This document shows positions 1 through 64,000 of a DNA stretch of 64,000 nucleotides, piece after piece. Under the pieces are notes generated by a model. It searched no databases. It had not been told where the DNA came from and was given only the letters and a program-made list of their open reading frames with translations. A program made the translations under genes and the position numbers. The number at the start of each line of letters is the position of its first letter. Position 1 is the stretch's first letter. The stretch is from Candidatus Microthrix parvicella Bio17-1 (GTDB lineage: Bacteria; Actinomycetota; Acidimicrobiia; Acidimicrobiales; Microtrichaceae). The stretch lies in the NCBI RefSeq assembly GCF_000299415.1, contig NZ_AMPG01000001.1:1426001-1490000 (forward strand), read 5' to 3'.

Positions 1-246
1 ATTGCGCCCGTGGCCAAGGCCGGCCCGGAGTGCGTTCCTGCCGGAGACCTCCTGAAGGATGAGCTGACCGCGTCGGGCATCACCCCGGAGCAGGCCGACT
101 GCATCGCTTCTGGAATCAACGACGACAAAGCCTTGAACCAGCAGGTGTGGGACGCCATCGCCGCCTCAGCCGCGGGCGATCAGTCGAAAGCAGACGATTT
201 GCAAGGTGCCATTACGGACATGGCCACCAAATGCGTCGGCGGTTAA
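1..246 (+). CDS. 3' end of small Cys-containing hypothetical protein
   Basis: The reading frame is open from the first base and stops with TAA at 244-246, so the start lies before the window. The visible 81 residues are acidic and helical and contain two cysteines in the segments EQADCIAS and ATKCVGG. That spacing resembles the small secreted or lipoprotein domains common in high-GC actinobacteria, and the decayed lipoprotein just downstream has a similar EEQASC segment. The N-terminus, which would show a lipobox, is missing. I do not recognise a function. Confidence 0.6.
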   Translation: MAPVAKAGPECVPAGDLLKDELTASGITPEQADCIASGINDDKALNQQVWDAIAASAAGDQSKADDLQGAITDMATKCVGG

Positions 247-299
247 ATGGGCTTGATTCGTCCTCACATCAGGTTTGAGGGCGAATCACCTCAGGCTTT

Positions 300-347
300 G
301 TGAGCCCCGCTGTGGCCATGTAGTCCTGGCCACAGCGGGCGGCTCAC
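300..347 (+). terminator. Long hairpin, probable U-less terminator
   Basis: A 13-bp perfect stem (306-318 with 327-339, arms starting CCCGCTGTGG) surrounds an 8-nt loop. It extends through a 2-nt bulge by six more pairs (300-305 with 342-347). No T-run follows. It lies 54 nt after the preceding stop codon, so it probably ends that transcript. U-less hairpins are often considered terminators in high-GC actinobacteria. Confidence 0.55.
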
Positions 348-440
348 ACTGCTCGTGAAAGAACGAGCGCGTTCCACAAGATCCAGCGAGTAGGCCATGA
401 TCGGTCGGCGGCCGACTCCAGTTCAGCCATCCTCAGGTAA

Positions 441-905
441 AATTGGCGGCTGACCAGGTCATCACTACTCCTTCGGTCCGCCGCCGCCGCCATCGCGGTT
501 GTCACCGCCACGGCACTTCTTGTTGGGTGCGGCGACGATCTCAGCGGAGCAGAGGCAACAGGGGGTTTGACGACCACCGGCAACTCAACCACCTCAACAG
601 CGTCGCCGCAGGAGCAATCGGTCTCGCGAAGTAAATTCAAAGAAGAGTTCGCTGCTGCCGCCACCGGCGAAGGGTCGCCGTTCACAGAGGAGCAGGCGTC
701 GTGCAGGGGCGACAAGATCTATGACGAGGTCGGCGCCGACAGGATTACCGAGCTCCACGACAAGCTCGTGGATAGTGGCAACATCCCCAGCCGACGTTGG
801 CTTCGTGTGCGTCAAAGGCCGAACAGCGGGCGCTTCTTTTGCGCCGCCCAAGTGCGTGGGAACCGGGATTCCAGCGGCTCGTCCCGTGCGATCAGCACGG
901 CATAG
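441..905 (+). pseudogene. Decayed small lipoprotein gene
   Basis: In the frame of the stop at 903-905 the segment from about 441 encodes a convincing lipoprotein signal: a hydrophobic stretch ending in the lipobox LLVGC, then a Ser/Thr-rich linker and an EEQASC segment like that of the upstream partial gene. No ATG, GTG or TTG start lies before the signal peptide in this frame (only CTG at 450), and the upstream stop is at 438-440. After about 790 the frame loses lipoprotein character and runs antisense into rsmG, while the +1 frame reads ADVGFVCVKG. A lost start plus a late frameshift is the simplest reading. A short gene with a CTG start remains possible. Confidence 0.45.
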
Positions 906-1471
906 TGGCCTCCCGGCAGATCGACCAGAAGAGCCGGACCAAAGCCAAGTGGCGCCGCTGCCAGCGCATTCCACCTGTCCGTGACCTCGGGCGGCTCCGA
1001 AACCACCACCACACCCCCGCGTTGTACCAGACCAGCCGCACACTCAGCGGTTGGGGCGGGCCCAGCGAAGCTGCGTGCCACCACCACGTCGCAGGTGCCC
1101 CGCCACTCCGGATCCTGGCCTACCTCCTCGGCCGGACGATTCAGCACGGTCACCCGAGACTGAACCCCGAGTCGCCAGGCGGCCTCCGCCAGCCAGTCGG
1201 TGCGTTTGGATTTGCCGTCGATCAGCAGCAGATGAGCCTCGGTGACAACCGCCAACACCAACCCTGGAACTCCGCCCCCCGAACCCAGGTCGGCGATACG
1301 GGCGGGTGCCAACACCGGCCGGGCGTCACTCCACGCCTCCGCAAAACCCAGCGCATGATCGATGTGTCGCTCCACCGGCCCCTGACCCAGAAATCCGAGG
1401 CTTTGCGCGTCGCCGAGAACCTCGAGCATCGATTGGATCTGGTCGCCGTCCAACTCGAATCGATCGGTCAT
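812..1471 (-). CDS. rsmG: 16S rRNA (guanine527-N7)-methyltransferase RsmG
   Basis: A 219-residue protein with the RsmG (GidB) pattern: an N-terminal helical part with RHIDHALGF, the SAM-binding motif ADLGSGGGVPGLVLA, and a C-terminus ending near KKRPLFGL as is usual in the family. RsmG methylates G527 of 16S rRNA; in other bacteria its loss gives low-level streptomycin resistance. The ATG at 1471 overlaps the stop of the upstream gene (ATGA), so the two are translationally coupled. The usual neighbours near oriC (parA/parB, yidC, jag) are absent, so this copy has moved away from the classic locus. Confidence 0.93.
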   Translation of the reverse strand: MTDRFELDGDQIQSMLEVLGDAQSLGFLGQGPVERHIDHALGFAEAWSDARPVLAPARIADLGSGGGVPGLVLAVVTEAHLLLIDGKSKRTDWLAEAAWRLGVQSRVTVLNRPAEEVGQDPEWRGTCDVVVARSFAGPAPTAECAAGLVQRGGVVVVSEPPEVTDRWNALAAAPLGFGPALLVDLPGGHYAVLIARDEPLESRFPRTWAAQKKRPLFGL

Positions 1472-2211
1472 GTTGCCTCAACGCCATCGTTCAGCATCCG
1501 TCGATCCTCGACTTGGGGTTGACGCCCGGTACGAAGTGGCGACAATTCGGCATCGACCAGCAACGAACTGCGGCGCCCGCTGATCAGGCGCTCATGACGA
1601 CCCCCCCAGCCTCGCAGCTCAGCATCTCCGGCCCGAGAGGATTCGAAATCGGCCCAAGTCTCCCAGGTGTCGAATCCCCAGAGCATCAGACACTCGCTGT
1701 CGTCGCCCATCGCTGTCGAGAGGGCAAGCGCCAACGAGAGCCCCTGGCGCCCGTAGTGCTCCACCAACTCGCGGAGCGCCTCGATCATTTCTGCGCTACG
1801 ACCAACCGGACATCGCCACCACTCGTGAAGGTACCCGCCGGCCGACCACCCGTTCCGCAAATGGGCCTCAATCCCGGGCGACCATTCGGGTGCGACGGCG
1901 ATGCGGTCGAATCCCCCGTGGCGAAACTTGGCAGCAGCCTCCCACCACCGGACCAGATTTGGGTCCTGATGACTCGGCCCCACCAGTTCGTGGCCGAAGT
2001 TGTGGGCCAGGTCGTCCCACCCCGCGTATTCCCACAGGTTCACCACGCTTGGCCACGTCCCGGTGGAGCCCACCACCGAGAAGACCCCGAAGCACAGCTG
2101 CCGCCGTGCCGGGCCGTTGTCGGGCCACCAGTTGGCGGTCATGTGATGTTGGTAGCGGGAGCGGTTGGCCCCGGAGATGGCCACCTCTTCGTGGATGTAG
2201 ACGCGGCTCAT
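1468..2211 (-). CDS. Conserved hypothetical, NIPSNAP/dimeric barrel-like
   Basis: A 247-residue cytoplasmic protein beginning MSRVYIHEE at the ATG at 2211. The ORF stays open further upstream, but that part is antisense to the crotonase gene and looks non-coding. It is rich in Trp and has two similar halves (VVNLWEYAGWDDLAHNF and LMLWGFDTWETWADFE) followed by Glu/Asp residues. This recalls the two-repeat ferredoxin-like folds of NIPSNAP or stress-responsive barrel proteins. No catalytic motif is evident. Its stop overlaps the rsmG start, so it is the first gene of a two-gene operon. Confidence 0.65.
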   Translation of the reverse strand: MSRVYIHEEVAISGANRSRYQHHMTANWWPDNGPARRQLCFGVFSVVGSTGTWPSVVNLWEYAGWDDLAHNFGHELVGPSHQDPNLVRWWEAAAKFRHGGFDRIAVAPEWSPGIEAHLRNGWSAGGYLHEWWRCPVGRSAEMIEALRELVEHYGRQGLSLALALSTAMGDDSECLMLWGFDTWETWADFESSRAGDAELRGWGGRHERLISGRRSSLLVDAELSPLRTGRQPQVEDRRMLNDGVEAT

Positions 2212-2268
2212 GGGATGCAGTCTGGTCTCCGATAACGTGCCGCGCTGACTTTGAGAAGGGGAAACACC

Positions 2269-3087
2269 ATGGCCGACGATCACGAACCGGCGGTGCTGAC
2301 CGAACGGGTGGGCCACGTGCTGGTGGTCACCCTCAACCGTCCGGACCGCATGAACACCATTAATGGCGAGGTGCTGGTGCGCTTCTACGACGCCATGTTG
2401 GAGGCGGACAGCAACCCGGACATTCGGGTGGCGATCATCACCGGCGCAGGCAAGAACTTCTGCGCCGGTGCCGACCTGAAAGAAATGGCCGGTGGCCATC
2501 AGGGCGAGGACACCAGCGGTGTCGACGTGCAGGGCCGTCTGGCCGCCGACCCCGATTTACCGTGGAAGGCGCTCCTGCGCACCTGGCGGCCCAACGTTCC
2601 GCTGATCACCGCAGCCGAGGGGCAGGCGATCGCCGGCGGCACCGAACTGACCGGCGCCACCGAGATTCGCGTGGCGGGGGAGTCCGCAAAGTTCGGCATC
2701 TCCGAAGTGCGCTGGTCGCTCTATGCGATGGGCGGGTCGGTGGTGCGCATCCCACGCCAGATCCCGTACACCGTGGCCGCTGAATTGTTGCTGACCGGCG
2801 ACCACATCGACGCTCAGCGAGCGCTGCAGTTGGGCCTTGTCGGTCACGTGGTGCCCGACGGCGAAGCACTGACCAAGGCGTTGGAGATCGCTGAGCGCAT
2901 CGCCGCCAATGGTCCCCTTGCCGTGAAGGCGATCCTGCGCACCCTGCGGGAGACCAACGGTATGCAGGAGACCGAGGCACTCGACCACGAGTTCACCTAC
3001 GGGTGGGATGTGTTCGCCTCTGAGGACGCACGGGAGGGTCCACGGGCCTTCAAGGAAAAACGCACCCCCAACTTCAAGGGGAAGTAG
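2269..3087 (+). CDS. Enoyl-CoA hydratase/isomerase (crotonase) family
   Basis: A 272-residue crotonase-fold enzyme that should hydrate or isomerise enoyl-CoA thioesters. The oxyanion-hole segment is NFCAGADLKEM (residues 63-73), with a second glycine pair at IAGG (121-124). Both glutamates used by classical hydratases appear to be present: E146 in ISEVRW and E172 in AAELLLTGD. A good ribosome site (GAAGGGG) precedes the ATG at 2269. It is divergent from the rsmG operon. The nearby CoA-transferase and LLM oxidoreductase suggest an acyl-CoA catabolic neighbourhood, but the substrate cannot be read from the sequence. Confidence 0.88.
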   Translation: MADDHEPAVLTERVGHVLVVTLNRPDRMNTINGEVLVRFYDAMLEADSNPDIRVAIITGAGKNFCAGADLKEMAGGHQGEDTSGVDVQGRLAADPDLPWKALLRTWRPNVPLITAAEGQAIAGGTELTGATEIRVAGESAKFGISEVRWSLYAMGGSVVRIPRQIPYTVAAELLLTGDHIDAQRALQLGLVGHVVPDGEALTKALEIAERIAANGPLAVKAILRTLRETNGMQETEALDHEFTYGWDVFASEDAREGPRAFKEKRTPNFKGK

Positions 3088-3101
3088 CCCCACCCGATCC
3101 G

Positions 3102-3407
3102 AATGGCTCAAGCCAAGTGAGCCACGCTCACCAGTGCGGGCATGAGAGCCGCAAGGCGCCCCAATCGGCCTCGCCCACCATGACTGGACCGTCCAGAGTC
3201 TTGACGTAGGCGGACCAAATCCGTGCGAAGCGTTTCGAAGGTGCGGTCTGGGTCGAGCCGCGCGGCGCGTCCGTGCTCCGTCACCCAAAGACCAGGACGT
3301 CAACACATCGAGCGCAGACAGTTCCACCTCGGTCTGCCGAAAAGACGTGAACCGCTCGAGGCAGACCTTCGCCCGCTCGGCTGCGATCAAAATGACCAGT
3401 AGCTCAG
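3102..3407 (-). other. Gene-free stretch with possible decayed ORF
   Basis: No intact gene is supported here. On the minus strand, one frame from about 3400 reads like protein (LTELLVILIAAERAKV, then RQTEVELSALDVL). After about 3285 the coding-like signal moves to another frame (RAARLDPDRTFETLRTDL). That pattern suggests an old gene broken by a frameshift. No family was recognised, and no strong hairpin or promoter was seen. Confidence 0.25.
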
Positions 3408-4715
3408 TTAGCGGCCTCGACCCATCCCCGCAGCCGCCTCGAACAGTTCATCGCGGAAATCAGGGTGGGCGATCTCAGCCAGCGCCGCCGCACGCTCGCG
3501 CACGGTCCGCCCTTGCATCTCGGCCGCTCCGTATTCCGTGCACACCACGTCCAGGTGATGCCGGGGCGTGGTGACCACCGAGCCGGCCATCAGCGTCGCC
3601 GTGATTCGACTCCGCAACTGACCGTCGATCGTGGCCGTCGACGGGAGACAGATCAGCGATCGGTCGGACAACTCAAGGCCCGACCCGGAGACGAACTCCT
3701 CGTGGCCTCCGATGCCGGAAAACTGTTTGCCGTCAATGGTGTCGGCCACCACCTGACCAAAGAGGTCAATCGACATCGCGCCGTTGATCGACACCATGTT
3801 GGCGTTGTTGGCGATCACCTCGGCCGAGTTCACCACGTGCACCGGCAGGAACCGCACATCATCACGGTCGTTCAGCCAGTCGTACAGGCCCTGGTTTCCG
3901 GCGGCGAAGGTGGTGATCGAGTAGCCCTGGAAAATGCCTTTGGCATTGTTGGTCACCTTGCCGGAATCGTGCAGCAGCTTGAGTCCGCTCGTGAACATCT
4001 CCGAGTGGATGCCATAGTCGCCACCGTCGCCCTCGACCAACAGCTTGGCAATGGTGGACGGAATCGACCCGATGCCCGTCTGAATCGTTGACCCATCAGA
4101 GATGTAGCCAGTGGCGAACCCGGCGATCGCCCGGTCGATCTCGGAGGGTTCAGGATCGGGCAGTGCTATCGGAGACCGGTCGGTCTCGACCACGAAGTCG
4201 CACTCGTCGACGTGCATGCGGTGCGAATAAGGGCCCAGGCCCAAGGTGCGGGGGAAGTGGGGGCTCACCTCGACGATCAATACCCGATCGGGATCGGCAC
4301 CTGCCCGATGAAGTTCGTCGACGGTGGCGCCGGCATGAAGCGACAGGCTCATCCAACCGGCGGCGTCGGGAAGCGCAGCGGCCGTGGCCATCACCCGAGG
4401 CGCCTGTGCCTCGAGCACCGGAGCAAACCGACGAAAATCGGCCGGGACGAACTCGATATTGAAACCGGCATCCCGGTAGCCCCGTTCGATCGGCCCAAAA
4501 AAGCCGGACAAAAACCGCACGGTCGGTTTGGTGAACAGGTCGTACAGATCGGTGAGGAGCGCCCCCGCCACCGTGAGATCCTCCCAGTCGTCGCGTGCAC
4601 CAAGCGCGTGGAGGAGGCCGATCGGGTGACCAGGCCCCAACGGCACGCCCAACTCGTCGACAGGGCGGATCGAGGCCACGGCCTCGTCCATTGAATCGGG
4701 TTGGAACGTGCTCAC
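3408..4715 (-). CDS. Acetyl-CoA hydrolase / CoA-transferase family
   Basis: A 435-residue protein of the acetyl-CoA hydrolase/transferase family, which includes 4-hydroxybutyrate CoA-transferase. These enzymes move CoA between acyl groups through a glutamyl-CoA thioester. The predicted catalytic glutamate is in GIHSEMFTSGL. Other family features are the glycine-rich IQTGIGSIPSTIAKLL and IGGHEEFVSG near the C-terminus. The GTG start at 4715 was chosen because GGAGGC sits just upstream; a longer ORF would run antisense into the next gene. The start lies 106 bp from the divergent oxidoreductase. Hydrolase versus transferase activity cannot be told apart. Confidence 0.85.
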   Translation of the reverse strand: MSTFQPDSMDEAVASIRPVDELGVPLGPGHPIGLLHALGARDDWEDLTVAGALLTDLYDLFTKPTVRFLSGFFGPIERGYRDAGFNIEFVPADFRRFAPVLEAQAPRVMATAAALPDAAGWMSLSLHAGATVDELHRAGADPDRVLIVEVSPHFPRTLGLGPYSHRMHVDECDFVVETDRSPIALPDPEPSEIDRAIAGFATGYISDGSTIQTGIGSIPSTIAKLLVEGDGGDYGIHSEMFTSGLKLLHDSGKVTNNAKGIFQGYSITTFAAGNQGLYDWLNDRDDVRFLPVHVVNSAEVIANNANMVSINGAMSIDLFGQVVADTIDGKQFSGIGGHEEFVSGSGLELSDRSLICLPSTATIDGQLRSRITATLMAGSVVTTPRHHLDVVCTEYGAAEMQGRTVRERAAALAEIAHPDFRDELFEAAAGMGRGR

Positions 4716-4820
4716 GATGCCTCCGGCGTCAGTTGTTGCTGTGACCCTAGCGACCTCCCTCAAGTGAGAGACTGCCATCCGGAGACCCACCAAGAGGTGG
4801 GCCATCACGAGGAGGCCGAC

Positions 4821-5855
4821 GTGGGCGATCTGGATCTGGGGATGATGTGGGGTTACTGGGGCCAACTGCCGCCCCCCAACCTGGTGGAGCTCACCCAGGA
4901 GGCGGAGCGGCTTGGCTTCACTTCGGTGTGGACCGCCGAGTCGTGGGGTTCAGACGCGTTCAGCCCGCTGGCCTACCTGGCGGCGGTCACCGAGAAGATC
5001 CAGCTGGGTACCGCTGTGGCGCAACTGGCGGCCCGCACCCCGACCGCCACCGCCATGCATGCGCTCACCATCGACCATCTGTCGGGTGGACGGTTCAACC
5101 TCGGTCTCGGAGTTTCGGGTCCGCAGGTGGTGGAGGGCTGGTACGGCCAGCCATCCAACCGACCATTGGCCAGGACCCGTGAATACGTCGAGATCATTCG
5201 TCGCGTGATCGCCCGGGAGGAGAAGGTCGACTTCCAGGGTGAGCATTACCAGCATCCCTACACCGGGCCCGGCTCGGTCGGGCTGGGCAAAGCCCTTAAA
5301 CCGATTACCCACCCGCTACGTCGCAAGATCCCGATCTTCATTGGCGCCGAGGGCCCCAAGAACGTCACCCAGACCGCCGAGATCGCCGATGGCTGGTTTC
5401 CCCTCTACTACTCCCCTTGGCGTCAGGACGTCTACGCCGATCAGCTCACCGGCGCATCGGACGATTTCCAGATCGCCGTGATCTGCCCGTTCGTCGTAAC
5501 CGGCCCGACCGAGGCCGAGATTGCCGAGGGGCTCGCCGGTATCCGGATGATGTTGGCGTTCTACATCGGGGGCATGGGCGCCGAAGGTCAGAATTACCAC
5601 ACCAAACTGGCCTCACGCATGGGCCTGGGTGACGCCGCGCTGGAGATCCAACGGAAATTTCTCGCCGGTGACCAGGCGGGAGCGATCGACGCCGTGCCGG
5701 CGTCCTTTGCCGACGAGATCGCACTGGTCGGGCCACCCGAACGCATCAAAGAACGGCTCAGCGTCTGGAGGGACTCGCCCGTGACCACGCTGTTGATTCA
5801 CGCCTCGGACAGCCACGGCCTCCGGACGGCCGCAGAGTTGGTCCTCGAAGGGTAG
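4821..5855 (+). CDS. LLM-class F420-dependent oxidoreductase
   Basis: A 344-residue luciferase-like TIM barrel beginning MGDLDLGMMW at a GTG preceded by AGGAGG. Typical family segments are EAERLGFTSVWTAESWG near the N-terminus, LGTAVAQLAARTP, and GRFNLGLGVSGPQVVEGWYG with the flexible loop that binds the deazaflavin. Actinobacterial members usually use F420H2 to reduce or oxidise diverse substrates. It is divergent from the CoA-transferase gene, so the two may share an upstream region. The substrate is unknown. Confidence 0.85.
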   Translation: MGDLDLGMMWGYWGQLPPPNLVELTQEAERLGFTSVWTAESWGSDAFSPLAYLAAVTEKIQLGTAVAQLAARTPTATAMHALTIDHLSGGRFNLGLGVSGPQVVEGWYGQPSNRPLARTREYVEIIRRVIAREEKVDFQGEHYQHPYTGPGSVGLGKALKPITHPLRRKIPIFIGAEGPKNVTQTAEIADGWFPLYYSPWRQDVYADQLTGASDDFQIAVICPFVVTGPTEAEIAEGLAGIRMMLAFYIGGMGAEGQNYHTKLASRMGLGDAALEIQRKFLAGDQAGAIDAVPASFADEIALVGPPERIKERLSVWRDSPVTTLLIHASDSHGLRTAAELVLEG

Positions 5856-5945
5856 CTTTTCGAGTTATCAAGTTCATTTTTTTGTCGGGTCTGATAGGTT
5901 GGTTGTTGGGGAGGCAGATGTGGCCTCCATAACGGAAGGATCACT

Positions 5946-6518
5946 ATGAACCTCAAACGCGTGGCTCTGCTCGTAGCGGCGCTGGCGACCATACCCGCCG
6001 CAGGCTGCGGCAAGCTGGCCGAGAAGGCCACCGAAAAGGCCACTGAAAAGGCCACTGAAAAGGTGATCGAACAGGCCTGCGAGGACGGCGGCGACTGCGA
6101 GGTCGACCTCTCCAAGGACGGCGCCACGGTGAAACGTGGCGATACCGAGATGTCGTTCGGAGAGAACGCCGACTACCCCGATGGTTACCCCGACTACCTC
6201 AAGTTGGACGGCTTCACCCCGACGCAGACCATACGGAGCGACGACGGGTCCGGGAGCGACGGTGCGGGCGGGTTTGTTGTCACGACGATGGTCAATCCGG
6301 ACGCCGGAGACGCAGATTCGCTCGCTGCACTCAGCGGCCAGGCCGAGGAAGCCGGCTGCACCCCGGACGGGGATACGGATTCGTTGAACGCCAAACTCTC
6401 CGACATGGGTATGAGCACGGCGCGACTGACGTGCCCGGTAGGGCCGGTGGGGATCAGCTTGCGCGATCGCCAAGGGTCCGAGCAGCTACTCCTAGTCTCG
6501 ATCCACGACAAGGAGTAG
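5946..6518 (+). CDS. Lipoprotein with EKAT repeat stalk (paralogue A)
   Basis: A 190-residue predicted lipoprotein. The signal sequence ends in the lipobox PAAGC (Cys21). It is followed at once by a helical stalk of EKAT tetrads (residues 26-40) and then CEDGGDCEVDLSKDG. The remaining domain contains DYPDGYPDYLKLDGF and a C-terminal cysteine pair. The second lipoprotein downstream shares the same architecture, so the two arose by tandem duplication. The start ATG is preceded by GGAAGGA. Function is unknown; acylation should anchor it to the outer face of the membrane. Confidence 0.82.
   Translation: MNLKRVALLVAALATIPAAGCGKLAEKATEKATEKATEKVIEQACEDGGDCEVDLSKDGATVKRGDTEMSFGENADYPDGYPDYLKLDGFTPTQTIRSDDGSGSDGAGGFVVTTMVNPDAGDADSLAALSGQAEEAGCTPDGDTDSLNAKLSDMGMSTARLTCPVGPVGISLRDRQGSEQLLLVSIHDKE
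6021..6065 (+). repeat. 12-bp in-frame tandem repeat (EKAT codons)
   Basis: Three near-identical 12-bp units (GAAAAGGCCACT type, the first copy GAGAAGGCCACC) plus a partial fourth unit encode the EKAT tetrads of the lipoprotein stalk. Because the unit is a multiple of three, slippage would lengthen or shorten the stalk without breaking the frame. The paralogue downstream has a diverged version (EKASETATEK). Confidence 0.75.
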
Positions 6519-6530
6519 CCAACCGATGAC

Positions 6531-6570
6531 CCGGCGCTCGCCGCTGCAAAGTCCCAGCGGCGAGCGCCGG
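6531..6570 (+). terminator. 16-bp perfect stem terminator
   Basis: Arms 6531-6546 and 6555-6570 are perfectly complementary (left arm starts CCGGCGCTCGCC), with an 8-nt loop. The hairpin lies 12 nt after the stop of the first lipoprotein and before the ribosome site of the second. No T-run follows. It should uncouple the two paralogues transcriptionally. Confidence 0.75.
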
Positions 6571-6629
6571 CGGCGGGTATCGTCCCATTCAGCCGCAGTC
6601 GGTGTGGCGTACCAAAGGAGGTTCCCACC

Positions 6630-7151
6630 ATGGGCATCAGAGGGCTAACGGTCGCGGTCGCAGCGATCACCATGATCACGCTGAGCGGCTGCGGAAAGAT
6701 TGCCGAGAAGGCCAGCGAAACGGCCACCGAGAAGCTGAGCGAGCAGGCCTGCAAGGACAATAAGCCCGGGGAAGAGTGCGACGTCGACATCTCCAAGGAC
6801 GGAGTCAAGGTCAAGACCGGCGACGGATCGTTCTCCGCCGGTGGTGACACCGATTATCCCGATGGGTACCCGGACTATCTGAAGGCCGATGGGTTCAAGC
6901 CCATCTCGGCCGTCAGCTCCGGTGACGGATCGGTCAACGTCACGCTCACCGGCAAGACCCCCGGGTCGGCATTGGTCAAGACACTCCAAGGACAGGCCGA
7001 GGCCGCCGGCTGCACCACCGACGACGCAACCGCCGCCACGGGCGGAGCCATCGTCACCCTCAACTGCAGCGAAGGCACCGTCACGTTGATGGGCATCGGT
7101 GACACCGGAGCCCAGCAGGGCGCCAACGTCACCATCACCCCCGCCTCCTAA
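6630..7151 (+). CDS. Lipoprotein, paralogue B of upstream gene
   Basis: A 173-residue lipoprotein with lipobox LSGC (Cys21) and the same layout as its neighbour: KIAEKASETATEKLSEQAC stalk, a DVDISKDGVKV segment, the signature DYPDGYPDYLKADGF, and a C-terminal part with two cysteines (GCTT and LNCSEGT) that could form a disulfide. A very strong ribosome site (AAAGGAGG) precedes the ATG. The C-terminal half differs strongly from paralogue A, so the pair may have split roles. Function is unknown. Confidence 0.82.
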   Translation: MGIRGLTVAVAAITMITLSGCGKIAEKASETATEKLSEQACKDNKPGEECDVDISKDGVKVKTGDGSFSAGGDTDYPDGYPDYLKADGFKPISAVSSGDGSVNVTLTGKTPGSALVKTLQGQAEAAGCTTDDATAATGGAIVTLNCSEGTVTLMGIGDTGAQQGANVTITPAS

Positions 7152-7239
7152 CCCGCCGGCATCGCCTCATGGTGATTGGGCGCGCGGCCGGTAGGGTGAC
7201 GAACACCCGTTCTGCCTGCCACCCCCGGAGGTCATCCCC

Positions 7240-9732
7240 GTGTCCGATCAGGGCGAACTGTTTGCCGAGGCCCCCACGTTTGCGGCGCGTGTGCTGGACA
7301 CACCCGTCGCCGATGAGATGTCGGAGTCGTTCCTGGCGTACTCGCTGTCGGTCATCACCGCACGCGCCATCCCCGACGTGCGAGACGGACTCAAGCCGGT
7401 GCAACGCCGCATTCTCTACGCCATGGACGACATGGGCCTTCGGCCCGACCGGCCCCATCGCAAGTGCGCCGGGGTGGTCGGCGACACCATGGGCAAATAT
7501 CACCCACACGGCGACGGGGCCATCTACGACGCGCTGACCCGCATGGGGCAGGACTTCTCCCGGGTGGTCACCCTGATCGACCCGCACGGCAACTTCGGCA
7601 GCCTCGACGACCCACCGGCCGCGTACCGCTATACCGAGTGTCGGCTGACGCCCGCCGCCCAGGACATGCTGGCCGAGCTCGACGAGAACACCGTAGAGTT
7701 CCGGCCCACATTCGACGGCCAGCGAGACGAGCCGGTCGTGCTTCCGGGCCGCCTGCCCAACCTGCTGGTCAACGGCACGTCCGGTATTGCCGTTGGCATG
7801 GCCACCAACATGGCCAGCCACAACCTGCGCGAGGTGGCCGACCTGATCGAGCTGGTGATGACCCAGCGTCGGCCCAAACCCACCATCGAGCAGATCATGG
7901 CCGTGATCCCAGGCCCCGACTTTCCATCCGGCGGCATCGTGGTGGACGATGGCCTGGCGGAGGCGTACGCCACCGGCAGGGGCACGTTCCGCATCCGGGC
8001 CACCGCGGAGATCACCAGGGTCACCAAGAACCGGCAGGGCATCGTCGTCACCGAACTGCCCTACAACGTCGGTCCGGAGCGGGTGCTGACGCGGGCCCAG
8101 GACCTCATCCGCGACGGCAAGATCGCCGGCATCGCTGACGTCAAGAACCTGTCGGACCGCAGTTCCGGTCTGCGCCTGGTGTTCGAGTGCAAGGCCGGGG
8201 TCAACCCCAAGGCGGTGCTCACCGAGCTGTACCGCCAGACGCCTCTGGAGGAGAGCTTCGGCATCAACAACGTGGTGCTGGTCAACGGCGTGCCCACCAC
8301 CATGGGTGTAGCGCAACTGGCTCAGCACTACATCGACCACCGACTGGAGGTAATCGTCCGTCGGACGGAGCACCGCCTGGCCCGTGCACAGGCCAAGCTG
8401 CACCTTTTGGAGGGTCGGCTGATCGCCCTGGACGCCATCGACCTGGTGGTATCGATCATCCGGTCGTCCCAGGACACCCCCGAGGCGCGAGATCGGCTGA
8501 TGGCCGAGCTGTCGCTGTCGGAGATTCAAGCAAGCGACATCCTGGAGATGCCGCTGAGACGCCTGACCGCGCTCGCTCGCCTGGAACTCGAGACCGAGAT
8601 CGCCGAACTGCGCGAGGCAATCGCCGACTTCGAGGTGATCCTCAACTCAGACCAGAGGCGCCGCACCCTGGTCCTCAAGGAGCTTCGGGAGATGGTGGAC
8701 GCCTACGGACGGGACCGCCGAACCCGCATCGTGTCGCCCGATGCGCTGAGCGACGTGACCGCCACCGAGGCTGCCGTCGGGGATGAGCCCGCCACTGACG
8801 AGCCCTGCGTGGTGGCACTGTCATCCTCCGGCGTCATCGGGGTGGAACCGCCTGGCGGCCCCAAGGCGGCGACGTTCGGTCGCCATGACGTGCTGATTGA
8901 TCGGGTGGCCTCGTCCACTCGATCGACCGTCTGGGGTATCACCACCCAGGGCCGGGCCGTATCGGCCACCGTCGCCGAACTGGATGCGGTGGCCGGTCGC
9001 TCCCGCGGCACGGCCGTGGGCGACGCCTTCGGGCTGGAACGAGGCGAGGAGGTACTCCGCCTCGTTGCGCTTCCAAGCGCCCTTGAAGGCACCGCGGCGC
9101 CGCATGGGAGCGAGACCAACTCCGGCGAGGAGGCCGCCGGCACACCGACCCTGCTGATGGTCAGCGCTCAGGGTCAGGCCAAGCGCATCACTCATGTCGA
9201 ACTGGTGGGCACCCGTCCTGGTCAACCCGCCATGAAGTTGAAGGATGGCGACTCGCTGGTGGCCGCATTCGAGGCCTCGGACGGCACCGACGTGATCATG
9301 GTGTCCTCCGACGCCCAGGCGCTCCGCACGTCGGCCGGAAACATCTCGGTGCAGGGTCGAACCGCAGGCGGGGTTGCGGGCATGAAGCTGGCAAAGGGCG
9401 CAACGGTGGTGGGCGCTGGGCCCGTCGGCCCTCACGCGGTGGTACTCAGCGTGACCGACGGTCAGACCGCCAAAGCCACCGACGCCGCCGAGATTCCCGT
9501 CAAGGGTCGAGCCACCGGCGGGGTGCGGCTCACCAGGTTTCGAGACGAGAAACGGCTGGACTGGGCCTGGGTGGGGCCCGAGGACGGGCGCCTGGTGGTG
9601 GTCGGGCAGGAGGACAATCCCGCTCGGCCCGACCCAAGCCCCGAACCCCTCACGCTGGAGGTCACCGGCCGCGACCTGATCAGCCCGCCCACCACCAGGC
9701 GCTGGTTGGGGATCGGCACAGGCCGCTGGTGA
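7240..9732 (+). CDS. parC: DNA topoisomerase IV subunit A (GyrA/ParC family)
   Basis: An 830-residue type IIA topoisomerase A subunit beginning at GTG 7240. The winged-helix DNA-cleavage domain carries the catalytic tyrosine Y131 in YRYTE. The resistance-determining segment GKYHPHGDGAIYDAL has Gly93 at the position of E. coli GyrA Ser83, with Asp97 matching Asp87. The C-terminal beta-pinwheel (from about residue 520) has GRTAGGV and GRATGGV blades but no QRRGGKG gyrase box, so decatenation rather than supercoiling is expected. The matching B subunit lies about 2 kb downstream with two genes between them. Calling it ParC rather than GyrA rests on the missing box and the non-adjacent partner. 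Confidence 0.85.
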   Translation: MSDQGELFAEAPTFAARVLDTPVADEMSESFLAYSLSVITARAIPDVRDGLKPVQRRILYAMDDMGLRPDRPHRKCAGVVGDTMGKYHPHGDGAIYDALTRMGQDFSRVVTLIDPHGNFGSLDDPPAAYRYTECRLTPAAQDMLAELDENTVEFRPTFDGQRDEPVVLPGRLPNLLVNGTSGIAVGMATNMASHNLREVADLIELVMTQRRPKPTIEQIMAVIPGPDFPSGGIVVDDGLAEAYATGRGTFRIRATAEITRVTKNRQGIVVTELPYNVGPERVLTRAQDLIRDGKIAGIADVKNLSDRSSGLRLVFECKAGVNPKAVLTELYRQTPLEESFGINNVVLVNGVPTTMGVAQLAQHYIDHRLEVIVRRTEHRLARAQAKLHLLEGRLIALDAIDLVVSIIRSSQDTPEARDRLMAELSLSEIQASDILEMPLRRLTALARLELETEIAELREAIADFEVILNSDQRRRTLVLKELREMVDAYGRDRRTRIVSPDALSDVTATEAAVGDEPATDEPCVVALSSSGVIGVEPPGGPKAATFGRHDVLIDRVASSTRSTVWGITTQGRAVSATVAELDAVAGRSRGTAVGDAFGLERGEEVLRLVALPSALEGTAAPHGSETNSGEEAAGTPTLLMVSAQGQAKRITHVELVGTRPGQPAMKLKDGDSLVAAFEASDGTDVIMVSSDAQALRTSAGNISVQGRTAGGVAGMKLAKGATVVGAGPVGPHAVVLSVTDGQTAKATDAAEIPVKGRATGGVRLTRFRDEKRLDWAWVGPEDGRLVVVGQEDNPARPDPSPEPLTLEVTGRDLISPPTTRRWLGIGTGRW

Positions 9733-9774
9733 CCGCACAGGACGCCGGTGACCGCACGGGCCGCCAAGGTTGTC

Positions 9775-10785
9775 TCAGCACCGCTCCACGATGATGGTGA
9801 CGCCACCGACGGTGGCGCCCTTGCCGTCGAGCACCGGAGGCTGGGCGATGGCATCCAGCGCCGGCGTGATCAGGTCGGCGTCGAGTTCGTCAGCCAGGAA
9901 CTGTCGGACCGCCCAGACACCGGCGGGTGGCCAGGCACGGTTGGCGCCATCAAGCACCTTGAGCGCCAATCCCCAGCCGTCGGACGTGCCACAGGCCCAA
10001 AAACCCTCGGCTCCGGTCTTGGCCACCAGACCATCTCCTCGGGCCGTCAGCATCAGCTCGGTGTCCAACTGCCCTGGCCAACGCACCAACTCCGGGTGCG
10101 CCGCCATGGCGGCGCCGCAACGGCCCAGCGCCTCCCGTCCGCCTGCGTGACCAACGTGGCGGACGGCGTCTGGGCCATGGGCGACATCAGCGCCAACCTC
10201 GGTATCCCCCGCCGCCGCCCGGGCAAGGTGGGCGAACGCGCGAGCCGAATCGGCGAGCGTCGCTCGATACGCCACCATCCCGCAGCCGTCCGGCGCTGCT
10301 TCGGGCCTGAAACCCAGCCACCAGGTCACCCACCTGTTGATGGCCTCCTGCAGCGGATGGCCCGGGTCGAGGTAGGTGTCGAGCGGCCAGCCATTGGCGA
10401 CGCACCAGGCCAACGCCAACGCATGATTGCCTGAGCATTGATGCTGTAGCGGTCCGCCCTGCCCGTCGTCACCGGGCGTCAAGGCATCGAGTGGCACCGC
10501 CGCCGCCTCGAGAATCTCAGCGGCCAGGGCCACGTGCAGGTCGCTTCCGTTGTGCGAGCCGCATGCCAGGGCCAGGTGCCGGTCGTCAAGACCGAATCGT
10601 TCCAGCGTGCCTGCTCGGACAGCGCCGACCGCCTGCGCCGGCTTGGCCGCCGAGCGCAGAAACGCCCGGTGGTTGGGATCACACGCAGGATGCTCCAACA
10701 CCGAGCCGTCCGGACGGGTGAGCGCCACCGCCACACGGTTGACCCCGTCGGCGAAGTCCCCCCGGCTCCAGGTCAGCTTCAACAT
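9775..10785 (-). CDS. Asparaginase II family protein
   Basis: A 336-residue protein of the asparaginase II type found in Rhizobium and actinobacteria, which is unrelated in fold to E. coli asparaginases. Recognisable segments are RSAAKPAQAVGAV, LALACGSHNG (near residue 80), LQHQCSGNHA and DGCGMVAY, which place conserved Ser, Lys and Cys residues at the predicted active site. It converges with parC (stops 43 bp apart), and its start faces the SCO6745 gene. The ATG at 10785 begins MLKLTWSRG; the longer ORF upstream overlaps that divergent gene. Amide specificity is not provable from sequence. Confidence 0.83.
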   Translation of the reverse strand: MLKLTWSRGDFADGVNRVAVALTRPDGSVLEHPACDPNHRAFLRSAAKPAQAVGAVRAGTLERFGLDDRHLALACGSHNGSDLHVALAAEILEAAAVPLDALTPGDDGQGGPLQHQCSGNHALALAWCVANGWPLDTYLDPGHPLQEAINRWVTWWLGFRPEAAPDGCGMVAYRATLADSARAFAHLARAAAGDTEVGADVAHGPDAVRHVGHAGGREALGRCGAAMAAHPELVRWPGQLDTELMLTARGDGLVAKTGAEGFWACGTSDGWGLALKVLDGANRAWPPAGVWAVRQFLADELDADLITPALDAIAQPPVLDGKGATVGGVTIIVERC

Positions 10786-10867
10786 GCCCGGCACGCTACA
10801 CACCACAACATCAACCAATTGCGCAACGCACAACATGCTGTGGGCAGGTGCGCCATAGAGTGCTGGA

Positions 10868-11785
10868 GTGACCAGCACGGCGCCACGTGGAGGGATCCAC
10901 CCCACAGACCGCGAGCGCTCCCGGCGTATCTGGCAACTGCTGGAGCCGATACACGCGGTCTCCTATTTCTCCCCCGAGCCGCTTGCGGCCTACGACGAGG
11001 CGGGCGCCAAGGGCTTCTGGATGGGATACGTGGCAAGTCGAGCAGCACCGCTGGGTCCGGTGAAGGCCGCGCCGGTCATTGCGATGTTCGCCAACTTCCA
11101 TCCACGACGGATTTTGCGGGCACTGCCTGAGGCTTGGGGTTTCACTTCGCCGGAAGCCATGTTGGAGGCCCGCCGATCAGGCTCGGCAACCGCCCTTCGC
11201 CGCATCTGGGCGGACCACGGCGTGGAGTCCCCAGCATCTGAGACCTCGCTGCAGCAGTTGACCGACGAGCTGACCAACATCGCCGAGGAGGCTCCACCCG
11301 ACGGCCGGGGGCTCTTTGCCGCCAACCTCACCGTGGAGCGGGTGGACGACCCGGTGGCCGACCTCTGGCGGGCAGCCACCCTGCTGCGCGAACACCGGGG
11401 GGACGGGCACGTCGCCGCCTACCTCACCGAGGGGCTCACCGGAGTGCAGGCCAACCTGTTGCAGGTGGGCGTCGGGCGCATCCCGGGCGAGGCTCTGCGA
11501 AAGGCCCGGGCATGGGATACCGACGAATGGCAGGCCGAAGCAGAAGGCCTGGCCGATTGGGGGCTGCTGTTCGAGTCGGGGCAGGCCACGATGTCGGGCC
11601 ACGACACCATGTTGCGGGTGGAGGCGGCAACCGACCGGGCGGCGTGGGGCGCCTTCGCCCGGCATGACCCGGCTGACCTCGACCGTCTCGAGGCGTCGCT
11701 CCGGCCACTCGCCGATGCCGTGAGGCGTTCAGGTGAGGTGCCATTTCCCAACCCGATGGGTCTCGAGCGCAACACCAACGAGTAA
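10868..11785 (+). CDS. SCO6745-family protein
   Basis: A 305-residue alpha-helical protein from GTG 10868. It matches the actinobacterial family typified by Streptomyces SCO6745, with N-terminal LLEPIHAVSYFSPE and GFWMGYVASRAAPLGPV, and later VIAMFANFHPRRI. The family has no established biochemical role and no metal or catalytic motif I can name. It ends 78 bp before parE on the same strand and may be cotranscribed with it. Confidence 0.75.
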   Translation: MTSTAPRGGIHPTDRERSRRIWQLLEPIHAVSYFSPEPLAAYDEAGAKGFWMGYVASRAAPLGPVKAAPVIAMFANFHPRRILRALPEAWGFTSPEAMLEARRSGSATALRRIWADHGVESPASETSLQQLTDELTNIAEEAPPDGRGLFAANLTVERVDDPVADLWRAATLLREHRGDGHVAAYLTEGLTGVQANLLQVGVGRIPGEALRKARAWDTDEWQAEAEGLADWGLLFESGQATMSGHDTMLRVEAATDRAAWGAFARHDPADLDRLEASLRPLADAVRRSGEVPFPNPMGLERNTNE

Positions 11786-11863
11786 TCTCGTCCACGAACA
11801 CCCGTTCGTTAACGCCAACATTCTTGGTCCCTCGCCTCAGCTCCCAGGAGATCCCTGCCTCCC

Positions 11864-13912
<2,049 letters not shown>

Positions 13913-13930
13913 GCGAAGAACCGGAAGGTG

Positions 13931-14290
13931 TTAGTGAAGCGACAAGACGTGTTTGAGAACATCGTCGATCGCGTGCTGTTGCTCGGTTCGCAATCGACCA
14001 AGGCGCCGGATGAGCCGCCTGGTCGAGACCGACCGCACCTGCTCGATCTGGAACGACGTCGGGACGTCCAATCCGGTCCCCGCATTCGGATGGGCAAGAA
14101 CATGCATCGGCAGGCCTCGGACCTTCGATGTTCCTGGCACTATGACGACCATGTTGAGTTTGGGGTGATGCAACGAATTATCGCTGACGATGAGAGCCGG
14201 GCGTACGAACGCCTGCTCCGGATCGGCCGGGTCGATTCCAAGGTCGGTCAGCCACACGTCACCTCGGCGACAGGTGGGCTCAGTCCCCAC
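13931..14290 (-). CDS. MazF/PemK-family toxin
   Basis: About 119 residues with the PemK/MazF fold signature: CRRGDVWLTDLG at the start, RPALIVSDN in the centre, then VPTSFQIEQVRSV and a helical tail. MazF toxins cleave mRNA or tRNA at short motifs. The GTG at 14290 was chosen because it overlaps the antitoxin stop by 11 bp, the usual toxin-antitoxin arrangement; an in-frame ATG at 14314 is an alternative. The gene converges with parE (19 bp between stops). Target sequence unknown. Confidence 0.8.
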   Translation of the reverse strand: MGTEPTCRRGDVWLTDLGIDPADPEQAFVRPALIVSDNSLHHPKLNMVVIVPGTSKVRGLPMHVLAHPNAGTGLDVPTSFQIEQVRSVSTRRLIRRLGRLRTEQQHAIDDVLKHVLSLH

Positions 14291-14531
14291 GCAGACCGTC
14301 TGACGCAGTCCCATCGAGCTGATCGGTCTCGGCTCGGTATTCGGCAAGCTCTTCGGGGTTCATTGCGTCAAGCGCCTCGTGCACACCGCTCCACCACTGA
14401 TCTCGTTGCATGCGCCGCACCGCATCGGTCACCACCTCGAGCAAGGTCGAGTCGCGTTGCGCGGCGAGCCTGGCGATTTCATCCCGGAGCACCACCGGGA
14501 GACGTAAAGTTGTCGTCCGTGTAGGCGCCAC
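14280..14531 (-). CDS. Ribbon-helix-helix antitoxin (MazE-like)
   Basis: An 83-residue protein from GTG 14531. The N-terminal TTTLRLPVVLRDEIARLA followed by STLLEVVTDAVRR is a ribbon-helix-helix DNA-binding pattern. The acidic C-terminus (NPEELAEYRAETDQLDG) would wrap the toxin. It is the first gene of the pair and probably represses its own promoter with the toxin as corepressor. Confidence 0.78.
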   Translation of the reverse strand: MAPTRTTTLRLPVVLRDEIARLAAQRDSTLLEVVTDAVRRMQRDQWWSGVHEALDAMNPEELAEYRAETDQLDGTASDGLRGD

Positions 14532-14595
14532 ATCAGTAGCCTACCCCCGGTCGGCTCATGCTGCATCCGGTGGCGGGTGATCGCGCGTCTGGCGC

Positions 14596-15231
14596 TCAGT
14601 CGACGGGTGCCGCCGAGGCGAAGGCCCTTGCCCGGTCCAGCATCGCCTCGCGGTCGCCGGCTTCGGCCGAGCCGACCAGGCGGTAATCGTCGGCGAACTC
14701 GGAGAGCAGTTCACCGGATTCATCGACCAGCCACGGCAGGGCCAGGCGGCGTGGCACCCGGACGGTGTCGGGCCGCTCCAGCGTGCCGAACACCCGATCC
14801 CACCACATGACGCTCACCCCGTGGTTGGCCATCGGATGGCCGAAGTGGTGGTGGAAGTGGTGGCGGCGCAGCCAGGTGCTGTAGGTGCCGGTGGGCGGAA
14901 CCAGGTGGGCCCGGGCATGGAAGAACTCGTAGAAGAAGTAGCCGATGGCCCAACCCGCTGCGATCGACGCGGCGACCGGCCATGAGGCTCCGGCCAGTCG
15001 AGCGAGCGGTATCCAGGCGGCGCACCCGACCACGAAGATGCCCAGCCATGCGAGCAGGATGACGGGATCGAACGTCCACGACGACGTCACGTGATGCTCA
15101 AGGTGCTCACGGCTCATGATGCCCTTGCCCCCCAAGGCGTGCATGGCAAAGCGGTGCAGCAGGTATTCGGCGAGCGTCCAGGCAACCCACCCCCCAACAA
15201 AGGCGACGAGCATCCACAGCAATTGGGTCAT
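14596..15231 (-). CDS. Fatty acid hydroxylase / sterol desaturase family
   Basis: A 211-residue integral membrane di-iron enzyme. The histidine boxes are HRFAMH (residues 26-31), HLEHH (43-47) and RHHFHHHFGH in the second half, with further histidines in FHARAH and NHG. At least three hydrophobic segments fit the four-helix hydroxylase fold. Relatives hydroxylate or desaturate fatty acids, sterols or carotenoids. The ATG at 15231 overlaps the stop of the TetR gene (ATGA), so the two are translated together and the regulator very likely controls it. Confidence 0.85.
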   Translation of the reverse strand: MTQLLWMLVAFVGGWVAWTLAEYLLHRFAMHALGGKGIMSREHLEHHVTSSWTFDPVILLAWLGIFVVGCAAWIPLARLAGASWPVAASIAAGWAIGYFFYEFFHARAHLVPPTGTYSTWLRRHHFHHHFGHPMANHGVSVMWWDRVFGTLERPDTVRVPRRLALPWLVDESGELLSEFADDYRLVGSAEAGDREAMLDRARAFASAAPVD

Positions 15232-15953
15232 CGGATCTTCCAATCATCGGCCAGAGCGACCGCTTCGGTGAGTCGTTCGGGGTTGGCACCCCAGCCCCGC
15301 AGCAGGTCGCCGCTGAGCAGCCGCCCCATGGTGTGGCCATCGGCGGGCACCCCAACGGGCAGCGAATCGGTTGCCAGTACGCCGTTGAGCGCAGCCAGCC
15401 AGCGGACGGCCCGAACCATCGACGAATCGCCGCTGTCGGCCGAGGCGCCGGCGCCGGCGTCTCCGAGCGCCCCTGCCCTGACCGCCTGATCGATCAGTTG
15501 GACGGGGACGGTCAGCGCCCCAAGAGCGGCCGGCAACACCCCGGCGGCATCATCGAGGTCTTGGAGGCCGGGGTTTGCCATCAGCCGTTGTTGGAGCCCG
15601 AACTCCCTCGGGTACTTCGCGGGGCCGCTCATGGTGAGATCGGAGAAGGCCACCAGGCGAGCCAGCGCCACCGCCTGCGGCTCTGCATCAGCGGGCGCCT
15701 GCCACGAGCCCACCGCCTCCCGGGCCACCTGGGCCAGCACCTCCAACGCCTCCCGCTGCAACGCCGCAACGATGGCCGACTTTGAGGGGAAGTAGGTGTA
15801 CAGCGACGGCGCGGTGAGGTCGGCCCGTTCGCCGATGGCGGCCAGGGTCAGCGCTTCGGGGCCGCCTTCGTCCCAGAGGTCGGCCGCAATGTCGAGCAGT
15901 TCGCGACGCCGGGCGATGCGTTTACGGGTTCGACGATCAGTTTCCGTAGCCAC
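15228..15953 (-). CDS. TetR-family transcriptional regulator
   Basis: A 241-residue regulator. The N-terminal helix-turn-helix reads LTLAAIGERADLTAPSLYTYFPSK (residues 35-58 region), followed by an all-helical ligand domain with an Ala-rich insert (about residues 170-185). The GTG start at 15953 lies 5 bp from a 23-bp palindrome that should be its operator. It is first in an operon with the membrane hydroxylase and divergent from the acylase gene, so one dimer site could control both directions. The ligand is unknown; a fatty acyl compound would fit the neighbours. Confidence 0.88.
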   Translation of the reverse strand: MATETDRRTRKRIARRRELLDIAADLWDEGGPEALTLAAIGERADLTAPSLYTYFPSKSAIVAALQREALEVLAQVAREAVGSWQAPADAEPQAVALARLVAFSDLTMSGPAKYPREFGLQQRLMANPGLQDLDDAAGVLPAALGALTVPVQLIDQAVRAGALGDAGAGASADSGDSSMVRAVRWLAALNGVLATDSLPVGVPADGHTMGRLLSGDLLRGWGANPERLTEAVALADDWKIR

Positions 15954-15957
15954 GTAG

Positions 15958-15980
15958 GAAACCTAACGTCATTAGATTTC
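15958..15980. promoter_or_regulatory. TetR operator palindrome
   Basis: A 23-bp inverted repeat with arms GAAACCTAACG and CATTAGATTTC around a central T; 9 of 11 positions pair. It sits in the 51-bp gap between the tetR start and the divergent acylase start. Its size and position fit autoregulation plus control of the acylase. Confidence 0.72.
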
Positions 15981-16004
15981 GGAGTCAAGGGGTACGATCA
16001 GGCT

Positions 16005-18341
16005 GTGAGGGACACCATGCAACAGACCGGCGACGACACCTACGAGGCCACCCTGCGCCGCACCACCGGAGGTGTCGCTCACATCGAGGGCAAGACCTGG
16101 GGCGACGTTGGCTTTGGTCAAGGCCTGGCATGCGCTCAGGACAACCTGGCGATCATCGCCGACCAGCTGGTGAAAGTGCGCAGCTCGCTGGCCGCCCACC
16201 ACGGGCCCGGCGCCGCCGACGCCAACGTAGCCAGCGATCTGGGCTACCTGGCACTCGACGTGCTGGGGCGAGGCCGGGCGATGCGCGAGGCACAACCATC
16301 CCATGTGCGGGAGATCATCACGGGCTACGTGGCCGGATACAACCAGGTGGCGGCCGAGGCCCAACACAGCGGTGGCGCGGCCGCGTGGGCCTGCAACTGC
16401 GACGGCTCCCCCGCCCGGTGGATCGAGCCGGTGGGCGAAGAGGTGTTTTACGCCTACTTCGCCGACGTGGCCATGATGGCCAGCGGCCGCAACCTGGTGA
16501 GCCTCATCGGGCGGGCGGAGGCACCCGGCCCCGAGGGCCCTGTCCCGGCGTCGCCCGACTCGGCCCTGGGACAGACGGCACCCGGCGCCTCCAACGGCTG
16601 GGCCGTCGGCGGCGATGTCACCGCCTCCGGCCACGGCATGGTGCTGGGCAACCCGCACTTCCCCTGGTATGGCGAGGCCCGGTTCTGGGAGTGCCACCTC
16701 ACCCTGCCCGGCGAACTCGACGTGTACGGCGTGTCGTTGCTGGGCCTACCCGGCGTGCAGATCGGCTTCAACCGCACCCTCGCCTGGACCCACACCTTCT
16801 CGGGCGGCAGCCGATTCACCCTCAGCAGGCTGGAGCTGCATCCCGGCGAGCCCACCCGCTATCGCTTCGGCGACGAGGTCCGCGACATGACGTCGGCCTG
16901 GTACAGCGTCGACGTGCTTGCCCCCGACGGCTCGATCGAGCCGGTGGAACGAACACTGTGGCGCACTCACCACGGCCCGATGGTCAACCTGCCGCTGCTG
17001 GGGTGGGGCAACGAGGTCGGCTTCGCCTACCGCGACGCCAACGACACCAACACCGCCGTCCTCGAGCAGTTCGTGGCGGCCAACCGTTGTGCCGACGTGG
17101 CCGAGTTGCGCGCCACCTACACCCGGCTGGACGCCATGCCTTGGGCCAACACCCTGGCAGCAGACACATCCGGGGCAGCCTGGTACGCCGACGCGTCGGC
17201 CACCCCACACCTGAGCAGCGCAGCTCAGGCCCGATTCACCGGCCGCCTGTCCGAGGACCTGGTGGCCGCCCTGCTGTACGAGAACCGGGTGGCGTTGACC
17301 GATGGCAGCGACCCGGACGACGACTGGCTCGACCATCCCGAAGCCGCCCGGCCCGGGTTGGAGCCCTTCGATCGGCACCCCCAGCTGCTGCGCCGCGACA
17401 TCCTCGTCAACGCCAACGACAGCCATTGGCTGAGCCACCCCGATGACCCTTTGGAGGGATACTCGGTGCTGTGCGGGTTGGAACGCACGCCCCTCAGCCT
17501 GCGCACCCGCCAGAACCTGCGTCTGGCCCAGGCGCTGACCCAACGAGGCGGCGTGGACGTCACCGACCTGATCGCGGCCGTGCTCGACGGAGCCTCGCTC
17601 AGCGCCGAGTTGCTGAAGGACGAGGTGGTCACCGTCTGTCGAGCCGAGGGTCGCGCCGAAGTCGCCGACGTGTTGACGGCGTGGGGCGACACCGCCGGGC
17701 TGAACGACCCCGGCACCGCCCTGTGGCGCGAGATCATGGCCACCATCGGTGCCGCCGACCTCCGCAACGCCGGGACGCTGTTCAAGGTGCCCTTCGACCC
17801 CGCCGCGCCGCTGGAGACACCGTCCGGCCTGGCCACCGACCACGGCGCGTTGTTGCGGGCCGTCGACGCCGCCGTCGTTGCGCTGGGGTGTGCGGGCGTT
17901 GTCCTCAACACTGCGCTGAGTGAATGCCAGTGGGCCGACCGCAACGGCAAACGGGTGCCGGTGCCGGGCGGAAGCGAAGGGGAAGGGGTGCTGAACGTGC
18001 TGGGCCCGTCCGGGGCGCTCAGCCTGGCCACCCGCCAGCCGTTACCCACCGTGAAGGACCCGATCGCCGAACGGGCGGCCACCTCCGGACTCGCTCAAGG
18101 CGGCTACCAGGTGACCTACGGTGCGACATTCCTTTTCGCAGTGGAGCTGACCACGAACGGTCCGATTGGGTGGGGCGTGCTGGCGTCGGGGCAAAGCGGC
18201 GATCCGAAATCGGCCCACCACGCCGACGGCGCCAGGGCATTCGCCGCCGGAGATCTCCGACCCTTGCTGTTCACCGACACCGACATCGGCTGCGATCCCA
18301 ATCTGACCAGCCAGGTGGTCGCAGGGACACGGCCCACCTGA
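16005..18341 (+). CDS. Penicillin acylase family Ntn-hydrolase
   Basis: A 778-residue N-terminal nucleophile hydrolase of the penicillin amidase / AHL-acylase family. These enzymes cleave themselves to expose a serine and then hydrolyse amide bonds of acylated substrates. The predicted cleavage site is G195-S196 in PGASNGWAVGG, giving an alpha chain of about 195 residues. Later family segments include HTFSGGSRFTL, RTHHGPMV and VNANDSHWL. Start candidates are GTG 16005 and ATG 16017. Neither gives a signal peptide, which is unusual because most relatives are exported. It is divergent from the TetR/hydroxylase operon across the operator. Confidence 0.85.
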   Translation: MRDTMQQTGDDTYEATLRRTTGGVAHIEGKTWGDVGFGQGLACAQDNLAIIADQLVKVRSSLAAHHGPGAADANVASDLGYLALDVLGRGRAMREAQPSHVREIITGYVAGYNQVAAEAQHSGGAAAWACNCDGSPARWIEPVGEEVFYAYFADVAMMASGRNLVSLIGRAEAPGPEGPVPASPDSALGQTAPGASNGWAVGGDVTASGHGMVLGNPHFPWYGEARFWECHLTLPGELDVYGVSLLGLPGVQIGFNRTLAWTHTFSGGSRFTLSRLELHPGEPTRYRFGDEVRDMTSAWYSVDVLAPDGSIEPVERTLWRTHHGPMVNLPLLGWGNEVGFAYRDANDTNTAVLEQFVAANRCADVAELRATYTRLDAMPWANTLAADTSGAAWYADASATPHLSSAAQARFTGRLSEDLVAALLYENRVALTDGSDPDDDWLDHPEAARPGLEPFDRHPQLLRRDILVNANDSHWLSHPDDPLEGYSVLCGLERTPLSLRTRQNLRLAQALTQRGGVDVTDLIAAVLDGASLSAELLKDEVVTVCRAEGRAEVADVLTAWGDTAGLNDPGTALWREIMATIGAADLRNAGTLFKVPFDPAAPLETPSGLATDHGALLRAVDAAVVALGCAGVVLNTALSECQWADRNGKRVPVPGGSEGEGVLNVLGPSGALSLATRQPLPTVKDPIAERAATSGLAQGGYQVTYGATFLFAVELTTNGPIGWGVLASGQSGDPKSAHHADGARAFAAGDLRPLLFTDTDIGCDPNLTSQVVAGTRPT

Positions 18342-18347
18342 CAGAGA

Positions 18348-19250
18348 TCACCTGCCGGCGTGAAACGCCCAGGTTTCGACCGGAAGGCGTGCCGGGTCGA
18401 ACCGGGCGATCAGCTGAGCCATTGCCGGTTCCTCCCCCGGCTTGGCCAGCCCCAAGCTTCGAGCCAGGGCCGCTCGAACCTCGGCCGGCGTCTCCCCCAA
18501 CGCCTTCCGATCGGCCAGCGTGACGGCACCATCGCGCTTGGCCAGACGCTCGCCGCCAGGACCGAGCACCAGCGGTACGTGAGCAAAGTTGGGAATGGGC
18601 AGGCCGAGCAGCCGACCCAGCAGTACCTGTCGCGGGGTGGAGGTCCACAGGTCATCGCCGCGCACCACCTGCTCGACCCCCTCGGCCGCGTCGTCCACCA
18701 CGACGGCCAGGTTGTAGGCGGCCACACCGTCGCCTCGGCGCAGCACGAAATCATCGACCGTACTGGTGAGTGGGCCCTTCAGCGCATCGGTCACCTGGAC
18801 CTCGGCGGCGCCGGCATCGAGCCGGAGGGCCGGCGGGCGGCTTTCGGCGCGACGCTCCCGCTCGACCGACCCCAAAGTTCGGCAGCTCCCCGGGTAGGCA
18901 CCCAGACCAACTTCGCCGTGAGGCGCTGCCGCGGCCTCACGGATCTCACGGCGCGAACAGAAACACGGGTAGGTGCGGCCCTCGTCCTCCAATTGCGTCA
19001 GGGCCGACCGGTAGCGGTCGGCGTGCTCGGACTGACGCGTGATCGGCCCATCCCAAGTGAGACCGATCTCCGCGAGGTCACCGAGTTGCTCCGCCTCGGC
19101 GACCGGCGCCGCGCCGGTGGTCAGGTCTTCCATGCGCATGGCGAATCGGCCATTGGAGCTGCGGGCGAACAGCCAGGCCAGCATGGCGGTTCGAAGGTTG
19201 CCCAGGTGCAGCGGGCCCGAAGGGCTGGGAGCGAACCGACCGTTGGCCAT
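18348..19250 (-). CDS. gluQRS: Glutamyl-Q tRNA(Asp) synthetase
   Basis: A 300-residue truncated paralogue of glutamyl-tRNA synthetase that lacks the anticodon-binding domain. It should activate Glu and attach it to queuosine at position 34 of tRNA-Asp. The HIGH-type motif is PLHLGN (residues 13-18), a zinc-knuckle-like CFCSRREI with a later SC pair is present, and the KMSKS equivalent is LAKRDGA. The start ATG at 19250 begins MANGRFAPSPSG. It converges with the acylase (6 bp apart) and is divergent from the next oxidase gene. Confidence 0.88.
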   Translation of the reverse strand: MANGRFAPSPSGPLHLGNLRTAMLAWLFARSSNGRFAMRMEDLTTGAAPVAEAEQLGDLAEIGLTWDGPITRQSEHADRYRSALTQLEDEGRTYPCFCSRREIREAAAAPHGEVGLGAYPGSCRTLGSVERERRAESRPPALRLDAGAAEVQVTDALKGPLTSTVDDFVLRRGDGVAAYNLAVVVDDAAEGVEQVVRGDDLWTSTPRQVLLGRLLGLPIPNFAHVPLVLGPGGERLAKRDGAVTLADRKALGETPAEVRAALARSLGLAKPGEEPAMAQLIARFDPARLPVETWAFHAGR

Positions 19251-19305
19251 GGCCACCAGTGTCCCATCAAGTGCGGCGCGCGGCCGGCGCAGGCAGACTG
19301 GCACG

Positions 19306-20568
19306 GTGGTCAACAGCACCGAACCGATCGATGCCGACGTGGTTGTGGTGGGGGGCGGCATCGTGGGCCTGGCGGTGGCCTGGGCCGCGCGCCAGAGGCA
19401 CCCGAACCGCCGCATCGTGGTGCTGGAGCAGGAGCACGAACCGGCCCATCACCAGAGCGGCCGCAACTCGGGCGTGCTGCACAGCGGGCTGTACTACCGG
19501 CCCGGCTCGTCGAAGGCCGAGCTGGCGGTGCGGGGTCGGGCGGCGCTGGTGGAATTCGCCGTCGAGCACCGGATTCCGCACCGCATTGGGGGGAAGGTGG
19601 TGGTGGCCACCCGCCTCGACCAGCGGGCCAGGCTGGACGAGTTGGCCCGGCGCGGCGCGGCCAACGGTGTCCAGGCCGATCGACTGGGCCCGAACGGGAT
19701 CGCCGACCACGAGCCCCACGCCGTTGGGATAGCCGGGCTGTTCGTGCCGGAGACCGGAGTGATCGACTACCGGGCTGTCGTGCGTCGCCTCGCCGAGCTG
19801 GGACCCGATGACCTACGCCTGGGTTGGAAGGTGATCGAACTGGTCGACGAGCGCTCAGGCGTCAGCATCCACACCGACCACGGCACCGTGCGCGCCGGAC
19901 AGGTGGTGGCCTGCGCCGGGCTGTGGGCCGACAAGCTGGCAACCGGCGCCGTGGCGCCCATGCCCGGGCCAGATCGACCAGGCGGGCCGCAACCACCGAA
20001 TCCCCCGGATACCCGGCCCGGCCGTAACTGGTTGCGCATCGTGGCGTTTCGAGGCGAGTACCACCGGCTGGGAGAACGTGCGGGCGACCTGGTGCGGGAA
20101 CTGATCTACCCCGTCCCCGACCCGGACCTGCCGTTTCTGGGGGTACACCTCAGCCGAGGTGTCGACGGCGAGGTTCACGCGGGACCCAACGCCGTGCTGG
20201 CCCTGGCCCGGGACGGTTACACGTGGGGCCGTGTCGATCCGGCCGAGGTGGCGGGCCTGGCAATCAACCCTGCGCTGTGGCGTCTGGCAGGTCGATATTG
20301 GCGGGTCGGCATCGACGAGGTCATTCGGTCATGGTCGAGGCGGCGTTTCGCCGACTCGGTATCGGAGCTGGTTCCAGAGATCACGGCCGACGACCTGACG
20401 CCCTCACCGGCAGGGGTCCGTGCCCAGGCGCTGCGACGCGACGGCAGCCTGGTGGACGACTTCGTGCTTGCGCGGACCGGCCGGATCACCCACGTGCTGA
20501 ACGCGCCGTCACCGGCCGCAACCGCAAGCCTGGCCATCGGGGAGCGCGTCGCCGAGGAGTTGCGCTGA
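19306..20568 (+). CDS. lhgO: L-2-hydroxyglutarate oxidase family FAD enzyme
   Basis: A 420-residue FAD-dependent oxidoreductase of the DAO fold. The dinucleotide motif is VVVVGGGIVGLAVAW (residues 11-25), with VVVLEQE ending the second strand. HHQSGRNSGVLHSGLYY is the hallmark segment of LhgO-type enzymes, and GVIDYR and GAHLS-like GVHLSRG also match. LhgO oxidises L-2-hydroxyglutarate to 2-oxoglutarate and passes electrons to the quinone pool. A Pro/Gly-rich insert (PGPDRPGGPQPPN) near residue 222 is atypical. The GTG at 19306 is preferred because longer starts overlap gluQRS. Confidence 0.82.
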   Translation: MVNSTEPIDADVVVVGGGIVGLAVAWAARQRHPNRRIVVLEQEHEPAHHQSGRNSGVLHSGLYYRPGSSKAELAVRGRAALVEFAVEHRIPHRIGGKVVVATRLDQRARLDELARRGAANGVQADRLGPNGIADHEPHAVGIAGLFVPETGVIDYRAVVRRLAELGPDDLRLGWKVIELVDERSGVSIHTDHGTVRAGQVVACAGLWADKLATGAVAPMPGPDRPGGPQPPNPPDTRPGRNWLRIVAFRGEYHRLGERAGDLVRELIYPVPDPDLPFLGVHLSRGVDGEVHAGPNAVLALARDGYTWGRVDPAEVAGLAINPALWRLAGRYWRVGIDEVIRSWSRRRFADSVSELVPEITADDLTPSPAGVRAQALRRDGSLVDDFVLARTGRITHVLNAPSPAATASLAIGERVAEELR

Positions 20569-20582
20569 CCGGACCCGGGGCG

Positions 20583-20652
20583 GTGGAGCGGTGGAGCTGT
20601 GGAGCTGTGGAGCTGTGGAGCTGTGGAGCTGTGGAGCTGTGGAGCTGTGGAG
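20583..20652 (+). repeat. 8-bp tandem repeat (GTGGAGCT)n
   Basis: Seven perfect head-to-tail copies of GTGGAGCT (20591-20646) are flanked by a degenerate copy on each side (GTGGAGCG at 20583 and GTGGAG at 20647). They lie 15 bp after the oxidase stop and before a terminator hairpin. The 8-bp unit is outside any gene, so slippage would change spacer length only. Confidence 0.9.
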
Positions 20653-20670
20653 TACCTGAGGAAAAAGACG

Positions 20671-20696
20671 ACCGGCCCCCACTGAGGGGGGCCGGT
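20671..20696 (-). terminator. Intrinsic terminator with T-tract on minus strand
   Basis: A GC-rich stem (ACCGGCCCCC with GGGGGCCGGT) and a short loop. On the minus strand it is followed by GTCTTTTTC, a true U-tract. It therefore ends the phasin-like transcript, far downstream of its stop. On the plus strand it may also stop the oxidase transcript. Confidence 0.75.
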
Positions 20697-20699
20697 CAG

Positions 20700-20858
20700 C
20701 GTTCGCACGTCACGTAAGGGGGGAGAACGGAGTGCGAACGGAAGATGGAGATTCGGGGACCCGAGGGGGGGGAGGGTGGGTCCCCGATCTCCAGAACTTC
20801 GGGTCATCGCCGTCGGGGGGACAGCGGCGGAGACCCGATGGGCGGCGTGTTGCCGCCC
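20700..20858. other. Spacer with three consecutive hairpins
   Basis: No gene is seen. Three inverted repeats follow one another: 20700-20708 with 20732-20740 (CGTTCGCAC, perfect), 20747-20762 with 20778-20792 (arms starting GGAGAT, a 15-bp stem with one bulge), and 20840-20846 with 20852-20858 (GGGCGGC, perfect). The last lies just downstream of the phasin-like stop and may be its first terminator. Together with the T-tract terminator they form four hairpins within 190 bp. Confidence 0.7.
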
Positions 20859-20864
20859 GGCCGA

Positions 20865-21197
20865 TCAGGCGGCCGACTTCTTGGCGGCACGCACTGGCTT
20901 GGGCTTGCGGTCCAGCCACTTGTTGGTGACCGGAGCGGCGGCCTTGGCCACGGCGAGGGCGACGTCCTTCGACGTGTCGAGCAGCTTGCCGGCGAAGTCG
21001 AAGTGGGCGTTCAGCACCTCTTCGGGGGTCGGCAGCTTCTCGGCCATGGGCACGGGGCGCAATGCGACCTCGACCCGCTCCTGGACGAACTTGGTGGCGG
21101 TCTCGGTGGCGTTCACGGCCGGGCTCTTGGCCTTGCCGAGACCGTCGACAACCTGGTCCTGAACTTCAACTACTCGATCAAGGATGGTGGTGCTCAT
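20865..21197 (-). CDS. Small helical phasin-like protein
   Basis: A 110-residue, entirely helical protein (MSTTILDRVVEVQDQVVDGL at the start) with a PxP-rich basic tail ending RAAKKSAA. The layout of an amphipathic helix followed by an Ala/Lys/Pro tail is like phasin or HbhA-type proteins of actinobacteria, which coat storage granules or lipid bodies or bind polyanions. I cannot tell these apart. A consensus ribosome site (AGGAGG) precedes the ATG, and a near-consensus promoter lies about 70 bp upstream, so high expression is expected. Confidence 0.65.
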   Translation of the reverse strand: MSTTILDRVVEVQDQVVDGLGKAKSPAVNATETATKFVQERVEVALRPVPMAEKLPTPEEVLNAHFDFAGKLLDTSKDVALAVAKAAAPVTNKWLDRKPKPVRAAKKSAA

Positions 21198-21264
21198 ATT
21201 GGTGCCTCCTGGCGGGGCCCGATCTGGAGTGCCGAGCCGCTTGCTCTTCGTTGGAACACTGCTA

Positions 21265-21293
21265 ACTGTAGCTAGCGATGCAACTGGAGTCAA
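21265..21293 (-). promoter_or_regulatory. Sigma-70-type promoter of phasin-like gene
   Basis: On the minus strand, TTGACT (21293-21288) and TACAGT (21270-21265) are separated by exactly 17 bp. Both hexamers are close to the housekeeping consensus. The start point would fall near 21258, giving a leader of about 60 nt. Confidence 0.68.
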
Positions 21294-21385
21294 CTCAGTG
21301 CTAGCAAAAGTAAGCATGACGTTTGTCACCGAATTGCGACACGTCTCCACCGGGAGCCTCGCCTCAGTCGCTGATCGACCCAATT

Positions 21386-21404
21386 CCCGACAAACCTTGT
21401 CGGG
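21386..21404. promoter_or_regulatory. IscR-like operator 1 (CCCGAC-N7-GTCGGG)
   Basis: A perfect inverted repeat, CCCGACAA and TTGTCGGG around ACC. The core has the same 6-7-6 architecture as the second site 38 bp downstream. Its right arm contains TTGTCG, which could be the -35 of the peroxiredoxin promoter, with GATACC 17 bp later as a weak -10. Confidence 0.62.
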
Positions 21405-21420
21405 ATTAGGAACCTCCGAG

Positions 21421-21445
21421 ATACCCGACTACTTTAGTCGGGTAT
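21421..21445. promoter_or_regulatory. IscR type-1-like operator 2
   Basis: A 25-bp perfect palindrome with 11-bp arms (ATACCCGACTA) around CTT. It fits the known IscR type-1 consensus ATASYYGACT-N5-AGTCRRSTAT at all fixed positions outside the centre. IscR and other Rrf2-family regulators sense Fe-S cluster status, redox stress or NO. Position about 108 bp upstream of the peroxiredoxin ATG suggests direct control. The regulator is not in this window. Confidence 0.65.
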
Positions 21446-21448
21446 TGA

Positions 21449-21477
21449 GGCGGTCACGCCGTACCGGCGTGACCGCC
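21449..21477 (+). promoter_or_regulatory. 13-bp perfect hairpin in peroxiredoxin leader
   Basis: Arms 21449-21461 and 21465-21477 (starting GGCGGTCACGCC) are perfectly complementary with a 3-nt loop. It starts 4 bp after the second operator. It could be an RNA hairpin in the 5' leader, an attenuator, or a third protein-binding site with a different sequence. No T-run follows. Confidence 0.6.
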
Positions 21478-21552
21478 ATCATCGACCCAGACCTCCCGAC
21501 GAGGGATGGGATCAGAACACACCCCCAGCAACGAACCACAAGGAGTCAGACC

Positions 21553-22185
21553 ATGGCCGTACGCCTCGGAGACGAAGCACCCGATTTCACCGCCGACACC
21601 ACCGACGGAGAACTCAGGTTTCACGAATGGAAAGGTGACAGCTGGGCGGTTCTGTTCAGTCACCCGAAGGACTTCACCCCCGTCTGCACCACCGAGTTGG
21701 GCACCGTCGCCAAGCTGAAGGACGAGTTCGAGAAGCGCAACACCAAGGTGATCGGGCTCTCCGTCGACCCCATCGAGGACCATCACGAATGGGCAAAGGA
21801 CATCGAGGAGACCCAGGGCGCCGCCTTGAACTTCCCCATGATCGCCGATCCCGATCGCGTCGTCGCCGACCTCTACGACATGATCCACCCCAATGCCAGC
21901 AACACCTTGACCGTCCGGTCGGTGTTCGTCATCGGTCCGGACAACACGGTGAAGCTGACACTCACCTACCCGGCGTCAACGGGGCGCAACTTTCAGGAAC
22001 TGTTGCGGGTCATCGATTCGCTGCAGTTGACCTCGGAGCGCAAGGTGGCAACCCCGGCCGATTGGACCGACGGGGATCGGGCAATCATCGTTCCGGCGCT
22101 CTCCAATGAAGACGCCAAGGAACTGTTCCCCCAGGGCTGGGAGGAGCAGAAGCCCTACCTGCGCCTGGTCGACCTCAACGGTTAA
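21553..22185 (+). CDS. 1-Cys peroxiredoxin (Prx6 type)
   Basis: A 210-residue peroxidase that reduces hydrogen peroxide and organic hydroperoxides. The peroxidatic cysteine is C45 in DFTPVCTTELG, and it is the only cysteine, so resolution must come from another thiol. The Prx6-type C-terminal extension (PADWTDGDRAIIVP) is present. The ATG at 21553 follows AGGAG; the ORF extends far upstream, but that part contains the operators. In an actinobacterium with mshA, mycothiol or a mycoredoxin is the likely reductant. The stop overlaps the end of the convergent cyclase gene by 4 bp. Confidence 0.92.
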   Translation: MAVRLGDEAPDFTADTTDGELRFHEWKGDSWAVLFSHPKDFTPVCTTELGTVAKLKDEFEKRNTKVIGLSVDPIEDHHEWAKDIEETQGAALNFPMIADPDRVVADLYDMIHPNASNTLTVRSVFVIGPDNTVKLTLTYPASTGRNFQELLRVIDSLQLTSERKVATPADWTDGDRAIIVPALSNEDAKELFPQGWEEQKPYLRLVDLNG

Positions 22186-25100
22186 GGCAACACCCGACGC
22201 CAGAGCCGACGCCACCCCTTGGGTTTGACCGCCAGATCCTCCCAGGCAACCTCGGCCGAGCGCACCCAGTCCTCGGCCCGATCGTCACCCACCGAGGTGG
22301 CGATTTGGGCCGAGCCCAGGGCCACAATCGCACCGGCCAATCGGTCGCCGGTGGCCCCAACCTGAGCACGAGCGCCCTCGATCGCCACGATCGCGTCGGT
22401 TGGCCGATCGGTGCGGGCTGCGGCCACAGCGACCGACAACAGCGCCAACGCCCGGTCATGGTAGGTGGCACGTTGGGATGCCAAGACCAGGCGTTCCAAC
22501 ACCTCGGACCGCTCGGGCTGATCGCCGACCGCCTCTGCCAGCGCGGCAACGGCCCCGAGCGCCGGGTAACGCGAGGCGGCAGCAGCAAGCTCCGGCAACA
22601 CCCCACCGGTCTCTGACGATTCGCCCGGGCCATCGGTCGGATCGGACGCCGCCTCGACATCACCCGCTCCACCGCCGGCCCCCTCGCAGACACCCGCGTC
22701 CTCGCCGGAGCGAGCCCCGGGGTCAGCGCTGTCATCGGGGCCGACATCGTCGGGGTACGCCGGACCCGCCACCGCCAGCAGTGGCTCGTCCGGGGGGAAG
22801 GGGGTGCCAGGCTCGACAGCCGCGTCGGCCGTGGCCGGGTCGGCACCGGTCGTCGGCGAAAGATTGCTGAGGTGGAGCGACCAACTGGGTGGGCGTTCCA
22901 TCTGTGCAGAGACCCGCCTGACGTCATCCCACGTATCGGCACCCTCACCGCCGTCGAGTCGCTCGGTGGGATCCACCTCCAACATCAGACCCCGGTCGCC
23001 ACCACCATCCCAGGCGGCCTCACCCCGGGCCATGCGACGACGGTGTTGCCCACTGCGCAACAGGTCCAGGTCGCGGCGCCAAGGTGCCAGACCACGGTCG
23101 CCACCCAACGCCGCCCCCGCATCGGTCCCTGACTCGGCCACCGAAAACACCAACAGTTCCGAACGCGCCTCCTCGTCGGCCCCATCACAAATCAATGCCA
23201 GTGCCGCCGCTGTCACCACCTCCAACGAGCCAATATTGCGAACGGCGGGAGGATCACCCAGGAGTTGTCTGGCGGCACCCGCCGAGAGGTCTCCGATCAA
23301 CGAGTCGACCACTGCTTTGGTGACGAACTGGTTGGTCAGCTTGTCCCCGTTCTCTCTCGTGGCGCGATCGAGTTCGGCAAGGCCCGCCTGCACCCGACCT
23401 GCCATCACCAACGCACGACCCAGCAGCATGCGGGCCTGCGTGAGGCCGAACGGATCACCCAACGGCCCAAGCAGTTCCACCGCCCGCTCGGCACCCGTCA
23501 ACGCCACGTCGGTGGCGCCCCGCCACAGATCGACCTGAGCGAGGACCGACACCATCATCCCCTCGGCCCAGGCGTTGTCGCTGAGCCGGGCCTCCTCCAA
23601 CACCACCTCGGCCACCTCGGCAGCCGCCTCGGCGAACCCGTTATGGAACAGCAGGTTGGCCTCCAGCCCCAATGACCACATCATGCCGGTGCGATCCCCG
23701 ACCGCCTCGAACATCCGGACGGAGGCCTCGATGCGGCGCTCGCCCTCCTCGATACGCCCCAACATGAAGGCTATCCAGGCCAGGTGTTGGGTGGCCCAGG
23801 CCTCGCCCTGGGGATTCCCAAGCCGGTGGTAAAGATCAAGCGCCTGAGTCGCCGGTTGTTCTGCATCTGCCACCGCCCCGCTGAACAGACGGATCATCGC
23901 CTGCATGCGGTAGGCCTCCGCCAGTTCGGCGGTGGCGCCGACACCGACCAGCGCCTCCAACGCCTCCCCGGCCAGCCGGCCGGCCCGTTCGAAGCGACCC
24001 CGACGGCGCTCCAAATCGGATCGAAGCAGGTCAACCCTGGCCTGAGCGACCGGGCGGCCGCCGGTCAACGAGTCGGCCTCGTCGAGGTCGGCACCGGCCT
24101 CGTTGATGGCCCAGCGCTGCAGCCGGGCACCGGCCCGACCCAGCAGGTAGGCCAGCCGTCGCTCATCGTCGGAGTCGTCCAACACCTCGAGCGCCCGCCC
24201 GAAAAGCCGATCGGCGAGCAGCCAGTTGGCGGCGGCTTCGGCCCTGGCGGCAGCGTCCTCGGTCCACGCCAACGCGGCGTCGTCAAGCTGCGGACCGACC
24301 TGATCGGATTCGAGGAGTCCCCGCTGCAACAGCGCCGCCTCGGTGAAGTGCCGTGCCACCGCCTCCACCAGGCCGTCGTCGGCATCCCGCCCTTCGGCCA
24401 GACCGCCGAGGTACGTGGCCACATCACTGTGCCGACGCAGTCGTTCTGTCTTGGTCAGTCGACCGTAGGCCACTTCTCGCAGCACATCATTGCGAAAGCA
24501 CCAGTCGACCCCGTCGAGCACCAACACCTCTTTTTCGGCGAGACGCCGAACCGTGGTGGACACCAGGCCGGCATCAACACCTCTGGCCCGGCCCATTTCC
24601 TCGAGGACCAGGAGCGAACCGGTGGGGCCCCACACAGCGGCATCCTCCACCACCTCCACTTCGGGCCCGGTGAGTGCATCCATCCGCGCCGACAAGAGGC
24701 CCCGCAACGTGTCGGGCAGTTCGGGTATGGACCGCAGGCCCTCGAGCCGCTCGCCTGAGCCGTCAGCGGCGCTTTCACGGCCGTCGTCCTGACGGCGAAC
24801 AAACCTGACGAGTTCTTCGAGAAACAACGGATTACCGCCGCTGCGCTCCAAAAACTCGGCGGCCACGTCTTCGGTCAACTCCCGGTCACGGGTCAGCCGA
24901 CGCAGCAGCAGTTGGGCGTCGTCAGCCCCGAGCGGGTCGAGGTTCATCATCAGCAGGTCATGACGCCCGGCGCGGGGAGACCAGCGGCGGGCCAACGACC
25001 GGCGGGCGGTCGCCAACACCACCAGCGGATGGGCGGCCAGCCGCTCCACCATCTCGTCGATCAGCGCCAGTACCGAATCGTCGCCCCAGTGCAGGTCGGT

Positions 25101-26255
25101 CAACCGCACCACGATGGGGCCACGACGGATCGAGGCCGACATGTAGCTGACCAGGGCCCTGGTGGCCTCCACCCGCGCCCGGCCCGGGTCGGTGCCGCGC
25201 AGCGGGCTGTCGTGACCGAGCAGGTGCAACAGGCCGTTGACCACGCCGTCGAGGTCGTTGCCGTCCACCACCGGGTCGAGCAGGTCGTTCACCGACGCGA
25301 CCGTCGCTTGTCGGGTCTCGTCCTCGTCAGCATCCTCGGAAAGGGACAATCCCTGCCGCAGCACCTCGGCGATCGCCGAGAACTGATTGGCCTCGCCATA
25401 CGGGATAAACCGACCGGTGAAGACCCGCGCCCCGTTCAGCCCGGCGGCCCGATGGGCCAGTTCGTCGGCCAGGCGGCTCTTGCCCACCCCGGCGTCCCCG
25501 CTGAGCAGCATCACCAGCGCCCGGCTTCGGTCGATCGAGCCGGTCAGGGCATCGCCCAGCAGTGAAATCTCGGAGTGTCGACCCACAAGGGGCACCCGGG
25601 GAGACCACGGGCGCTCGCCTGGCCGGGCGATGGGTTCCAGCGCACGGTGCGCCTCAACCGGTTGATCCCGGCCACGAACCACCAACCTCCCCCGGGATTC
25701 GTAGGCAATCGTGTCCTCGGTGACCAGACGGGTGGGTTCGCCCACCAGCACCGAACCGGGGTCGGCCGAGGTCTGGAGCCGAGACGCCAGGTTCACCACG
25801 TCGCCCATGGCCGTGTAGTCGCCACCCGCGCGTAATGCCCCCACCAGCACCTCGCCGGTGTTGACGCCCACCCTCATGCGCACCTCCACCCCGGTCTCGG
25901 CTGCGAAGTCGGCGAGGCTCTCCTGCATACGCAGGGCCGCCCGCACTGCCCGCTCCGCATCGTCCTCGTGTGCCAGGGGCGCACCAAAGAGCGCCACGAT
26001 GGCGTCGCCGACGATTTTGTCGACCCTTCCACCGAAGCTGACCACGTCCTGCACCAACCGCTCGAAGGCACCGTCCACCAGGTGCTTCACCTGCTCCGGG
26101 TCGAGCCGTTCGGACAGGCCCGTAAACCCCACCAGGTCGGCGAACAGCACGCTGACCACGCGTCGCTCCTCGGTCGGGACGCCCAGGGGCATCCCGCAGG
26201 TCCCACAGAACCGCGAGCCGGGTGGAACCTCGGCTCCACAGGACGGACACTTCAC
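22182..26255 (-). CDS. Class III cyclase with zinc ribbon, AAA ATPase and TPR-like region
   Basis: A 1357-residue signalling protein. Residues 1-21 form a zinc ribbon (C3, C6, C17, C20). Residues 30-180 are a class III nucleotide cyclase homology domain with metal ligands D40 and D84, base-recognition residues K80 and T148, and transition-state residues N155 and R159. Thr in place of Asp at position 148 points to a class IIIb adenylyl cyclase. An AAA/STAND-type ATPase follows (Walker A GDAGVGKS, residues 253-260), then about 700 residues of helical, TPR-like repeats and an acidic low-complexity stretch (PDDVGPDDSADPG). It should make cAMP under control of the ATPase. No DNA-binding domain is seen. 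The GTG start begins MKCPSCG. Confidence 0.85.
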   Translation of the reverse strand: MKCPSCGAEVPPGSRFCGTCGMPLGVPTEERRVVSVLFADLVGFTGLSERLDPEQVKHLVDGAFERLVQDVVSFGGRVDKIVGDAIVALFGAPLAHEDDAERAVRAALRMQESLADFAAETGVEVRMRVGVNTGEVLVGALRAGGDYTAMGDVVNLASRLQTSADPGSVLVGEPTRLVTEDTIAYESRGRLVVRGRDQPVEAHRALEPIARPGERPWSPRVPLVGRHSEISLLGDALTGSIDRSRALVMLLSGDAGVGKSRLADELAHRAAGLNGARVFTGRFIPYGEANQFSAIAEVLRQGLSLSEDADEDETRQATVASVNDLLDPVVDGNDLDGVVNGLLHLLGHDSPLRGTDPGRARVEATRALVSYMSASIRRGPIVVRLTDLHWGDDSVLALIDEMVERLAAHPLVVLATARRSLARRWSPRAGRHDLLMMNLDPLGADDAQLLLRRLTRDRELTEDVAAEFLERSGGNPLFLEELVRFVRRQDDGRESAADGSGERLEGLRSIPELPDTLRGLLSARMDALTGPEVEVVEDAAVWGPTGSLLVLEEMGRARGVDAGLVSTTVRRLAEKEVLVLDGVDWCFRNDVLREVAYGRLTKTERLRRHSDVATYLGGLAEGRDADDGLVEAVARHFTEAALLQRGLLESDQVGPQLDDAALAWTEDAAARAEAAANWLLADRLFGRALEVLDDSDDERRLAYLLGRAGARLQRWAINEAGADLDEADSLTGGRPVAQARVDLLRSDLERRRGRFERAGRLAGEALEALVGVGATAELAEAYRMQAMIRLFSGAVADAEQPATQALDLYHRLGNPQGEAWATQHLAWIAFMLGRIEEGERRIEASVRMFEAVGDRTGMMWSLGLEANLLFHNGFAEAAAEVAEVVLEEARLSDNAWAEGMMVSVLAQVDLWRGATDVALTGAERAVELLGPLGDPFGLTQARMLLGRALVMAGRVQAGLAELDRATRENGDKLTNQFVTKAVVDSLIGDLSAGAARQLLGDPPAVRNIGSLEVVTAAALALICDGADEEARSELLVFSVAESGTDAGAALGGDRGLAPWRRDLDLLRSGQHRRRMARGEAAWDGGGDRGLMLEVDPTERLDGGEGADTWDDVRRVSAQMERPPSWSLHLSNLSPTTGADPATADAAVEPGTPFPPDEPLLAVAGPAYPDDVGPDDSADPGARSGEDAGVCEGAGGGAGDVEAASDPTDGPGESSETGGVLPELAAAASRYPALGAVAALAEAVGDQPERSEVLERLVLASQRATYHDRALALLSVAVAAARTDRPTDAIVAIEGARAQVGATGDRLAGAIVALGSAQIATSVGDDRAEDWVRSAEVAWEDLAVKPKGWRRLWRRVLP

Positions 26256-26334
26256 CCTTGAGAGACTACGTGCGCCCAGGCCGGATCACTGCCCCCCGAC
26301 GTGAGCGAAGCCGCTCAGCCGGTAGCGTGGGGAG

Positions 26335-27138
26335 ATGAGTGAATTTCCTGTACCTCCGACCGGATCAACCCCCTATTCGTCCTCGGTGCCCGGTGGTTCA
26401 GGCGTGGCGACTGATGCACCGGCGGCCCACTCGGTCGGCGCCACGAAGGCCTACGGAGCGGGCGACACCCAGGTGCTGGCACTCAACGACGTGACCGTCG
26501 CATTTCCGTCGGCCCGCTTCACCGCCATCATGGGGCCCTCCGGTTCGGGCAAATCCACCCTGATGCACTGCATGGCCGGGCTCGACACCCTGACGGCCGG
26601 CCAGGTGTTCATCGGCGACACCGATCTGTCGACACTGTCCGACAAGGAACGCACCCTGCTGCGGCGCGAGCAGGTGGGGTTCGTGTTTCAGGCATTCAAC
26701 CTGATCCCCACGTTGACCGCGTCGGAGAACATCACCCTGCCACTCGACCTGGGCGGCACCAAGCCGGATCAGGGCTGGCTGGACACCGTCATCGGCACCG
26801 TTGGATTGACCGACCGGCTGTCGCACCGTCCCAGCGAACTGTCAGGCGGCCAGCAACAGCGGGTGGCGGTGGCCCGGGCGATGGCCACCCGTCCCCAGAT
26901 CATCTTTGCCGACGAGCCCACCGGCAACCTCGACTCCACCTCTGGTGCCGAGGTACTCAGCTTCATGCGTTCGGCCGTCGACGACTACGGCCAGACGGTT
27001 GTGATGGTCACCCATGACCCGGTGGCGGCCAGCTATGCCCACCAGGTGATCTTCCTGGTCGACGGCCGCGTGGTCGGTGACCTGCAACAGCCCACCGCCG
27101 AATCGGTACTCGACCGTATGAAGGGCTTGGGCAACTGA
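26335..27138 (+). CDS. ABC transporter ATP-binding protein (MacB/LolD type)
   Basis: A 267-residue ATPase. Walker A is GPSGSGKST, the Q-loop is FQAFNLIPTLTA, the signature is LSGGQQQRVAVARA, Walker B is IIFADEPTGNLD, and the H-loop is MVTHD. The FNLIPTLTA and EPTGNLDS segments are typical of the MacB/LolD/FtsE subgroup that pairs with FtsX-fold permeases. About 35 residues of Ser/Pro-rich extension precede the domain. The permease gene starts 28 bp downstream, so the pair forms one exporter. Confidence 0.93.
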   Translation: MSEFPVPPTGSTPYSSSVPGGSGVATDAPAAHSVGATKAYGAGDTQVLALNDVTVAFPSARFTAIMGPSGSGKSTLMHCMAGLDTLTAGQVFIGDTDLSTLSDKERTLLRREQVGFVFQAFNLIPTLTASENITLPLDLGGTKPDQGWLDTVIGTVGLTDRLSHRPSELSGGQQQRVAVARAMATRPQIIFADEPTGNLDSTSGAEVLSFMRSAVDDYGQTVVMVTHDPVAASYAHQVIFLVDGRVVGDLQQPTAESVLDRMKGLGN

Positions 27139-27166
27139 GCAGGACGGACGTCGGCAGCCCCACCCC

Positions 27167-29803
27167 ATGATCCGCATTGCGCTGACCGGGCTGCGGGGCC
27201 ACCGAACCAGGCTGGCGCTGTCCGCGCTGGCAGTCGTGCTCGGTGTCGCCTTTCTGTCCGGCATCCAACTGCTGGGCAACACCCTGACCGAGACGGCGAC
27301 CGGCCTGATCTCCTCGACCCTCGAGGGCACCGATGCAGTGGTGCGCTCCACGTCGGTGCAGACCTCCGCTTTTGCCGAGGTGCGCCAAACGGTGCCCGCC
27401 GACCTGGTCGATGACGTTGACGACGTCGACGGGGTGGCCGGGGTCGCAGGGGTGGTGCAGGGGTTCGGTCGGGTGATCGGCCCCGGCGGCGAACCAATCG
27501 ACTCGGGATTGGTCCCCACGCTCGTCACCAACTGGATTGCCGACCCCCAACTGGCCCAGGGCGCGTTGGTGGTGGGTCGCCCCCCCAAGAAGCCCACCGA
27601 GATCGTGTTGGACCCGCGGACCGCCGCCGACGAACACATTCGGGTTGGGGACACCATGTCGCTCCAGGGTGCCGTCGGCCTGCGCAGCTACCAGGTGGTG
27701 GGCATCGGCGGGCTGGGCCCGACCGGCGAGGACAACATCGGCGCCCGGGTGGTGTTTCTCTCCTCCGAGCAGGCAATGGAGTTCACCGGTGCCGACGGCC
27801 AGTTCGCGTTCGTGACCCTGCGGGCCGCCCCCGGCGTCGGCCAGCAGGGGTTGGCCGACCGCGTGAACGATTCACTGCCACCCGGATACGAGGCGGTCAC
27901 CGGCGAGCGTTACGTGGCCGATACCCAAAAACAGGCCGGCGGCGCGTTGGGACTGCTGACCCAATTGGTGTCGGTTTTTGGCTACGTGGGGCTGTTCGTC
28001 GGGGGCATCATCATCGCGAACACCTTCTCGATCCTGATCACCCAGCGCACGAGGGAGTTGGCGTTGATGCGTGCCTGCGGTGCGAGCCGCGCCCAGGTGC
28101 TCGGCTCGATCATGATCGAGGCGACGCTCGTGGGTGTGCTCGGATCGATCGTCGGACTGGGCATTGGCGTGGTGGGGGTCATCGGCCTGTTACAACTGGT
28201 GGGGAACCTGATCACGTTGCCCACCACGGTGCCAACGCTGACGCCCTTGGTGGTATTCGGCAGCCTGATCGTGGGCGTGGCGACCACAGTGGCGGCTTCG
28301 ATGGTGCCGGGCTGGCGGGCCACCCGCATCTCCCCGGTGGCTGCACTCGGCGAGGTGGCGGAGGACCGGGGACGCGGTTCTGTTACCCGTCGGTTGCTGG
28401 GCATGGTGATGGCGCTGGGGGGCCTGGCCGCCGGGTCGCTGGCGCTGTTCGCCATCGACGCCAACGCCAGGCTGACCCTCGTTGCGGGCGATCCAGCGGC
28501 GGGCACCGCTGCCACAGCGGTCAACCTGCGCACCGTGGTGTTCTCAGTCAGCGCTGCGATCACCCTGCTGTCGTTCCTCGTAGTGGGGCCGGTGGTGGTC
28601 GGGCCGGTCGGTCGGATCATCGGCTGGCCCCTTCGGTTGGGCGGGGGTCCGGTGGGACACATCGCCGGCGAAAACGCACGCCGCAATCCCAGCCGTACCA
28701 CCGCCACGGCGGCGGCGCTGACCATCGGCGTGGCCATCGCCACCACACTGGCGGTGTTCGTCGCCTCGCTGGTCGGCAGCGTCAAGGCCGGCTTCTCAGA
28801 TCAGTTGCGCGGCCAGATCGTGGTGTCATCCGGCCTGGGCGGCGCCACCTCCGGCGGGCTCCCCGAGGGCGTGATGGGTGACGTGGCCGCCACCAGCGGC
28901 GTGGACACCCTGGCCCGAGTGCGATTCATTCCTGCCACGGTCACCGGAGTCGACGGCAACCCCACCGGGGGCGGATCGGTCTCGGGCGTCGACCCCAAGC
29001 CGTTCTTCTCGCTGGTCAAGGTGCCGCTCATCGGCGGGACCGCGGCTTCGCTGACGCCGGGCACGGTCGCCGTTGACGCGGACACCGCTCGTGCCAACGC
29101 ATGGGCGGTCGGCGACAGCATCAGCGTGTTCTACCCCCAGGTTGGGGCGGTTGAGTACCCCATCTCCCTGTTGTTCGAGGGCCCCATCGGCACAGCGAGC
29201 TTCCTGATGCCCATGGAGAACCTCGATGACGTGACCGCCGTGGCCTTCCGCCAGGACGCGCTCTACTACATCTCGGTCACGCCGGGCTCCGACCCGACCG
29301 TGGTCGCCGACCGGATCGACGGCGAGCTGAGACGGGTTGCACCCGCCGCCAAGGCGCAACTGGTCCCGCAGTGGCTCGACGACACGGTGGCCACGTTCAA
29401 CCTGGCTCTCAACCTGGTGTACGTGATGCTGGGGTTCACCGTGCTGCTGTCGTTGTTCGGCATCGTCAACACGCTGTACCTCTCGATTTACGAGCGCACC
29501 CGCGAGCTGGGACTGCTGCGATCTGTGGGGGCCACGCGCGTCCAGGTCCGTCGCCTGGTGTTGGCCGAGTCGGTGATCATGGCCTCCATCGGCACGTCGG
29601 TGGGTATCACCCTGGGCGTGTGGTTTGGTGCGGGTCTGTTCACCGTGCTGTCGGGCAACATCGCGGCAGCCACCATCCACGTGCCGTGGGTGCAGTTGGT
29701 GGTGCTGGGTCTGGGTGGGGCCATCGCCGGCATGGCGGCCGGCTGGTGGCCAGCCGGGCGGGCCGCCCGTCGGCCCATCCTCTCGGCAATCGGATACGAG
29801 TAG
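27167..29803 (+). CDS. FtsX-like ABC transporter permease
   Basis: An 878-residue integral membrane protein with an N-terminal helix (residues 15-40), a large extracellular MacB-type domain, an FtsX domain with three helices including ITQRTRELALMRACGASRAQ, a middle membrane pair, a second extracellular domain, and a C-terminal FtsX domain with SIYERTRELGLLRSVGATRVQ. The two-domain layout of FtsX repeats is usual for actinobacterial mechanotransmission-type exporters of lipids, peptides or antibiotics. Substrate is unknown. It is the partner of the ATPase just upstream. Confidence 0.92.
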   Translation: MIRIALTGLRGHRTRLALSALAVVLGVAFLSGIQLLGNTLTETATGLISSTLEGTDAVVRSTSVQTSAFAEVRQTVPADLVDDVDDVDGVAGVAGVVQGFGRVIGPGGEPIDSGLVPTLVTNWIADPQLAQGALVVGRPPKKPTEIVLDPRTAADEHIRVGDTMSLQGAVGLRSYQVVGIGGLGPTGEDNIGARVVFLSSEQAMEFTGADGQFAFVTLRAAPGVGQQGLADRVNDSLPPGYEAVTGERYVADTQKQAGGALGLLTQLVSVFGYVGLFVGGIIIANTFSILITQRTRELALMRACGASRAQVLGSIMIEATLVGVLGSIVGLGIGVVGVIGLLQLVGNLITLPTTVPTLTPLVVFGSLIVGVATTVAASMVPGWRATRISPVAALGEVAEDRGRGSVTRRLLGMVMALGGLAAGSLALFAIDANARLTLVAGDPAAGTAATAVNLRTVVFSVSAAITLLSFLVVGPVVVGPVGRIIGWPLRLGGGPVGHIAGENARRNPSRTTATAAALTIGVAIATTLAVFVASLVGSVKAGFSDQLRGQIVVSSGLGGATSGGLPEGVMGDVAATSGVDTLARVRFIPATVTGVDGNPTGGGSVSGVDPKPFFSLVKVPLIGGTAASLTPGTVAVDADTARANAWAVGDSISVFYPQVGAVEYPISLLFEGPIGTASFLMPMENLDDVTAVAFRQDALYYISVTPGSDPTVVADRIDGELRRVAPAAKAQLVPQWLDDTVATFNLALNLVYVMLGFTVLLSLFGIVNTLYLSIYERTRELGLLRSVGATRVQVRRLVLAESVIMASIGTSVGITLGVWFGAGLFTVLSGNIAAATIHVPWVQLVVLGLGGAIAGMAAGWWPAGRAARRPILSAIGYE

Positions 29804-29864
29804 CCACCGCGGGCGCGAGCCACCCCGACCCCGCCGGTGGGCGCAGCCTGGTAGACCGCTGGGC

Positions 29865-30251
29865 ATGATCGACCCCAAGAACGTTCCAGCCGAGGTACTC
29901 GGGTTTCTCGTTGAGCGTCACCTGGCCACGCTCACCACGCTGCTTCCCGACGGATCGCTCCATTCGGTTGCGGTCGGCTTCACCTGGGACGACGCTGCGG
30001 GACTGGCTCGCGTCATCACGTTCGCCCCCTCACGCAAGGCCCGCAACCTGGTCGACGGCGGCCGAGCGTCGGTGTGTCAGGTGGACGGCGGTCGGTTCCT
30101 GTCGCTGGAGGGCCCCGCTGTGGTGACCTCGGAGCCCGACCGGGTGGCCGAAGGGGTCAATCGCTACGCAGAGCGTTATCGCCAACCCAAGGAACGGGAC
30201 GACCGGGTGGTCATCGAGATCGCGGTCGAGAACATCAGGGGCCGGGCCTGA
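29865..30251 (+). CDS. PPOX-class flavin/F420-binding protein
   Basis: A 128-residue split-barrel protein starting MIDPKNVPAEVLGFLVERH. The segments LATLTTLLPDGSLHSVAVGF and ITFAPSRKARNLVDGGRASV match the pyridoxamine 5'-phosphate oxidase-like superfamily; actinobacterial members of this size often bind F420 and reduce small molecules. It lies 61 bp after the permease and may share its transcript. True substrate unknown. Confidence 0.78.
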   Translation: MIDPKNVPAEVLGFLVERHLATLTTLLPDGSLHSVAVGFTWDDAAGLARVITFAPSRKARNLVDGGRASVCQVDGGRFLSLEGPAVVTSEPDRVAEGVNRYAERYRQPKERDDRVVIEIAVENIRGRA

Positions 30252-30253
30252 CC

Positions 30254-30280
30254 GTGGTGGGTCCGAGCAACCCCCACCAC
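30254..30280. terminator. Bidirectional hairpin between convergent genes
   Basis: GTGGTGGG (30254-30261) pairs with CCCACCAC (30273-30280). It lies in the 62-bp gap between the stops of the PPOX gene and the convergent nicotinamidase. No T-run. Confidence 0.5.
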
Positions 30281-30313
30281 CCCTGAACTTGGGGCGTGAT
30301 GGAACGGCGGTGA

Positions 30314-30994
30314 TTACGCGATCGCGACGCCGATCCTGGCCAGCGTCGCCACGGTCCGCTCGCCGTCGGACTCCACGACAGGGGCGCTGGCGGCGCGCAC
30401 CAGGGTGGTGGTGAAGCCCAGCGAGTGGGCATCGAGCGCGGTGGCTTTCACGCACACGTCCAGCGCCAGTCCAACGACGACCACCCGCTCGATGTGTCGC
30501 TCCTCCAGCAGATCGGCCAGACCGGTCGATGAGGTCTCGCCCGACTCGGGGTCGGCCATCGTAAACGCCGAGTAACCGTCCTCGCCGCCGGTGCCCTTGC
30601 GAACCGTCGGACCGTCAACCACCAGGTCGGCGTGGTACTCCGCCCCCCAGGTGTCGCGAACACAGTGCACCGGCCATTGCCCACCGCCGGTCACGAAGTG
30701 TGGGGTGGCCGGCGGGTGCCAATCCTGGGAGTACACGACGAACGCACCGGCTGCAGTCGCCTCGGCGATTTCGACGTTGGTCGCCTTCACCACCTCGGGC
30801 CCACCCGAAACGAACAGCGAGCCACCCGGGTCTGCGAAATCATTCTGCACGTCGACGATTACCAATGCGGTGTGCTCGTCGTAGCGGGGCCGTAGATCAT
30901 CCTCGGGCTCGGGCTCCAGCGGCGGTGCGCCCTGATCGGCGAACAGGCCACCGAGGTCGTCATCCGGGTTGGTCATGTTGAAGATTTGGCCCAT
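30314..30994 (-). CDS. pncA: Nicotinamidase (isochorismatase family)
   Basis: A 226-residue cysteine hydrolase that deamidates nicotinamide to nicotinate for NAD salvage. The catalytic triad is visible as Asp in VIVDVQNDF, Lys in VRKGTGG and Cys in LALDVCVKATALDA. The metal-site residues DWHP and H in PPATPHF are present. About 30 acidic residues precede the domain. Starts at 30994 (MGQIFN) and 30976 (MTNPDD) are both possible. It is divergent from pncB, which uses its product, so the intergenic 56 bp probably holds shared control. Confidence 0.88.
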   Translation of the reverse strand: MGQIFNMTNPDDDLGGLFADQGAPPLEPEPEDDLRPRYDEHTALVIVDVQNDFADPGGSLFVSGGPEVVKATNVEIAEATAAGAFVVYSQDWHPPATPHFVTGGGQWPVHCVRDTWGAEYHADLVVDGPTVRKGTGGEDGYSAFTMADPESGETSSTGLADLLEERHIERVVVVGLALDVCVKATALDAHSLGFTTTLVRAASAPVVESDGERTVATLARIGVAIA

Positions 30995-31050
30995 TGCCCG
31001 AAGGTACCCGGTCGTACCGCAACGGGGACACGCGGCCGTAGGTTGCGGGG

Positions 31051-32617
31051 ATGAGCGTTCCGCACACCGGCACCGGCGACAGGCTCCTCGGAGGCATCCT
31101 GTCGACCGACTTCTACCAACTGACCATGGCGCAGCTGTACTTCCGGGCTGGACTGGCCGACCGCCCGGCCCGTTTTGAGCACTTCTTCCGCAGCTACCCG
31201 GACTACGGACGGCACCAGGCCGGGTACTGCGTGGCCGCCGGGATGGCGCCGTTCGCCAAGTGGATGACCGACGCGCACCCCACCGACGCCGACCTGGAGG
31301 CGTTGCGGGGGCACCGCAGCTCCACGGGTCAGGCGTTGTTCGGCGACGACTTCCTGGGCTGGTTCGCCGACCTCGACTTCTCGGCGCTCACGCTGCACGC
31401 GGTGCCCGAGGGTCGTGTGGTTCACCCCAACACGCCGATCACCGTGGTGGAGGGCCCGCTGGCCGCCGCCCAACTGCTGGAGACCCCGCTGTTGAACCGG
31501 CTGAACTTTCCCACGCTGATCGCCACCAAAGCCGCCCGCGTCAGCGAATCGGCACTGGGCCGTCCCGTGCTGGAGTTCGGCATGCGTCGCGCCGCCGAGG
31601 CGGGCGCCGACGCGGCCACCCGGGCGGCATTGGTGGGCGGTGCCACCTCCACGTCCAACACCGCCGCCGGATACACCTGGGGGGTGGACCCGTCTGGAAC
31701 CCACGCCCACTCGATGATCCAGGCCTACCTGGCGCTGGGCGAGGGCGAGCGGGCGGCGTTTCAGGCCTACGCCGACACCTACCCGGACGATTGCCTGCTA
31801 CTCGTCGACACCGTCGACACGCTCGGCAGCGGCGTTCCCAACGCCATCGCCGTCTTTGAAGGTCTCCGCCGCCGGGGTCACCGACCGGTGGGGATTCGCC
31901 TGGATTCCGGCGACCTCGCCTACCTCGCCATCCAAGCCGCCCGGGCAGCTGAACCAGGCGGGCTTCGACGAGGCGACCATTGTCTTGTCCAGCCAACTGG
32001 ACGAGCTCACGATCTGGCAGATCACCCATCAGATTCAGGAGGAGGCGTCCCATGCCGGGCTCGATGCCCAGGCGGTGATCAACCGCCTGGTGTTCGGCGT
32101 TGGTTCGCGCTTGGCCACCAGCGACGGGTCACCCAGCCTCGATGGCGTCTACAAGCTGGTGGCGCTGAAACGAGATGGTGCGTGGCAGCCCGCCATCAAA
32201 CGATCTGACACGCCCGAGAAGGTGCTCAACCCGGGGACGAAACGTCTCTGGCGCGTCACCGATCAGCAGGGCATGGCTACCGCCGACGTGTTGTCCACCG
32301 CCGACGAAGCGCTCCTTCCCGGTGCCGCCATGGCGCTGCACCACCATTCGCGTGCAGATGTCTCCCGGGTGATTCGAGCCGAGGAGTGGGCCGGCGCTGA
32401 CGAACTGCTTCAGCGGGTGATCGCTGACGGCGAGGTGGTGAGCGACGGCGGCATGGAAGCGCTGAACGACCTTGGGGTGATCTCTGAACGCCGGCGGGCC
32501 GACGTGGCCGCCCTCGGGCCCGGCGTTCGACGGTTGGTCAATCCGCACACGTACCACGTGTCCATCACCGAGTCGCTGTGGGATCTGAAACAGGAACTGC
32601 TGGCCAAGCTGGGGTAG
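31051..32617 (+). pseudogene. pncB: Nicotinate phosphoribosyltransferase, frameshifted
   Basis: Nicotinate phosphoribosyltransferase makes NaMN from nicotinate and PRPP. The first frame (31051 to about 31944) carries [37 protein letters not shown] and [12 protein letters not shown]. The rest, from [16 protein letters not shown] to the C-terminus WDLKQELLAKLG, lies in the next frame. The break is in CCGGGCAGC at 31941-31949: removing one G from the GGG at 31943-31945 restores an uninterrupted protein of about 521 residues. Both halves look fully conserved, so this is a recent mutation, a sequencing error or, less likely, programmed shifting. Confidence 0.88.
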
Positions 32618-32954
32618 GCGGAGCCCATTTCCCGGTGGCGTGGCGGTTGATCCTCGCGTCATCCCACACGAAGTCCACCCGTCCCCACTGGAACTTCCGC
32701 TGGCTGGGCGGCGGCTGAAACGACGTGCCCTCAAGGATCTCAGGGAACAGGAACTCCATGTCGCCGGCGGTCCCCGGCTGCTCGAAGCGCTGGTCGACCA
32801 CGGCACGCAGCACCACCAACCAGGCCCAACACCGGCCCCTTGCCACTCGGCGACACTCCATCGCAGGGGAGATGCCGAACTTCCGCAACTGGGTTCGAGT
32901 GAGCAGCCCGTGCCGACACAACGCCGCCTGGTGGACAGGAGCCTCGTCGATCAT
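32618..32954 (-). pseudogene. Remnant of AbiEi/DUF559-type protein
   Basis: The minus-strand frame starting MIDEAPVHQAALCRHG at 32954 matches the winged-helix start of AbiEi-like proteins common in actinobacteria (GLLTRTQLRKFGISPAME). A gap follows, and then a fragment like the C-terminal nuclease-fold part (WGRVDFVWDDARI). The middle is missing and the end runs antisense into pncB. A deletion remnant is the best reading. Confidence 0.45.
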
Positions 32955-32984
32955 CCCCCGAGCATGCGGCCCCGACCGCCGGGG

Positions 32985-33917
32985 TCAGCTCCAGCCGGTG
33001 CTGATGCCCAGCAGGTCCTCGACCGCGGCGATGTCACCGGCGAGGTCCACTCGCAGCCTCGAACGCAGGTCGTCATCCATCGGGTCGGACGGAGCATCGT
33101 TGCGGGGCGAGGTGTCCAACACCCGATGGCGGGGCAGGCCCAGTCGATCGGTGACCCGGTCGATGAAGGCCTGCGGGTCGTCGTAGAACACCTCGGCGGT
33201 CACCACCATCACCTGCTCGCGGCCATACGCGTCAAACCAACGCTGGAGCATCGGCGCATAGCGACCCTGATCGACGTAGCTCTGGTGACGATGTGCAAAC
33301 GAGGTGACCGTCGGGTCGGCCAGGATGCGGGCCGCCTCCCCCTTTGTTCGGTCGGCCTCCGCCTCGATGGCGGCGGGAAAGCCGAGCGCCTCGCTATGGC
33401 GCCTGCGCTCCTTCCAGTGTGAGTAGGCCCGATCGATCGGGTTGCGGAGCACAGCCACCACGAGCGCGTCGGGCGCCACCTGCGCAGCTCGGACGGGGGC
33501 GAGCGGGTGATACAGGTCATACGGTGACGACTCACCGGTCGCCGGCGCGTACCCAAGCCGACCCTCGGCCCGGCGACGCGTTCGAGTAGATGCAAAGTGC
33601 GACAACCACCAGCGCTCGCCCCGGTGCCACTCCTCGGAAAAAAAGTAGGTGCCCTTGGAGTTGGGGGTGGGGAACTGGGTCAGCATGCCCGGATGCTCGG
33701 CCAAGTACTGCCAGAGCGAGGTGGTGCCACCCCGCTTGGAACCCACGATCAACAATTCGGGCGGGGGGCGCCGAGCGGCGGTGGCCCTTCCGTATCGACT
33801 GAGAACGGCCTTGGCCGCTGAGGCCAGGTGCGGACCCATGGGGTGCTGACGTACACGTTCTCGAGCCGCTCGCAAGGCTGACGGTGTCTCGACTTCCTGA
33901 GTGGGATCGGTACTCAT
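32985..33917 (-). CDS. PAPS-dependent sulfotransferase
   Basis: A 310-residue soluble sulfotransferase that should transfer sulfate from PAPS. The 5'-phosphosulfate loop is VGSKRGGTTSLWQYL (near residue 58), and the 3'-phosphate motif is VLRNPIDRAYSHW, in which Arg and Ser contact PAPS. The catalytic region and HRHQSYVDQGRYAPML resemble NodH/heparan-type carbohydrate sulfotransferases. It is the last gene of the minus-strand polysaccharide cluster, 7 bp after the Wzy-like gene, so a sulfated glycan is a reasonable inference. No sulfate-activation genes lie nearby. Confidence 0.88.
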   Translation of the reverse strand: MSTDPTQEVETPSALRAARERVRQHPMGPHLASAAKAVLSRYGRATAARRPPPELLIVGSKRGGTTSLWQYLAEHPGMLTQFPTPNSKGTYFFSEEWHRGERWWLSHFASTRTRRRAEGRLGYAPATGESSPYDLYHPLAPVRAAQVAPDALVVAVLRNPIDRAYSHWKERRRHSEALGFPAAIEAEADRTKGEAARILADPTVTSFAHRHQSYVDQGRYAPMLQRWFDAYGREQVMVVTAEVFYDDPQAFIDRVTDRLGLPRHRVLDTSPRNDAPSDPMDDDLRSRLRVDLAGDIAAVEDLLGISTGWS

Positions 33918-33924
33918 ATCGACC

Positions 33925-35415
33925 TCAGTCGGCTCCCGCCAGGATGGATTGAGGGTGACGGGCAAGGATCGGAGCCGGTTCCGCCGCCGGTGCCTCCTTG
34001 GCACGACGGCGGCCGGCGGCCCGCTCCCAGCGATCGCGTTGCACCAGCCCGGCCGCCACGCCCACGATTGGGAGCTGCGGCAGCAGCCCGTAGAACCCGA
34101 ACTGCAGCAGGAAGATCACCAACACGACCGCTGACCAAACCTCCACGTCGCGGCGGGTGCGCAGCGCCGCCCAGGTGGTGCGCACCATCCAGTAGACGAA
34201 CAGCGCAAGCGCAACAAAACCGTGGTTGTACATGATCCACCACACCAGGCCGTGGGTGCCGATCGGCGGGGTGCCCTCCTGTGGGGTCGGGGCACCCCAC
34301 CCAATCAGCGGAGACTCCAGGGCACCACCCCAGGCATCCACGTACAGCGTGGCCCGCGACTCGTTTGAATCCGTCGCAGTCTCAATTTTGGTGAACACGA
34401 GGTCACCCAATGGCGAAAAGGCCAACAGCAGCGCCACCACCACCGCCAGGCCAACCGCCACCTTCGCACCGGTCCAATCGCCGCTCATCGCCCGGCGGGC
34501 CGCCCAGTAGACGAACAGCACTGCGATGGACATCCACAGACCACGATTGAACGAGAACGCCGTCGGCACGGTCGACAGCGCCAGCATCACCTGGCCGAAG
34601 CGACGCCGCCGTGCCAGTGGTGAACGCACGAATGCCCCGAAAAAGAACGGGAGGGTCAGGCCCATGGTGGAACCCCAGCCGTTGGCGAAGGCCATCGGCG
34701 CCGAGGGGCGGGCCAGGGTGTAACCCAAATAGTTGGTGACCTCCGCCAAGCGCAGGCTGCTGACGGAATCGATGAACCCGCTGGTGGCGACACCCTCGGG
34801 CAGGATCAGCTGCAGGCCACTCGGTGCGGTGAACGTGCCCGCAACCAACGCCAGATAACCGAACCCGACACAGCCGACGAAGATCAACCCCAGCCAGTAC
34901 TGCACCACCTGGGTCGGCAGGCGTTGGCGGGGAACGTTTGCGAACCACACGAGGCAGGCCCAGAGCGAGGCCATGATCACCCAGCGGTAACCGAACAGCA
35001 TCAGCCCCTGGGCCTCTTCGATATGGACTCCCGAGAGCCCCACGATGACGAGGAACCCGCTCAGAGCGACAGCGCCGGTGGGCACTCGGAAGCGGGACGG
35101 TCGAGCCAGGATCACCGGCCCGAACGCAACTGCCGGCAGCACCCACACGAACGGGTACAGGCCAAGCAGCCACAACACCGGCATGCCGAGCGACCATAAG
35201 GCCACGGGCCACCCGATGGACAGATACCTCCGGGCACTGAACGAACGGTCCGAGCACTCATCGGTGCTGCGCCTTCGCTGGGGCGCCAATGACCATGTGG
35301 TGTTCCCAGGCGGTCGCGGTTGCGAACGGGCGGCATGCTCGAAGCACTCGACCCGGACCGGCACAGGTTCCGCGCCTGACCGGCGCCGCTCAGCCACGAT
35401 GGGCGACCGTGTCAT
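33925..35415 (-). CDS. O-antigen ligase / Wzy-type polymerase
   Basis: A 496-residue polytopic membrane protein with about ten to twelve hydrophobic segments. A loop reading GWGSTMGLTLPFFFGAF and the segment FNRGLWMSIAVL are followed by the periplasmic part ATLYVDAWGGALESPLIGWG, typical of the O-antigen ligase/Wzy family. About 65 residues of basic, disordered N-terminus precede the first helix, so the true start may be downstream of 35415. It should polymerise or ligate lipid-linked oligosaccharides, partnering with the Wzx-Wzz fusion upstream. Confidence 0.8.
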   Translation of the reverse strand: MTRSPIVAERRRSGAEPVPVRVECFEHAARSQPRPPGNTTWSLAPQRRRSTDECSDRSFSARRYLSIGWPVALWSLGMPVLWLLGLYPFVWVLPAVAFGPVILARPSRFRVPTGAVALSGFLVIVGLSGVHIEEAQGLMLFGYRWVIMASLWACLVWFANVPRQRLPTQVVQYWLGLIFVGCVGFGYLALVAGTFTAPSGLQLILPEGVATSGFIDSVSSLRLAEVTNYLGYTLARPSAPMAFANGWGSTMGLTLPFFFGAFVRSPLARRRRFGQVMLALSTVPTAFSFNRGLWMSIAVLFVYWAARRAMSGDWTGAKVAVGLAVVVALLLAFSPLGDLVFTKIETATDSNESRATLYVDAWGGALESPLIGWGAPTPQEGTPPIGTHGLVWWIMYNHGFVALALFVYWMVRTTWAALRTRRDVEVWSAVVLVIFLLQFGFYGLLPQLPIVGVAAGLVQRDRWERAAGRRRAKEAPAAEPAPILARHPQSILAGAD

Positions 35416-36556
35416 GCGGCACCGGCGACACCAGCGCCTCCAAGGCGGCAGAGATGCGAATCCCCCCTGGCGTTGGGGCCGAGCTCAGGGGTGTCACCGA
35501 ACACCAACCAGGTTGGACCATCACACGGTCAAGTTGGGCTCGCAGTTCGGATTCGGTATTGGCACCAAGCGTCACGCCCCGCTCTACGAGAACCTTGGCA
35601 AACGCCACCTGGTGCCCATCGACGTGCTCACCCATCTCGTCGTTGCGCGGCACGACCAGCGGCTTCACCCCGGCACGCAACGCATCCATCACGGTGCCCG
35701 GCCCCGCAGCACACACCACCGCATCCGCACGGGACATCAGATCCAACAGTTCGTCAAAGTCCAAGGCCTCCGGGCAGTACGCGACCCCACCTGGATGCGG
35801 GGCGGTGCCTCGCTGAATCACCACCTGGGCATCGTCGGCATGATCGTCGGCCCAGCGGCCGGCCCATGTCACCAGCCGACCGAACCGGTGGCTGTCGGTG
35901 CCCACCGTGACCACAACCAATGCCGGGTGTGAACCGGCGCGGCGCATTGCGACGTCGTCCTCAGCCCCGTTTGGACCGCGTGGGTTGACGGCGACGATCG
36001 GCGCATCGGGCCAGATCGTGCCCATCACCTGAGCGTTCGGATAGAGCGAACCCTGCTCCGGCCACTGCACCAACACCGCGTCGCTGACCCGACGCACGAG
36101 GCGGCCGGTCATCGTCGTCGAGTCGATGCGGTCATACACCTCCAGGTAGGCGGTCTTGATCCCCATCAACCGACCCAGCCAGAAGAAGGGCACCGCCACA
36201 CCCGCACCGGTGGACACGATCAGGTCGGGCCGCCGGCGCCGCAGTTCCCGCCAGGCCATCACCAGGTTGCGAGCCAGGTTGGGCAGATTGCGCGCGGTCG
36301 GGTGATGCGCCCACACGACCTCCTCGCCCCGCAACCGCGACACGACATCAGGCAAGTCGAAGCTGACCCACACCCGCCGGTGCCGTTGCCAGAACCCACT
36401 CAGCTCCAGCAGGTGGGAGAGGTGCCCACCGGAGGACGTCACCAACATCACCAACGCCTCGGTGCCGTCCGGACGCTTTCGGCCGCGACGAATCGCCACC
36501 GTCAGACCCTCGGCGCGCAGGCGTGGCGGCTCGGCATCGAACCCGAGGTTGCGCAT
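35390..36556 (-). CDS. Glycosyltransferase, PssD-PssE (Alg14-Alg13) fusion
   Basis: About 388 residues. The N-terminal half is PssD/Alg14-like (VMLVTSSGGHLSHLLEL, then RRPDLIVSTGAGVAVPFFW). The C-terminal half is PssE/Alg13-like, GT28 type (LVVVTVGTDSHRFGRLV, then MSRADAVVCAAGPGTVMDALRAGVKPLVVPR). In most bacteria these are two genes whose products form a membrane-bound pair adding a sugar to a lipid-linked acceptor; here they are one chain. The start ATG 36556 lies 7 bp after the previous stop; GTG 36580 is an alternative. A C-terminal extension past the GT core is present. Confidence 0.82.
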   Translation of the reverse strand: MRNLGFDAEPPRLRAEGLTVAIRRGRKRPDGTEALVMLVTSSGGHLSHLLELSGFWQRHRRVWVSFDLPDVVSRLRGEEVVWAHHPTARNLPNLARNLVMAWRELRRRRPDLIVSTGAGVAVPFFWLGRLMGIKTAYLEVYDRIDSTTMTGRLVRRVSDAVLVQWPEQGSLYPNAQVMGTIWPDAPIVAVNPRGPNGAEDDVAMRRAGSHPALVVVTVGTDSHRFGRLVTWAGRWADDHADDAQVVIQRGTAPHPGGVAYCPEALDFDELLDLMSRADAVVCAAGPGTVMDALRAGVKPLVVPRNDEMGEHVDGHQVAFAKVLVERGVTLGANTESELRAQLDRVMVQPGWCSVTPLSSAPTPGGIRISAALEALVSPVPHDTVAHRG

Positions 36557-36563
36557 CGTGCGG

Positions 36564-39500
36564 TCACAGTGCCACCACACCGGAGAGGTGCGCGTTGATG
36601 GAACGGAGGCTCTCGACGGTGGCAGTCAGTTCCTTGCGGTCGGCCGACTCCGATTCGACGGTCACCAGCACGCCGTCCACCTGCGGTGCCAAAGCAAGAG
36701 CGTCGGCGTAATCGGTGGGCGAAGGCGCGATCAGAACAACCTGATCGAAGGCGACCCCATTGGGGTCGGTCAACGCGTCCTTGAGGCCCGAGAAGCGGAA
36801 CAGTTGATCGCGTGCCTCCGCGCGTGACCCCACCGGCAACAGATAGAGGCCCTGACAACCGGGGATTTCCAGCACGGCGTCCTCCAGCCTGGCCGTGTTG
36901 GCCAACACCTCACCGAGCCCGGGCCCTCGGGGGACCGAGAAGTAGGCACCCAACGTGTCCTGGCGCAGGTTCGACCAGATCAACAGCACCCGGCTGCCCT
37001 CGCGGCCGAGGGTGACGGCCAGGTTCGCTGCGACCTCCTCAGCGGGGGCAGAACCCGCTGACGTCACCAGGAGGAACCTGGGCCCCGGGCCCTCCCAGCC
37101 TCCCAGTCGGAGGGCCAGGCGACGGTAGCTCTCGGCCTCGGCACCGTTGCCGTTGCCGGCCACCTCCACCCCGGGGGCATGGCGGCTGGCGGCGCGTCCG
37201 TACCACTCACCAAACCACTCCTTGTTGTCATCGTCGGCATCATCGTCGGTGGTGATCACGTTGACCGGGGTGGCCCCGACCAGCTCCTGGATGTCCTGGC
37301 TGCTGTGGACCCTCGGGTCGGTGCGGTCACGAATGAGCGCCACGAGGAACCCGACAACCAAGGCTGCGGCGACAACCCCGACGAGTACCACAGGTGCCCC
37401 CAGGCTGGTGCTGTCCACCGGCAGGGTTGCGGGACTGACCACGTTGCCCGTGGTGCTGTCCATGGACTGCCACCCCGATCTCTCCACCCTCAGGTTGCTC
37501 TGTTCGCTCAACTGGGAGTTGAGCTGTGCGGAGAGCACGGTCGCCTTGGTGGGGTTCTTCTCGGGGTCGACATCCTCCAGTCGGCGCGAGGTGGCGAGCA
37601 CCAGGTCGTCAAGCAGTTTCACCTGCTGGTCCAGCCCATTGATCACGCGGGATCGTCGGGATTCCTCCTGCTTTTGGCGAAGTGTCAGGTAGCTGTCGAC
37701 CAGCGCCTGCGCTCCAGCCTGTGCCGCCGCCGGATCGTCGGCCAGATAGCTGACGTCCAACGCCAGGCTGTCGGGAAGTACCGTGACCGAGGAGTGGTCC
37801 CGGAGTTGGTCGGCCGACACGTCGTCGCCCAACAGTTCAGCGGCGCGCTGTGCCACCTCGTCGGAGCGCAGGATGCTCTTCTGAGTGGCGGTGAGCGTGG
37901 CGACCGGGCTGATCCCGCCGGTGCCGGAGCTTCCTGGCGCGGTCGGTGCCTGTTCCAACACAATTCGAGCAGTGGATTGGTAGCCGGGCTCGGCCTTGGC
38001 CAGGTAGGCCAGACCAAACAGCGCTCCAAGCACGCCGGCCATCGCGATGATGACAAACCGTCGACGGGCCAGGCCGAGATAGTCGGCCAGGGTTGGGGTG
38101 TCTTCACCGTCCACGACGGCCTCCCTTGATGGTCGGGGGTTGGCAGCAAGAGTCGACGGCCGCGCCGGGGCGACCCGCTCGCTGGTTGAGCGTGCCGTGA
38201 GCGGACGCGTGGCCGCCTCGGAACGAAGTCGGGCCGGCAGCCGACCGTGTCGAGACTGCGCCCGACCGGGGAGCAACCGGTCCAATCCGGTCTCACTTCG
38301 GAACCGCCACACACACCCGACGAAGGTGACCGTGCCACCCACAACGGCCACGATGAGGCCGAGCCAGGTTGCACCAAACGACACCCGACAGAGCAACGTG
38401 ACGACGCCAACGGAGGCGGTGGCAAGACCGGCGCTCCACGCTGCGGGGCGGCTGATCATGTTCAAACCCATCCGCTGGTGGGCCTGCCAGGCCGGCAACA
38501 CCACCAGCAGCACCAGGGTGAGCGCCCAGATGACCCCGGCCCCGGTGATGCCAAGCCGGGGGATGAGCACCAGGTTTCCGACCAGGTTGAAGACGACGGC
38601 GATACCGGCATTTCCCATGGCCTGGGAACTCTTGCCCCCCATGAGAATGACCGATCCCGCCGGACCGAACAGGGAGAACACCATCAGGCCGAGCGAGAGT
38701 GCGATCAGGGCTCCCTGGGCTGCCAACACCTCCGGGCCGAACACCCCCAACAACACCGGGGCGAACCCGATCGTCACCAGGTAGATCGGCCAGGTGAGCG
38801 CCGTCTGCCAACCCGCAGCGGTACGAACCAGGTGCGAGGTGGCACGGCCACGATGCCTGGCCATCAGGCTCGAAACCCTGGGGCCAACCACCTGCATGAT
38901 CGCCTCGGAGATGAAGGCGCCAATCACCACGTACCGGGTGCCCGAAGCGTAGACACCGGCCGCCTGGGTGGACACCAGGGCACTCACCAGCAGCGTGTCA
39001 ATCCAGGCGATCGACACCTCGAAGGTCTGCCCGGCGGCACGCGGAGCGCTGAATGCCCAAAATGCCTTGGCGATGGCCGGCCACGACGTTCGGTCAAAGC
39101 TCGGGCCACCATGGGGCGAGTCCGCTCCCGAGGCGACGCTGGCCATACGGGGTTCGTCGGGCGTCAAACGGGCCGCTTGAAGCAGGCGCCGCGACACGAC
39201 GACCGCCGGAATCAGAGCCACCAGGTTGGTCAAAGCCCAGACGCGAGCCACAGCGACCACATCGCCACCCAGCCTGGTGGTGAGAAGGACAACGACCGGC
39301 AGCAACAACGCCCGTCCAATCTTCTCAATCACGGCCTGGGGCCACATCACCTCGTAGCCGCGGGTGGAACTCACCAACACCGTCTCGATCACGGCCAGTG
39401 GAAGCAGCGGCGCCAACGCCAAGAACACCCGGGCCAGCTGGGGCACGCCCGTACCGTTGGCGAATAGGTCGGCCAACCACGTCGACTGTGCCCCCATCAG

Positions 39501-40022
39501 CCAGGCGAACAGCAGGCTGATGCCCACCACCGGCACCAGGCTGACGGCCATCATCTTGGGGATGACGTCCACCGCGTGCACGGCGCGCAGGCGGGAGATC
39601 CAACGGATCAACCCCGTTGCCGACCCCAGCTCGGCGACACGAGCCAGGATGTTGAACGCGGCGATGGCCACCAGCGCCACACCGGCGGTCTCCGTACCAA
39701 GTTCATGGTTGAGCACCCACAGGAGCGCAAAGTTGGCAGCGCCGTACACCACGGCGGCCACCAGGTTGAGCGCGCCGCCGCGTGCCACCCCGCCGAGGGA
39801 GCCCGCCTCCCGATCTGGGAGATGACCGCGACCGCCGCCTTGGTCCAGATCCGACTGCACCTCGACATGGATCTCGCCGAATACGGCCTGCACGCCTGGC
39901 GCGGGCTGCGGACCCGAGTGGCCAGGTTCGTGCCTCATCACCGGCGGCGGGAGCAATGCCGAATTGGGACCGGCGCCGAGCGCCATGTCCATCTCAAGTT
40001 CACGAGACGGCGGCCACCTCAC
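36564..40022 (-). CDS. Wzx flippase - Wzz - BY-kinase-like (pseudokinase) fusion
   Basis: A 1152-residue protein combining three functions. Residues 80-575 are a Wzx/MATE-type flippase with about 14 hydrophobic segments. A basic linker (575-640) leads to a Wzz/PCP copolymerase domain (641-905): TM1 about 655-675, a periplasmic coiled region, and TM2 about 876-897. Residues 915-1152 resemble a BY-kinase/CpsD domain, but the Walker A segment is VTSAGSAPAEEVAANLA with no GKS/T, Walker A' is LLIWSNLR with no Asp, and no Tyr-rich tail exists. It is probably catalytically dead. The N-terminal 80 residues are disordered and cytoplasmic. GTG 40022 overlaps the previous stop (GTGA) and has GGGGAGGGG upstream. 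Confidence 0.88.
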   Translation of the reverse strand: MRWPPSRELEMDMALGAGPNSALLPPPVMRHEPGHSGPQPAPGVQAVFGEIHVEVQSDLDQGGGRGHLPDREAGSLGGVARGGALNLVAAVVYGAANFALLWVLNHELGTETAGVALVAIAAFNILARVAELGSATGLIRWISRLRAVHAVDVIPKMMAVSLVPVVGISLLFAWLMGAQSTWLADLFANGTGVPQLARVFLALAPLLPLAVIETVLVSSTRGYEVMWPQAVIEKIGRALLLPVVVLLTTRLGGDVVAVARVWALTNLVALIPAVVVSRRLLQAARLTPDEPRMASVASGADSPHGGPSFDRTSWPAIAKAFWAFSAPRAAGQTFEVSIAWIDTLLVSALVSTQAAGVYASGTRYVVIGAFISEAIMQVVGPRVSSLMARHRGRATSHLVRTAAGWQTALTWPIYLVTIGFAPVLLGVFGPEVLAAQGALIALSLGLMVFSLFGPAGSVILMGGKSSQAMGNAGIAVVFNLVGNLVLIPRLGITGAGVIWALTLVLLVVLPAWQAHQRMGLNMISRPAAWSAGLATASVGVVTLLCRVSFGATWLGLIVAVVGGTVTFVGCVWRFRSETGLDRLLPGRAQSRHGRLPARLRSEAATRPLTARSTSERVAPARPSTLAANPRPSREAVVDGEDTPTLADYLGLARRRFVIIAMAGVLGALFGLAYLAKAEPGYQSTARIVLEQAPTAPGSSGTGGISPVATLTATQKSILRSDEVAQRAAELLGDDVSADQLRDHSSVTVLPDSLALDVSYLADDPAAAQAGAQALVDSYLTLRQKQEESRRSRVINGLDQQVKLLDDLVLATSRRLEDVDPEKNPTKATVLSAQLNSQLSEQSNLRVERSGWQSMDSTTGNVVSPATLPVDSTSLGAPVVLVGVVAAALVVGFLVALIRDRTDPRVHSSQDIQELVGATPVNVITTDDDADDDNKEWFGEWYGRAASRHAPGVEVAGNGNGAEAESYRRLALRLGGWEGPGPRFLLVTSAGSAPAEEVAANLAVTLGREGSRVLLIWSNLRQDTLGAYFSVPRGPGLGEVLANTARLEDAVLEIPGCQGLYLLPVGSRAEARDQLFRFSGLKDALTDPNGVAFDQVVLIAPSPTDYADALALAPQVDGVLVTVESESADRKELTATVESLRSINAHLSGVVAL

Positions 40023-41350
40023 CGCTCCCCTCCCCCAGCTGCGGCCTTGGCGCAGTTCACCAGCTCATCGCACAACACAGGCAGGTCACCGAGCGCCTCG
40101 AGGTGGCCGGGCGCCCCTGCACGGGCGGCATCGATCAACCTCGCAGCCAGTTCCAAGACGTGAGCACAAGCCACCACCTGCCCCGTATCGGCACCCACCC
40201 CCAGGGAATCGAGGCTTTGAGCCCCAAGAATCCTCGACCGTTGGAGCGCCCTCGCCACGTCGACCGACCCGGTGACGTGCAGCTGCTGGTAATGCCAGTG
40301 ATAGGCGTCGAGGCCAACCGGCCGGTCAGCCCCCGAGTACTCCCAGTCCCACACCCACAGCGAGGCGCCCGACCACGCCAGATTCCATGGCACCCAGTCG
40401 CCGTGCCATCGGCCCAGTGGCACCGGGAGGTCAGCGATCAGCTCGGCGGCACGTTTCCATGCATCGGCGAACCGGTCCCAAGCGTCGCGCCTCGCCGAAT
40501 CCAGGCCTGCGGGCCGTGCCGCGACCAGTGCGTCAGCCCAGGTGGCTCCACCCGACGACGCGAACGCCTGGAGCCGCGGTGGCCCATCCAGGCCGGCGAC
40601 CTCGAGAAGCGCTTCGGGTCGAAGCCCGTCGTCAACCGACATGCGCACCACGTCGGCGGGCATCGGCGCGGTGACCGAGACCACCGTGTCGCCCCACTCG
40701 AAGCGTTCCAGCAGCGTTGGACTGGCGAACTGGCTGCGCTTTCGTCGTACCAGTTGATGCAGCACGGCCGCCTCAGTCTCGACCTGGGCACGCGTGAGCT
40801 CGGTCCAGCCCACCTTGGCGTAAGCCACCGGCGTTCCGTCCAAGGCGAAGAGCTGCAGCGTTGGCGTCCAGAACGGGTCCACGTTGCGGGGCGAGGTGGC
40901 GAAGCTCAGATCGTCACGTCCAAGCCGTCGAGCCAGTTCATGCAGCAGGGGAACCAACTGCTCGTCGGCGCCCGCAAAACGTCCGGTGGGCGGCCCGCTG
41001 GTCATCGCAGTGCCCTGAACCCTTTGGAGCACACCGCTGCCCAGGCCCCAACCAACCACCGCCCTTCGGCGGGCAACCGCCGGGGGCCGAAGGCGGTTGT
41101 AGGCCAGACAACTGGCTGCGGCCGCTCGGCGGGTCTCGGTCGGTACGTAAAACCTCGGGTTCGCGGCGGTGGGAAACGCCCGATGCGTTTCGTCGTCGCT
41201 TGCGACGGCGACGGGTCGAAGCCCCAGGAGATCACCCAATACCGCGACCGAATCGTCGCTGAACACCTGCGTGCGGGCTCCCCGCTCCGTGACCGGTCCA
41301 CGCTGGTCAAGCGACTCAGCCGATCGTGTGCCACCGCCGTGCCTGCTCAT
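40019..41350 (-). CDS. APH-fold phosphotransferase in polysaccharide cluster
   Basis: A 443-residue protein with a C-terminal aminoglycoside-phosphotransferase/choline-kinase-like domain: catalytic loop LGRWHGDWVPWNLAWSG and metal loop WVWDWEYSGAD. The N-terminal 130 residues are unrecognised. Coupled starts and stops (ATGA) link it to the GT2 gene before it and the fusion gene after it, so it acts in the glycan pathway, possibly phosphorylating a sugar or lipid, rather than in drug resistance. Substrate unknown. Confidence 0.78.
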   Translation of the reverse strand: MSRHGGGTRSAESLDQRGPVTERGARTQVFSDDSVAVLGDLLGLRPVAVASDDETHRAFPTAANPRFYVPTETRRAAAASCLAYNRLRPPAVARRRAVVGWGLGSGVLQRVQGTAMTSGPPTGRFAGADEQLVPLLHELARRLGRDDLSFATSPRNVDPFWTPTLQLFALDGTPVAYAKVGWTELTRAQVETEAAVLHQLVRRKRSQFASPTLLERFEWGDTVVSVTAPMPADVVRMSVDDGLRPEALLEVAGLDGPPRLQAFASSGGATWADALVAARPAGLDSARRDAWDRFADAWKRAAELIADLPVPLGRWHGDWVPWNLAWSGASLWVWDWEYSGADRPVGLDAYHWHYQQLHVTGSVDVARALQRSRILGAQSLDSLGVGADTGQVVACAHVLELAARLIDAARAGAPGHLEALGDLPVLCDELVNCAKAAAGGGER

Positions 41351-42402
41351 AGTCCCCGACCACGACGATTCAACGCGGCGACCACCCGCCCCGGCGGCAC
41401 CAGTCGGGCCCACACCCCGATGGCCAACCAGGCCCGCGGCTGGCGCAGGTCGGCGGCGAGCGCGGCGCGGATCAGCCGCCTGGCCTCGACGCGGTTGCCC
41501 GCCGAAGCCGCAGCGAATGCTCGCTGGCCCAGCACGCGGGCATGCCCCCTCGGATGGTCAACGAACTCCGGGAACCGCTCCAGCAGGTACCCCAGGGCGG
41601 TGTCGATCGTCCGCCAGCGTTCCGCAAACAGCGACCCTCCCCCCCACCCCTTGCACACCAACGGGGACCGGGTGGTGGGCAGCGGATGGCGCTGCGCGGC
41701 GCGCAGCACAAACTCGTAGTCCTCGGCGTAGCCGCCGGGGATCTCCTCGTCGGCGCCGCCGAGACGGTCGGGGTCGAGGAACGCATCACGGCGCACCATG
41801 GTGGTGACGAATTCCACCTCCATCATGCGATCGTCCAGCAGGTCGCCCATCGTGACCGCTTCGGTGAGGAGCGGCCGTTCGGTGATCGTGCCGAGGTGGT
41901 CCACCAGCAGACCGCACACCACAGCGTCGACCTCGGGGCGACGCTCCAGCAACGCCACCTGGGTCTCGGTCTTGTCTGGCAACCAGGTGTCGTCGTCGTC
42001 GCAAAAGCCCAGAAACTCCCCGGTCGCCACCTCCGCCCCACAGTTCCGGCCCGCCGGGAGCCCCCGGCGATGGGTGTTTCTCAGCACGGTCACCGGGCGA
42101 CGAGCGTCGTTGACGTTGAGCGAGGTATCGGGTGCGGTGCCGTCGTACACGACGAGGGTTTCGATCACACCGTCGTACCGTTGAGCAACGATGGACGCGA
42201 TCGCCTCACGTAGGAGTTTCGGACGATCAACGGTGCAGATCACCACCGAGGCTCGGGGCCGACCCAAAGCCGCGCCGACCTCGGACACCTGCTGCGACGA
42301 CGCTGCGGCTGTGCCCGCAACCGTCGCCGCCAATGGGTGATTTCCTACCGCAGCTTGCTTGACGCGCTCACTGCCGGCGCTCGCCTGATCCCGCATGCCC
42401 AT
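41347..42402 (-). CDS. Family 2 glycosyltransferase
   Basis: About 351 residues with a GT-A fold: nucleotide-binding ASVVICTVDRPKLLREAIAS, RRGLPAGRNCGAEVATGEFLGFCDDDD (the DxD-type metal site), and acceptor region EEIPGGYAEDYEFVLRAAQ containing the ED of the catalytic base. A helical C-terminal extension (about 80 residues) follows. It opens the polysaccharide operon, 91 bp after hemL. The ORF is open further upstream, but MGMRDQASAG at 42402 is the most credible start. Sugar specificity unknown. Confidence 0.82.
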   Translation of the reverse strand: MGMRDQASAGSERVKQAAVGNHPLAATVAGTAAASSQQVSEVGAALGRPRASVVICTVDRPKLLREAIASIVAQRYDGVIETLVVYDGTAPDTSLNVNDARRPVTVLRNTHRRGLPAGRNCGAEVATGEFLGFCDDDDTWLPDKTETQVALLERRPEVDAVVCGLLVDHLGTITERPLLTEAVTMGDLLDDRMMEVEFVTTMVRRDAFLDPDRLGGADEEIPGGYAEDYEFVLRAAQRHPLPTTRSPLVCKGWGGGSLFAERWRTIDTALGYLLERFPEFVDHPRGHARVLGQRAFAAASAGNRVEARRLIRAALAADLRQPRAWLAIGVWARLVPPGRVVAALNRRGRGL

Positions 42403-42493
42403 CCCGATTGTCGTGGTCCCGCCAGGGACGTTGCGAGGGTATCGCCGGCCGGCAGCGATCCGACCCTGTCCGACGAGACACTGAGCAGAAGGG

Positions 42494-43783
42494 CTAAATG
42501 GACCCCTCTGCCATGCGCACAGCCACCTGAGCGGCGGCCTCGGCGGTGCGGGCGATGTCCTCGGGGCGGTGGGCAAGGGACGGGAACATCACCTCGTATG
42601 GCCCGGGAGCCAGAGCGATGCCTGCATCCAACATGCCATGGAAGAACTGTGGGTACAGGCCCAGCGACACCGAGGCGCGTGCAGACTCGAAGTCGACGGG
42701 CAGATCGGAGCCAAAGAACACCCCAACCAACGGGCCCACCCTTGGCACCCTCGCCTCGATCCCGGCGTCCGAAAATGCTCGATGCAGGCCGTCGGCCAGC
42801 GCCTCGGCGGTGTCCTCCAGCTGCGAGTATGCATCTGGGGTGAGCAACTCCAAGACAGCGAGCCCGGCTGCGGTGGCCAGCGGGTTCCCTGACAGCGTGC
42901 CCGCCTGATACACCGGGCCGAGGGGCGAGATATGACTCATCAGCTCGGTCGACGCGCCGTAGGCACCGACGGGCAGGCCTCCACCGATCACCTTGCCGAA
43001 GCACCAGATGTCGGGGGTGACCGACAGGAACTCGGTGGCGCCACCGAAGGCCAGCCGGAAACCGCAGATGACCTCGTCGAACATCAACAGTGCGCCCACT
43101 CGGTTGCACTCGTCGCGCAGCCCCTCGAGGAAGCCATCTCGAGGGGCGATCAAGCCCATGTTGGCCGCCACCGGCTCCACCACCACGACGGCCACCGTCT
43201 CGTCCAGCGTGGGCACCACGTTGTAGGGAGCCACCACGGTGTCGGCGATCGACCCCGGCGTCACCCCGGCCGAGTCCGGCGTGGAGGTCTCGCCCAGGTC
43301 GAACCCCTCGATGACGCCCGAGCCCGACGAGGCCAACAGCGCGTCGGAATGGCCGTGGTAGTTGCCGACGAACTTCACGATCTTGTTGCGGCCGGTTGCG
43401 CCTCGGGCCAGACGGATGGCCGACATGGTGGCCTCGGTGCCCGACGACACCAGCCGCAGCTGCTCAAGGCCATCGATTCGGCCCACCATGGTCTCCGCCA
43501 ACCGCACCTCGCCCTCGGTGGGTGCACCGAACGTGGTGCCACGTTTGGCAGCCGCCTCGATGGTGGCGATCACCTTCGGGTGCGCGTGGCCCACGATTGA
43601 GGCGCCGTAGCTCTGCACGTAGTCGAGGAACACCGCTCCTTCCACGTCGGTGACGTAGGCACCGTGGCCCTCAGCGATGAAGTTTGGGGTGCCTCCGACC
43701 GAACGGAACGCCCGCACCGGCGAGTTGACCCCGCCGGGCATCACTCTGAGCCCGCGCTGATACAGATCGTGATTGGAGGTCAT
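42494..43783 (-). CDS. hemL: Glutamate-1-semialdehyde 2,1-aminomutase
   Basis: A 429-residue PLP enzyme that converts glutamate-1-semialdehyde to 5-aminolevulinate, the second step of the C5 haem pathway begun by HemA. The PLP lysine is K264 in FGKVIGGGLPVGAYG, and MFDEVICGFR holds the aspartate that contacts the ring nitrogen. MPGGVNSPVRAF at the N-terminus is the family hallmark. AGGAG precedes the ATG at 43783. It is 53 bp downstream of hemB on the same strand. Confidence 0.95.
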   Translation of the reverse strand: MTSNHDLYQRGLRVMPGGVNSPVRAFRSVGGTPNFIAEGHGAYVTDVEGAVFLDYVQSYGASIVGHAHPKVIATIEAAAKRGTTFGAPTEGEVRLAETMVGRIDGLEQLRLVSSGTEATMSAIRLARGATGRNKIVKFVGNYHGHSDALLASSGSGVIEGFDLGETSTPDSAGVTPGSIADTVVAPYNVVPTLDETVAVVVVEPVAANMGLIAPRDGFLEGLRDECNRVGALLMFDEVICGFRLAFGGATEFLSVTPDIWCFGKVIGGGLPVGAYGASTELMSHISPLGPVYQAGTLSGNPLATAAGLAVLELLTPDAYSQLEDTAEALADGLHRAFSDAGIEARVPRVGPLVGVFFGSDLPVDFESARASVSLGLYPQFFHGMLDAGIALAPGPYEVMFPSLAHRPEDIARTAEAAAQVAVRMAEGSI

Positions 43784-43836
43784 CGGGGCTCCTTGTTGGC
43801 TGGAACTGACGGGGCGGAAAGAGAGCGAAAGGTAGT

Positions 43837-44838
43837 TCAGGCCTGGGCAAACAGTTCGGCCATCGTTCGGGCAAAATAGGTCAGGATGAAGTCTGCGCCC
43901 GCTCGACGGATGGCCAGCAACTGCTCGAGCGCTGCGGCCTCCAGGTCGAGCCAGCCCCGTTGAGCGGCTGCATGCAGGGCGGCATATTCGCCCGACACCT
44001 GGTAGGCGGCCAAGGGTACGTTCACCAGGTCACGAGCCCGGGTGATCACATCCAGATAGGTGAGGGCGGGCTTCACCATGACCATGTCGGCGCCCTCGGC
44101 GACGTCCATGCGCAGTTCCTCAGCGGCTTCGCGGGCATTGGCCGGGTCCTGCTGATAGCCGCGACGATCGCCGCCGTCGGCGATGGTGACGTCGACCGCG
44201 TCGCGGAAGGGCCCGTAGAAGGCCGACGCGTACTTGGCGGAATACGCCAGGATGGCCACGTCGGTGGCGGCATCGCCATCGAGTGCACGCCGGATTGCGG
44301 CCACTTGACCGTCCATCATGCCCGAGGGCGCCACCACGTCCACACCGGCGGCCGCTTGGGCGTTGGCCACCCGGCCATACAGTTCGAGCGTGGCATCGTT
44401 GTCCACCCGGCCCGCTCCGTCGACGACGCCGCAATGGCCATGATCGGTGTACTCGTCAAGGCACAGATCGGCCATGACCACCATCGAGTCGCCCACCTCG
44501 GCCTTCACATCGGCGATGGCAAGTTGCACGATCCCGTCGGGGTCCCATGCTCCTGAGCCGACGTCGTCTTTTCGTTCGGGTACGCCAAAGAGGATGAGCG
44601 CAGGCACACCCAACTCGGCCAATGCCGTCACCTCGGCCCGCAGCGAGTCCCGGCTGTGCTGCGAGACCCCCGGAAGGCTGTCGATCGGCTGGGGCCTGGT
44701 GATGCCCTCACGCACGAACAGTGGGGCAACCAGATCGTCCACCCCCAAGCGGGTCTCGGCCACCAGCCGGCGCATCGCCGGGCTCGAGCGCATTCGTCGG
44801 GGTCGGCGGGCGGGGAAGCCGGACGAGTCGAGATCCAT
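43837..44838 (-). CDS. hemB: Porphobilinogen synthase (5-ALA dehydratase)
   Basis: A 333-residue TIM-barrel enzyme that condenses two ALA molecules to porphobilinogen. The two active-site lysines are K202 (YSAKYASAFYGPFRDA) and K256 (MVMVKPALTYLD). The metal-site loop DLCLDEYTDHGHCG has Cys126 and Cys136 but Asp128 where zinc-type enzymes have the middle Cys, so the site is intermediate between zinc and magnesium types. The ATG at 44838 is chosen; the frame is open further but that part looks non-coding. Confidence 0.95.
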   Translation of the reverse strand: MDLDSSGFPARRPRRMRSSPAMRRLVAETRLGVDDLVAPLFVREGITRPQPIDSLPGVSQHSRDSLRAEVTALAELGVPALILFGVPERKDDVGSGAWDPDGIVQLAIADVKAEVGDSMVVMADLCLDEYTDHGHCGVVDGAGRVDNDATLELYGRVANAQAAAGVDVVAPSGMMDGQVAAIRRALDGDAATDVAILAYSAKYASAFYGPFRDAVDVTIADGGDRRGYQQDPANAREAAEELRMDVAEGADMVMVKPALTYLDVITRARDLVNVPLAAYQVSGEYAALHAAAQRGWLDLEAAALEQLLAIRRAGADFILTYFARTMAELFAQA

Positions 44839-44962
44839 GCCGTCATGGTACCGGTGGGGCCATGGCCCCTCGGAGGCAGGCAGGGGGATGGGAAGTCCGG
44901 AGCCTGTCGCTCGCAGATCGCGAACCTCGCGTCGGTCTGCTCCTTGACGAACGGTGCTCGTC

Positions 44963-45970
44963 TCAGCCGGCGGGTTCGTAGCCCGCTCGGTCGAGTGCCC
45001 AGGTGAGGTATCGATCGGGCAGTTGGGCCAGGCCCGCGGCGGTCGGCGAGTCGAATCCGGCCAAAAGGTCTGATGCCCTGCCGTTCCAGTCCCTGGCCGC
45101 GTCCAGCGCCTGGCGAACCCCGTCGGATCCACGAACCAGTTCAGTGGCCTCAGCTGCCGCCGCCTCCTCGGTCCGGTTGGCAAGAAGCTCGGTCAGCCGA
45201 TCGCCCTCCGCACCCTCGAGCGCGTAAATCACCGGCAGTGTGAACACGCCCTCGCCGATGTCGTTGCCCGCAGGCTTGCCCAGCTTCTCGCTGGTGGCCA
45301 CGACGTCAAGCACGTCATCAATGATTTGGAACGCCATGCCGAAGCCCTCGCCGAACGCCGCCAGCGCGTCGACTTCAGCGGGGCCCATCCCCGCCGCCTG
45401 CGCCCCGACCTTTGCCGAACAACGCATCAAGGCGGCGGTCTTCCCCAGAATCGAGGCCTCGTACTCGGCCACGCTGCGCTTCGGATCACCCTGGCGGGTC
45501 ACCTCGCGGCCCTGCCCGGCGGCGAGGTCGGCGATCGTGCGGGCCAGGCTGTGGGCCACGTCGGCAGAAACCGACGCCGCCTGAATGCCGGCGACCGCCA
45601 AGAGGTAGTCCCCAACCAGGATGGCCCAGTTGAGCCCCTCGCGAGCGTTGACCGTCTCGACGCCTCGCCGAGTTTTTGCGTGGTCCATCAGGTCGTCGTG
45701 GACGAGTGACCCAACCTGCACCAACTCGACCGCAACGCCTGCTGCGGTCACGTGATCGTTGGCGGGCGCGCCGCCCACCGCCGCCGCCGCAATCGTCAAG
45801 GTCGGCCGCAGGCGCTTGCCACCTCCGGTCACCACCCTGATGCCGGGCTCGACCAAGGCATCGAGCGTGTCAGCCTCCCGCAGCACGTCCACCATGGCCG
45901 CCTCGAGTGCGTCCAGGTCGGAGACCAGCGACGGTAGGGCCAACAGCTCGGACAGCTCGTGAAGGTCCAT
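44963..45970 (-). CDS. Polyprenyl diphosphate synthase (trans)
   Basis: A 335-residue isoprenyl diphosphate synthase. The first Asp-rich motif is HDDLMD (D92, D93, D96) followed by the arginine pair TRRG; the second is DDVLD (218-222). GGGKRLRP (49-56) binds IPP. Medium- to long-chain products (C35-C50, for menaquinone) are typical of actinobacterial relatives, but chain length cannot be read with certainty. It stands 124 bp upstream of hemB on the same strand. Confidence 0.9.
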   Translation of the reverse strand: MDLHELSELLALPSLVSDLDALEAAMVDVLREADTLDALVEPGIRVVTGGGKRLRPTLTIAAAAVGGAPANDHVTAAGVAVELVQVGSLVHDDLMDHAKTRRGVETVNAREGLNWAILVGDYLLAVAGIQAASVSADVAHSLARTIADLAAGQGREVTRQGDPKRSVAEYEASILGKTAALMRCSAKVGAQAAGMGPAEVDALAAFGEGFGMAFQIIDDVLDVVATSEKLGKPAGNDIGEGVFTLPVIYALEGAEGDRLTELLANRTEEAAAAEATELVRGSDGVRQALDAARDWNGRASDLLAGFDSPTAAGLAQLPDRYLTWALDRAGYEPAG

Positions 45971-46098
45971 GGGTGGGAAGCCTACGGGCGCACCATCAGC
46001 GCACCCACAACCAACCCGGCAGCCCTCACAGAACCCAACCGAATGGCCTTTCCGGTCGGGGCCCGGGGCTCACACCGGTGGTGGGTCTCAGGTTGCGC

Positions 46099-46845
46099 TC
46101 ATCCGGTAACCGCCGCGCCCATGCGTCGACGACGGGACTGATACTCGGCCACCGCCGAGTACAGGTGCCAGGCCCGAAAGTCCGGCCACAGCGTCTCGGT
46201 GAACACAAACTCGGCGTAGCTCGCCTGCCAGAGCAGGAAGTTGGAGAGCCGATGCTCGGCCGAGGTTCGAACCACCAGGTCGACGTCGGGCATCTCGGGC
46301 AGATAGAGACGGGCCTCCAAGTCGGCCTCGGTGACCGTTTCGGGCTCCACCCCATCGGCCAGCAGCGAGCGCACCGCATCGATGATCTCCGCTCGACCGC
46401 CGTAGTTGAACGCGATCACCAACTGCAGCCGGGTGTTGTGGGCGGTCCGGGCGGAGATGTCGTTGAGGTACGCCCGCGACCTGTCGGGGATGCGCTCGTC
46501 GTCGAGCCGTCCGACGAACCGAATGCGAACACCCAGCTCGCGCAGTTCCTCCACCCGTTCCTCGTGCAGCAACCACTCGGAGAAGTCCATGAGGAACGCG
46601 ATTTCAGAGTCGTTACGACGCCAGTTCTCCGTGGAGAACGCATACAGCGACAGCCATTCGACGCCAAGGTTGAGCGCGCCCCGCACGCTGGAGTACACCG
46701 CCTCCTCGGCGGCGCGATGGCCCTCGGTGCGTTCGGTTTCACGCATCAGGGCCCACCGGCCGTTACCGTCCATGATGGCGCCGATGTGACGGGGTATCTC
46801 GCCCGCCTGAACCCGAGGCAGTTCGGGTTGTTCGATGATGCGCAT
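46099..46845 (-). CDS. uppS: Undecaprenyl/decaprenyl diphosphate synthase (cis)
   Basis: A 248-residue cis-prenyltransferase that makes the lipid carrier for peptidoglycan and for the polysaccharide cluster. MDGNGRWA (D26 is catalytic) and GHRAAEEAVY are the N-terminal hallmarks. YAFSTENWRR and the C-terminal DVDLVVRTSAEHRLSNFLLWQ(A)SYAEF complete the family; the usual RTSGE/QRLSNF is RTSAEHRLSNF here. Product length (C50-C55) is not determinable. No nearby rseP/dxr-type neighbours. Confidence 0.93.
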   Translation of the reverse strand: MRIIEQPELPRVQAGEIPRHIGAIMDGNGRWALMRETERTEGHRAAEEAVYSSVRGALNLGVEWLSLYAFSTENWRRNDSEIAFLMDFSEWLLHEERVEELRELGVRIRFVGRLDDERIPDRSRAYLNDISARTAHNTRLQLVIAFNYGGRAEIIDAVRSLLADGVEPETVTEADLEARLYLPEMPDVDLVVRTSAEHRLSNFLLWQASYAEFVFTETLWPDFRAWHLYSAVAEYQSRRRRMGAAVTG

Positions 46846-47064
46846 GGTCCGGACGCTACCGGTCGGCCGTTGCGGGATTCACATACGGGCTGGCACACGG
46901 GGGCTCCACTGAGGAACTCGGCCGCAGCGACGGCAGCCAACGCCAACTCCCGAGCTGATGGGCTGAATTCAAACCAGTTGAGTCCACCCCCGCCGATCGG
47001 CGGAATCACCCCGCACTTGAATGTTGCCCCCAAGTCCGCCGGACGACGCGCCGGACCGACCGGG

Positions 47065-47847
47065 TCAGCCGACGTCGGCGGGTGCCACCAGCAGGCCGAT
47101 CAGAGCGGAGACCAGCCCATCAAGGGAGTGAGGCCGGGCCACAGCATCGACGGTGAAGCCCGCCCGCCGTGCGGTGTCCGCAGCAATGGGTCCGATACAG
47201 ACGACGAGCCGAGGCACGGCCTTGCCGCCAAACCGGGACAGAAACCCCGTCACCGTCGACGACGAGGTGAAGGTGATCGCATCGGCCCGGCCCACCCGAC
47301 CTGCAAGCTCGGGGTTTGGCGGCGGGGTCACCGTGCGGTACGCAGGCACCACGTCAACCTCCCAACCTCGCTCGATCATCCCTTGAGGAAGCACGTTGCG
47401 GGCCACCTCGGCACGGACGATCAACACCTTCGCACCGGCGAACTGTGGGTCCCCCAATTCTGCCAGCAATCCCTCGCCGACGTGGTCCTCGGGCACCAGG
47501 TCGACCACGATGTCGGCCTCGCACAGAACTTCCGCCGTACCCGGCCCCACCGCCGCAAACGTGCATGCGTCAAGATCGGACCTATCCACCTCCACGGACT
47601 TGCACGCTGCCACCAGCGCCCGGGCCCCGTTGGGTGACGTGAGCACCACCGACGCATAGTCACCCAGCCGCCCGACGACGGCACGCAGGGCGGCCCCACC
47701 GTCGGCTGGGGGCTCGGTGGCGATACACGGTGCCGCGAGGGAGCACGCTCCGAGCGATTCGAGCCGCTCGATCAGAGGCCCGGATTGAGCCTCGGCGCGT
47801 GTGACCACAACCGTGCGACCATCCAGCGGCCGCTTCGGTTGCGTCAT
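47065..47847 (-). CDS. hemD: Uroporphyrinogen-III synthase
   Basis: A 260-residue two-domain protein that closes hydroxymethylbilane into uroporphyrinogen III with ring D inversion. The family is poorly conserved; TVVVTRAEAQ at the start, VVLTSPNGARAL, and the C-terminal FTSSSTVTGFL plus CIGPIAADTARRAGF are its typical blocks. The ATG at 47847 begins MTQPKRPL. It follows hemC with a 49-bp gap. In Streptomyces the rex-hemACD order is the same. Confidence 0.9.
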   Translation of the reverse strand: MTQPKRPLDGRTVVVTRAEAQSGPLIERLESLGACSLAAPCIATEPPADGGAALRAVVGRLGDYASVVLTSPNGARALVAACKSVEVDRSDLDACTFAAVGPGTAEVLCEADIVVDLVPEDHVGEGLLAELGDPQFAGAKVLIVRAEVARNVLPQGMIERGWEVDVVPAYRTVTPPPNPELAGRVGRADAITFTSSSTVTGFLSRFGGKAVPRLVVCIGPIAADTARRAGFTVDAVARPHSLDGLVSALIGLLVAPADVG

Positions 47848-47896
47848 GGGTTGGTGGCTCGGCCCGGCGGGCTCACCAGCACGACCGCCTCGGCAA

Positions 47897-48808
47897 TCAT
47901 CGGCTGCGCGCGGCCAACAGCTTTCGAGCGAGTTCAACCCCGAGGGCGGGGGGCGAGTCGCCTGAAGCCACACCGGTCAGGGTGGCCCGAGCGGGCCGTG
48001 CCGCCCCCACGTCCAGGACGCCCGCGATTCGAAGCCGTGGCCCGTCGAGCACTGCATGGGCGCCGGCGGGCAGCGTGCAGTCGCCACCAAGCTCTCGCAG
48101 AAACGCCCGCTCGGCCTCCACACAGGTACGGGTGGGAGCATGGTCCACCGCGCGCAGCGCTGCGAGTGTGGCGCCGTCGTCGGCACGGCATTCCACCGCC
48201 ACGGCGCCTTGTCCCACCTGCGGGCAGAACATGGCCGGTGCCAAGACCTCGTCGGCGCGATCGTCGAGCCCAAGACGCTGAAGCGCGGCGAACGCCACCA
48301 CGATGGCGTCCAACTCGCCCACCCGGGCAAGGCGGGTGGCAATGTTGCCCCGCAAACCAACCACATCCAGATCTGGTCGCAGGTCGAGCAGTTGGGTTTT
48401 GCGTCGCGCCGACCCTGTGCCCACCCGGGCGCCCGTGGGCAGGTCGATCATGCGGGCGCCGGCCATTGCATCGCGCGGGTCACCCCGGGGCAGGAAGGCC
48501 GCCAGCACCAGGCCCTCGGGGCCGATCGCCGGTAGGTCTTTGGCCGAGTGCACGGCCACGTCGGCCCGACCATCCAACAGCGCCGCCTGCACCTCCTTCA
48601 CGAACACGCCCTTGCCGCCGATGACCTCCAGCGGCACGTCCAACCGGCGGTCGCCCTCGGTGGACACCTCCACCAGTTCGGCGTCGAGGTTGTCGTTGGC
48701 GGCCCGCAGGGCCTCCGCGGTGGCCTCGGCCTGCCATCGGGCGAGGGGGCTGGCGCGTGTGGCCAGCCGAACAGCCAACTCGCGCTGCGAGTGTGGCGAG
48801 CCGCTCAA
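47897..48808 (-). CDS. hemC: Hydroxymethylbilane synthase
   Basis: A 303-residue enzyme that polymerises four porphobilinogens. The dipyrromethane cofactor is attached to C244 (LGGDCTLPAGAHA), and the catalytic aspartate is D91 in HSAKDLP. GSARRKTQLL and GLRGNIATRL contribute cofactor-binding arginines. The start is TTG at 48808, overlapping the hemA stop (TTGA), so translation is coupled and likely rate-limited. Confidence 0.95.
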   Translation of the reverse strand: MSGSPHSQRELAVRLATRASPLARWQAEATAEALRAANDNLDAELVEVSTEGDRRLDVPLEVIGGKGVFVKEVQAALLDGRADVAVHSAKDLPAIGPEGLVLAAFLPRGDPRDAMAGARMIDLPTGARVGTGSARRKTQLLDLRPDLDVVGLRGNIATRLARVGELDAIVVAFAALQRLGLDDRADEVLAPAMFCPQVGQGAVAVECRADDGATLAALRAVDHAPTRTCVEAERAFLRELGGDCTLPAGAHAVLDGPRLRIAGVLDVGAARPARATLTGVASGDSPPALGVELARKLLAARSR

Positions 48809-50055
48809 GGAAGATCGAACAGGTCTCGGAGTGCCTCGGCCAGGCGGTCACCGCGCAGCGTGCCCGCCTGTTCGCGCAACCTCACCGATGGCTGATGCAG
48901 CAACTTGGCCAGCATGGCCTTCGTCACCTGATCCACCAGCGCCTGCGTTTCGGGGTCGAGGGCCTCCAGCTTGGAGGCGTGCCGCTCGAGTTCCAGCAAC
49001 CGCAGCTGCTCGGCGCGGGTGCGCACCGATGCGATGATGGGCCCCGCAGCTCGGGCGGTGGTGGCATTGTGATAGCGCAGCACCTCGTCCTCGACGATGA
49101 GCCGGGCCGAGTCCACCTCGTTGCGACGCAGGTCGAGCCCGGCCTCGGTCAGGCGGGTCACATCGTCCATGTCGAAGAGGTCGATGCCGTCCAGGTCACC
49201 GGCCGTCGGGTCGACGTCGCGCGGCATGGCGATATCGACCACCACCAGGTCGGAGGCGCCCGCCAGCTGATCCGCGCCCAGCACCGTCGCCGTGGACGAA
49301 GTGCCACACAGCACGGCCTGGGCGGCGCCAAGCTCGGCCGACAGGTCGTCCAGGGCCACCGCCCGACCGTCAACCTCGGCGGCCAGTTCGGCACCCCGGG
49401 AGGCGGAGCGGTTGGCCACCACCACTCGGGATCCGGCCTGGCTCAGTGATCTGGCCATCGACGTGGCCATCTTTCCGGCCCCGACCACCACCACGATCGA
49501 GCCTTGCAGCGAATCGTCGCCGCCCAGCGCGTCGCGAGCTATCTCCACCGCCGCCTGAGACACCGACGCGGTGTGGGTGGCGATCGAGGTCTCGGTGCGC
49601 ACCCGTTTACCGGCACCCAGGGCATGTCGAAAGGCCAGCTCGAGGGTGGGGCCGAGCGTGCCCTCATCGGCGGCGACGCGCTGCGCCGTCCGCACCTGTC
49701 CTTGCACCTCCACCTCGCCCAGCACGGCCGAGTCCAGTCCGGCCGCCACCGAAAACAGGTGCTCGATCGCCTCATCGTCCCACAACACCGTGAGGTGGGG
49801 GAGGAACCGGTCCGGGGTCACATCGGACAGCTCGACGAGCAGGTCCCTGAGGTCTTCGAACGCTCCGTGGAAACGCTCGGCCTTCACGTAGATCTCGGTG
49901 CGATTGCAGGTGGCCAGCACCACCGCCTCGGACACGTGATCGCGTGCGGTCAGGGTGGCGAGAAGCTTCGGGGTGTCCTCAGCGGTCACCGCGAAGCGTT
50001 CGAAGACCTCCAGGGGCAGGTCTCGATGTGTGACGCCAATGAGCAACACTGACAC
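48805..50055 (-). CDS. hemA: Glutamyl-tRNA reductase
   Basis: A 416-residue NADPH enzyme catalysing the first step of the C5 pathway, reduction of Glu-tRNA to glutamate-1-semialdehyde. The catalytic cysteine is C50 in VLATCNRTE. VLGEVEVQGQV is the substrate segment, and VVVVGAGKMATSMARSL binds NADPH. A C-terminal dimerisation helix is present. The GTG start at 50055 follows GAGGAG. It is 129 bp downstream of rex on the same strand and should be under Rex control. Confidence 0.95.
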   Translation of the reverse strand: MSVLLIGVTHRDLPLEVFERFAVTAEDTPKLLATLTARDHVSEAVVLATCNRTEIYVKAERFHGAFEDLRDLLVELSDVTPDRFLPHLTVLWDDEAIEHLFSVAAGLDSAVLGEVEVQGQVRTAQRVAADEGTLGPTLELAFRHALGAGKRVRTETSIATHTASVSQAAVEIARDALGGDDSLQGSIVVVVGAGKMATSMARSLSQAGSRVVVANRSASRGAELAAEVDGRAVALDDLSAELGAAQAVLCGTSSTATVLGADQLAGASDLVVVDIAMPRDVDPTAGDLDGIDLFDMDDVTRLTEAGLDLRRNEVDSARLIVEDEVLRYHNATTARAAGPIIASVRTRAEQLRLLELERHASKLEALDPETQALVDQVTKAMLAKLLHQPSVRLREQAGTLRGDRLAEALRDLFDLP

Positions 50056-50184
50056 GCGGAGGACTCCTCACACCCCGGCGAGGGCTCACCGGCTACCCCA
50101 CAGCTTGGTCGTCTGAGAAGCCGCGCGCCAAGCGCGGGCCACATCTCGTCGGTCACTCCGACGTGTCCGCCCTGTGTGACCGGG

Positions 50185-50904
50185 TTACGCGGACTCGGGG
50201 TCTTCGCGCGTTCGCCCCTGATAAAACGAGAGCACCTGCAATTCGAGGGCCAGGTCCACGTTTCGCAGCAGGACGCCGTCGGGCACCGTCAGCACCACCG
50301 GGGCGAAGTTGAGAATCGAGCCGACCCCGGCCGACACCAGTCGATCGGCCACGCTCTGGGCCACCGCCGGGGGGGTGGTGATGATGCCGATTGCGATGTC
50401 GTATGAGGGGACCAGCCGGGGCAGGTCGTCATCGGCGTGCACCTCCACCGAGCCGATATGGCTACCCCACTTGGTCGGATCGGCGTCGACGATGGCCACC
50501 ACCGAGAAACCCCGTTCATCACCGGACAGATAGTTGGCGAGCGCGGCGCCGAGATTGCCGGCACCGACGATGACGCACGGCCAGTTTTGGTACATACCCA
50601 GCTGATGCCCCATCTCGGCCATCAGGCGGTCCACGTCGTAACCCACCCCGCGGATGCCGTAGGTGCCCAGAAAGGAGAGGTCTTTGCGCACTTTGGCGGC
50701 GTTGACGCCCGCCAGTTCGGCCAGCCGATCGGAGGAGATCGTGATTGTGCCCGCCTGCCGCTCGGCGACGACGGCACGGAAATACACCGGCAGCCGCGCC
50801 ACCGTGGCCTCGGGGATGACCGGATTCAGGGACGAAACCGGATCCGCAGCGATGGCGGGGGTCGCATCCTCCTCGGTGCGGGAACGGCCCGCTCGCTCGG
50901 TCAT
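50185..50904 (-). CDS. rex: Redox-sensing transcriptional repressor Rex
   Basis: A 239-residue repressor that senses the NADH/NAD ratio. The winged-helix domain contains ISSDRLAELAGVNAAKVRKDLSFLGTYGIRGVGYDV, and the Rossmann domain starts CVIVGAGNLGAALANYL. The C-terminal helix (NVDLALELQVLSFYQ) swaps between dimer subunits. NADH releases the protein from DNA. As in Streptomyces, rex precedes hemACD. A matching operator sits 19 bp upstream of its ATG. Confidence 0.94.
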   Translation of the reverse strand: MTERAGRSRTEEDATPAIAADPVSSLNPVIPEATVARLPVYFRAVVAERQAGTITISSDRLAELAGVNAAKVRKDLSFLGTYGIRGVGYDVDRLMAEMGHQLGMYQNWPCVIVGAGNLGAALANYLSGDERGFSVVAIVDADPTKWGSHIGSVEVHADDDLPRLVPSYDIAIGIITTPPAVAQSVADRLVSAGVGSILNFAPVVLTVPDGVLLRNVDLALELQVLSFYQGRTREDPESA

Positions 50905-50923
50905 ATCCCTGACCGTACCGGCC

Positions 50924-50941
50924 TCGTGCGGCGATTCACAA
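50924..50941. promoter_or_regulatory. Rex operator (ROP) candidate
   Basis: On the minus strand the site reads TTGTGA, six bases, then GCACGA, against the Rex consensus TTGTGA-N6-TCACAA. The first half is perfect and the second keeps 4 of 6 positions (10 of 12 in total). It lies 19-37 bp upstream of the rex start, where autoregulatory Rex sites occur. Confidence 0.62.
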
Positions 50942-50979
50942 AGTCACCCCGAACGCAGATCGCGTGTCGCGAGATGCCC

Positions 50980-52509
50980 TCAGTTGGGCTCCCACGAGGT
51001 CTTTTGCGCCGACGGGCGGGCGGGCAACATTCGCCGTAACACCTTGCCTCCAAGGTCCTGAGGCACCTCATCGGTGAACCAAATCTTCTTGGGGCACTTG
51101 TATCGGGCCAGTCGTGTCTGGCAGTGGCGGATGACGCCTTCCTCCTCCAACATCGCCTTGTCGGCGGGCACGACGTAGGCCACCACCGACTCGCCGGTGC
51201 CCGGATGGGGCACCCCCACCACCACGCAGTCCTCCACCAGCGGATGCGAGCGGATGGCCGTCTCGACCTCGGCCGGGTACACGTTGAAGCCCGAGACGAT
51301 GATCAGGTCTTTACTGCGGTCGACGAGGAACACGTAGCCGTGCTCGTCGACGACGGCGATGTCGCCGGTGTGCAGCCAACCGTCGCCATCCAGCGCATCG
51401 GCTGTGGCCTCGGGTTCGTTGAGATACCCGGAGAAGATGTTGGGGCCGCGAACCAGCAGCTCGCCCGGATCGCCGATCAACACGTCGTCGCCCTCGCGGT
51501 CCACCAGGCGGACCTCCAGTCCGGGGGCGGGAAAGCCCACCGAGCCGTGGGGAGCGTCGGTGCCATAGGACGAACACACCATCGGCGATGCCTCGGTGAG
51601 GCCATAGCCCTCCCACAGGCGCAACCCGAATCGCCGCTCGAAGGCCTCCGACACCTCCACCGGCAGCCGGGCGGCGCCCGAGGCCGCGATGCGGACCGAC
51701 GAGAACACGTCGGAGGGTAGATCCGGCAGGTTCAACCAGGCCGCCCACATGGTCGGGGGGCCGACCACCACCGTGACGCCGTGTTTCTGCATCGATTCCA
51801 GCGCCAACACCGGATCGAACCGTTCGATCAGCACCACCGACGCGCCGACCGAGAGCGATGTGGCCAACACCAGGTTGAACCCCATGATGTGGCTCAACGG
51901 CGCCACCGCCAATGACACGTCGTCGGCGCACTGGCGGTCCTCGGCCGAGGACAGCTGCTGTTGGACGTTGACCATCAGGTTGGCGTGGCTGAGCACTGCA
52001 GGTTTGGGCAGCCCGGCCGTACCCGAGGTGAAGGCCAGGACCGCCGGCGTGTCCTCGTCAAGTTCCACCCAATCGGCCGACTCGGATTCGATCAGCGTCT
52101 CGAATTGGGTTCCGCCGTCCGGCTCAAATCCGCACCCGATGACGAACTCGATGCTGTCGAGCGCGCCCTCGGTGTTGCCGGTCACCAGGGCCCGAGCGGA
52201 CGGACCGGCGATCAACGCCCGCGCCTTCACGGCCTCCAGTTCCTCTTTCACCGCCAAAGCAGGAGTGGTGGGGTTGAGCGGCACCGCCACCAGGCCCGCT
52301 CCAAGCGTCGCCAGGTAGCTGACGACGAAGTAGCGGTTGTTGGACGCCATGATGGCGACGGAATCACCGGTGGTGAGGCCCAGATCGGTCAATCCCCGTC
52401 GCAAACCAGCAACCTGACGCCGCAACTCGCCATAGGTGGTGGGACGACCGCGGCTGATCACAGCCACCCGGTCGTCGTCGTGTCCGTCGATGATGCTGGC
52501 CAGATTCAC
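50980..52509 (-). CDS. AMP-forming acyl-CoA synthetase
   Basis: A 509-residue ANL-superfamily ligase that adenylates a carboxylic acid and transfers it to CoA. Motifs in order: phosphate loop FTSGTAGLPKPAVLSH, GYGLTEASPMVCSSYG, LHTGD, the hinge DRSKDLIIVSGFNVYPAEVE, and the catalytic lysine in LGGKVLRR. GTG 52509 is chosen because GGGGAGGA precedes it; longer starts add non-family sequence. It is divergent from none and lies downstream of the proC group on the same strand. Substrate is unknown; fatty or aromatic acid is likely. Confidence 0.9.
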   Translation of the reverse strand: MNLASIIDGHDDDRVAVISRGRPTTYGELRRQVAGLRRGLTDLGLTTGDSVAIMASNNRYFVVSYLATLGAGLVAVPLNPTTPALAVKEELEAVKARALIAGPSARALVTGNTEGALDSIEFVIGCGFEPDGGTQFETLIESESADWVELDEDTPAVLAFTSGTAGLPKPAVLSHANLMVNVQQQLSSAEDRQCADDVSLAVAPLSHIMGFNLVLATSLSVGASVVLIERFDPVLALESMQKHGVTVVVGPPTMWAAWLNLPDLPSDVFSSVRIAASGAARLPVEVSEAFERRFGLRLWEGYGLTEASPMVCSSYGTDAPHGSVGFPAPGLEVRLVDREGDDVLIGDPGELLVRGPNIFSGYLNEPEATADALDGDGWLHTGDIAVVDEHGYVFLVDRSKDLIIVSGFNVYPAEVETAIRSHPLVEDCVVVGVPHPGTGESVVAYVVPADKAMLEEEGVIRHCQTRLARYKCPKKIWFTDEVPQDLGGKVLRRMLPARPSAQKTSWEPN

Positions 52510-52600
52510 GCGTATCCTCCCCGACACACGATAGAGGATCTCCTCCAACGAGGGGGGCTGGAACGAGCCGACCGACCGGCGTCGCCACCGGTTCGGAGCG

Positions 52601-52696
52601 TCAGCCCTTGCCCGCCGCCAGCCAGAATTGGACCCCGGCCGCGGCCAGAATCACCAACAACAGGATGGCGACGACGACGGTGGTTCCTGCTCTCAT
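52601..52696 (-). CDS. 31-residue membrane peptide, translationally coupled
   Basis: A very short gene: ATG 52696 to TGA 52601. The peptide starts MRAGTT, has one hydrophobic helix of about 20 residues (VVVAILLLVILAAAGVQFW) and ends AAGKG. GAGGAG lies 10 bp upstream of the ATG, and the ATG overlaps the stop of the SAM hydrolase gene (ATGA). This tight coupling plus a clean transmembrane profile makes it credible although it is below usual annotation size. No family recognised. Confidence 0.65.
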   Translation of the reverse strand: MRAGTTVVVAILLLVILAAAGVQFWLAAGKG

Positions 52697-53685
52697 GGGT
52701 TGTGCTCCTCGGGTTGATGCTGCACCGGATCATGCACCGGGCCGTCGTCCACTCCACGAGCGGCCCCCAAGGTTACCGACGTGGTGACGCCCTCCTCGTC
52801 CGCCCCGGCCTCGGACACACTCACCTCGTCGCCAGGCAGGACCCCCAGGTCCTCGGCCGCCGACGCCCGGTCGGCCACCACCGCCACCATGCCCATCGAG
52901 TCGGTCCACCATCCCAATCCCCGCCCCGCATCCACCCGCCGATCCACCAGGGCGGCCGTCCGGGTGTTCTCCCCCACCCTGAGCGACAAGCGCTCCCCAA
53001 ACGCCGCCAGCTCCTCGGCCTGCACGTTCAGTTGTACATCGCCAAAGCGGTCGACGCTCAACACCTCGCAACCGAGCGAGCCGTCCGCCCCGTCCCTCGG
53101 TAATGGCAACAGTCCGGGGCGAAGGCTCATCGGATCCACGGGGGTGCCCAACTGCTCCAGCGGGGTGCCGCCGACCAGCGCTGCCGCCACCGGCACCAGC
53201 ACGTCGCGGGCCGGGTGCACCCGACCCGGACTCTCCAGGTGGTACTCGTCGGCATCGAGAACGACCGCACGTTCGGCGCCACCCACCATGGCCATGGCGG
53301 GGGCCAACAGCCCGTTATCGGGCCCAAGAAAATAGGCCTGTCCGCCGGTGAGCTCAATGGCAACCAGCCGACCGTCTGCAGCCGTCTCGGGCGCCACCAG
53401 CGCCACCACCACGCCCGGCGCCACCCACTGCACGCTTCGGGCCAGGCGCAACGCTCCGCCGCTCACATCACGAGGTTCGATGTCGTGGGTGAGGTCGATC
53501 ACCCGGGCCTGCGGTGCCATCTGGGCCAACACCGAGTGCATCACCCCCACCAGTTCGTCGCCATGGCCGACATCGGTCATCAGGGTGACGACGGGCGGCA
53601 CCAACGTGTCATCGGACTGGTTGGAGGTGCCTTGATCCGGGTCGGGTGGCACCTGAGGATCGGGGTGCTGAGGGGCGGAGGTCAT
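52693..53685 (-). CDS. SAM hydrolase / SAM hydroxide adenosyltransferase
   Basis: A 330-residue DUF62-type enzyme, which hydrolyses S-adenosylmethionine to adenosine and methionine using water where fluorinases use fluoride. VTLMTDVGHGDELVGVMHSVL contains the conserved Asp pair, and VIDLTHDIEPRDVSGGALRLA and GPDNGLLAPAM are family blocks. A Pro-rich N-terminus (about 28 residues) and a Ser/Glu-rich C-terminus are extras. ATG 53685 overlaps the proC stop (ATGA). Its biological role in bacteria is not settled. Confidence 0.85.
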   Translation of the reverse strand: MTSAPQHPDPQVPPDPDQGTSNQSDDTLVPPVVTLMTDVGHGDELVGVMHSVLAQMAPQARVIDLTHDIEPRDVSGGALRLARSVQWVAPGVVVALVAPETAADGRLVAIELTGGQAYFLGPDNGLLAPAMAMVGGAERAVVLDADEYHLESPGRVHPARDVLVPVAAALVGGTPLEQLGTPVDPMSLRPGLLPLPRDGADGSLGCEVLSVDRFGDVQLNVQAEELAAFGERLSLRVGENTRTAALVDRRVDAGRGLGWWTDSMGMVAVVADRASAAEDLGVLPGDEVSVSEAGADEEGVTTSVTLGAARGVDDGPVHDPVQHQPEEHNP

Positions 53686-54533
53686 GGCCGCACGGTACCC
53701 AGCTCGCGTGACCGGGCGGTGGCCGCGGCCACCGCCTCTCCAAGCGCGGCCCGCACCGCCCATGCCTCCAGCGCACGCAGCCCTGCGGCGGTCGTACCCC
53801 CGGGCGAGGTCACCGCCGCCCGCAGCTCGGCGGCGCCCTGCCCCGATTCGGCCAGCATGATCCCGGCACCCCGCAAGGTGCCGACGGCCAGGCGTTCGGC
53901 AATCGGCCGGGGAAGACCCTCGGCCACGCCCGCATCGATCAACGCCTCGGCCACGAGGAACACATACGCAGGACCGGAGCCCGAGAGCCCGGTCACCGCA
54001 TCCAATTGCGGCTCACTCACCCGCACCACGTCTCCGACGGCGCCGAGGATCCCTTCGGCCCAGGCCATCGTGTCATCACCGGCTTCAGAGCCCGGGGCGA
54101 TCGCCGCCACGCCCGCACCGACCAACGCCGGCGTGTTGGGCATGGCCCGCACCACAGCCACGCCCCCACCTGCCGCCGACTCCAGCGCCGACAGGGTGAC
54201 ACCGGCCGCAACGGACAACACCCGGGTGGCCCCCGCACCGACCGCCGCCCCCACCGCCGCCCGGACGTCCTGAGGCTTGACGGCCACCACCGTTGGCGCC
54301 GAAACCGGCGCATCACTCACCTCCAGCCCAGGATGGGCCGTGCGCAGTTCGTCACGTCGGACCGCCAGCGGCTCGACCACCACGATCGTCTCGGCCTGCT
54401 CCGCCCCCGAGGCGATCAACCCGGCGAACAGTGCCTCGCCCATGCGCCCACCGCCCATGAACTGCAGACAAACGGTGCCTGCCGGGTCACGTCCTGACCG
54501 ATGGGTGGACGCGCCGTCGAGATGGTTGGTCAT
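53682..54533 (-). CDS. proC: Pyrroline-5-carboxylate reductase
   Basis: A 283-residue NAD(P)H reductase making proline from P5C. The dinucleotide motif is shifted from the usual start: FMGGGRMGEALFAGLI follows a 25-residue extension. VVAVKPQDVRAAV and the C-terminal signature DAVTGLSGSGPAYVFLVAEALIDAGVAEGLPR are typical, with the serine/threonine residues that bind substrate in AVTSPGGTTAAGL. First gene of the coupled proC / SAM hydrolase / small membrane peptide operon. Confidence 0.93.
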   Translation of the reverse strand: MTNHLDGASTHRSGRDPAGTVCLQFMGGGRMGEALFAGLIASGAEQAETIVVVEPLAVRRDELRTAHPGLEVSDAPVSAPTVVAVKPQDVRAAVGAAVGAGATRVLSVAAGVTLSALESAAGGGVAVVRAMPNTPALVGAGVAAIAPGSEAGDDTMAWAEGILGAVGDVVRVSEPQLDAVTGLSGSGPAYVFLVAEALIDAGVAEGLPRPIAERLAVGTLRGAGIMLAESGQGAAELRAAVTSPGGTTAAGLRALEAWAVRAALGEAVAAATARSRELGTVRP

Positions 54534-54542
54534 GGATGGACG

Positions 54543-55007
54543 CTACTTGGCGAAACTCAGTCGGACGGCGGTGGCGAAGGCGTCCTCCACCGCCGTATAG
54601 AAGGCACCCAGGGCCCGGTCGAGTTCGTCGGGTACCACCCGTTCCAGCGCCAGACGGGACCGCAGGAAGATCGCATCCTCCTCGCCGATACAAAACGCCA
54701 CATCGTCGGTGGAGCGGTTCCGCCGCAACAGATGCTCGTAGAAACGCGCGGCGTTTCGCTCTGGAGCGGGCGTGAAATAGGCCTCGAGATGGAGCGACCG
54801 TTGATGCACGCTGACCCACAACGACCACACCGACTTGGCGTCACCGGTCAACCGCAGAAACCAACGTTCGCCAGGCCCGTCCGGTGTGGTTTCGTCACGC
54901 ACCACCGCGTCCACCATGGGGTACCCGGCCGCCTCATCCAGCCAGGCGTGCAACGCTTCGAGCGAAGCCTTCGTGACGGCTTCGGTTGGTGGAGAACGGT
55001 CAACCAT
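54543..55007 (-). CDS. YbjN-domain protein
   Basis: A 154-residue protein of the YbjN / type III secretion chaperone-like fold: DETTPDGPGERWFLRLTGDAK, SVWSLWVSVHQRSLHLEAYF and FYEHLLRRN are typical of actinobacterial members. In mycobacteria a similar protein is encoded next to mshA, as here. Relatives have been linked to stress and motility control, but no biochemical activity is known. It ends 9 bp before the proC start. Confidence 0.8.
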   Translation of the reverse strand: MVDRSPPTEAVTKASLEALHAWLDEAAGYPMVDAVVRDETTPDGPGERWFLRLTGDAKSVWSLWVSVHQRSLHLEAYFTPAPERNAARFYEHLLRRNRSTDDVAFCIGEEDAIFLRSRLALERVVPDELDRALGAFYTAVEDAFATAVRLSFAK

Positions 55008-55067
55008 CAAACCAGTGTGCCACCGTGACCAGCACCGCGAAACCGTGACGGCCGCACCCAGGTGAGC

Positions 55068-56297
55068 TCATTGCGTTCGGGTGGCGGCCTGCTCCAACGC
55101 CCCCAGCAGGGCAGCAGCCGTAGCCGACCAGCGATAGGTCGAGCCGAGCGCCGCACCGGCCGTTCCGAACCTTGCGGCCCGTTCGGGGTCACCGAGCACC
55201 TTGTCGATGGCCGCCGCCCAACGACGAGGGTCGCGTCCCCGAACCCGGAGGCCGGTCTCGCCGTGGATCACCAGCCCACGGAGCCCGCCCACATCGGCGG
55301 CCAACACGCTCCGGCCACACGATGCCGCCTCCAACGCGACCAGGCCAAAGCTCTCGGTGCGGCTGGGCACCACGACCACGTCGGCGGCCCGGTAGTAGGT
55401 GGACAGGATGTGGTGGGGCTGCGGATCGATCAGGCTCACCTGGTCGCCCAATCGGGCTGCGGCGATCAGGTTGTTGACGCGGGTCAGCTCCGCTGCTCCG
55501 CGTGGCCCGGAGGGGCCCCCGATCGCCAGCAGGCGCACGTCGCTCCGCCCCAACTCGGCCAATGCCCCCACCGCCAGATCAAGACCCTTGAGCGGCTGGA
55601 TACGCCCGACAAAGAGCAGGTGAGGATCCTCGCCAAGGCCGAGTGCCCAGCGGGCACCGGCACGTGAGCCCGGTGAGAAGAACGCATGCTGCACTCCGGG
55701 CGGCACGAGAACGATTCGGGACGGGTCGGCGGCGTAGTGCCGTTCAAGGTCGGCGGCGTCACTTTGCGATGCGGCGCACAGCACATCCGCTGTGTCCACC
55801 ACGCGCTGTTCCGCCAACGTGCGAGCCGCCGGTTCGGCGTCACCATGGGCCGACTTCACCCGCCCCAGGGTGTGAAAGCTGACCGCCAACGGCACCTCCA
55901 AACGCCGGGCCAACGTTCGTCCCGCCACCGCCGACAGCCAGTAATTGGCATGAACGGCATCGGTACCACCCGTTGCCAACACATCGGCCTCAACGCCTGC
56001 GACGAACTCGTCGACCACCGACCCAAGACGCTCCTTGGGCAGGTCGGGGTCTCCGGCCCGAACCGACACGACAACCAGGTTGGGTTCCACCGCAACCGGC
56101 CCGGGGGGAGCGTCACGCCCGCTTCGGGTGTACACCCGGACGACGACCCCCGCCTGGGCAAGCGACGTCGCCAGCTCTCTGACGTACACGTTCATGCCAC
56201 CGGCGTCGGCCGAGCCGGGCTGGGCCAACGGTGAGGTGTGCATCGACAACACACACAGCCGGCGGACGCGACGTCCACTGGTCGAGGCAACCGTCAT
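55068..56297 (-). CDS. mshA: D-inositol-3-phosphate glycosyltransferase (mycothiol)
   Basis: A 409-residue GT4 enzyme that joins GlcNAc from UDP-GlcNAc to inositol-3-phosphate, the first step of mycothiol synthesis. DAGGMNVYVRELA binds the acceptor phosphate, HANYWLSAVAG is typical, FVGRIQPLKGLDLAV holds the Arg/Lys that bind UDP, and ESFGLVALEAASCG ends with the nucleotide-binding Glu. Presence of mshA marks an actinobacterium. 60 bp precede the YbjN gene. Confidence 0.93.
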   Translation of the reverse strand: MTVASTSGRRVRRLCVLSMHTSPLAQPGSADAGGMNVYVRELATSLAQAGVVVRVYTRSGRDAPPGPVAVEPNLVVVSVRAGDPDLPKERLGSVVDEFVAGVEADVLATGGTDAVHANYWLSAVAGRTLARRLEVPLAVSFHTLGRVKSAHGDAEPAARTLAEQRVVDTADVLCAASQSDAADLERHYAADPSRIVLVPPGVQHAFFSPGSRAGARWALGLGEDPHLLFVGRIQPLKGLDLAVGALAELGRSDVRLLAIGGPSGPRGAAELTRVNNLIAAARLGDQVSLIDPQPHHILSTYYRAADVVVVPSRTESFGLVALEAASCGRSVLAADVGGLRGLVIHGETGLRVRGRDPRRWAAAIDKVLGDPERAARFGTAGAALGSTYRWSATAAALLGALEQAATRTQ

Positions 56298-56350
56298 GAT
56301 GCGATGCCCTTCACTCCGAGGTGGGCCACCATGACCTGATCAGCGCTGCA

Positions 56351-56770
56351 CTAGTCGTCGTTTGCGGATGACCGGCCCATGCCGCCGACAGGTGCCTCGC
56401 CTGGGGGAGGGTTTCCATTTTCCCGGCGAAAGGAGTCGTAGATTCTCACCAGCGTTTTCTTCTGCTCTTCGCTGAGGTGTGGATCACGGCGGATCTCGGC
56501 CACCAGGTCGAACACCCCGGTGGGTTCATCGAGGATGCCGGCCCGGACGTACAACGTTTCGGCTGAAATCTGCAGTGCTCGGGCAATCTGTTGCAGGATC
56601 TCTGCCGATGGGCGCCGAAGCCCACGTTCGATCTGGCTCAGGTACGGGTTGGAGATGCCCGCCATCTCGGACAGGCGCCGCAGCGACAGTTCACCGAGGT
56701 TGCGCTGCTCGCGGATGAACTGGCCGACGTCATCCCAGCGGCGATCGATCTCGTCCTTCACCCTGGCCAC
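56351..56770 (-). CDS. XRE-family regulator
   Basis: About 139 residues. The helix-turn-helix (residues 15-70) reads LSLRRLSEMAGISNPYLSQIERGLRRPSAEIL, a classical XRE core. A helical tail with SEEQKKTLVRIYDSFRREN follows. A similar regulator, Rv0474, lies near hbhA and mshA in M. tuberculosis, which suits this neighbourhood. GTG 56770 is preferred; an upstream ATG at about 56818 would add 16 residues without domain content. Confidence 0.82.
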   Translation of the reverse strand: MARVKDEIDRRWDDVGQFIREQRNLGELSLRRLSEMAGISNPYLSQIERGLRRPSAEILQQIARALQISAETLYVRAGILDEPTGVFDLVAEIRRDPHLSEEQKKTLVRIYDSFRRENGNPPPGEAPVGGMGRSSANDD

Positions 56771-56869
56771 GCTATGCGCGCGATCGCGAGCACCCAACCC
56801 ACCGCCGCGAGCAGCCATCAGCGACGGGCAGCGCAAGTGCGCATTCGGGCACCCATCGACGCCGGTCTG

Positions 56870-58360
56870 CTACATCAGTGGGCGGTTGCCACCGATCGCC
56901 AGGAAGAGCGCCAGCATCAACGGGCCGGCCACCAGATAGGTGTCGAGGCGTCGCAACGCCGGGGCGCGGGCATCGGGGCGGGGCAGCATGAACGATCCAA
57001 CGATCTGCCCCAAGGGACATGCGAGGGCTGCCAAACCGCCCAGCAGCCAGGTGGTCTTTTCAGTCAATGGCGGCGCCTCGAACCCTGCAGCACCGAACAC
57101 CACAGCGGCGGCACCCATGAGTCCCGCCAGCGGGCCCACCCAGATGCGTCGAGACCCGGTCCCCACCAGGAAGTTGCCTGCGTCATAGATCGACACGATC
57201 CCGAAAAGGATCATGAAGACCCATGCGTCGATGCGATGCAGGTACAGGATCGCCGCCATGGCAATGCCCAGTGGAAGCGACGCCCGAAGCGTCAACCCGG
57301 CGACGTGCAGGGTCATGTTTCGGTCGACGGTCTGTGAGGCAACCACGAATGCCACGGCCACCGCCACCAGAATCACTACGCCCACCACCCGGGCATTAAA
57401 GATCGCCGACGTGCCGACGGCAGCAGTGATCACGGCGGCGGTCACGCGGCTGTTGGTGTCCTCCTCGATCATCAGGTGCGCGGCCACCTGAAGTGACGCG
57501 ACGGTGGCCGCCGTGACAAACACCGCGCCGACGCCAAGCGTGCCCAGCGCAAAGCCGGCCCATGCCAACAGGAACCACAGCACACCAAGCCGCACCTTGG
57601 GTCCGCTCACGTCGTAGACGGCCTCCACCCGGCTGCCCCGGTACGACAGCTTGGCCGCACGACGGGCAAGCCGCTCCTCCAGCGGCGTCAGCGGAGGACC
57701 TTCCACCTCCGGCATCGGCTCGACCGCAGGCTCGGGTTCGACGGATTGATACGTCGCTTCGACCGGCACCACATCGGGGTACGCCAGATCCGCTTGAGCC
57801 ACACCGGTGTAGGCCACGTCGGTGTAGGCCACGTCTGCGTATGACTCGTCGCGATATCCAGAATCGACGTGCTCCTCATCGACGTGCTCCTCATCGACGT
57901 AGACCGGATCGTCATACCCGCCGTCGTCGATGTGTCCGCCGTCAGCCTGCGTGTCGGCATTGAGGGAGGAGTACCCCAAATCCAAGGTCTCGTCAGGCAC
58001 TTCGTCGAGCGCCCCATCGAGATAGTCCCCGACGGGGGCCTCACCAAAATGCTCGAACTCGTCCAAATCCGCAATGCCGGCATCGGCGATGCCCACGTCG
58101 CCATCGAGGTGGACCTCCGGTTCTGGCTGGAGCCGAGGGTCGACCTCGGCCGAAGGGGCTTCGACAAACCACTGTCCCTGCGCCTCGGGAAGTGAGCCCT
58201 CATCCCCGTGCCTGTTGGGCCTCGGGGCCGTTCCATTCCGAGGCGCGGGTTCCGAAGGCGCCTCGCCATCATGCTCGGAGCCGGGGTCTCCCCAGGGAAT
58301 GGCCACGTCCCGGCGGCGCCGAGCATGCGTGGGAAGGTCGGCGTCAGCGTCGGCGCTCAC
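56870..58360 (-). CDS. CdsA-like polytopic membrane protein, acidic repeat N-terminus
   Basis: About 496 residues. The first 220 are acidic, disordered and repetitive (DEEHVDEEHVD, AYTDVAYTGVA). The C-terminal 260 form about eight hydrophobic helices, and the segment VSIYDAGNFLVGTGSRRIWVGPLAG followed by GQIVGSFMLPR resembles phosphatidate cytidylyltransferase (CdsA). The normal catalytic SxxKR..KD..GxxxPGHGGxxDR signature is not preserved, so enzyme activity is doubtful. GTG 58360 overlaps the MoaD-like stop (GTGA), with GGAGG at proper spacing; ATG 58366 is too close to it. Confidence 0.7.
   Translation of the reverse strand: MSADADADLPTHARRRRDVAIPWGDPGSEHDGEAPSEPAPRNGTAPRPNRHGDEGSLPEAQGQWFVEAPSAEVDPRLQPEPEVHLDGDVGIADAGIADLDEFEHFGEAPVGDYLDGALDEVPDETLDLGYSSLNADTQADGGHIDDGGYDDPVYVDEEHVDEEHVDSGYRDESYADVAYTDVAYTGVAQADLAYPDVVPVEATYQSVEPEPAVEPMPEVEGPPLTPLEERLARRAAKLSYRGSRVEAVYDVSGPKVRLGVLWFLLAWAGFALGTLGVGAVFVTAATVASLQVAAHLMIEEDTNSRVTAAVITAAVGTSAIFNARVVGVVILVAVAVAFVVASQTVDRNMTLHVAGLTLRASLPLGIAMAAILYLHRIDAWVFMILFGIVSIYDAGNFLVGTGSRRIWVGPLAGLMGAAAVVFGAAGFEAPPLTEKTTWLLGGLAALACPLGQIVGSFMLPRPDARAPALRRLDTYLVAGPLMLALFLAIGGNRPLM
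57806..57893 (-). repeat. Two sets of 15-bp tandem repeats in coding sequence
   Basis: GGTGTAGGCCACGTC occurs twice in tandem (57806-57835) and TCGACGTGCTCCTCA twice (57864-57893). Both keep the frame of the membrane protein's disordered acidic region. Length variation here would not break the protein. Confidence 0.75.
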
Positions 58361-58599
58361 CCGCATCCTCCGGAGATCGGGGGCAGAACCGCAACCTCGT
58401 CGTCGGCCCCCACGCCAACAGCGACGTCGGTCGGCTCCCCGTTGAGCCAGACCTTCGAGTTTTCAACCACCTGGTCGAAGTTTGACCCGAACAGCGCCGA
58501 CGCAGCTGCAAGAACGTCGCCCACCGAGGCGCCATCCAGCTCAACCGACGAAGTACCAGCGGCCTCTCGTGCCTGAGCGAAGAGGCGCAAAACAGCCAT
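58357..58599 (-). CDS. MoaD/ThiS-family sulfur carrier, C-terminal GGCG
   Basis: An 80-residue ubiquitin-fold protein (MAVLRLFAQAREAAG at the start, then VWLNGEPTDVAVGVGADDEVAVLPPISGG). MoaD and ThiS proteins act as thiocarboxylates at a terminal Gly-Gly. Here two residues, Cys-Gly, follow the Gly pair (G77-G78). A C-terminal extension of that sort must be removed by a metalloprotease in systems such as QbsE/QbsD. Whether it is processed here is unknown; no JAMM gene is in the window. Its stop overlaps the downstream membrane-protein start. Confidence 0.78.
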   Translation of the reverse strand: MAVLRLFAQAREAAGTSSVELDGASVGDVLAAASALFGSNFDQVVENSKVWLNGEPTDVAVGVGADDEVAVLPPISGGCG

Positions 58600-58719
58600 G
58601 TCGGCCAGGGTACTTGGCCTGGGAGGCCACCGACCGCACCTGATGGCAAGAGACGGGCCCTCCACCCTGAAGCGGAAGATGCCATCTCCGCCGAGGGTGA
58701 CTGTTCTACAGTCCCGGCA

Positions 58720-59313
58720 ATGCCTCTGAACGTCCTGCTCATACGACACGGACAATCCGAATGGAACGCCACTGGACGGTGGCAGGGCCAGGCCGATCCG
58801 CCGCTGACCGACGAAGGACGAAACGACGCCCGTCGTGCCGCTGAGGCACTCGGTGCGTTCGATGCGGTCGTCGCCTCAACCCTCCAACGAGCCATCGAAA
58901 CGGCGGAGGCGCTGGCCGACGGCATCGGCGTGGGTCCGGTGCTCACCGACCCGCGCTGGATGGAACGCACCGCCGGGCCGTGGGAGGGCCTGACACGGCC
59001 CGAGATCGAAGCGGGGTGGCCCGGCCACCTGGCCGAAGGAGGCCGTCCGGCGGGGTGGGAGGCCGATGAGGTGTTGGTGACCCGCGCGCTCGCGGCGTTG
59101 GCCGGGCTGTGGGTCCAGACGTCGGACGGACAAGTGGCGGTCGTGACCCATTCGGGCCTGATCATGGCGGTCGAGCGACACCTGGGCGAACCGGCCGGAC
59201 GCCTTCCCAACCTGGGCGGCCGTTGGGTGGTGGGTCATGCCGCAGACCGCTGGGAGCTCGGACCCCGTGTGCAGCTCATCGACGCCGCCACCAGCCCCGG
59301 GGTGATCGAGTAG
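58720..59313 (+). CDS. Histidine phosphatase (phosphoglycerate mutase-like)
   Basis: A 197-residue phosphohistidine enzyme: LLIRHGQSEWNATGRWQGQADPPLTDEG carries the phosphoacceptor His of RHG, TLQRAIETAEALA follows, and VVTHSGLI supplies the second His. It is shorter than glycolytic GpmA (about 250 residues), so a phosphatase on a small molecule or phosphoprotein is more likely. Divergent from the MoaD gene. A small inverted repeat (GACTGT-N3-ACAGTC, 58699-58713) sits just before its ATG. Confidence 0.85.
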   Translation: MPLNVLLIRHGQSEWNATGRWQGQADPPLTDEGRNDARRAAEALGAFDAVVASTLQRAIETAEALADGIGVGPVLTDPRWMERTAGPWEGLTRPEIEAGWPGHLAEGGRPAGWEADEVLVTRALAALAGLWVQTSDGQVAVVTHSGLIMAVERHLGEPAGRLPNLGGRWVVGHAADRWELGPRVQLIDAATSPGVIE

Positions 59314-59351
59314 CACACGCCGCCAGCGTTTACCGGCGGTCGTCGCCGAGT

Positions 59352-59540
59352 TCAGGCACCTGGCTCGGCGGGAACCCGGGGCTCGGCGGGAAAGCGATCG
59401 GCGCTGACCACGGCCCGAATGTGGTCGGCGGCATCTCTGCCGCCCCGCCCCCTGCTCTCGGCGTGCAATTCCTCCAGGGTGGCGAGCGCGCGGTCCACGT
59501 CGGCGATGTCCTGTTCCAGAGCTTCAAGACGTTCGGTCAC
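59352..59540 (-). CDS. Small coiled-coil protein, 62 residues
   Basis: GTG 59540 to TGA 59352. MTERLEALEQDIADVDRALATLEELHAE is a clean heptad-type helix, followed by a Gly/Arg turn and DHIRAVVSADRF. Codon use and charge pattern look coding, and it is convergent with the phosphatase. No domain or function recognised; may be a small regulator or partner. Confidence 0.6.
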   Translation of the reverse strand: MTERLEALEQDIADVDRALATLEELHAESRGRGGRDAADHIRAVVSADRFPAEPRVPAEPGA

Positions 59541-59596
59541 CTGGCCGATCGTAGGCGGACTCGGCCCGATCGCTGCGCACGGTTAGCGTTTACTCC

Positions 59597-60055
59597 GTGA
59601 CGAGCTTGGCAACGGTCATCGGCACCGGAAGCGACCTGCTGGCCCAACTCGACCCGGACAATCCCCCCGAGGGACTCGGCCGGTTGGTGATCATGTTCCT
59701 GCTGGCGCTCGTCATCGTCGCCCCGTTCGCATTCTGGACCATCCGCAAGGTTCAGGCCGGCACCTGGGGACTCCGCCGCACCGGCAGCGGCGACCCCGGG
59801 CCGATCGAGGAGAGCGACGAGGGCCGCCTGGAGGATCTCATCGATGCCATCCGCGCGCTGGAGCGCGACCACGCCGGACGAGCACAGGTGCTGGTGCGCC
59901 GACACCTGACGTCTCAAGGCCGAGACCTGCCCGAGGCGATGGCCGAAACCTTGGTGCGCGATGCGCTTCGTCGGTCGGGTTGGAGGGTGGATGTGGTGAT
60001 GCCCGACGAGTTGGGCTCGGTTCTGGAGTGCGAACCGCTCACCACCGGCGGATAG
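59597..60055 (+). CDS. Single-pass membrane protein, unknown
   Basis: A 152-residue protein from GTG 59597. One hydrophobic helix (VIMFLLALVIVAPFAFWTI, residues 31-49) follows a short N-terminus. The cytoplasmic part is helical and contains ALERDHAGRAQVLVRRHL, ending in ECEPLTTGG. No family recognised. It is the last gene before tRNA-Lys. Confidence 0.65.
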   Translation: MTSLATVIGTGSDLLAQLDPDNPPEGLGRLVIMFLLALVIVAPFAFWTIRKVQAGTWGLRRTGSGDPGPIEESDEGRLEDLIDAIRALERDHAGRAQVLVRRHLTSQGRDLPEAMAETLVRDALRRSGWRVDVVMPDELGSVLECEPLTTGG

Positions 60056-60129
60056 CCGATTGCCTGTGTCGCCGACCACCCGTGCAACCGATCGTCGGGG
60101 AGTCGGGCTCGCCCGGTACGCTGTCGAGC

Positions 60130-60206
60130 GGGCCGCTAGCTCATCGGGTTAGAGCAGGGGACTTTTAATCCCAAGGTGCCGAGTTCGAGTCTCGGGCGGC
60201 CCACCA
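60130..60206 (+). tRNA. tRNA-Lys (anticodon TTT)
   Basis: A full cloverleaf: 7-bp acceptor stem GGGCCGC / GCGGCCC, D stem GCTC/GAGC, anticodon loop CTTTTAA with anticodon TTT, T arm CCGAG-TTCGAGT-CTCGG, and an encoded CCA end (60204-60206). The closing pair of the anticodon stem is a G-A mismatch. The discriminator base is A. Confidence 0.94.
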
Positions 60207-60264
60207 ATCGCCAACAACCGCCTTCGGCAGGCTCACGGAAATTGCTTGGCGGAACAGCAACCGG

Positions 60265-60849
60265 GTGGGCGATGCTCGCGTGATGAAGCGGCTCCCCGAA
60301 CGAACCGAGACCACACGGCTGCTGCTTCGGCAACTGACCCCCGCGGACGAACCGGCGATGGGCGCCAGCCTGCGCGACAGCGCCGACCACATCAGCCCGT
60401 GGCTCCCGTGGATGGCAAACGAGCCGATCAGCCGGGCAGATCGACGTGAGCTCATGTCCACCTGGGAGCAGGAGTGGCGTGACGGCGGCGACGCCATCTT
60501 CGGCATCTTCCTGGAGGACGAACACATCGGCAACGTCGGACTGCACAGACGTGGCCCCACCGATTCACTTGAGATCGGCTACTGGCTGCACGCCGGGCAC
60601 ACCGGCCGGGGCTACATGACCGAGGCAGGTTCAGCAATGACCACGCTCGCCTTCACCCAGCCCGGGATCGAACGCGTGGCCATTCACCACGATCGGGCCA
60701 ACGCCGCCAGCGGGGCGGTGCCTCGGCGCTTGGGTTTCATCCTGGCCCGCGAGGTGACCAAGCCCATCGATGCGCCCGGGGAAGAAGGCGTCGAGTACCA
60801 GTGGGAGGTCTCCCGGGATGCCTGGGCGGCGCGAGCCGCCGCCACCTGA
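60265..60849 (+). CDS. GNAT acetyltransferase, RimJ/RimL type
   Basis: A 194-residue N-acetyltransferase. ETTRLLLRQLTPADEPAM starts the fold, FGIFLEDEHIGNVGLHRRGPTDSLEIGYWL forms the core strands, and HAGHTGRGYMTEA is the acetyl-CoA pyrophosphate loop. The RimJ/RimL group acetylates ribosomal proteins or small amines; the substrate cannot be inferred. Start GTG 60265 or ATG 60283. Confidence 0.85.
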   Translation: MGDARVMKRLPERTETTRLLLRQLTPADEPAMGASLRDSADHISPWLPWMANEPISRADRRELMSTWEQEWRDGGDAIFGIFLEDEHIGNVGLHRRGPTDSLEIGYWLHAGHTGRGYMTEAGSAMTTLAFTQPGIERVAIHHDRANAASGAVPRRLGFILAREVTKPIDAPGEEGVEYQWEVSRDAWAARAAAT

Positions 60850-60893
60850 AGCCGGAGGAGACCGGCACGATCCTGCCGGATCCAAGGGGGGCA

Positions 60894-62090
60894 ATGACGC
60901 GACGCTTCATCGCGCCGATGCTGGCGCTGAGCGTGATCGCTGCGGCGTGCACCGACACCGGCGGCCAGCGGCGTGGCGACGCCGCACCCTCGGCCGGGCA
61001 ACGAAATGTGGCGGCCGCACCGAAGAACGGGTCGTGCGACGATCTCGACCCAAGCGCCTGCCTGCTGCCCTGGCCCAACGACCGACTTACCCGTACCGAC
61101 GCCCGCGCGCCCACGGGACTGCGTGTGGACCTGCCCACCGACGGCGTGCCGGCCAACGTCGACGGCACCCGCATCGACGTCTCCGACCAGAACCGAGGTG
61201 ACGGGTTCAGCCCATCGTCGATTGCCATGGTGGTGATCCCGGGGCTGGACGTGGAGCGCTCGAAACTGCCGCCGTCAACGGACTTCGGCGCGTCGCTTGG
61301 CAATGCCTCGCCGCTGGTGGTCTTGGACATCGATGCCAACGAGCGGGTACCGGCCTGGGCCGAGCTCGATGCGGCCGGCAACGACCCCGATGCGACCCCG
61401 TTGATGATCGTGCCCGCAGCCGCGTTGGTGGAGGGCCACACGCACGTGGTCGCACTCCGCAACCTGGTGGGCCCCAACGGCCAACCGATGCCCCCGAACG
61501 AGGCCTACATCGCCCGGCTGAACTCACCAGACGCCCACACCAACACGGTCGTCGAAGGCCTGCAGGCGGCCAAGCTGGACACCACTGACATGCAGTTGGC
61601 TTGGAACTTCGACAAGTTCGCACCGGCGATGAACGCGGCCTACCCCGACCCGCTCGACCAGGCACTCGGACGCGAGTTGATCCAAATGCTGTGGGATCGC
61701 GGCGAGAACGCAGGCTGGGCCCAGCACCTCACCGCCGACACCTACGACGGAGCACCGAACAGAAATGTGCTGTTGCTGGAGGCGTTCGGTGATCACCAGT
61801 TGGCCAACGTCTCCACCGAAAAGCTGGCCCGAACCCTGGGGGTGCCCCGACGGGCGCCGACGCCGGCAAACGGGCGGTCCAACGATCTCGAGGCGCTCTT
61901 CGGCATCCCGGCGATCGATGCGCTGCCAACGGGTGGGTCCGGCCTGGTGGTGTGGGACTTCGGCACACCGGCGCCGCCCACCATCAACGTGCCCCCCAGG
62001 GCGGGCGACGACCCTCATGCCAAGTTGGCCACCGAGCCCGAGGCGCTTGCCATGGTCGCTGCCTTCATCGACCGGAACCAGGCCAATTGA
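60894..62090 (+). CDS. Lipoprotein, possibly internally deleted hydrolase relative
   Basis: A 398-residue lipoprotein with lipobox IAAAC (Cys19). Both ends match a family of large secreted, hydrolase-like proteins known from myxobacteria and actinobacteria: the N-terminal ACLLPWPNDRLTRTDARAPTG and GFSPSSIAMVVIPGLD, and the C-terminal PDPLDQALGRELIQMLWDRG and AFGDHQLANVSTEKLARTLG. As I recall those proteins, they carry several hundred more residues between AWNF and YPDPLDQ, including the hydrolase core. Here the two ends join directly at about residue 240. It may be a non-catalytic derivative. Confidence 0.68.
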   Translation: MTRRFIAPMLALSVIAAACTDTGGQRRGDAAPSAGQRNVAAAPKNGSCDDLDPSACLLPWPNDRLTRTDARAPTGLRVDLPTDGVPANVDGTRIDVSDQNRGDGFSPSSIAMVVIPGLDVERSKLPPSTDFGASLGNASPLVVLDIDANERVPAWAELDAAGNDPDATPLMIVPAAALVEGHTHVVALRNLVGPNGQPMPPNEAYIARLNSPDAHTNTVVEGLQAAKLDTTDMQLAWNFDKFAPAMNAAYPDPLDQALGRELIQMLWDRGENAGWAQHLTADTYDGAPNRNVLLLEAFGDHQLANVSTEKLARTLGVPRRAPTPANGRSNDLEALFGIPAIDALPTGGSGLVVWDFGTPAPPTINVPPRAGDDPHAKLATEPEALAMVAAFIDRNQAN

Positions 62091-62094
62091 GGTC

Positions 62095-62661
62095 TCAGTC
62101 GGTCTTGATGGCCGACACGTCAAAGTTGAGGGTGACCTTCTCGCCCACCAGGACGCCACCCGTGTCGAGGGCGGCGTTGAAGTTGAGGCCCCAGTCCTTT
62201 CGGTTGACCACCACTGATCCCTCCAGCCCCATTCGGTGGTTGCCAAAGGGATCGATCGCGGTGCCGGCGAACTCAAACTCCACGACGACCGGCTTGGTCA
62301 CGCCTCTCAGGCTGAGGTCGCCGGTGACCCGGTAGGTGTCGTGTCCGGCCGCCTCGATGCTGGTGGACGCAAACGTGATCCGGGGGTGGTTCTCCATGTC
62401 GAAAAAGTCGTTGCCCCGCAGGTGGCCATCGCGATCGGCGTTGCCCGTGTCGATGCTGTCGGCCAGGATGTCCAACTTCAGGTGGGAGTTGGACGGGTTC
62501 TCCTGATCGAAGTAGCCGGTGCCCTCGAAGGTTCGGAAGGCGCCGCGCACCTTGGTGATCATGGCGTGGCGGGCCACGAACCCAACCTCGCTGTGGGACG
62601 GGTCGATCATGTAGGTGCCGGTGGCGATCGCCGGTGTGGTCGTTGCTGTGTCGGTGCTCAT
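62095..62661 (-). CDS. YceI-family protein
   Basis: A 188-residue lipocalin-like protein: IDPSHSEVGFVARHAMITKV at the start and DITFAS-like ITFASTSIEA and VTGDLSLRGVTKPVVV later. YceI proteins bind polyisoprenoids or amphiphiles; this form lacks a clear signal peptide. The ATG at 62661 is 20 bp from a perfect palindrome, and a MarR gene is divergent, so control by MarR is likely. Confidence 0.88.
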   Translation of the reverse strand: MSTDTATTTPAIATGTYMIDPSHSEVGFVARHAMITKVRGAFRTFEGTGYFDQENPSNSHLKLDILADSIDTGNADRDGHLRGNDFFDMENHPRITFASTSIEAAGHDTYRVTGDLSLRGVTKPVVVEFEFAGTAIDPFGNHRMGLEGSVVVNRKDWGLNFNAALDTGGVLVGEKVTLNFDVSAIKTD

Positions 62662-62680
62662 GGTGTACTCCAAGGGGGGT

Positions 62681-62698
62681 TAGTTGATACATCAACTA
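62681..62698. promoter_or_regulatory. MarR operator palindrome
   Basis: A perfect inverted repeat, TAGTTGAT and ATCAACTA around AC. This is the usual MarR operator size and style, between the divergent yceI and marR starts (20 bp and 53 bp away). Confidence 0.75.
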
Positions 62699-62750
62699 TA
62701 TCCCAGAAAGATGACGTGTCAACAACTTCACCTCGGATACACTGGCGCCC

Positions 62751-63221
62751 ATGGCCGAGCCCAGGTGGTTGACCGATGAAGAGGCCCAGGCGTGGAGGCG
62801 TTTCACCACCATGAGGTTTCAGCTGGACGCTCGGCTGGATCGCCAACTCGGCAACACCATCTCGATTCAGGACTACGGCGTCCTCGCCAGCCTCAGCGAG
62901 GAACCCAACAAATCGATGCGCATCTCCGAGCTGGGCGAGCGCCTGGGGTGGGAGACCAGCCGCGTCTCACACCAGCTCACCCGCATGGCCAAACGAGGCC
63001 TGGTTGAACGGCGCCGGTGCCCCAACGATGGCCGGGGCTCGCTGGCGGTCGTCACCGATGCCGGGCAGGCCGCCATCGAGGCCGCCGCGCCCGACCACGT
63101 GGCCAGTGTCCGCCACCTTTTCATCGATCTGCTCACCCCGGAAGAACTCAGGATGATCTCCGCCGTGTCGCAGAAGGTCCTTGGCCGCCTCCACGATCCG
63201 GCCGACCCCACGGGGTCCTGA
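62751..63221 (+). CDS. MarR-family transcriptional regulator
   Basis: A 156-residue winged-helix regulator: MRISELGERLGWETSRVSHQLTRMAKRGLVERRRCPNDGR spans the recognition helix and wing, and LTPEELRMISAVSQKVLGRL forms the dimer helix. Close relatives often sit divergent from YceI and respond to phenolic or oxidative ligands. Signal unknown. Confidence 0.88.
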   Translation: MAEPRWLTDEEAQAWRRFTTMRFQLDARLDRQLGNTISIQDYGVLASLSEEPNKSMRISELGERLGWETSRVSHQLTRMAKRGLVERRRCPNDGRGSLAVVTDAGQAAIEAAAPDHVASVRHLFIDLLTPEELRMISAVSQKVLGRLHDPADPTGS

Positions 63222-63276
63222 GGGAGCGACACCCACACACCGGTCCAACGGTCGGCGAGGCCGATACCGTGACGCC

Positions 63277-63544
63277 ATGACATCGGCACACCACACCCGA
63301 CGGCGCCCCAGCAGTGCCTCAAGGGCGGCCGCCGCCATCGCGCTATTGGCCGTCGACCCACAAGCGCTCCGGTGCCCAGCTGTTCTTCGTCCACGGCAGG
63401 TCCGACGGCCTGGTGAACTCCCGCATGGCCTCGGAGCCGGTCCGTCGATACGGGTCGGGTTCGGCGGCCTGGTGCAGCTCGGGCAACCATCTCGATGCGC
63501 AGATCGTGAAGGATGCCGGCACGCTGATCGCCTCCTTGGGCTGA
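63277..63544 (+). pseudogene. Decayed alpha/beta-hydrolase
   Basis: The first part (63277 on, MTSAHHTRRRP) looks like a secreted N-terminus (RAAAAIALLAV). From about 63330 a different frame carries the C-terminal end of an alpha/beta hydrolase: LFFVHGRSDGLVNSRMASE and a final SSGNHLDAQIVKDAG with the catalytic-type Asp and His. The middle is missing and the frame changes, so the gene is dead. Most of 63222-63656 holds nothing else. Confidence 0.5.
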
Positions 63545-63656
63545 TCGGGCCCTGATCTTCGGACGGAGGCCGATAGAATGCGTATTCACCCCTGATCCAG
63601 GAGCACCTGTCATCACCGTTGCAGCGTCCGTCACCGCCCGTTCTGTTCGCAAGCGA

Positions 63657-64000
63657 GTGGGGGCCGCAGCCGCTGGCATCCTCATGGTTGTCGGTCTGGG
63701 CGCCTGTCGCCCCGAGGGCAACGTGAAGATGCTGCCCACGGTCGACGAGACGGCGAGATCGTTCCGCGAGATGGCTCTCACGGGGCCCTCGTGCGTCGCC
63801 AAGAGCAGTTACGAGCTGAGCTGCACCAGCAGGGAGACGGGTCGCATGTCGAGCTTCGGCAAGGTCGCCAAGGGGTCGACCACCGGCTACTACGACTTCA
63901 AGGACGATCGAGGCCACTCCATCCGTGTCCGGGCCGAGCGCCGGGGCCGCGACCACATCACGTGGAGCAAGAAGACGAGCTCCTGGAACGGGACGTCGAG
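63657..64000 (+). CDS. 5' part of a lipoprotein cut by window end
   Basis: The frame is open to the window end. GTG 63657 begins VGAAAAGILMVVGLGAC, a lipoprotein signal with lipobox GLGAC; the mature part (RPEGNVKMLP) is basic and contains two further Cys (SCVAK and LSCTS). An AGGAG at 63598-63602 lies upstream, at proper distance for a start near 63609-63612, where only GTC or ATC codons exist, so the start is uncertain. Confidence 0.62.
   Translation, partial: MGAAAAGILMVVGLGACRPEGNVKMLPTVDETARSFREMALTGPSCVAKSSYELSCTSRETGRMSSFGKVAKGSTTGYYDFKDDRGHSIRVRAERRGRDHITWSKKTSSWNGTS

Follow-up and report, generated by a model that had tools for sequence, protein, structure and literature searches.

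The findings in this study suggested that a stop-free frame of 1152 codons in the window (the whole stretch of 64,000 nucleotides that was analysed, from Candidatus Microthrix parvicella Bio17-1) encodes the flippase (Wzx) and the co-polymerase (PCP) of a polysaccharide operon of the Wzx/Wzy type, in which the PCP carries a BY-kinase fold that has lost its catalytic motifs. The operon would comprise a GT2 glycosyltransferase, an APH-like kinase, Wzx, the PCP with its BY-pseudokinase, a PssDE-like glycosyltransferase, a Wzy-like polymerase, and a sulfotransferase. Wzx is predicted to flip the lipid-linked repeat, and the PCP, probably as a ring, would set chain length together with Wzy. By analogy with other systems, on which the ring is also modelled, the dead kinase fold may act as a cytoplasmic scaffold, with binding and assembly instead of tyrosine phosphorylation setting chain length. 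The PCP would be translated from GTG codon 637 as a free protein, with a Wzx-PCP chain possibly made alongside. We gave this joint explanation, with even odds for the fused chain, a probability of roughly 0.68. It draws on the following features:

41347..42576, minus strand: GT2 glycosyltransferase (PF00535, E 2e-22)
40019..41413, minus strand: APH/choline-kinase-like gene, directly upstream of the Wzx frame (Pfam APH, E 1.6e-04, 22.0 bits, just below the cut-off of 23.2)
36564..40022, minus strand: 1152-codon stop-free frame (GTG start at 40022, stop at 36566-36564)
38268..39797, minus strand: Wzx/MOP flippase part, residues about 76-585 (homology, model, Foldseek)
38115..38267, minus strand: linker, residues 586-636 (low pLDDT, composition, codon scores)
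38120..38124, minus strand: GGAGG, ribosome-binding-like, 5 nt before GTG codon 637
36567..38114, minus strand: PCP (Wzc-like) part, from GTG 637 (likely internal start) to residue 1152 (Pfam, profile, model)
36567..37145, minus strand: BY-pseudokinase domain, residues about 960-1152 (structural match, lost motifs)
37026..37064, minus strand: Walker A position, TSAGSAPAEEVAA, residues 987-999 (motif comparison)
36960..36989, minus strand: Walker A' position, VLLIWSNLRQ, residues 1012-1021, Asp to Asn (motif comparison)
36717..36740, minus strand: Walker B position, VVLIAPSP, residues 1095-1102, Asp to Ala (motif comparison)
35390..36580, minus strand: PssD/PssE-like glycosyltransferase, GT28 C-terminal and Alg14 in one chain (domain matches)
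33925..35415, minus strand: Wzy/O-antigen-ligase-like polymerase (PF04932, E 3.4e-08)
32985..34004, minus strand: sulfotransferase (PF00685, E 3.6e-09)

The GTG start of the frame overlapped the stop of the APH-like gene (GTGA) and was preceded by GGAGG; the frame contained no internal stop and had one match in the genome. An earlier sequence-only reading of one uninterrupted frame was thus correct, and the positions it gave for the flippase, Wzz, and kinase-like parts agreed with homology, Pfam, the models, and Foldseek. A scan of the genome contigs with a single protein as query gave no match. A chain-length regulator and a kinase in a single chain are the usual Wzc (PCP-2a) form, so the further claim that three normally separate proteins were fused was not confirmed: the unusual element is the join of Wzx to PCP only, not that of PCP to kinase.

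The Wzx and PCP halves were folded separately and not as a whole chain, because a joint Wzx and PCP alignment laid PCP rows on the Wzx half. The model of the Wzx part (pLDDT 87, pTM 0.84) contained 14 long membrane helices, which places both Wzx ends on the same side, and Foldseek matched it to MurJ (7waw, E 6.6e-07) and WzxE (9g9p, E 1.3e-05); no Pfam flippase model was reported on the window protein. This 14-helix MOP fold, encoded in a polysaccharide locus, is that of a Wzx/MOP flippase. In the PCP part, Pfam Wzz (PF02706) matched residues 649-728 (E 1.5e-07), and a profile built from this part and 16 relatives matched Wzc (7ni2/7nhr, E 2e-42). Its model (pLDDT 78) had an extracytoplasmic helical domain flanked by two membrane helices, followed by the kinase fold, and gave a long but loose Foldseek match to Wzc (TM about 0.45). 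The PCP membrane/extracytoplasmic part and the BY-kinase fold lay in a single chain, as in PCP-2a proteins. The neighbouring APH-like protein contained HGDxxxxN and DWE, and an alignment of 42 rows showed HGD in 40, among them that of the window. Gene order linked this APH-fold kinase to Wzx, as did fusions in other genomes. In 21 of 59 wzx loci, counting the window and L073 (a locus of genome G340), a PCP match on the same strand began <=600 nt downstream.

VIA-align of the kinase domain to 4jlv (CapAB) gave Z 27.2 over 219 residues (rmsd 2.3), corresponding to the CapAB and Wzc kinase fold. The features of an active BY-kinase (Walker A GK[S/T], the aspartates of Walker A' and B, and a Tyr-rich tail) were absent from it. 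Walker A and the Asp of Walker A' had been noted as lost, which TSAGSAPAEEVAA and VLLIWSNLRQ bore out, and the Walker B Asp and the tail Tyr were gone too, the chain ending without Tyr in LSGVVAL. A fold without Walker motifs or Tyr tail is a BY-pseudokinase in the sense used for EcpK in PMC12004946. With the catalytic motifs missing from a kinase fold, the suggestion that control proceeds by direct binding, without a Tyr-phosphorylation cycle, was a reasonable one, and the same has been proposed for EcpK/EpsV and HfsB/HfsA (PMC12004946). The loss of every catalytic motif would also fit a decaying remnant without function. We considered this very unlikely, as the predicted fold was intact (Z 27 to CapAB), the domain was kept across many genera, and the sole pair tested, the fused chains of genomes G071 and G180 described below, indicated purifying selection on the pseudokinase (dN 0.178, dS 0.70).

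Kinase loss was not peculiar to the window protein. The alignment counted comprised 81 PCPs, almost all of them from loci that carry the window's Wzx family, and GK[S/T] was missing in 74 and kept in 7; 8 of 89 rows had been dropped before the count, those named being L116, L117, L118, and L120 (too distant) and L121 (a copy of L031). The Walker B Asp was present in all 7 rows that kept GK[S/T] and in 4 of the 74 others, and in a 48-row alignment a Tyr occurred within the last 40 residues of 7/7 intact rows and 0/41 others. A quick, unrooted 51-row tree, with long branches and uneven sampling, separated intact from degenerate rows by one change (support 87). An independent-pairs test of P-loop against Tyr tail yielded a single pair, so their association is not independent of descent, and a long tail with Tyr occurred in at least 14 PCPs from Actinomadura/Spirillospora that lack a P-loop, so the two losses are not always coupled. 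Two further markers were dropped: the strict form of EX2RX2R, a ring motif of BY-kinases, matched 1/7 intact rows and 32/74 degenerate ones, and DxD proved too strict a pattern for Walker A' (1/7 intact, 2/74 other rows).

Judging by these alignments, a dead kinase is a family trait, and the widespread loss of the kinase beside this Wzx would extend phosphorylation-independent PCPs to many actinobacteria. The sequence-only reading had named homologues split into three genes with intact kinases as evidence against itself; the homologues were split, into two genes, but their kinases were mostly not intact. Its proposal that the fused dead kinase marks a new type of export machine drew on the single frame and the dead kinase together and found no support. 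We regard such a machine as scarcely credible, since dead kinases are frequent among family members, fused or not, the genes were separate and abutting in 19 loci examined, and a single-chain PCP and pseudokinase has already been reported (PMC12004946, citing Cuthbertson et al.).

The linker between the two halves (~50 residues) was rich in R, A, P, and S, had pLDDT <50 nearly throughout, and is predicted to be disordered. The codon score was +0.2 to +0.4 over most of the ORF and -0.05 log-odds per codon in frame 0 over codons 575-635, where no other frame scored above -0.05. Other low-complexity stretches also scored low (codons 1-40, -0.03; codons 286-325, +0.04), so the missing coding signal is a weak sign. 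The GTG at codon 637 stood where the PCPs of relatives begin, and a GGAGG-type motif such as the one ahead of it preceded 2 of 118 in-frame start codons (GTG 637 included), compared with 113 of 4292 ATG/GTG codons in the window. The linker is spacer-like and has its own ribosome site, so a free PCP of 516 residues starting at GTG 637 is most likely produced, either beside the fused chain or as the sole PCP product.

Fusions involving this Wzx were found in other genomes. Two species of another, related genus (genomes G071 and G180, loci L037 and L107) encoded a 1370-residue chain of Wzx, APH, PCP, and pseudokinase; the two copies shared 82% identity, with dN/dS of about 0.13 (Wzx), 0.14 (APH), 0.24 (PCP), and 0.25 (pseudokinase). 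The frame was kept through both linkers with dN < dS, and this conserved fused chain looks genuine from its sequence. Single frames also joined APH to Wzx in two species and Wzx to a sulfotransferase in one case (L165), suggesting that this Wzx is tolerant of fusion. None of the long open frames (920 to 1602) among the class/phylum matches L161-L165 had a PCP match in the same frame, and searches of an open-access library lacking most subscription journals turned up no paper on a Wzx-PCP fusion. These natural fusions hint at physical contact among Wzx and PCP partners, and the three types of frame make such contacts testable.

The chance that a single Wzx-PCP chain exists in the cell of this genome was judged about even. 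There may instead be two genes, with Wzx and PCP always made as separate chains and the missing stop due to an assembly error or to a frame break in the genome itself, and we placed this a little short of an even chance. The sole pncB found in the genome was frame-broken 5 kb from the junction on the same contig, the linker is not coding-like, and GGAGG-GTG stands at the PCP start. All genomes searched for relatives were from outside the window's genus; where the junction could be read, the three nearest relatives (L121, the same as L031; L123; L124) had two genes. A similar frame in G340 (L073) scored +0.31 in frame over its first 25 linker codons and -0.71 over the last 36, which scored +0.29 in another frame whose closing TGA overlaps the ATG of the PCP (ATGA); this pattern suggests two overlapping genes with a frame break between them. 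However, no frame won in the window linker, leaving no break point visible, and with one break among about 20 genes checked, a break inside a 150-nt linker is unlikely a priori. A scan of 19 other ORFs in the window gave family matches for 17, only partial for 16005-18341, 22182-26255, and 27167-29803, and none was seen continuing in another frame; the other two matched nothing.

The remaining operon junctions overlapped or lay within about 10 nt, making a 150-nt spacer out of character and favouring a coding linker. A genuine Wzx-PCP-pseudokinase chain, perhaps made beside the free PCP, could have arisen when wzx lost its stop, and to this we likewise assigned slightly less than an even bet. 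The frame is stop-free, although chance readily yields a stop-free linker, as no stop in this frame occurred in 65.7% of 5000 dinucleotide shuffles. By helix count in the models, the Wzx end and PCP start lie on the same side and are compatible, and the four-part chain of two species, like the APH-Wzx and Wzx-sulfotransferase frames, provides precedent. Such a chain was not found in nearer relatives, its linker lacks coding signal, and G340, one of four single frames with Wzx and PCP, resembles a frame break. An improbable extension is that both products, the chain and the free PCP, form mixed rings with one or a few flippases tethered per ring, tying flippase supply to chain-length control without Tyr phosphorylation, and that the APH-fold kinase belongs to the same complex as its only live kinase.

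The window protein resembles E. coli Wzc (PCP-2a; 7nhr, 7ni2) in plan, sharing two membrane helices, an extracytoplasmic domain, and a structurally close kinase domain. Unlike Wzc, its PCP lacks Walker A, A', and B and the Tyr tail, is shorter (516 versus about 720 residues), and has a frame that extends upstream into Wzx. The kinase fold is also common to CapA/CapB of S. aureus (4jlv, 3bfv), whereas the CapB-type kinase is active, separate, and has a Tyr tail. In the bipartite PCP-2 systems EcpK/EpsV and HfsB/HfsA, as described in PMC12004946, the pseudokinase is a stand-alone protein, while that of the window shares the PCP chain. Wzx/MurJ flippases (7waw, 9g9p) have the same 14-helix MOP fold, but the window Wzx may continue C-terminally into the PCP. 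The G071/G180 chain similarly joins Wzx to a PCP and dead kinase, and its gene types are those of three neighbours in the window; it differs in having an APH domain between Wzx and PCP, in being conserved in two species, and in a PCP part only distantly related to that of the window.

The sequence-only reading described one uninterrupted frame joining a Wzx flippase, a Wzz chain-length co-polymerase (PCP) and a BY-kinase-like domain, and the frame was confirmed as 1152 codons without a stop on the minus strand, the sole match within the genome (4,202,850 bases, 13 contigs). The long start was credible, as its GTG overlapped the stop of the upstream APH/choline-kinase-like (APH-like) gene (GTGA) and GGAGG stood in front.

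36564-40022, minus strand: stop-free Wzx-PCP frame, 1152 codons
Residues about 76-585 of this frame: Wzx-type flippase part (homology to proteins of the near relatives G022 and G005; predicted model)
Residues 637-1152 of this frame: Wzc-like co-polymerase part (Pfam Wzz, profile, model)

The proposed flippase part was upheld by 46% and 48% identity to the G022 and G005 proteins and by a model (pLDDT 87) with 14 long membrane helices, counted on the DSSP line, for which MurJ was the best match among solved structures and WzxE stood lower in the list. The Pfam scan of the window protein reported no flippase family, and NCBIfam gave only spore_V_B and MurJ, weak and far under cut-offs. The Wzz and kinase-like parts also stood: Pfam Wzz was reported on residues 637-1152, a profile built from this part together with 16 relatives matched Wzc at E 2e-42 and CapB at E 4e-33, and the kinase part matched the CapA1B1 fold (Z 27.2, rmsd 2.3, 219 residues). 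The PCP-part model had a pLDDT of 78 and a pTM of 0.49, and its Foldseek match to Wzc was long and loose (TM about 0.45).

The claim of a kinase-like domain without Walker residues held, as the window protein has lost its Tyr tail along with all three nucleotide-binding motifs. We compared the P-loop in 81 of 89 aligned PCP rows (L116, L117, L118, L120 and L121 left out), nearly all from loci with a window-type Wzx, with L038 and L039 lying elsewhere in two genomes; many rows were near copies, and Actinomadura loci contributed two tandem PCPs each. GK[S/T] was present in 7 rows and lost in 74, with Lys to Arg accounting for three losses (L034, L092, L093). The Walker B Asp was found in 7/7 P-loop-intact rows versus 4/74 others, and Tyr in the last 40 residues, in a 48-row set, in 7/7 versus 0/41. 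Fourteen Actinomadura/Spirillospora PCP copies had no P-loop, yet carried Tyr in a long tail, so this rule fails outside the order. Six of the seven intact rows fell in one family, and in a quick tree drawn from 51 of these 89 rows, unrooted, with long branches and giving no direction of change, one change split intact from degenerate rows (support 87). Because 6 of 21 loci with a PCP directly after wzx, the window counted, had an intact P-loop (L033, L074, L078, L081, L085, L086), the dead kinase is, judged from sequence, independent of the Wzx-PCP fusion. In Actinomadura and Spirillospora (L127-L149), two tandem PCP-pseudokinases were often seen upstream of wzx, one copy commonly bearing a long tail that has PRYGK close to the terminus.

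In overlapping genome sets, a Wzx profile at E 1e-30 matched 56 of 397 from the order, 26 of 395 from the class and 94 of 396 from the phylum. Surrounding loci were retrieved for the 55 order matches besides the window's own genome and for only 12 places from class and phylum matches, so fusions outside the order may be missed. Several single-frame fusions were found:

L104:5629-8370 and L105:1-2493 (G136 and G167, two species of one genus): APH-like gene and Wzx in one frame
L165:6269-9025 (G492): Wzx continuing in the same frame into a C-terminal sulfotransferase domain (PF13469, E 1e-26)
L037:8282-12391 (G071) and L107:615-4706 (G180), two species of one genus: Wzx-APH-PCP-pseudokinase single chain

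On L104, Pfam reported the Wzx part only. APH-like genes occurred at 39 of 59 wzx loci, on the same strand within 400 nt in 23 of 59, by a profile built from the same loci; their HGD motif was present in 40 of 42 aligned rows, the two misses being one misalignment and one HAD. All pieces found in fusions elsewhere (APH, Wzx, PCP, sulfotransferase) were in the window's operon. Other joined or broken frames were observed in the window: PssD-like and PssE-like glycosyltransferase halves in one chain (35390-36580), a 1357-aa protein whose match to a TOMM kinase/cyclase fusion spans 900 residues but stays under the cut-off (22182-26255), and a nicotinate phosphoribosyltransferase gene (pncB, 31051-32617) that a frame break interrupts near 31946.

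The G071/G180 chain (1370 and 1364 residues, 82% identity) looks, by its sequence conservation, like a sound fusion, and it was absent from the other four of six genomes of the family. Its Wzx part was clear (Pfam Polysacc_synt), and its APH part carried HGD, with Pfam APH at 2.9e-08 in L037 and choline kinase at 8.7e-05, under cut-off, in L107. The PCP-pseudokinase part was distant: the PCP profile matched it at E 1e-07 in L107 and did not find it in L037 at 1e-05, Pfam Wzz gave no report on it, and each of the two genomes also encodes a free-standing PCP-like protein sharing 33% identity with it (the G071 one a profile match at E 6e-10). Nei-Gojobori dN/dS pairs were 0.055/0.42 (Wzx), 0.066/0.46 (APH), 0.132/0.55 (PCP), 0.178/0.70 (pseudokinase) and 0.347/0.78 and 0.164/0.55 (the two linkers), and the frame was kept along the whole chain. 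The start of the chain is unsure, since its first 80 residues were hardly constrained (0.554/0.66).

Wzx and PCP shared a frame in four cases: the window, L073 (G340), L107 and L037. The window's join may not be real, the frame then being an ordinary pair of adjacent genes, a reading we consider about equal in probability to one in which both a Wzx-PCP chain and a free PCP are made. Against the join, GGAGG lies 5 nt upstream of GTG 637, where the PCPs of relatives start, and wzx and PCP were separate and abutting in 19 of the 60 family and order loci retrieved, 58 of which contain wzx. The check on split homologues came out divided: the three nearest relatives with a readable junction (G022, L031/L121; L123; L124) had two genes, not three, but an intact P-loop occurred in only the 7 of 81 PCP rows. 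The locus of G005 stopped at a contig end. The single frame of L073 is probably a frame break, judging from its last 36 linker codons, where another frame scored better and ended at an ATGA overlap; the only pncB found in the window's genome was frame-broken, 5 kb from the 1152-codon frame.

By codon scoring trained on eight window genes, most of the ORF scored +0.2 to +0.4 in frame 0, but the linker (residues 586-636) gave no signal in frame 0 or in any other frame. The linker's GC profile by codon position was flat as well. This argues weakly against the join, because codons 1-40, 281-340, 381-420, 521-580 and 681-720 also scored low (-0.03 to +0.11). Against two separate genes, at the operon's remaining junctions the genes overlap or are no more than about 10 nt apart, the predicted 14-helix Wzx would place its terminus on the same side as the PCP start, and G071/G180 show that Wzx-PCP chains exist. 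The low weight of the codon signal and the distance of the G071/G180 PCP part pull in opposite directions, so that the odds stay about even.

Most likely, Wzx flips and Wzy polymerises, and a PCP ring would set chain length, with the pseudokinase ring as scaffold, by analogy to Wzc and EcpK. If both products are made, mixed rings of Wzx-PCP chain and free PCP would tether a few flippases. PMC12004946 points to an earlier report of PCP-pseudokinases as single chains and reads EcpK and HfsB as exerting control without phosphorylation. Our guess is that the APH-like protein modifies the Wzx cargo. The flippase TacF inspects its cargo for phosphocholine (PMC13385700), and it offers a loose parallel to the window, where a choline-kinase-like protein adjoins the flippase.
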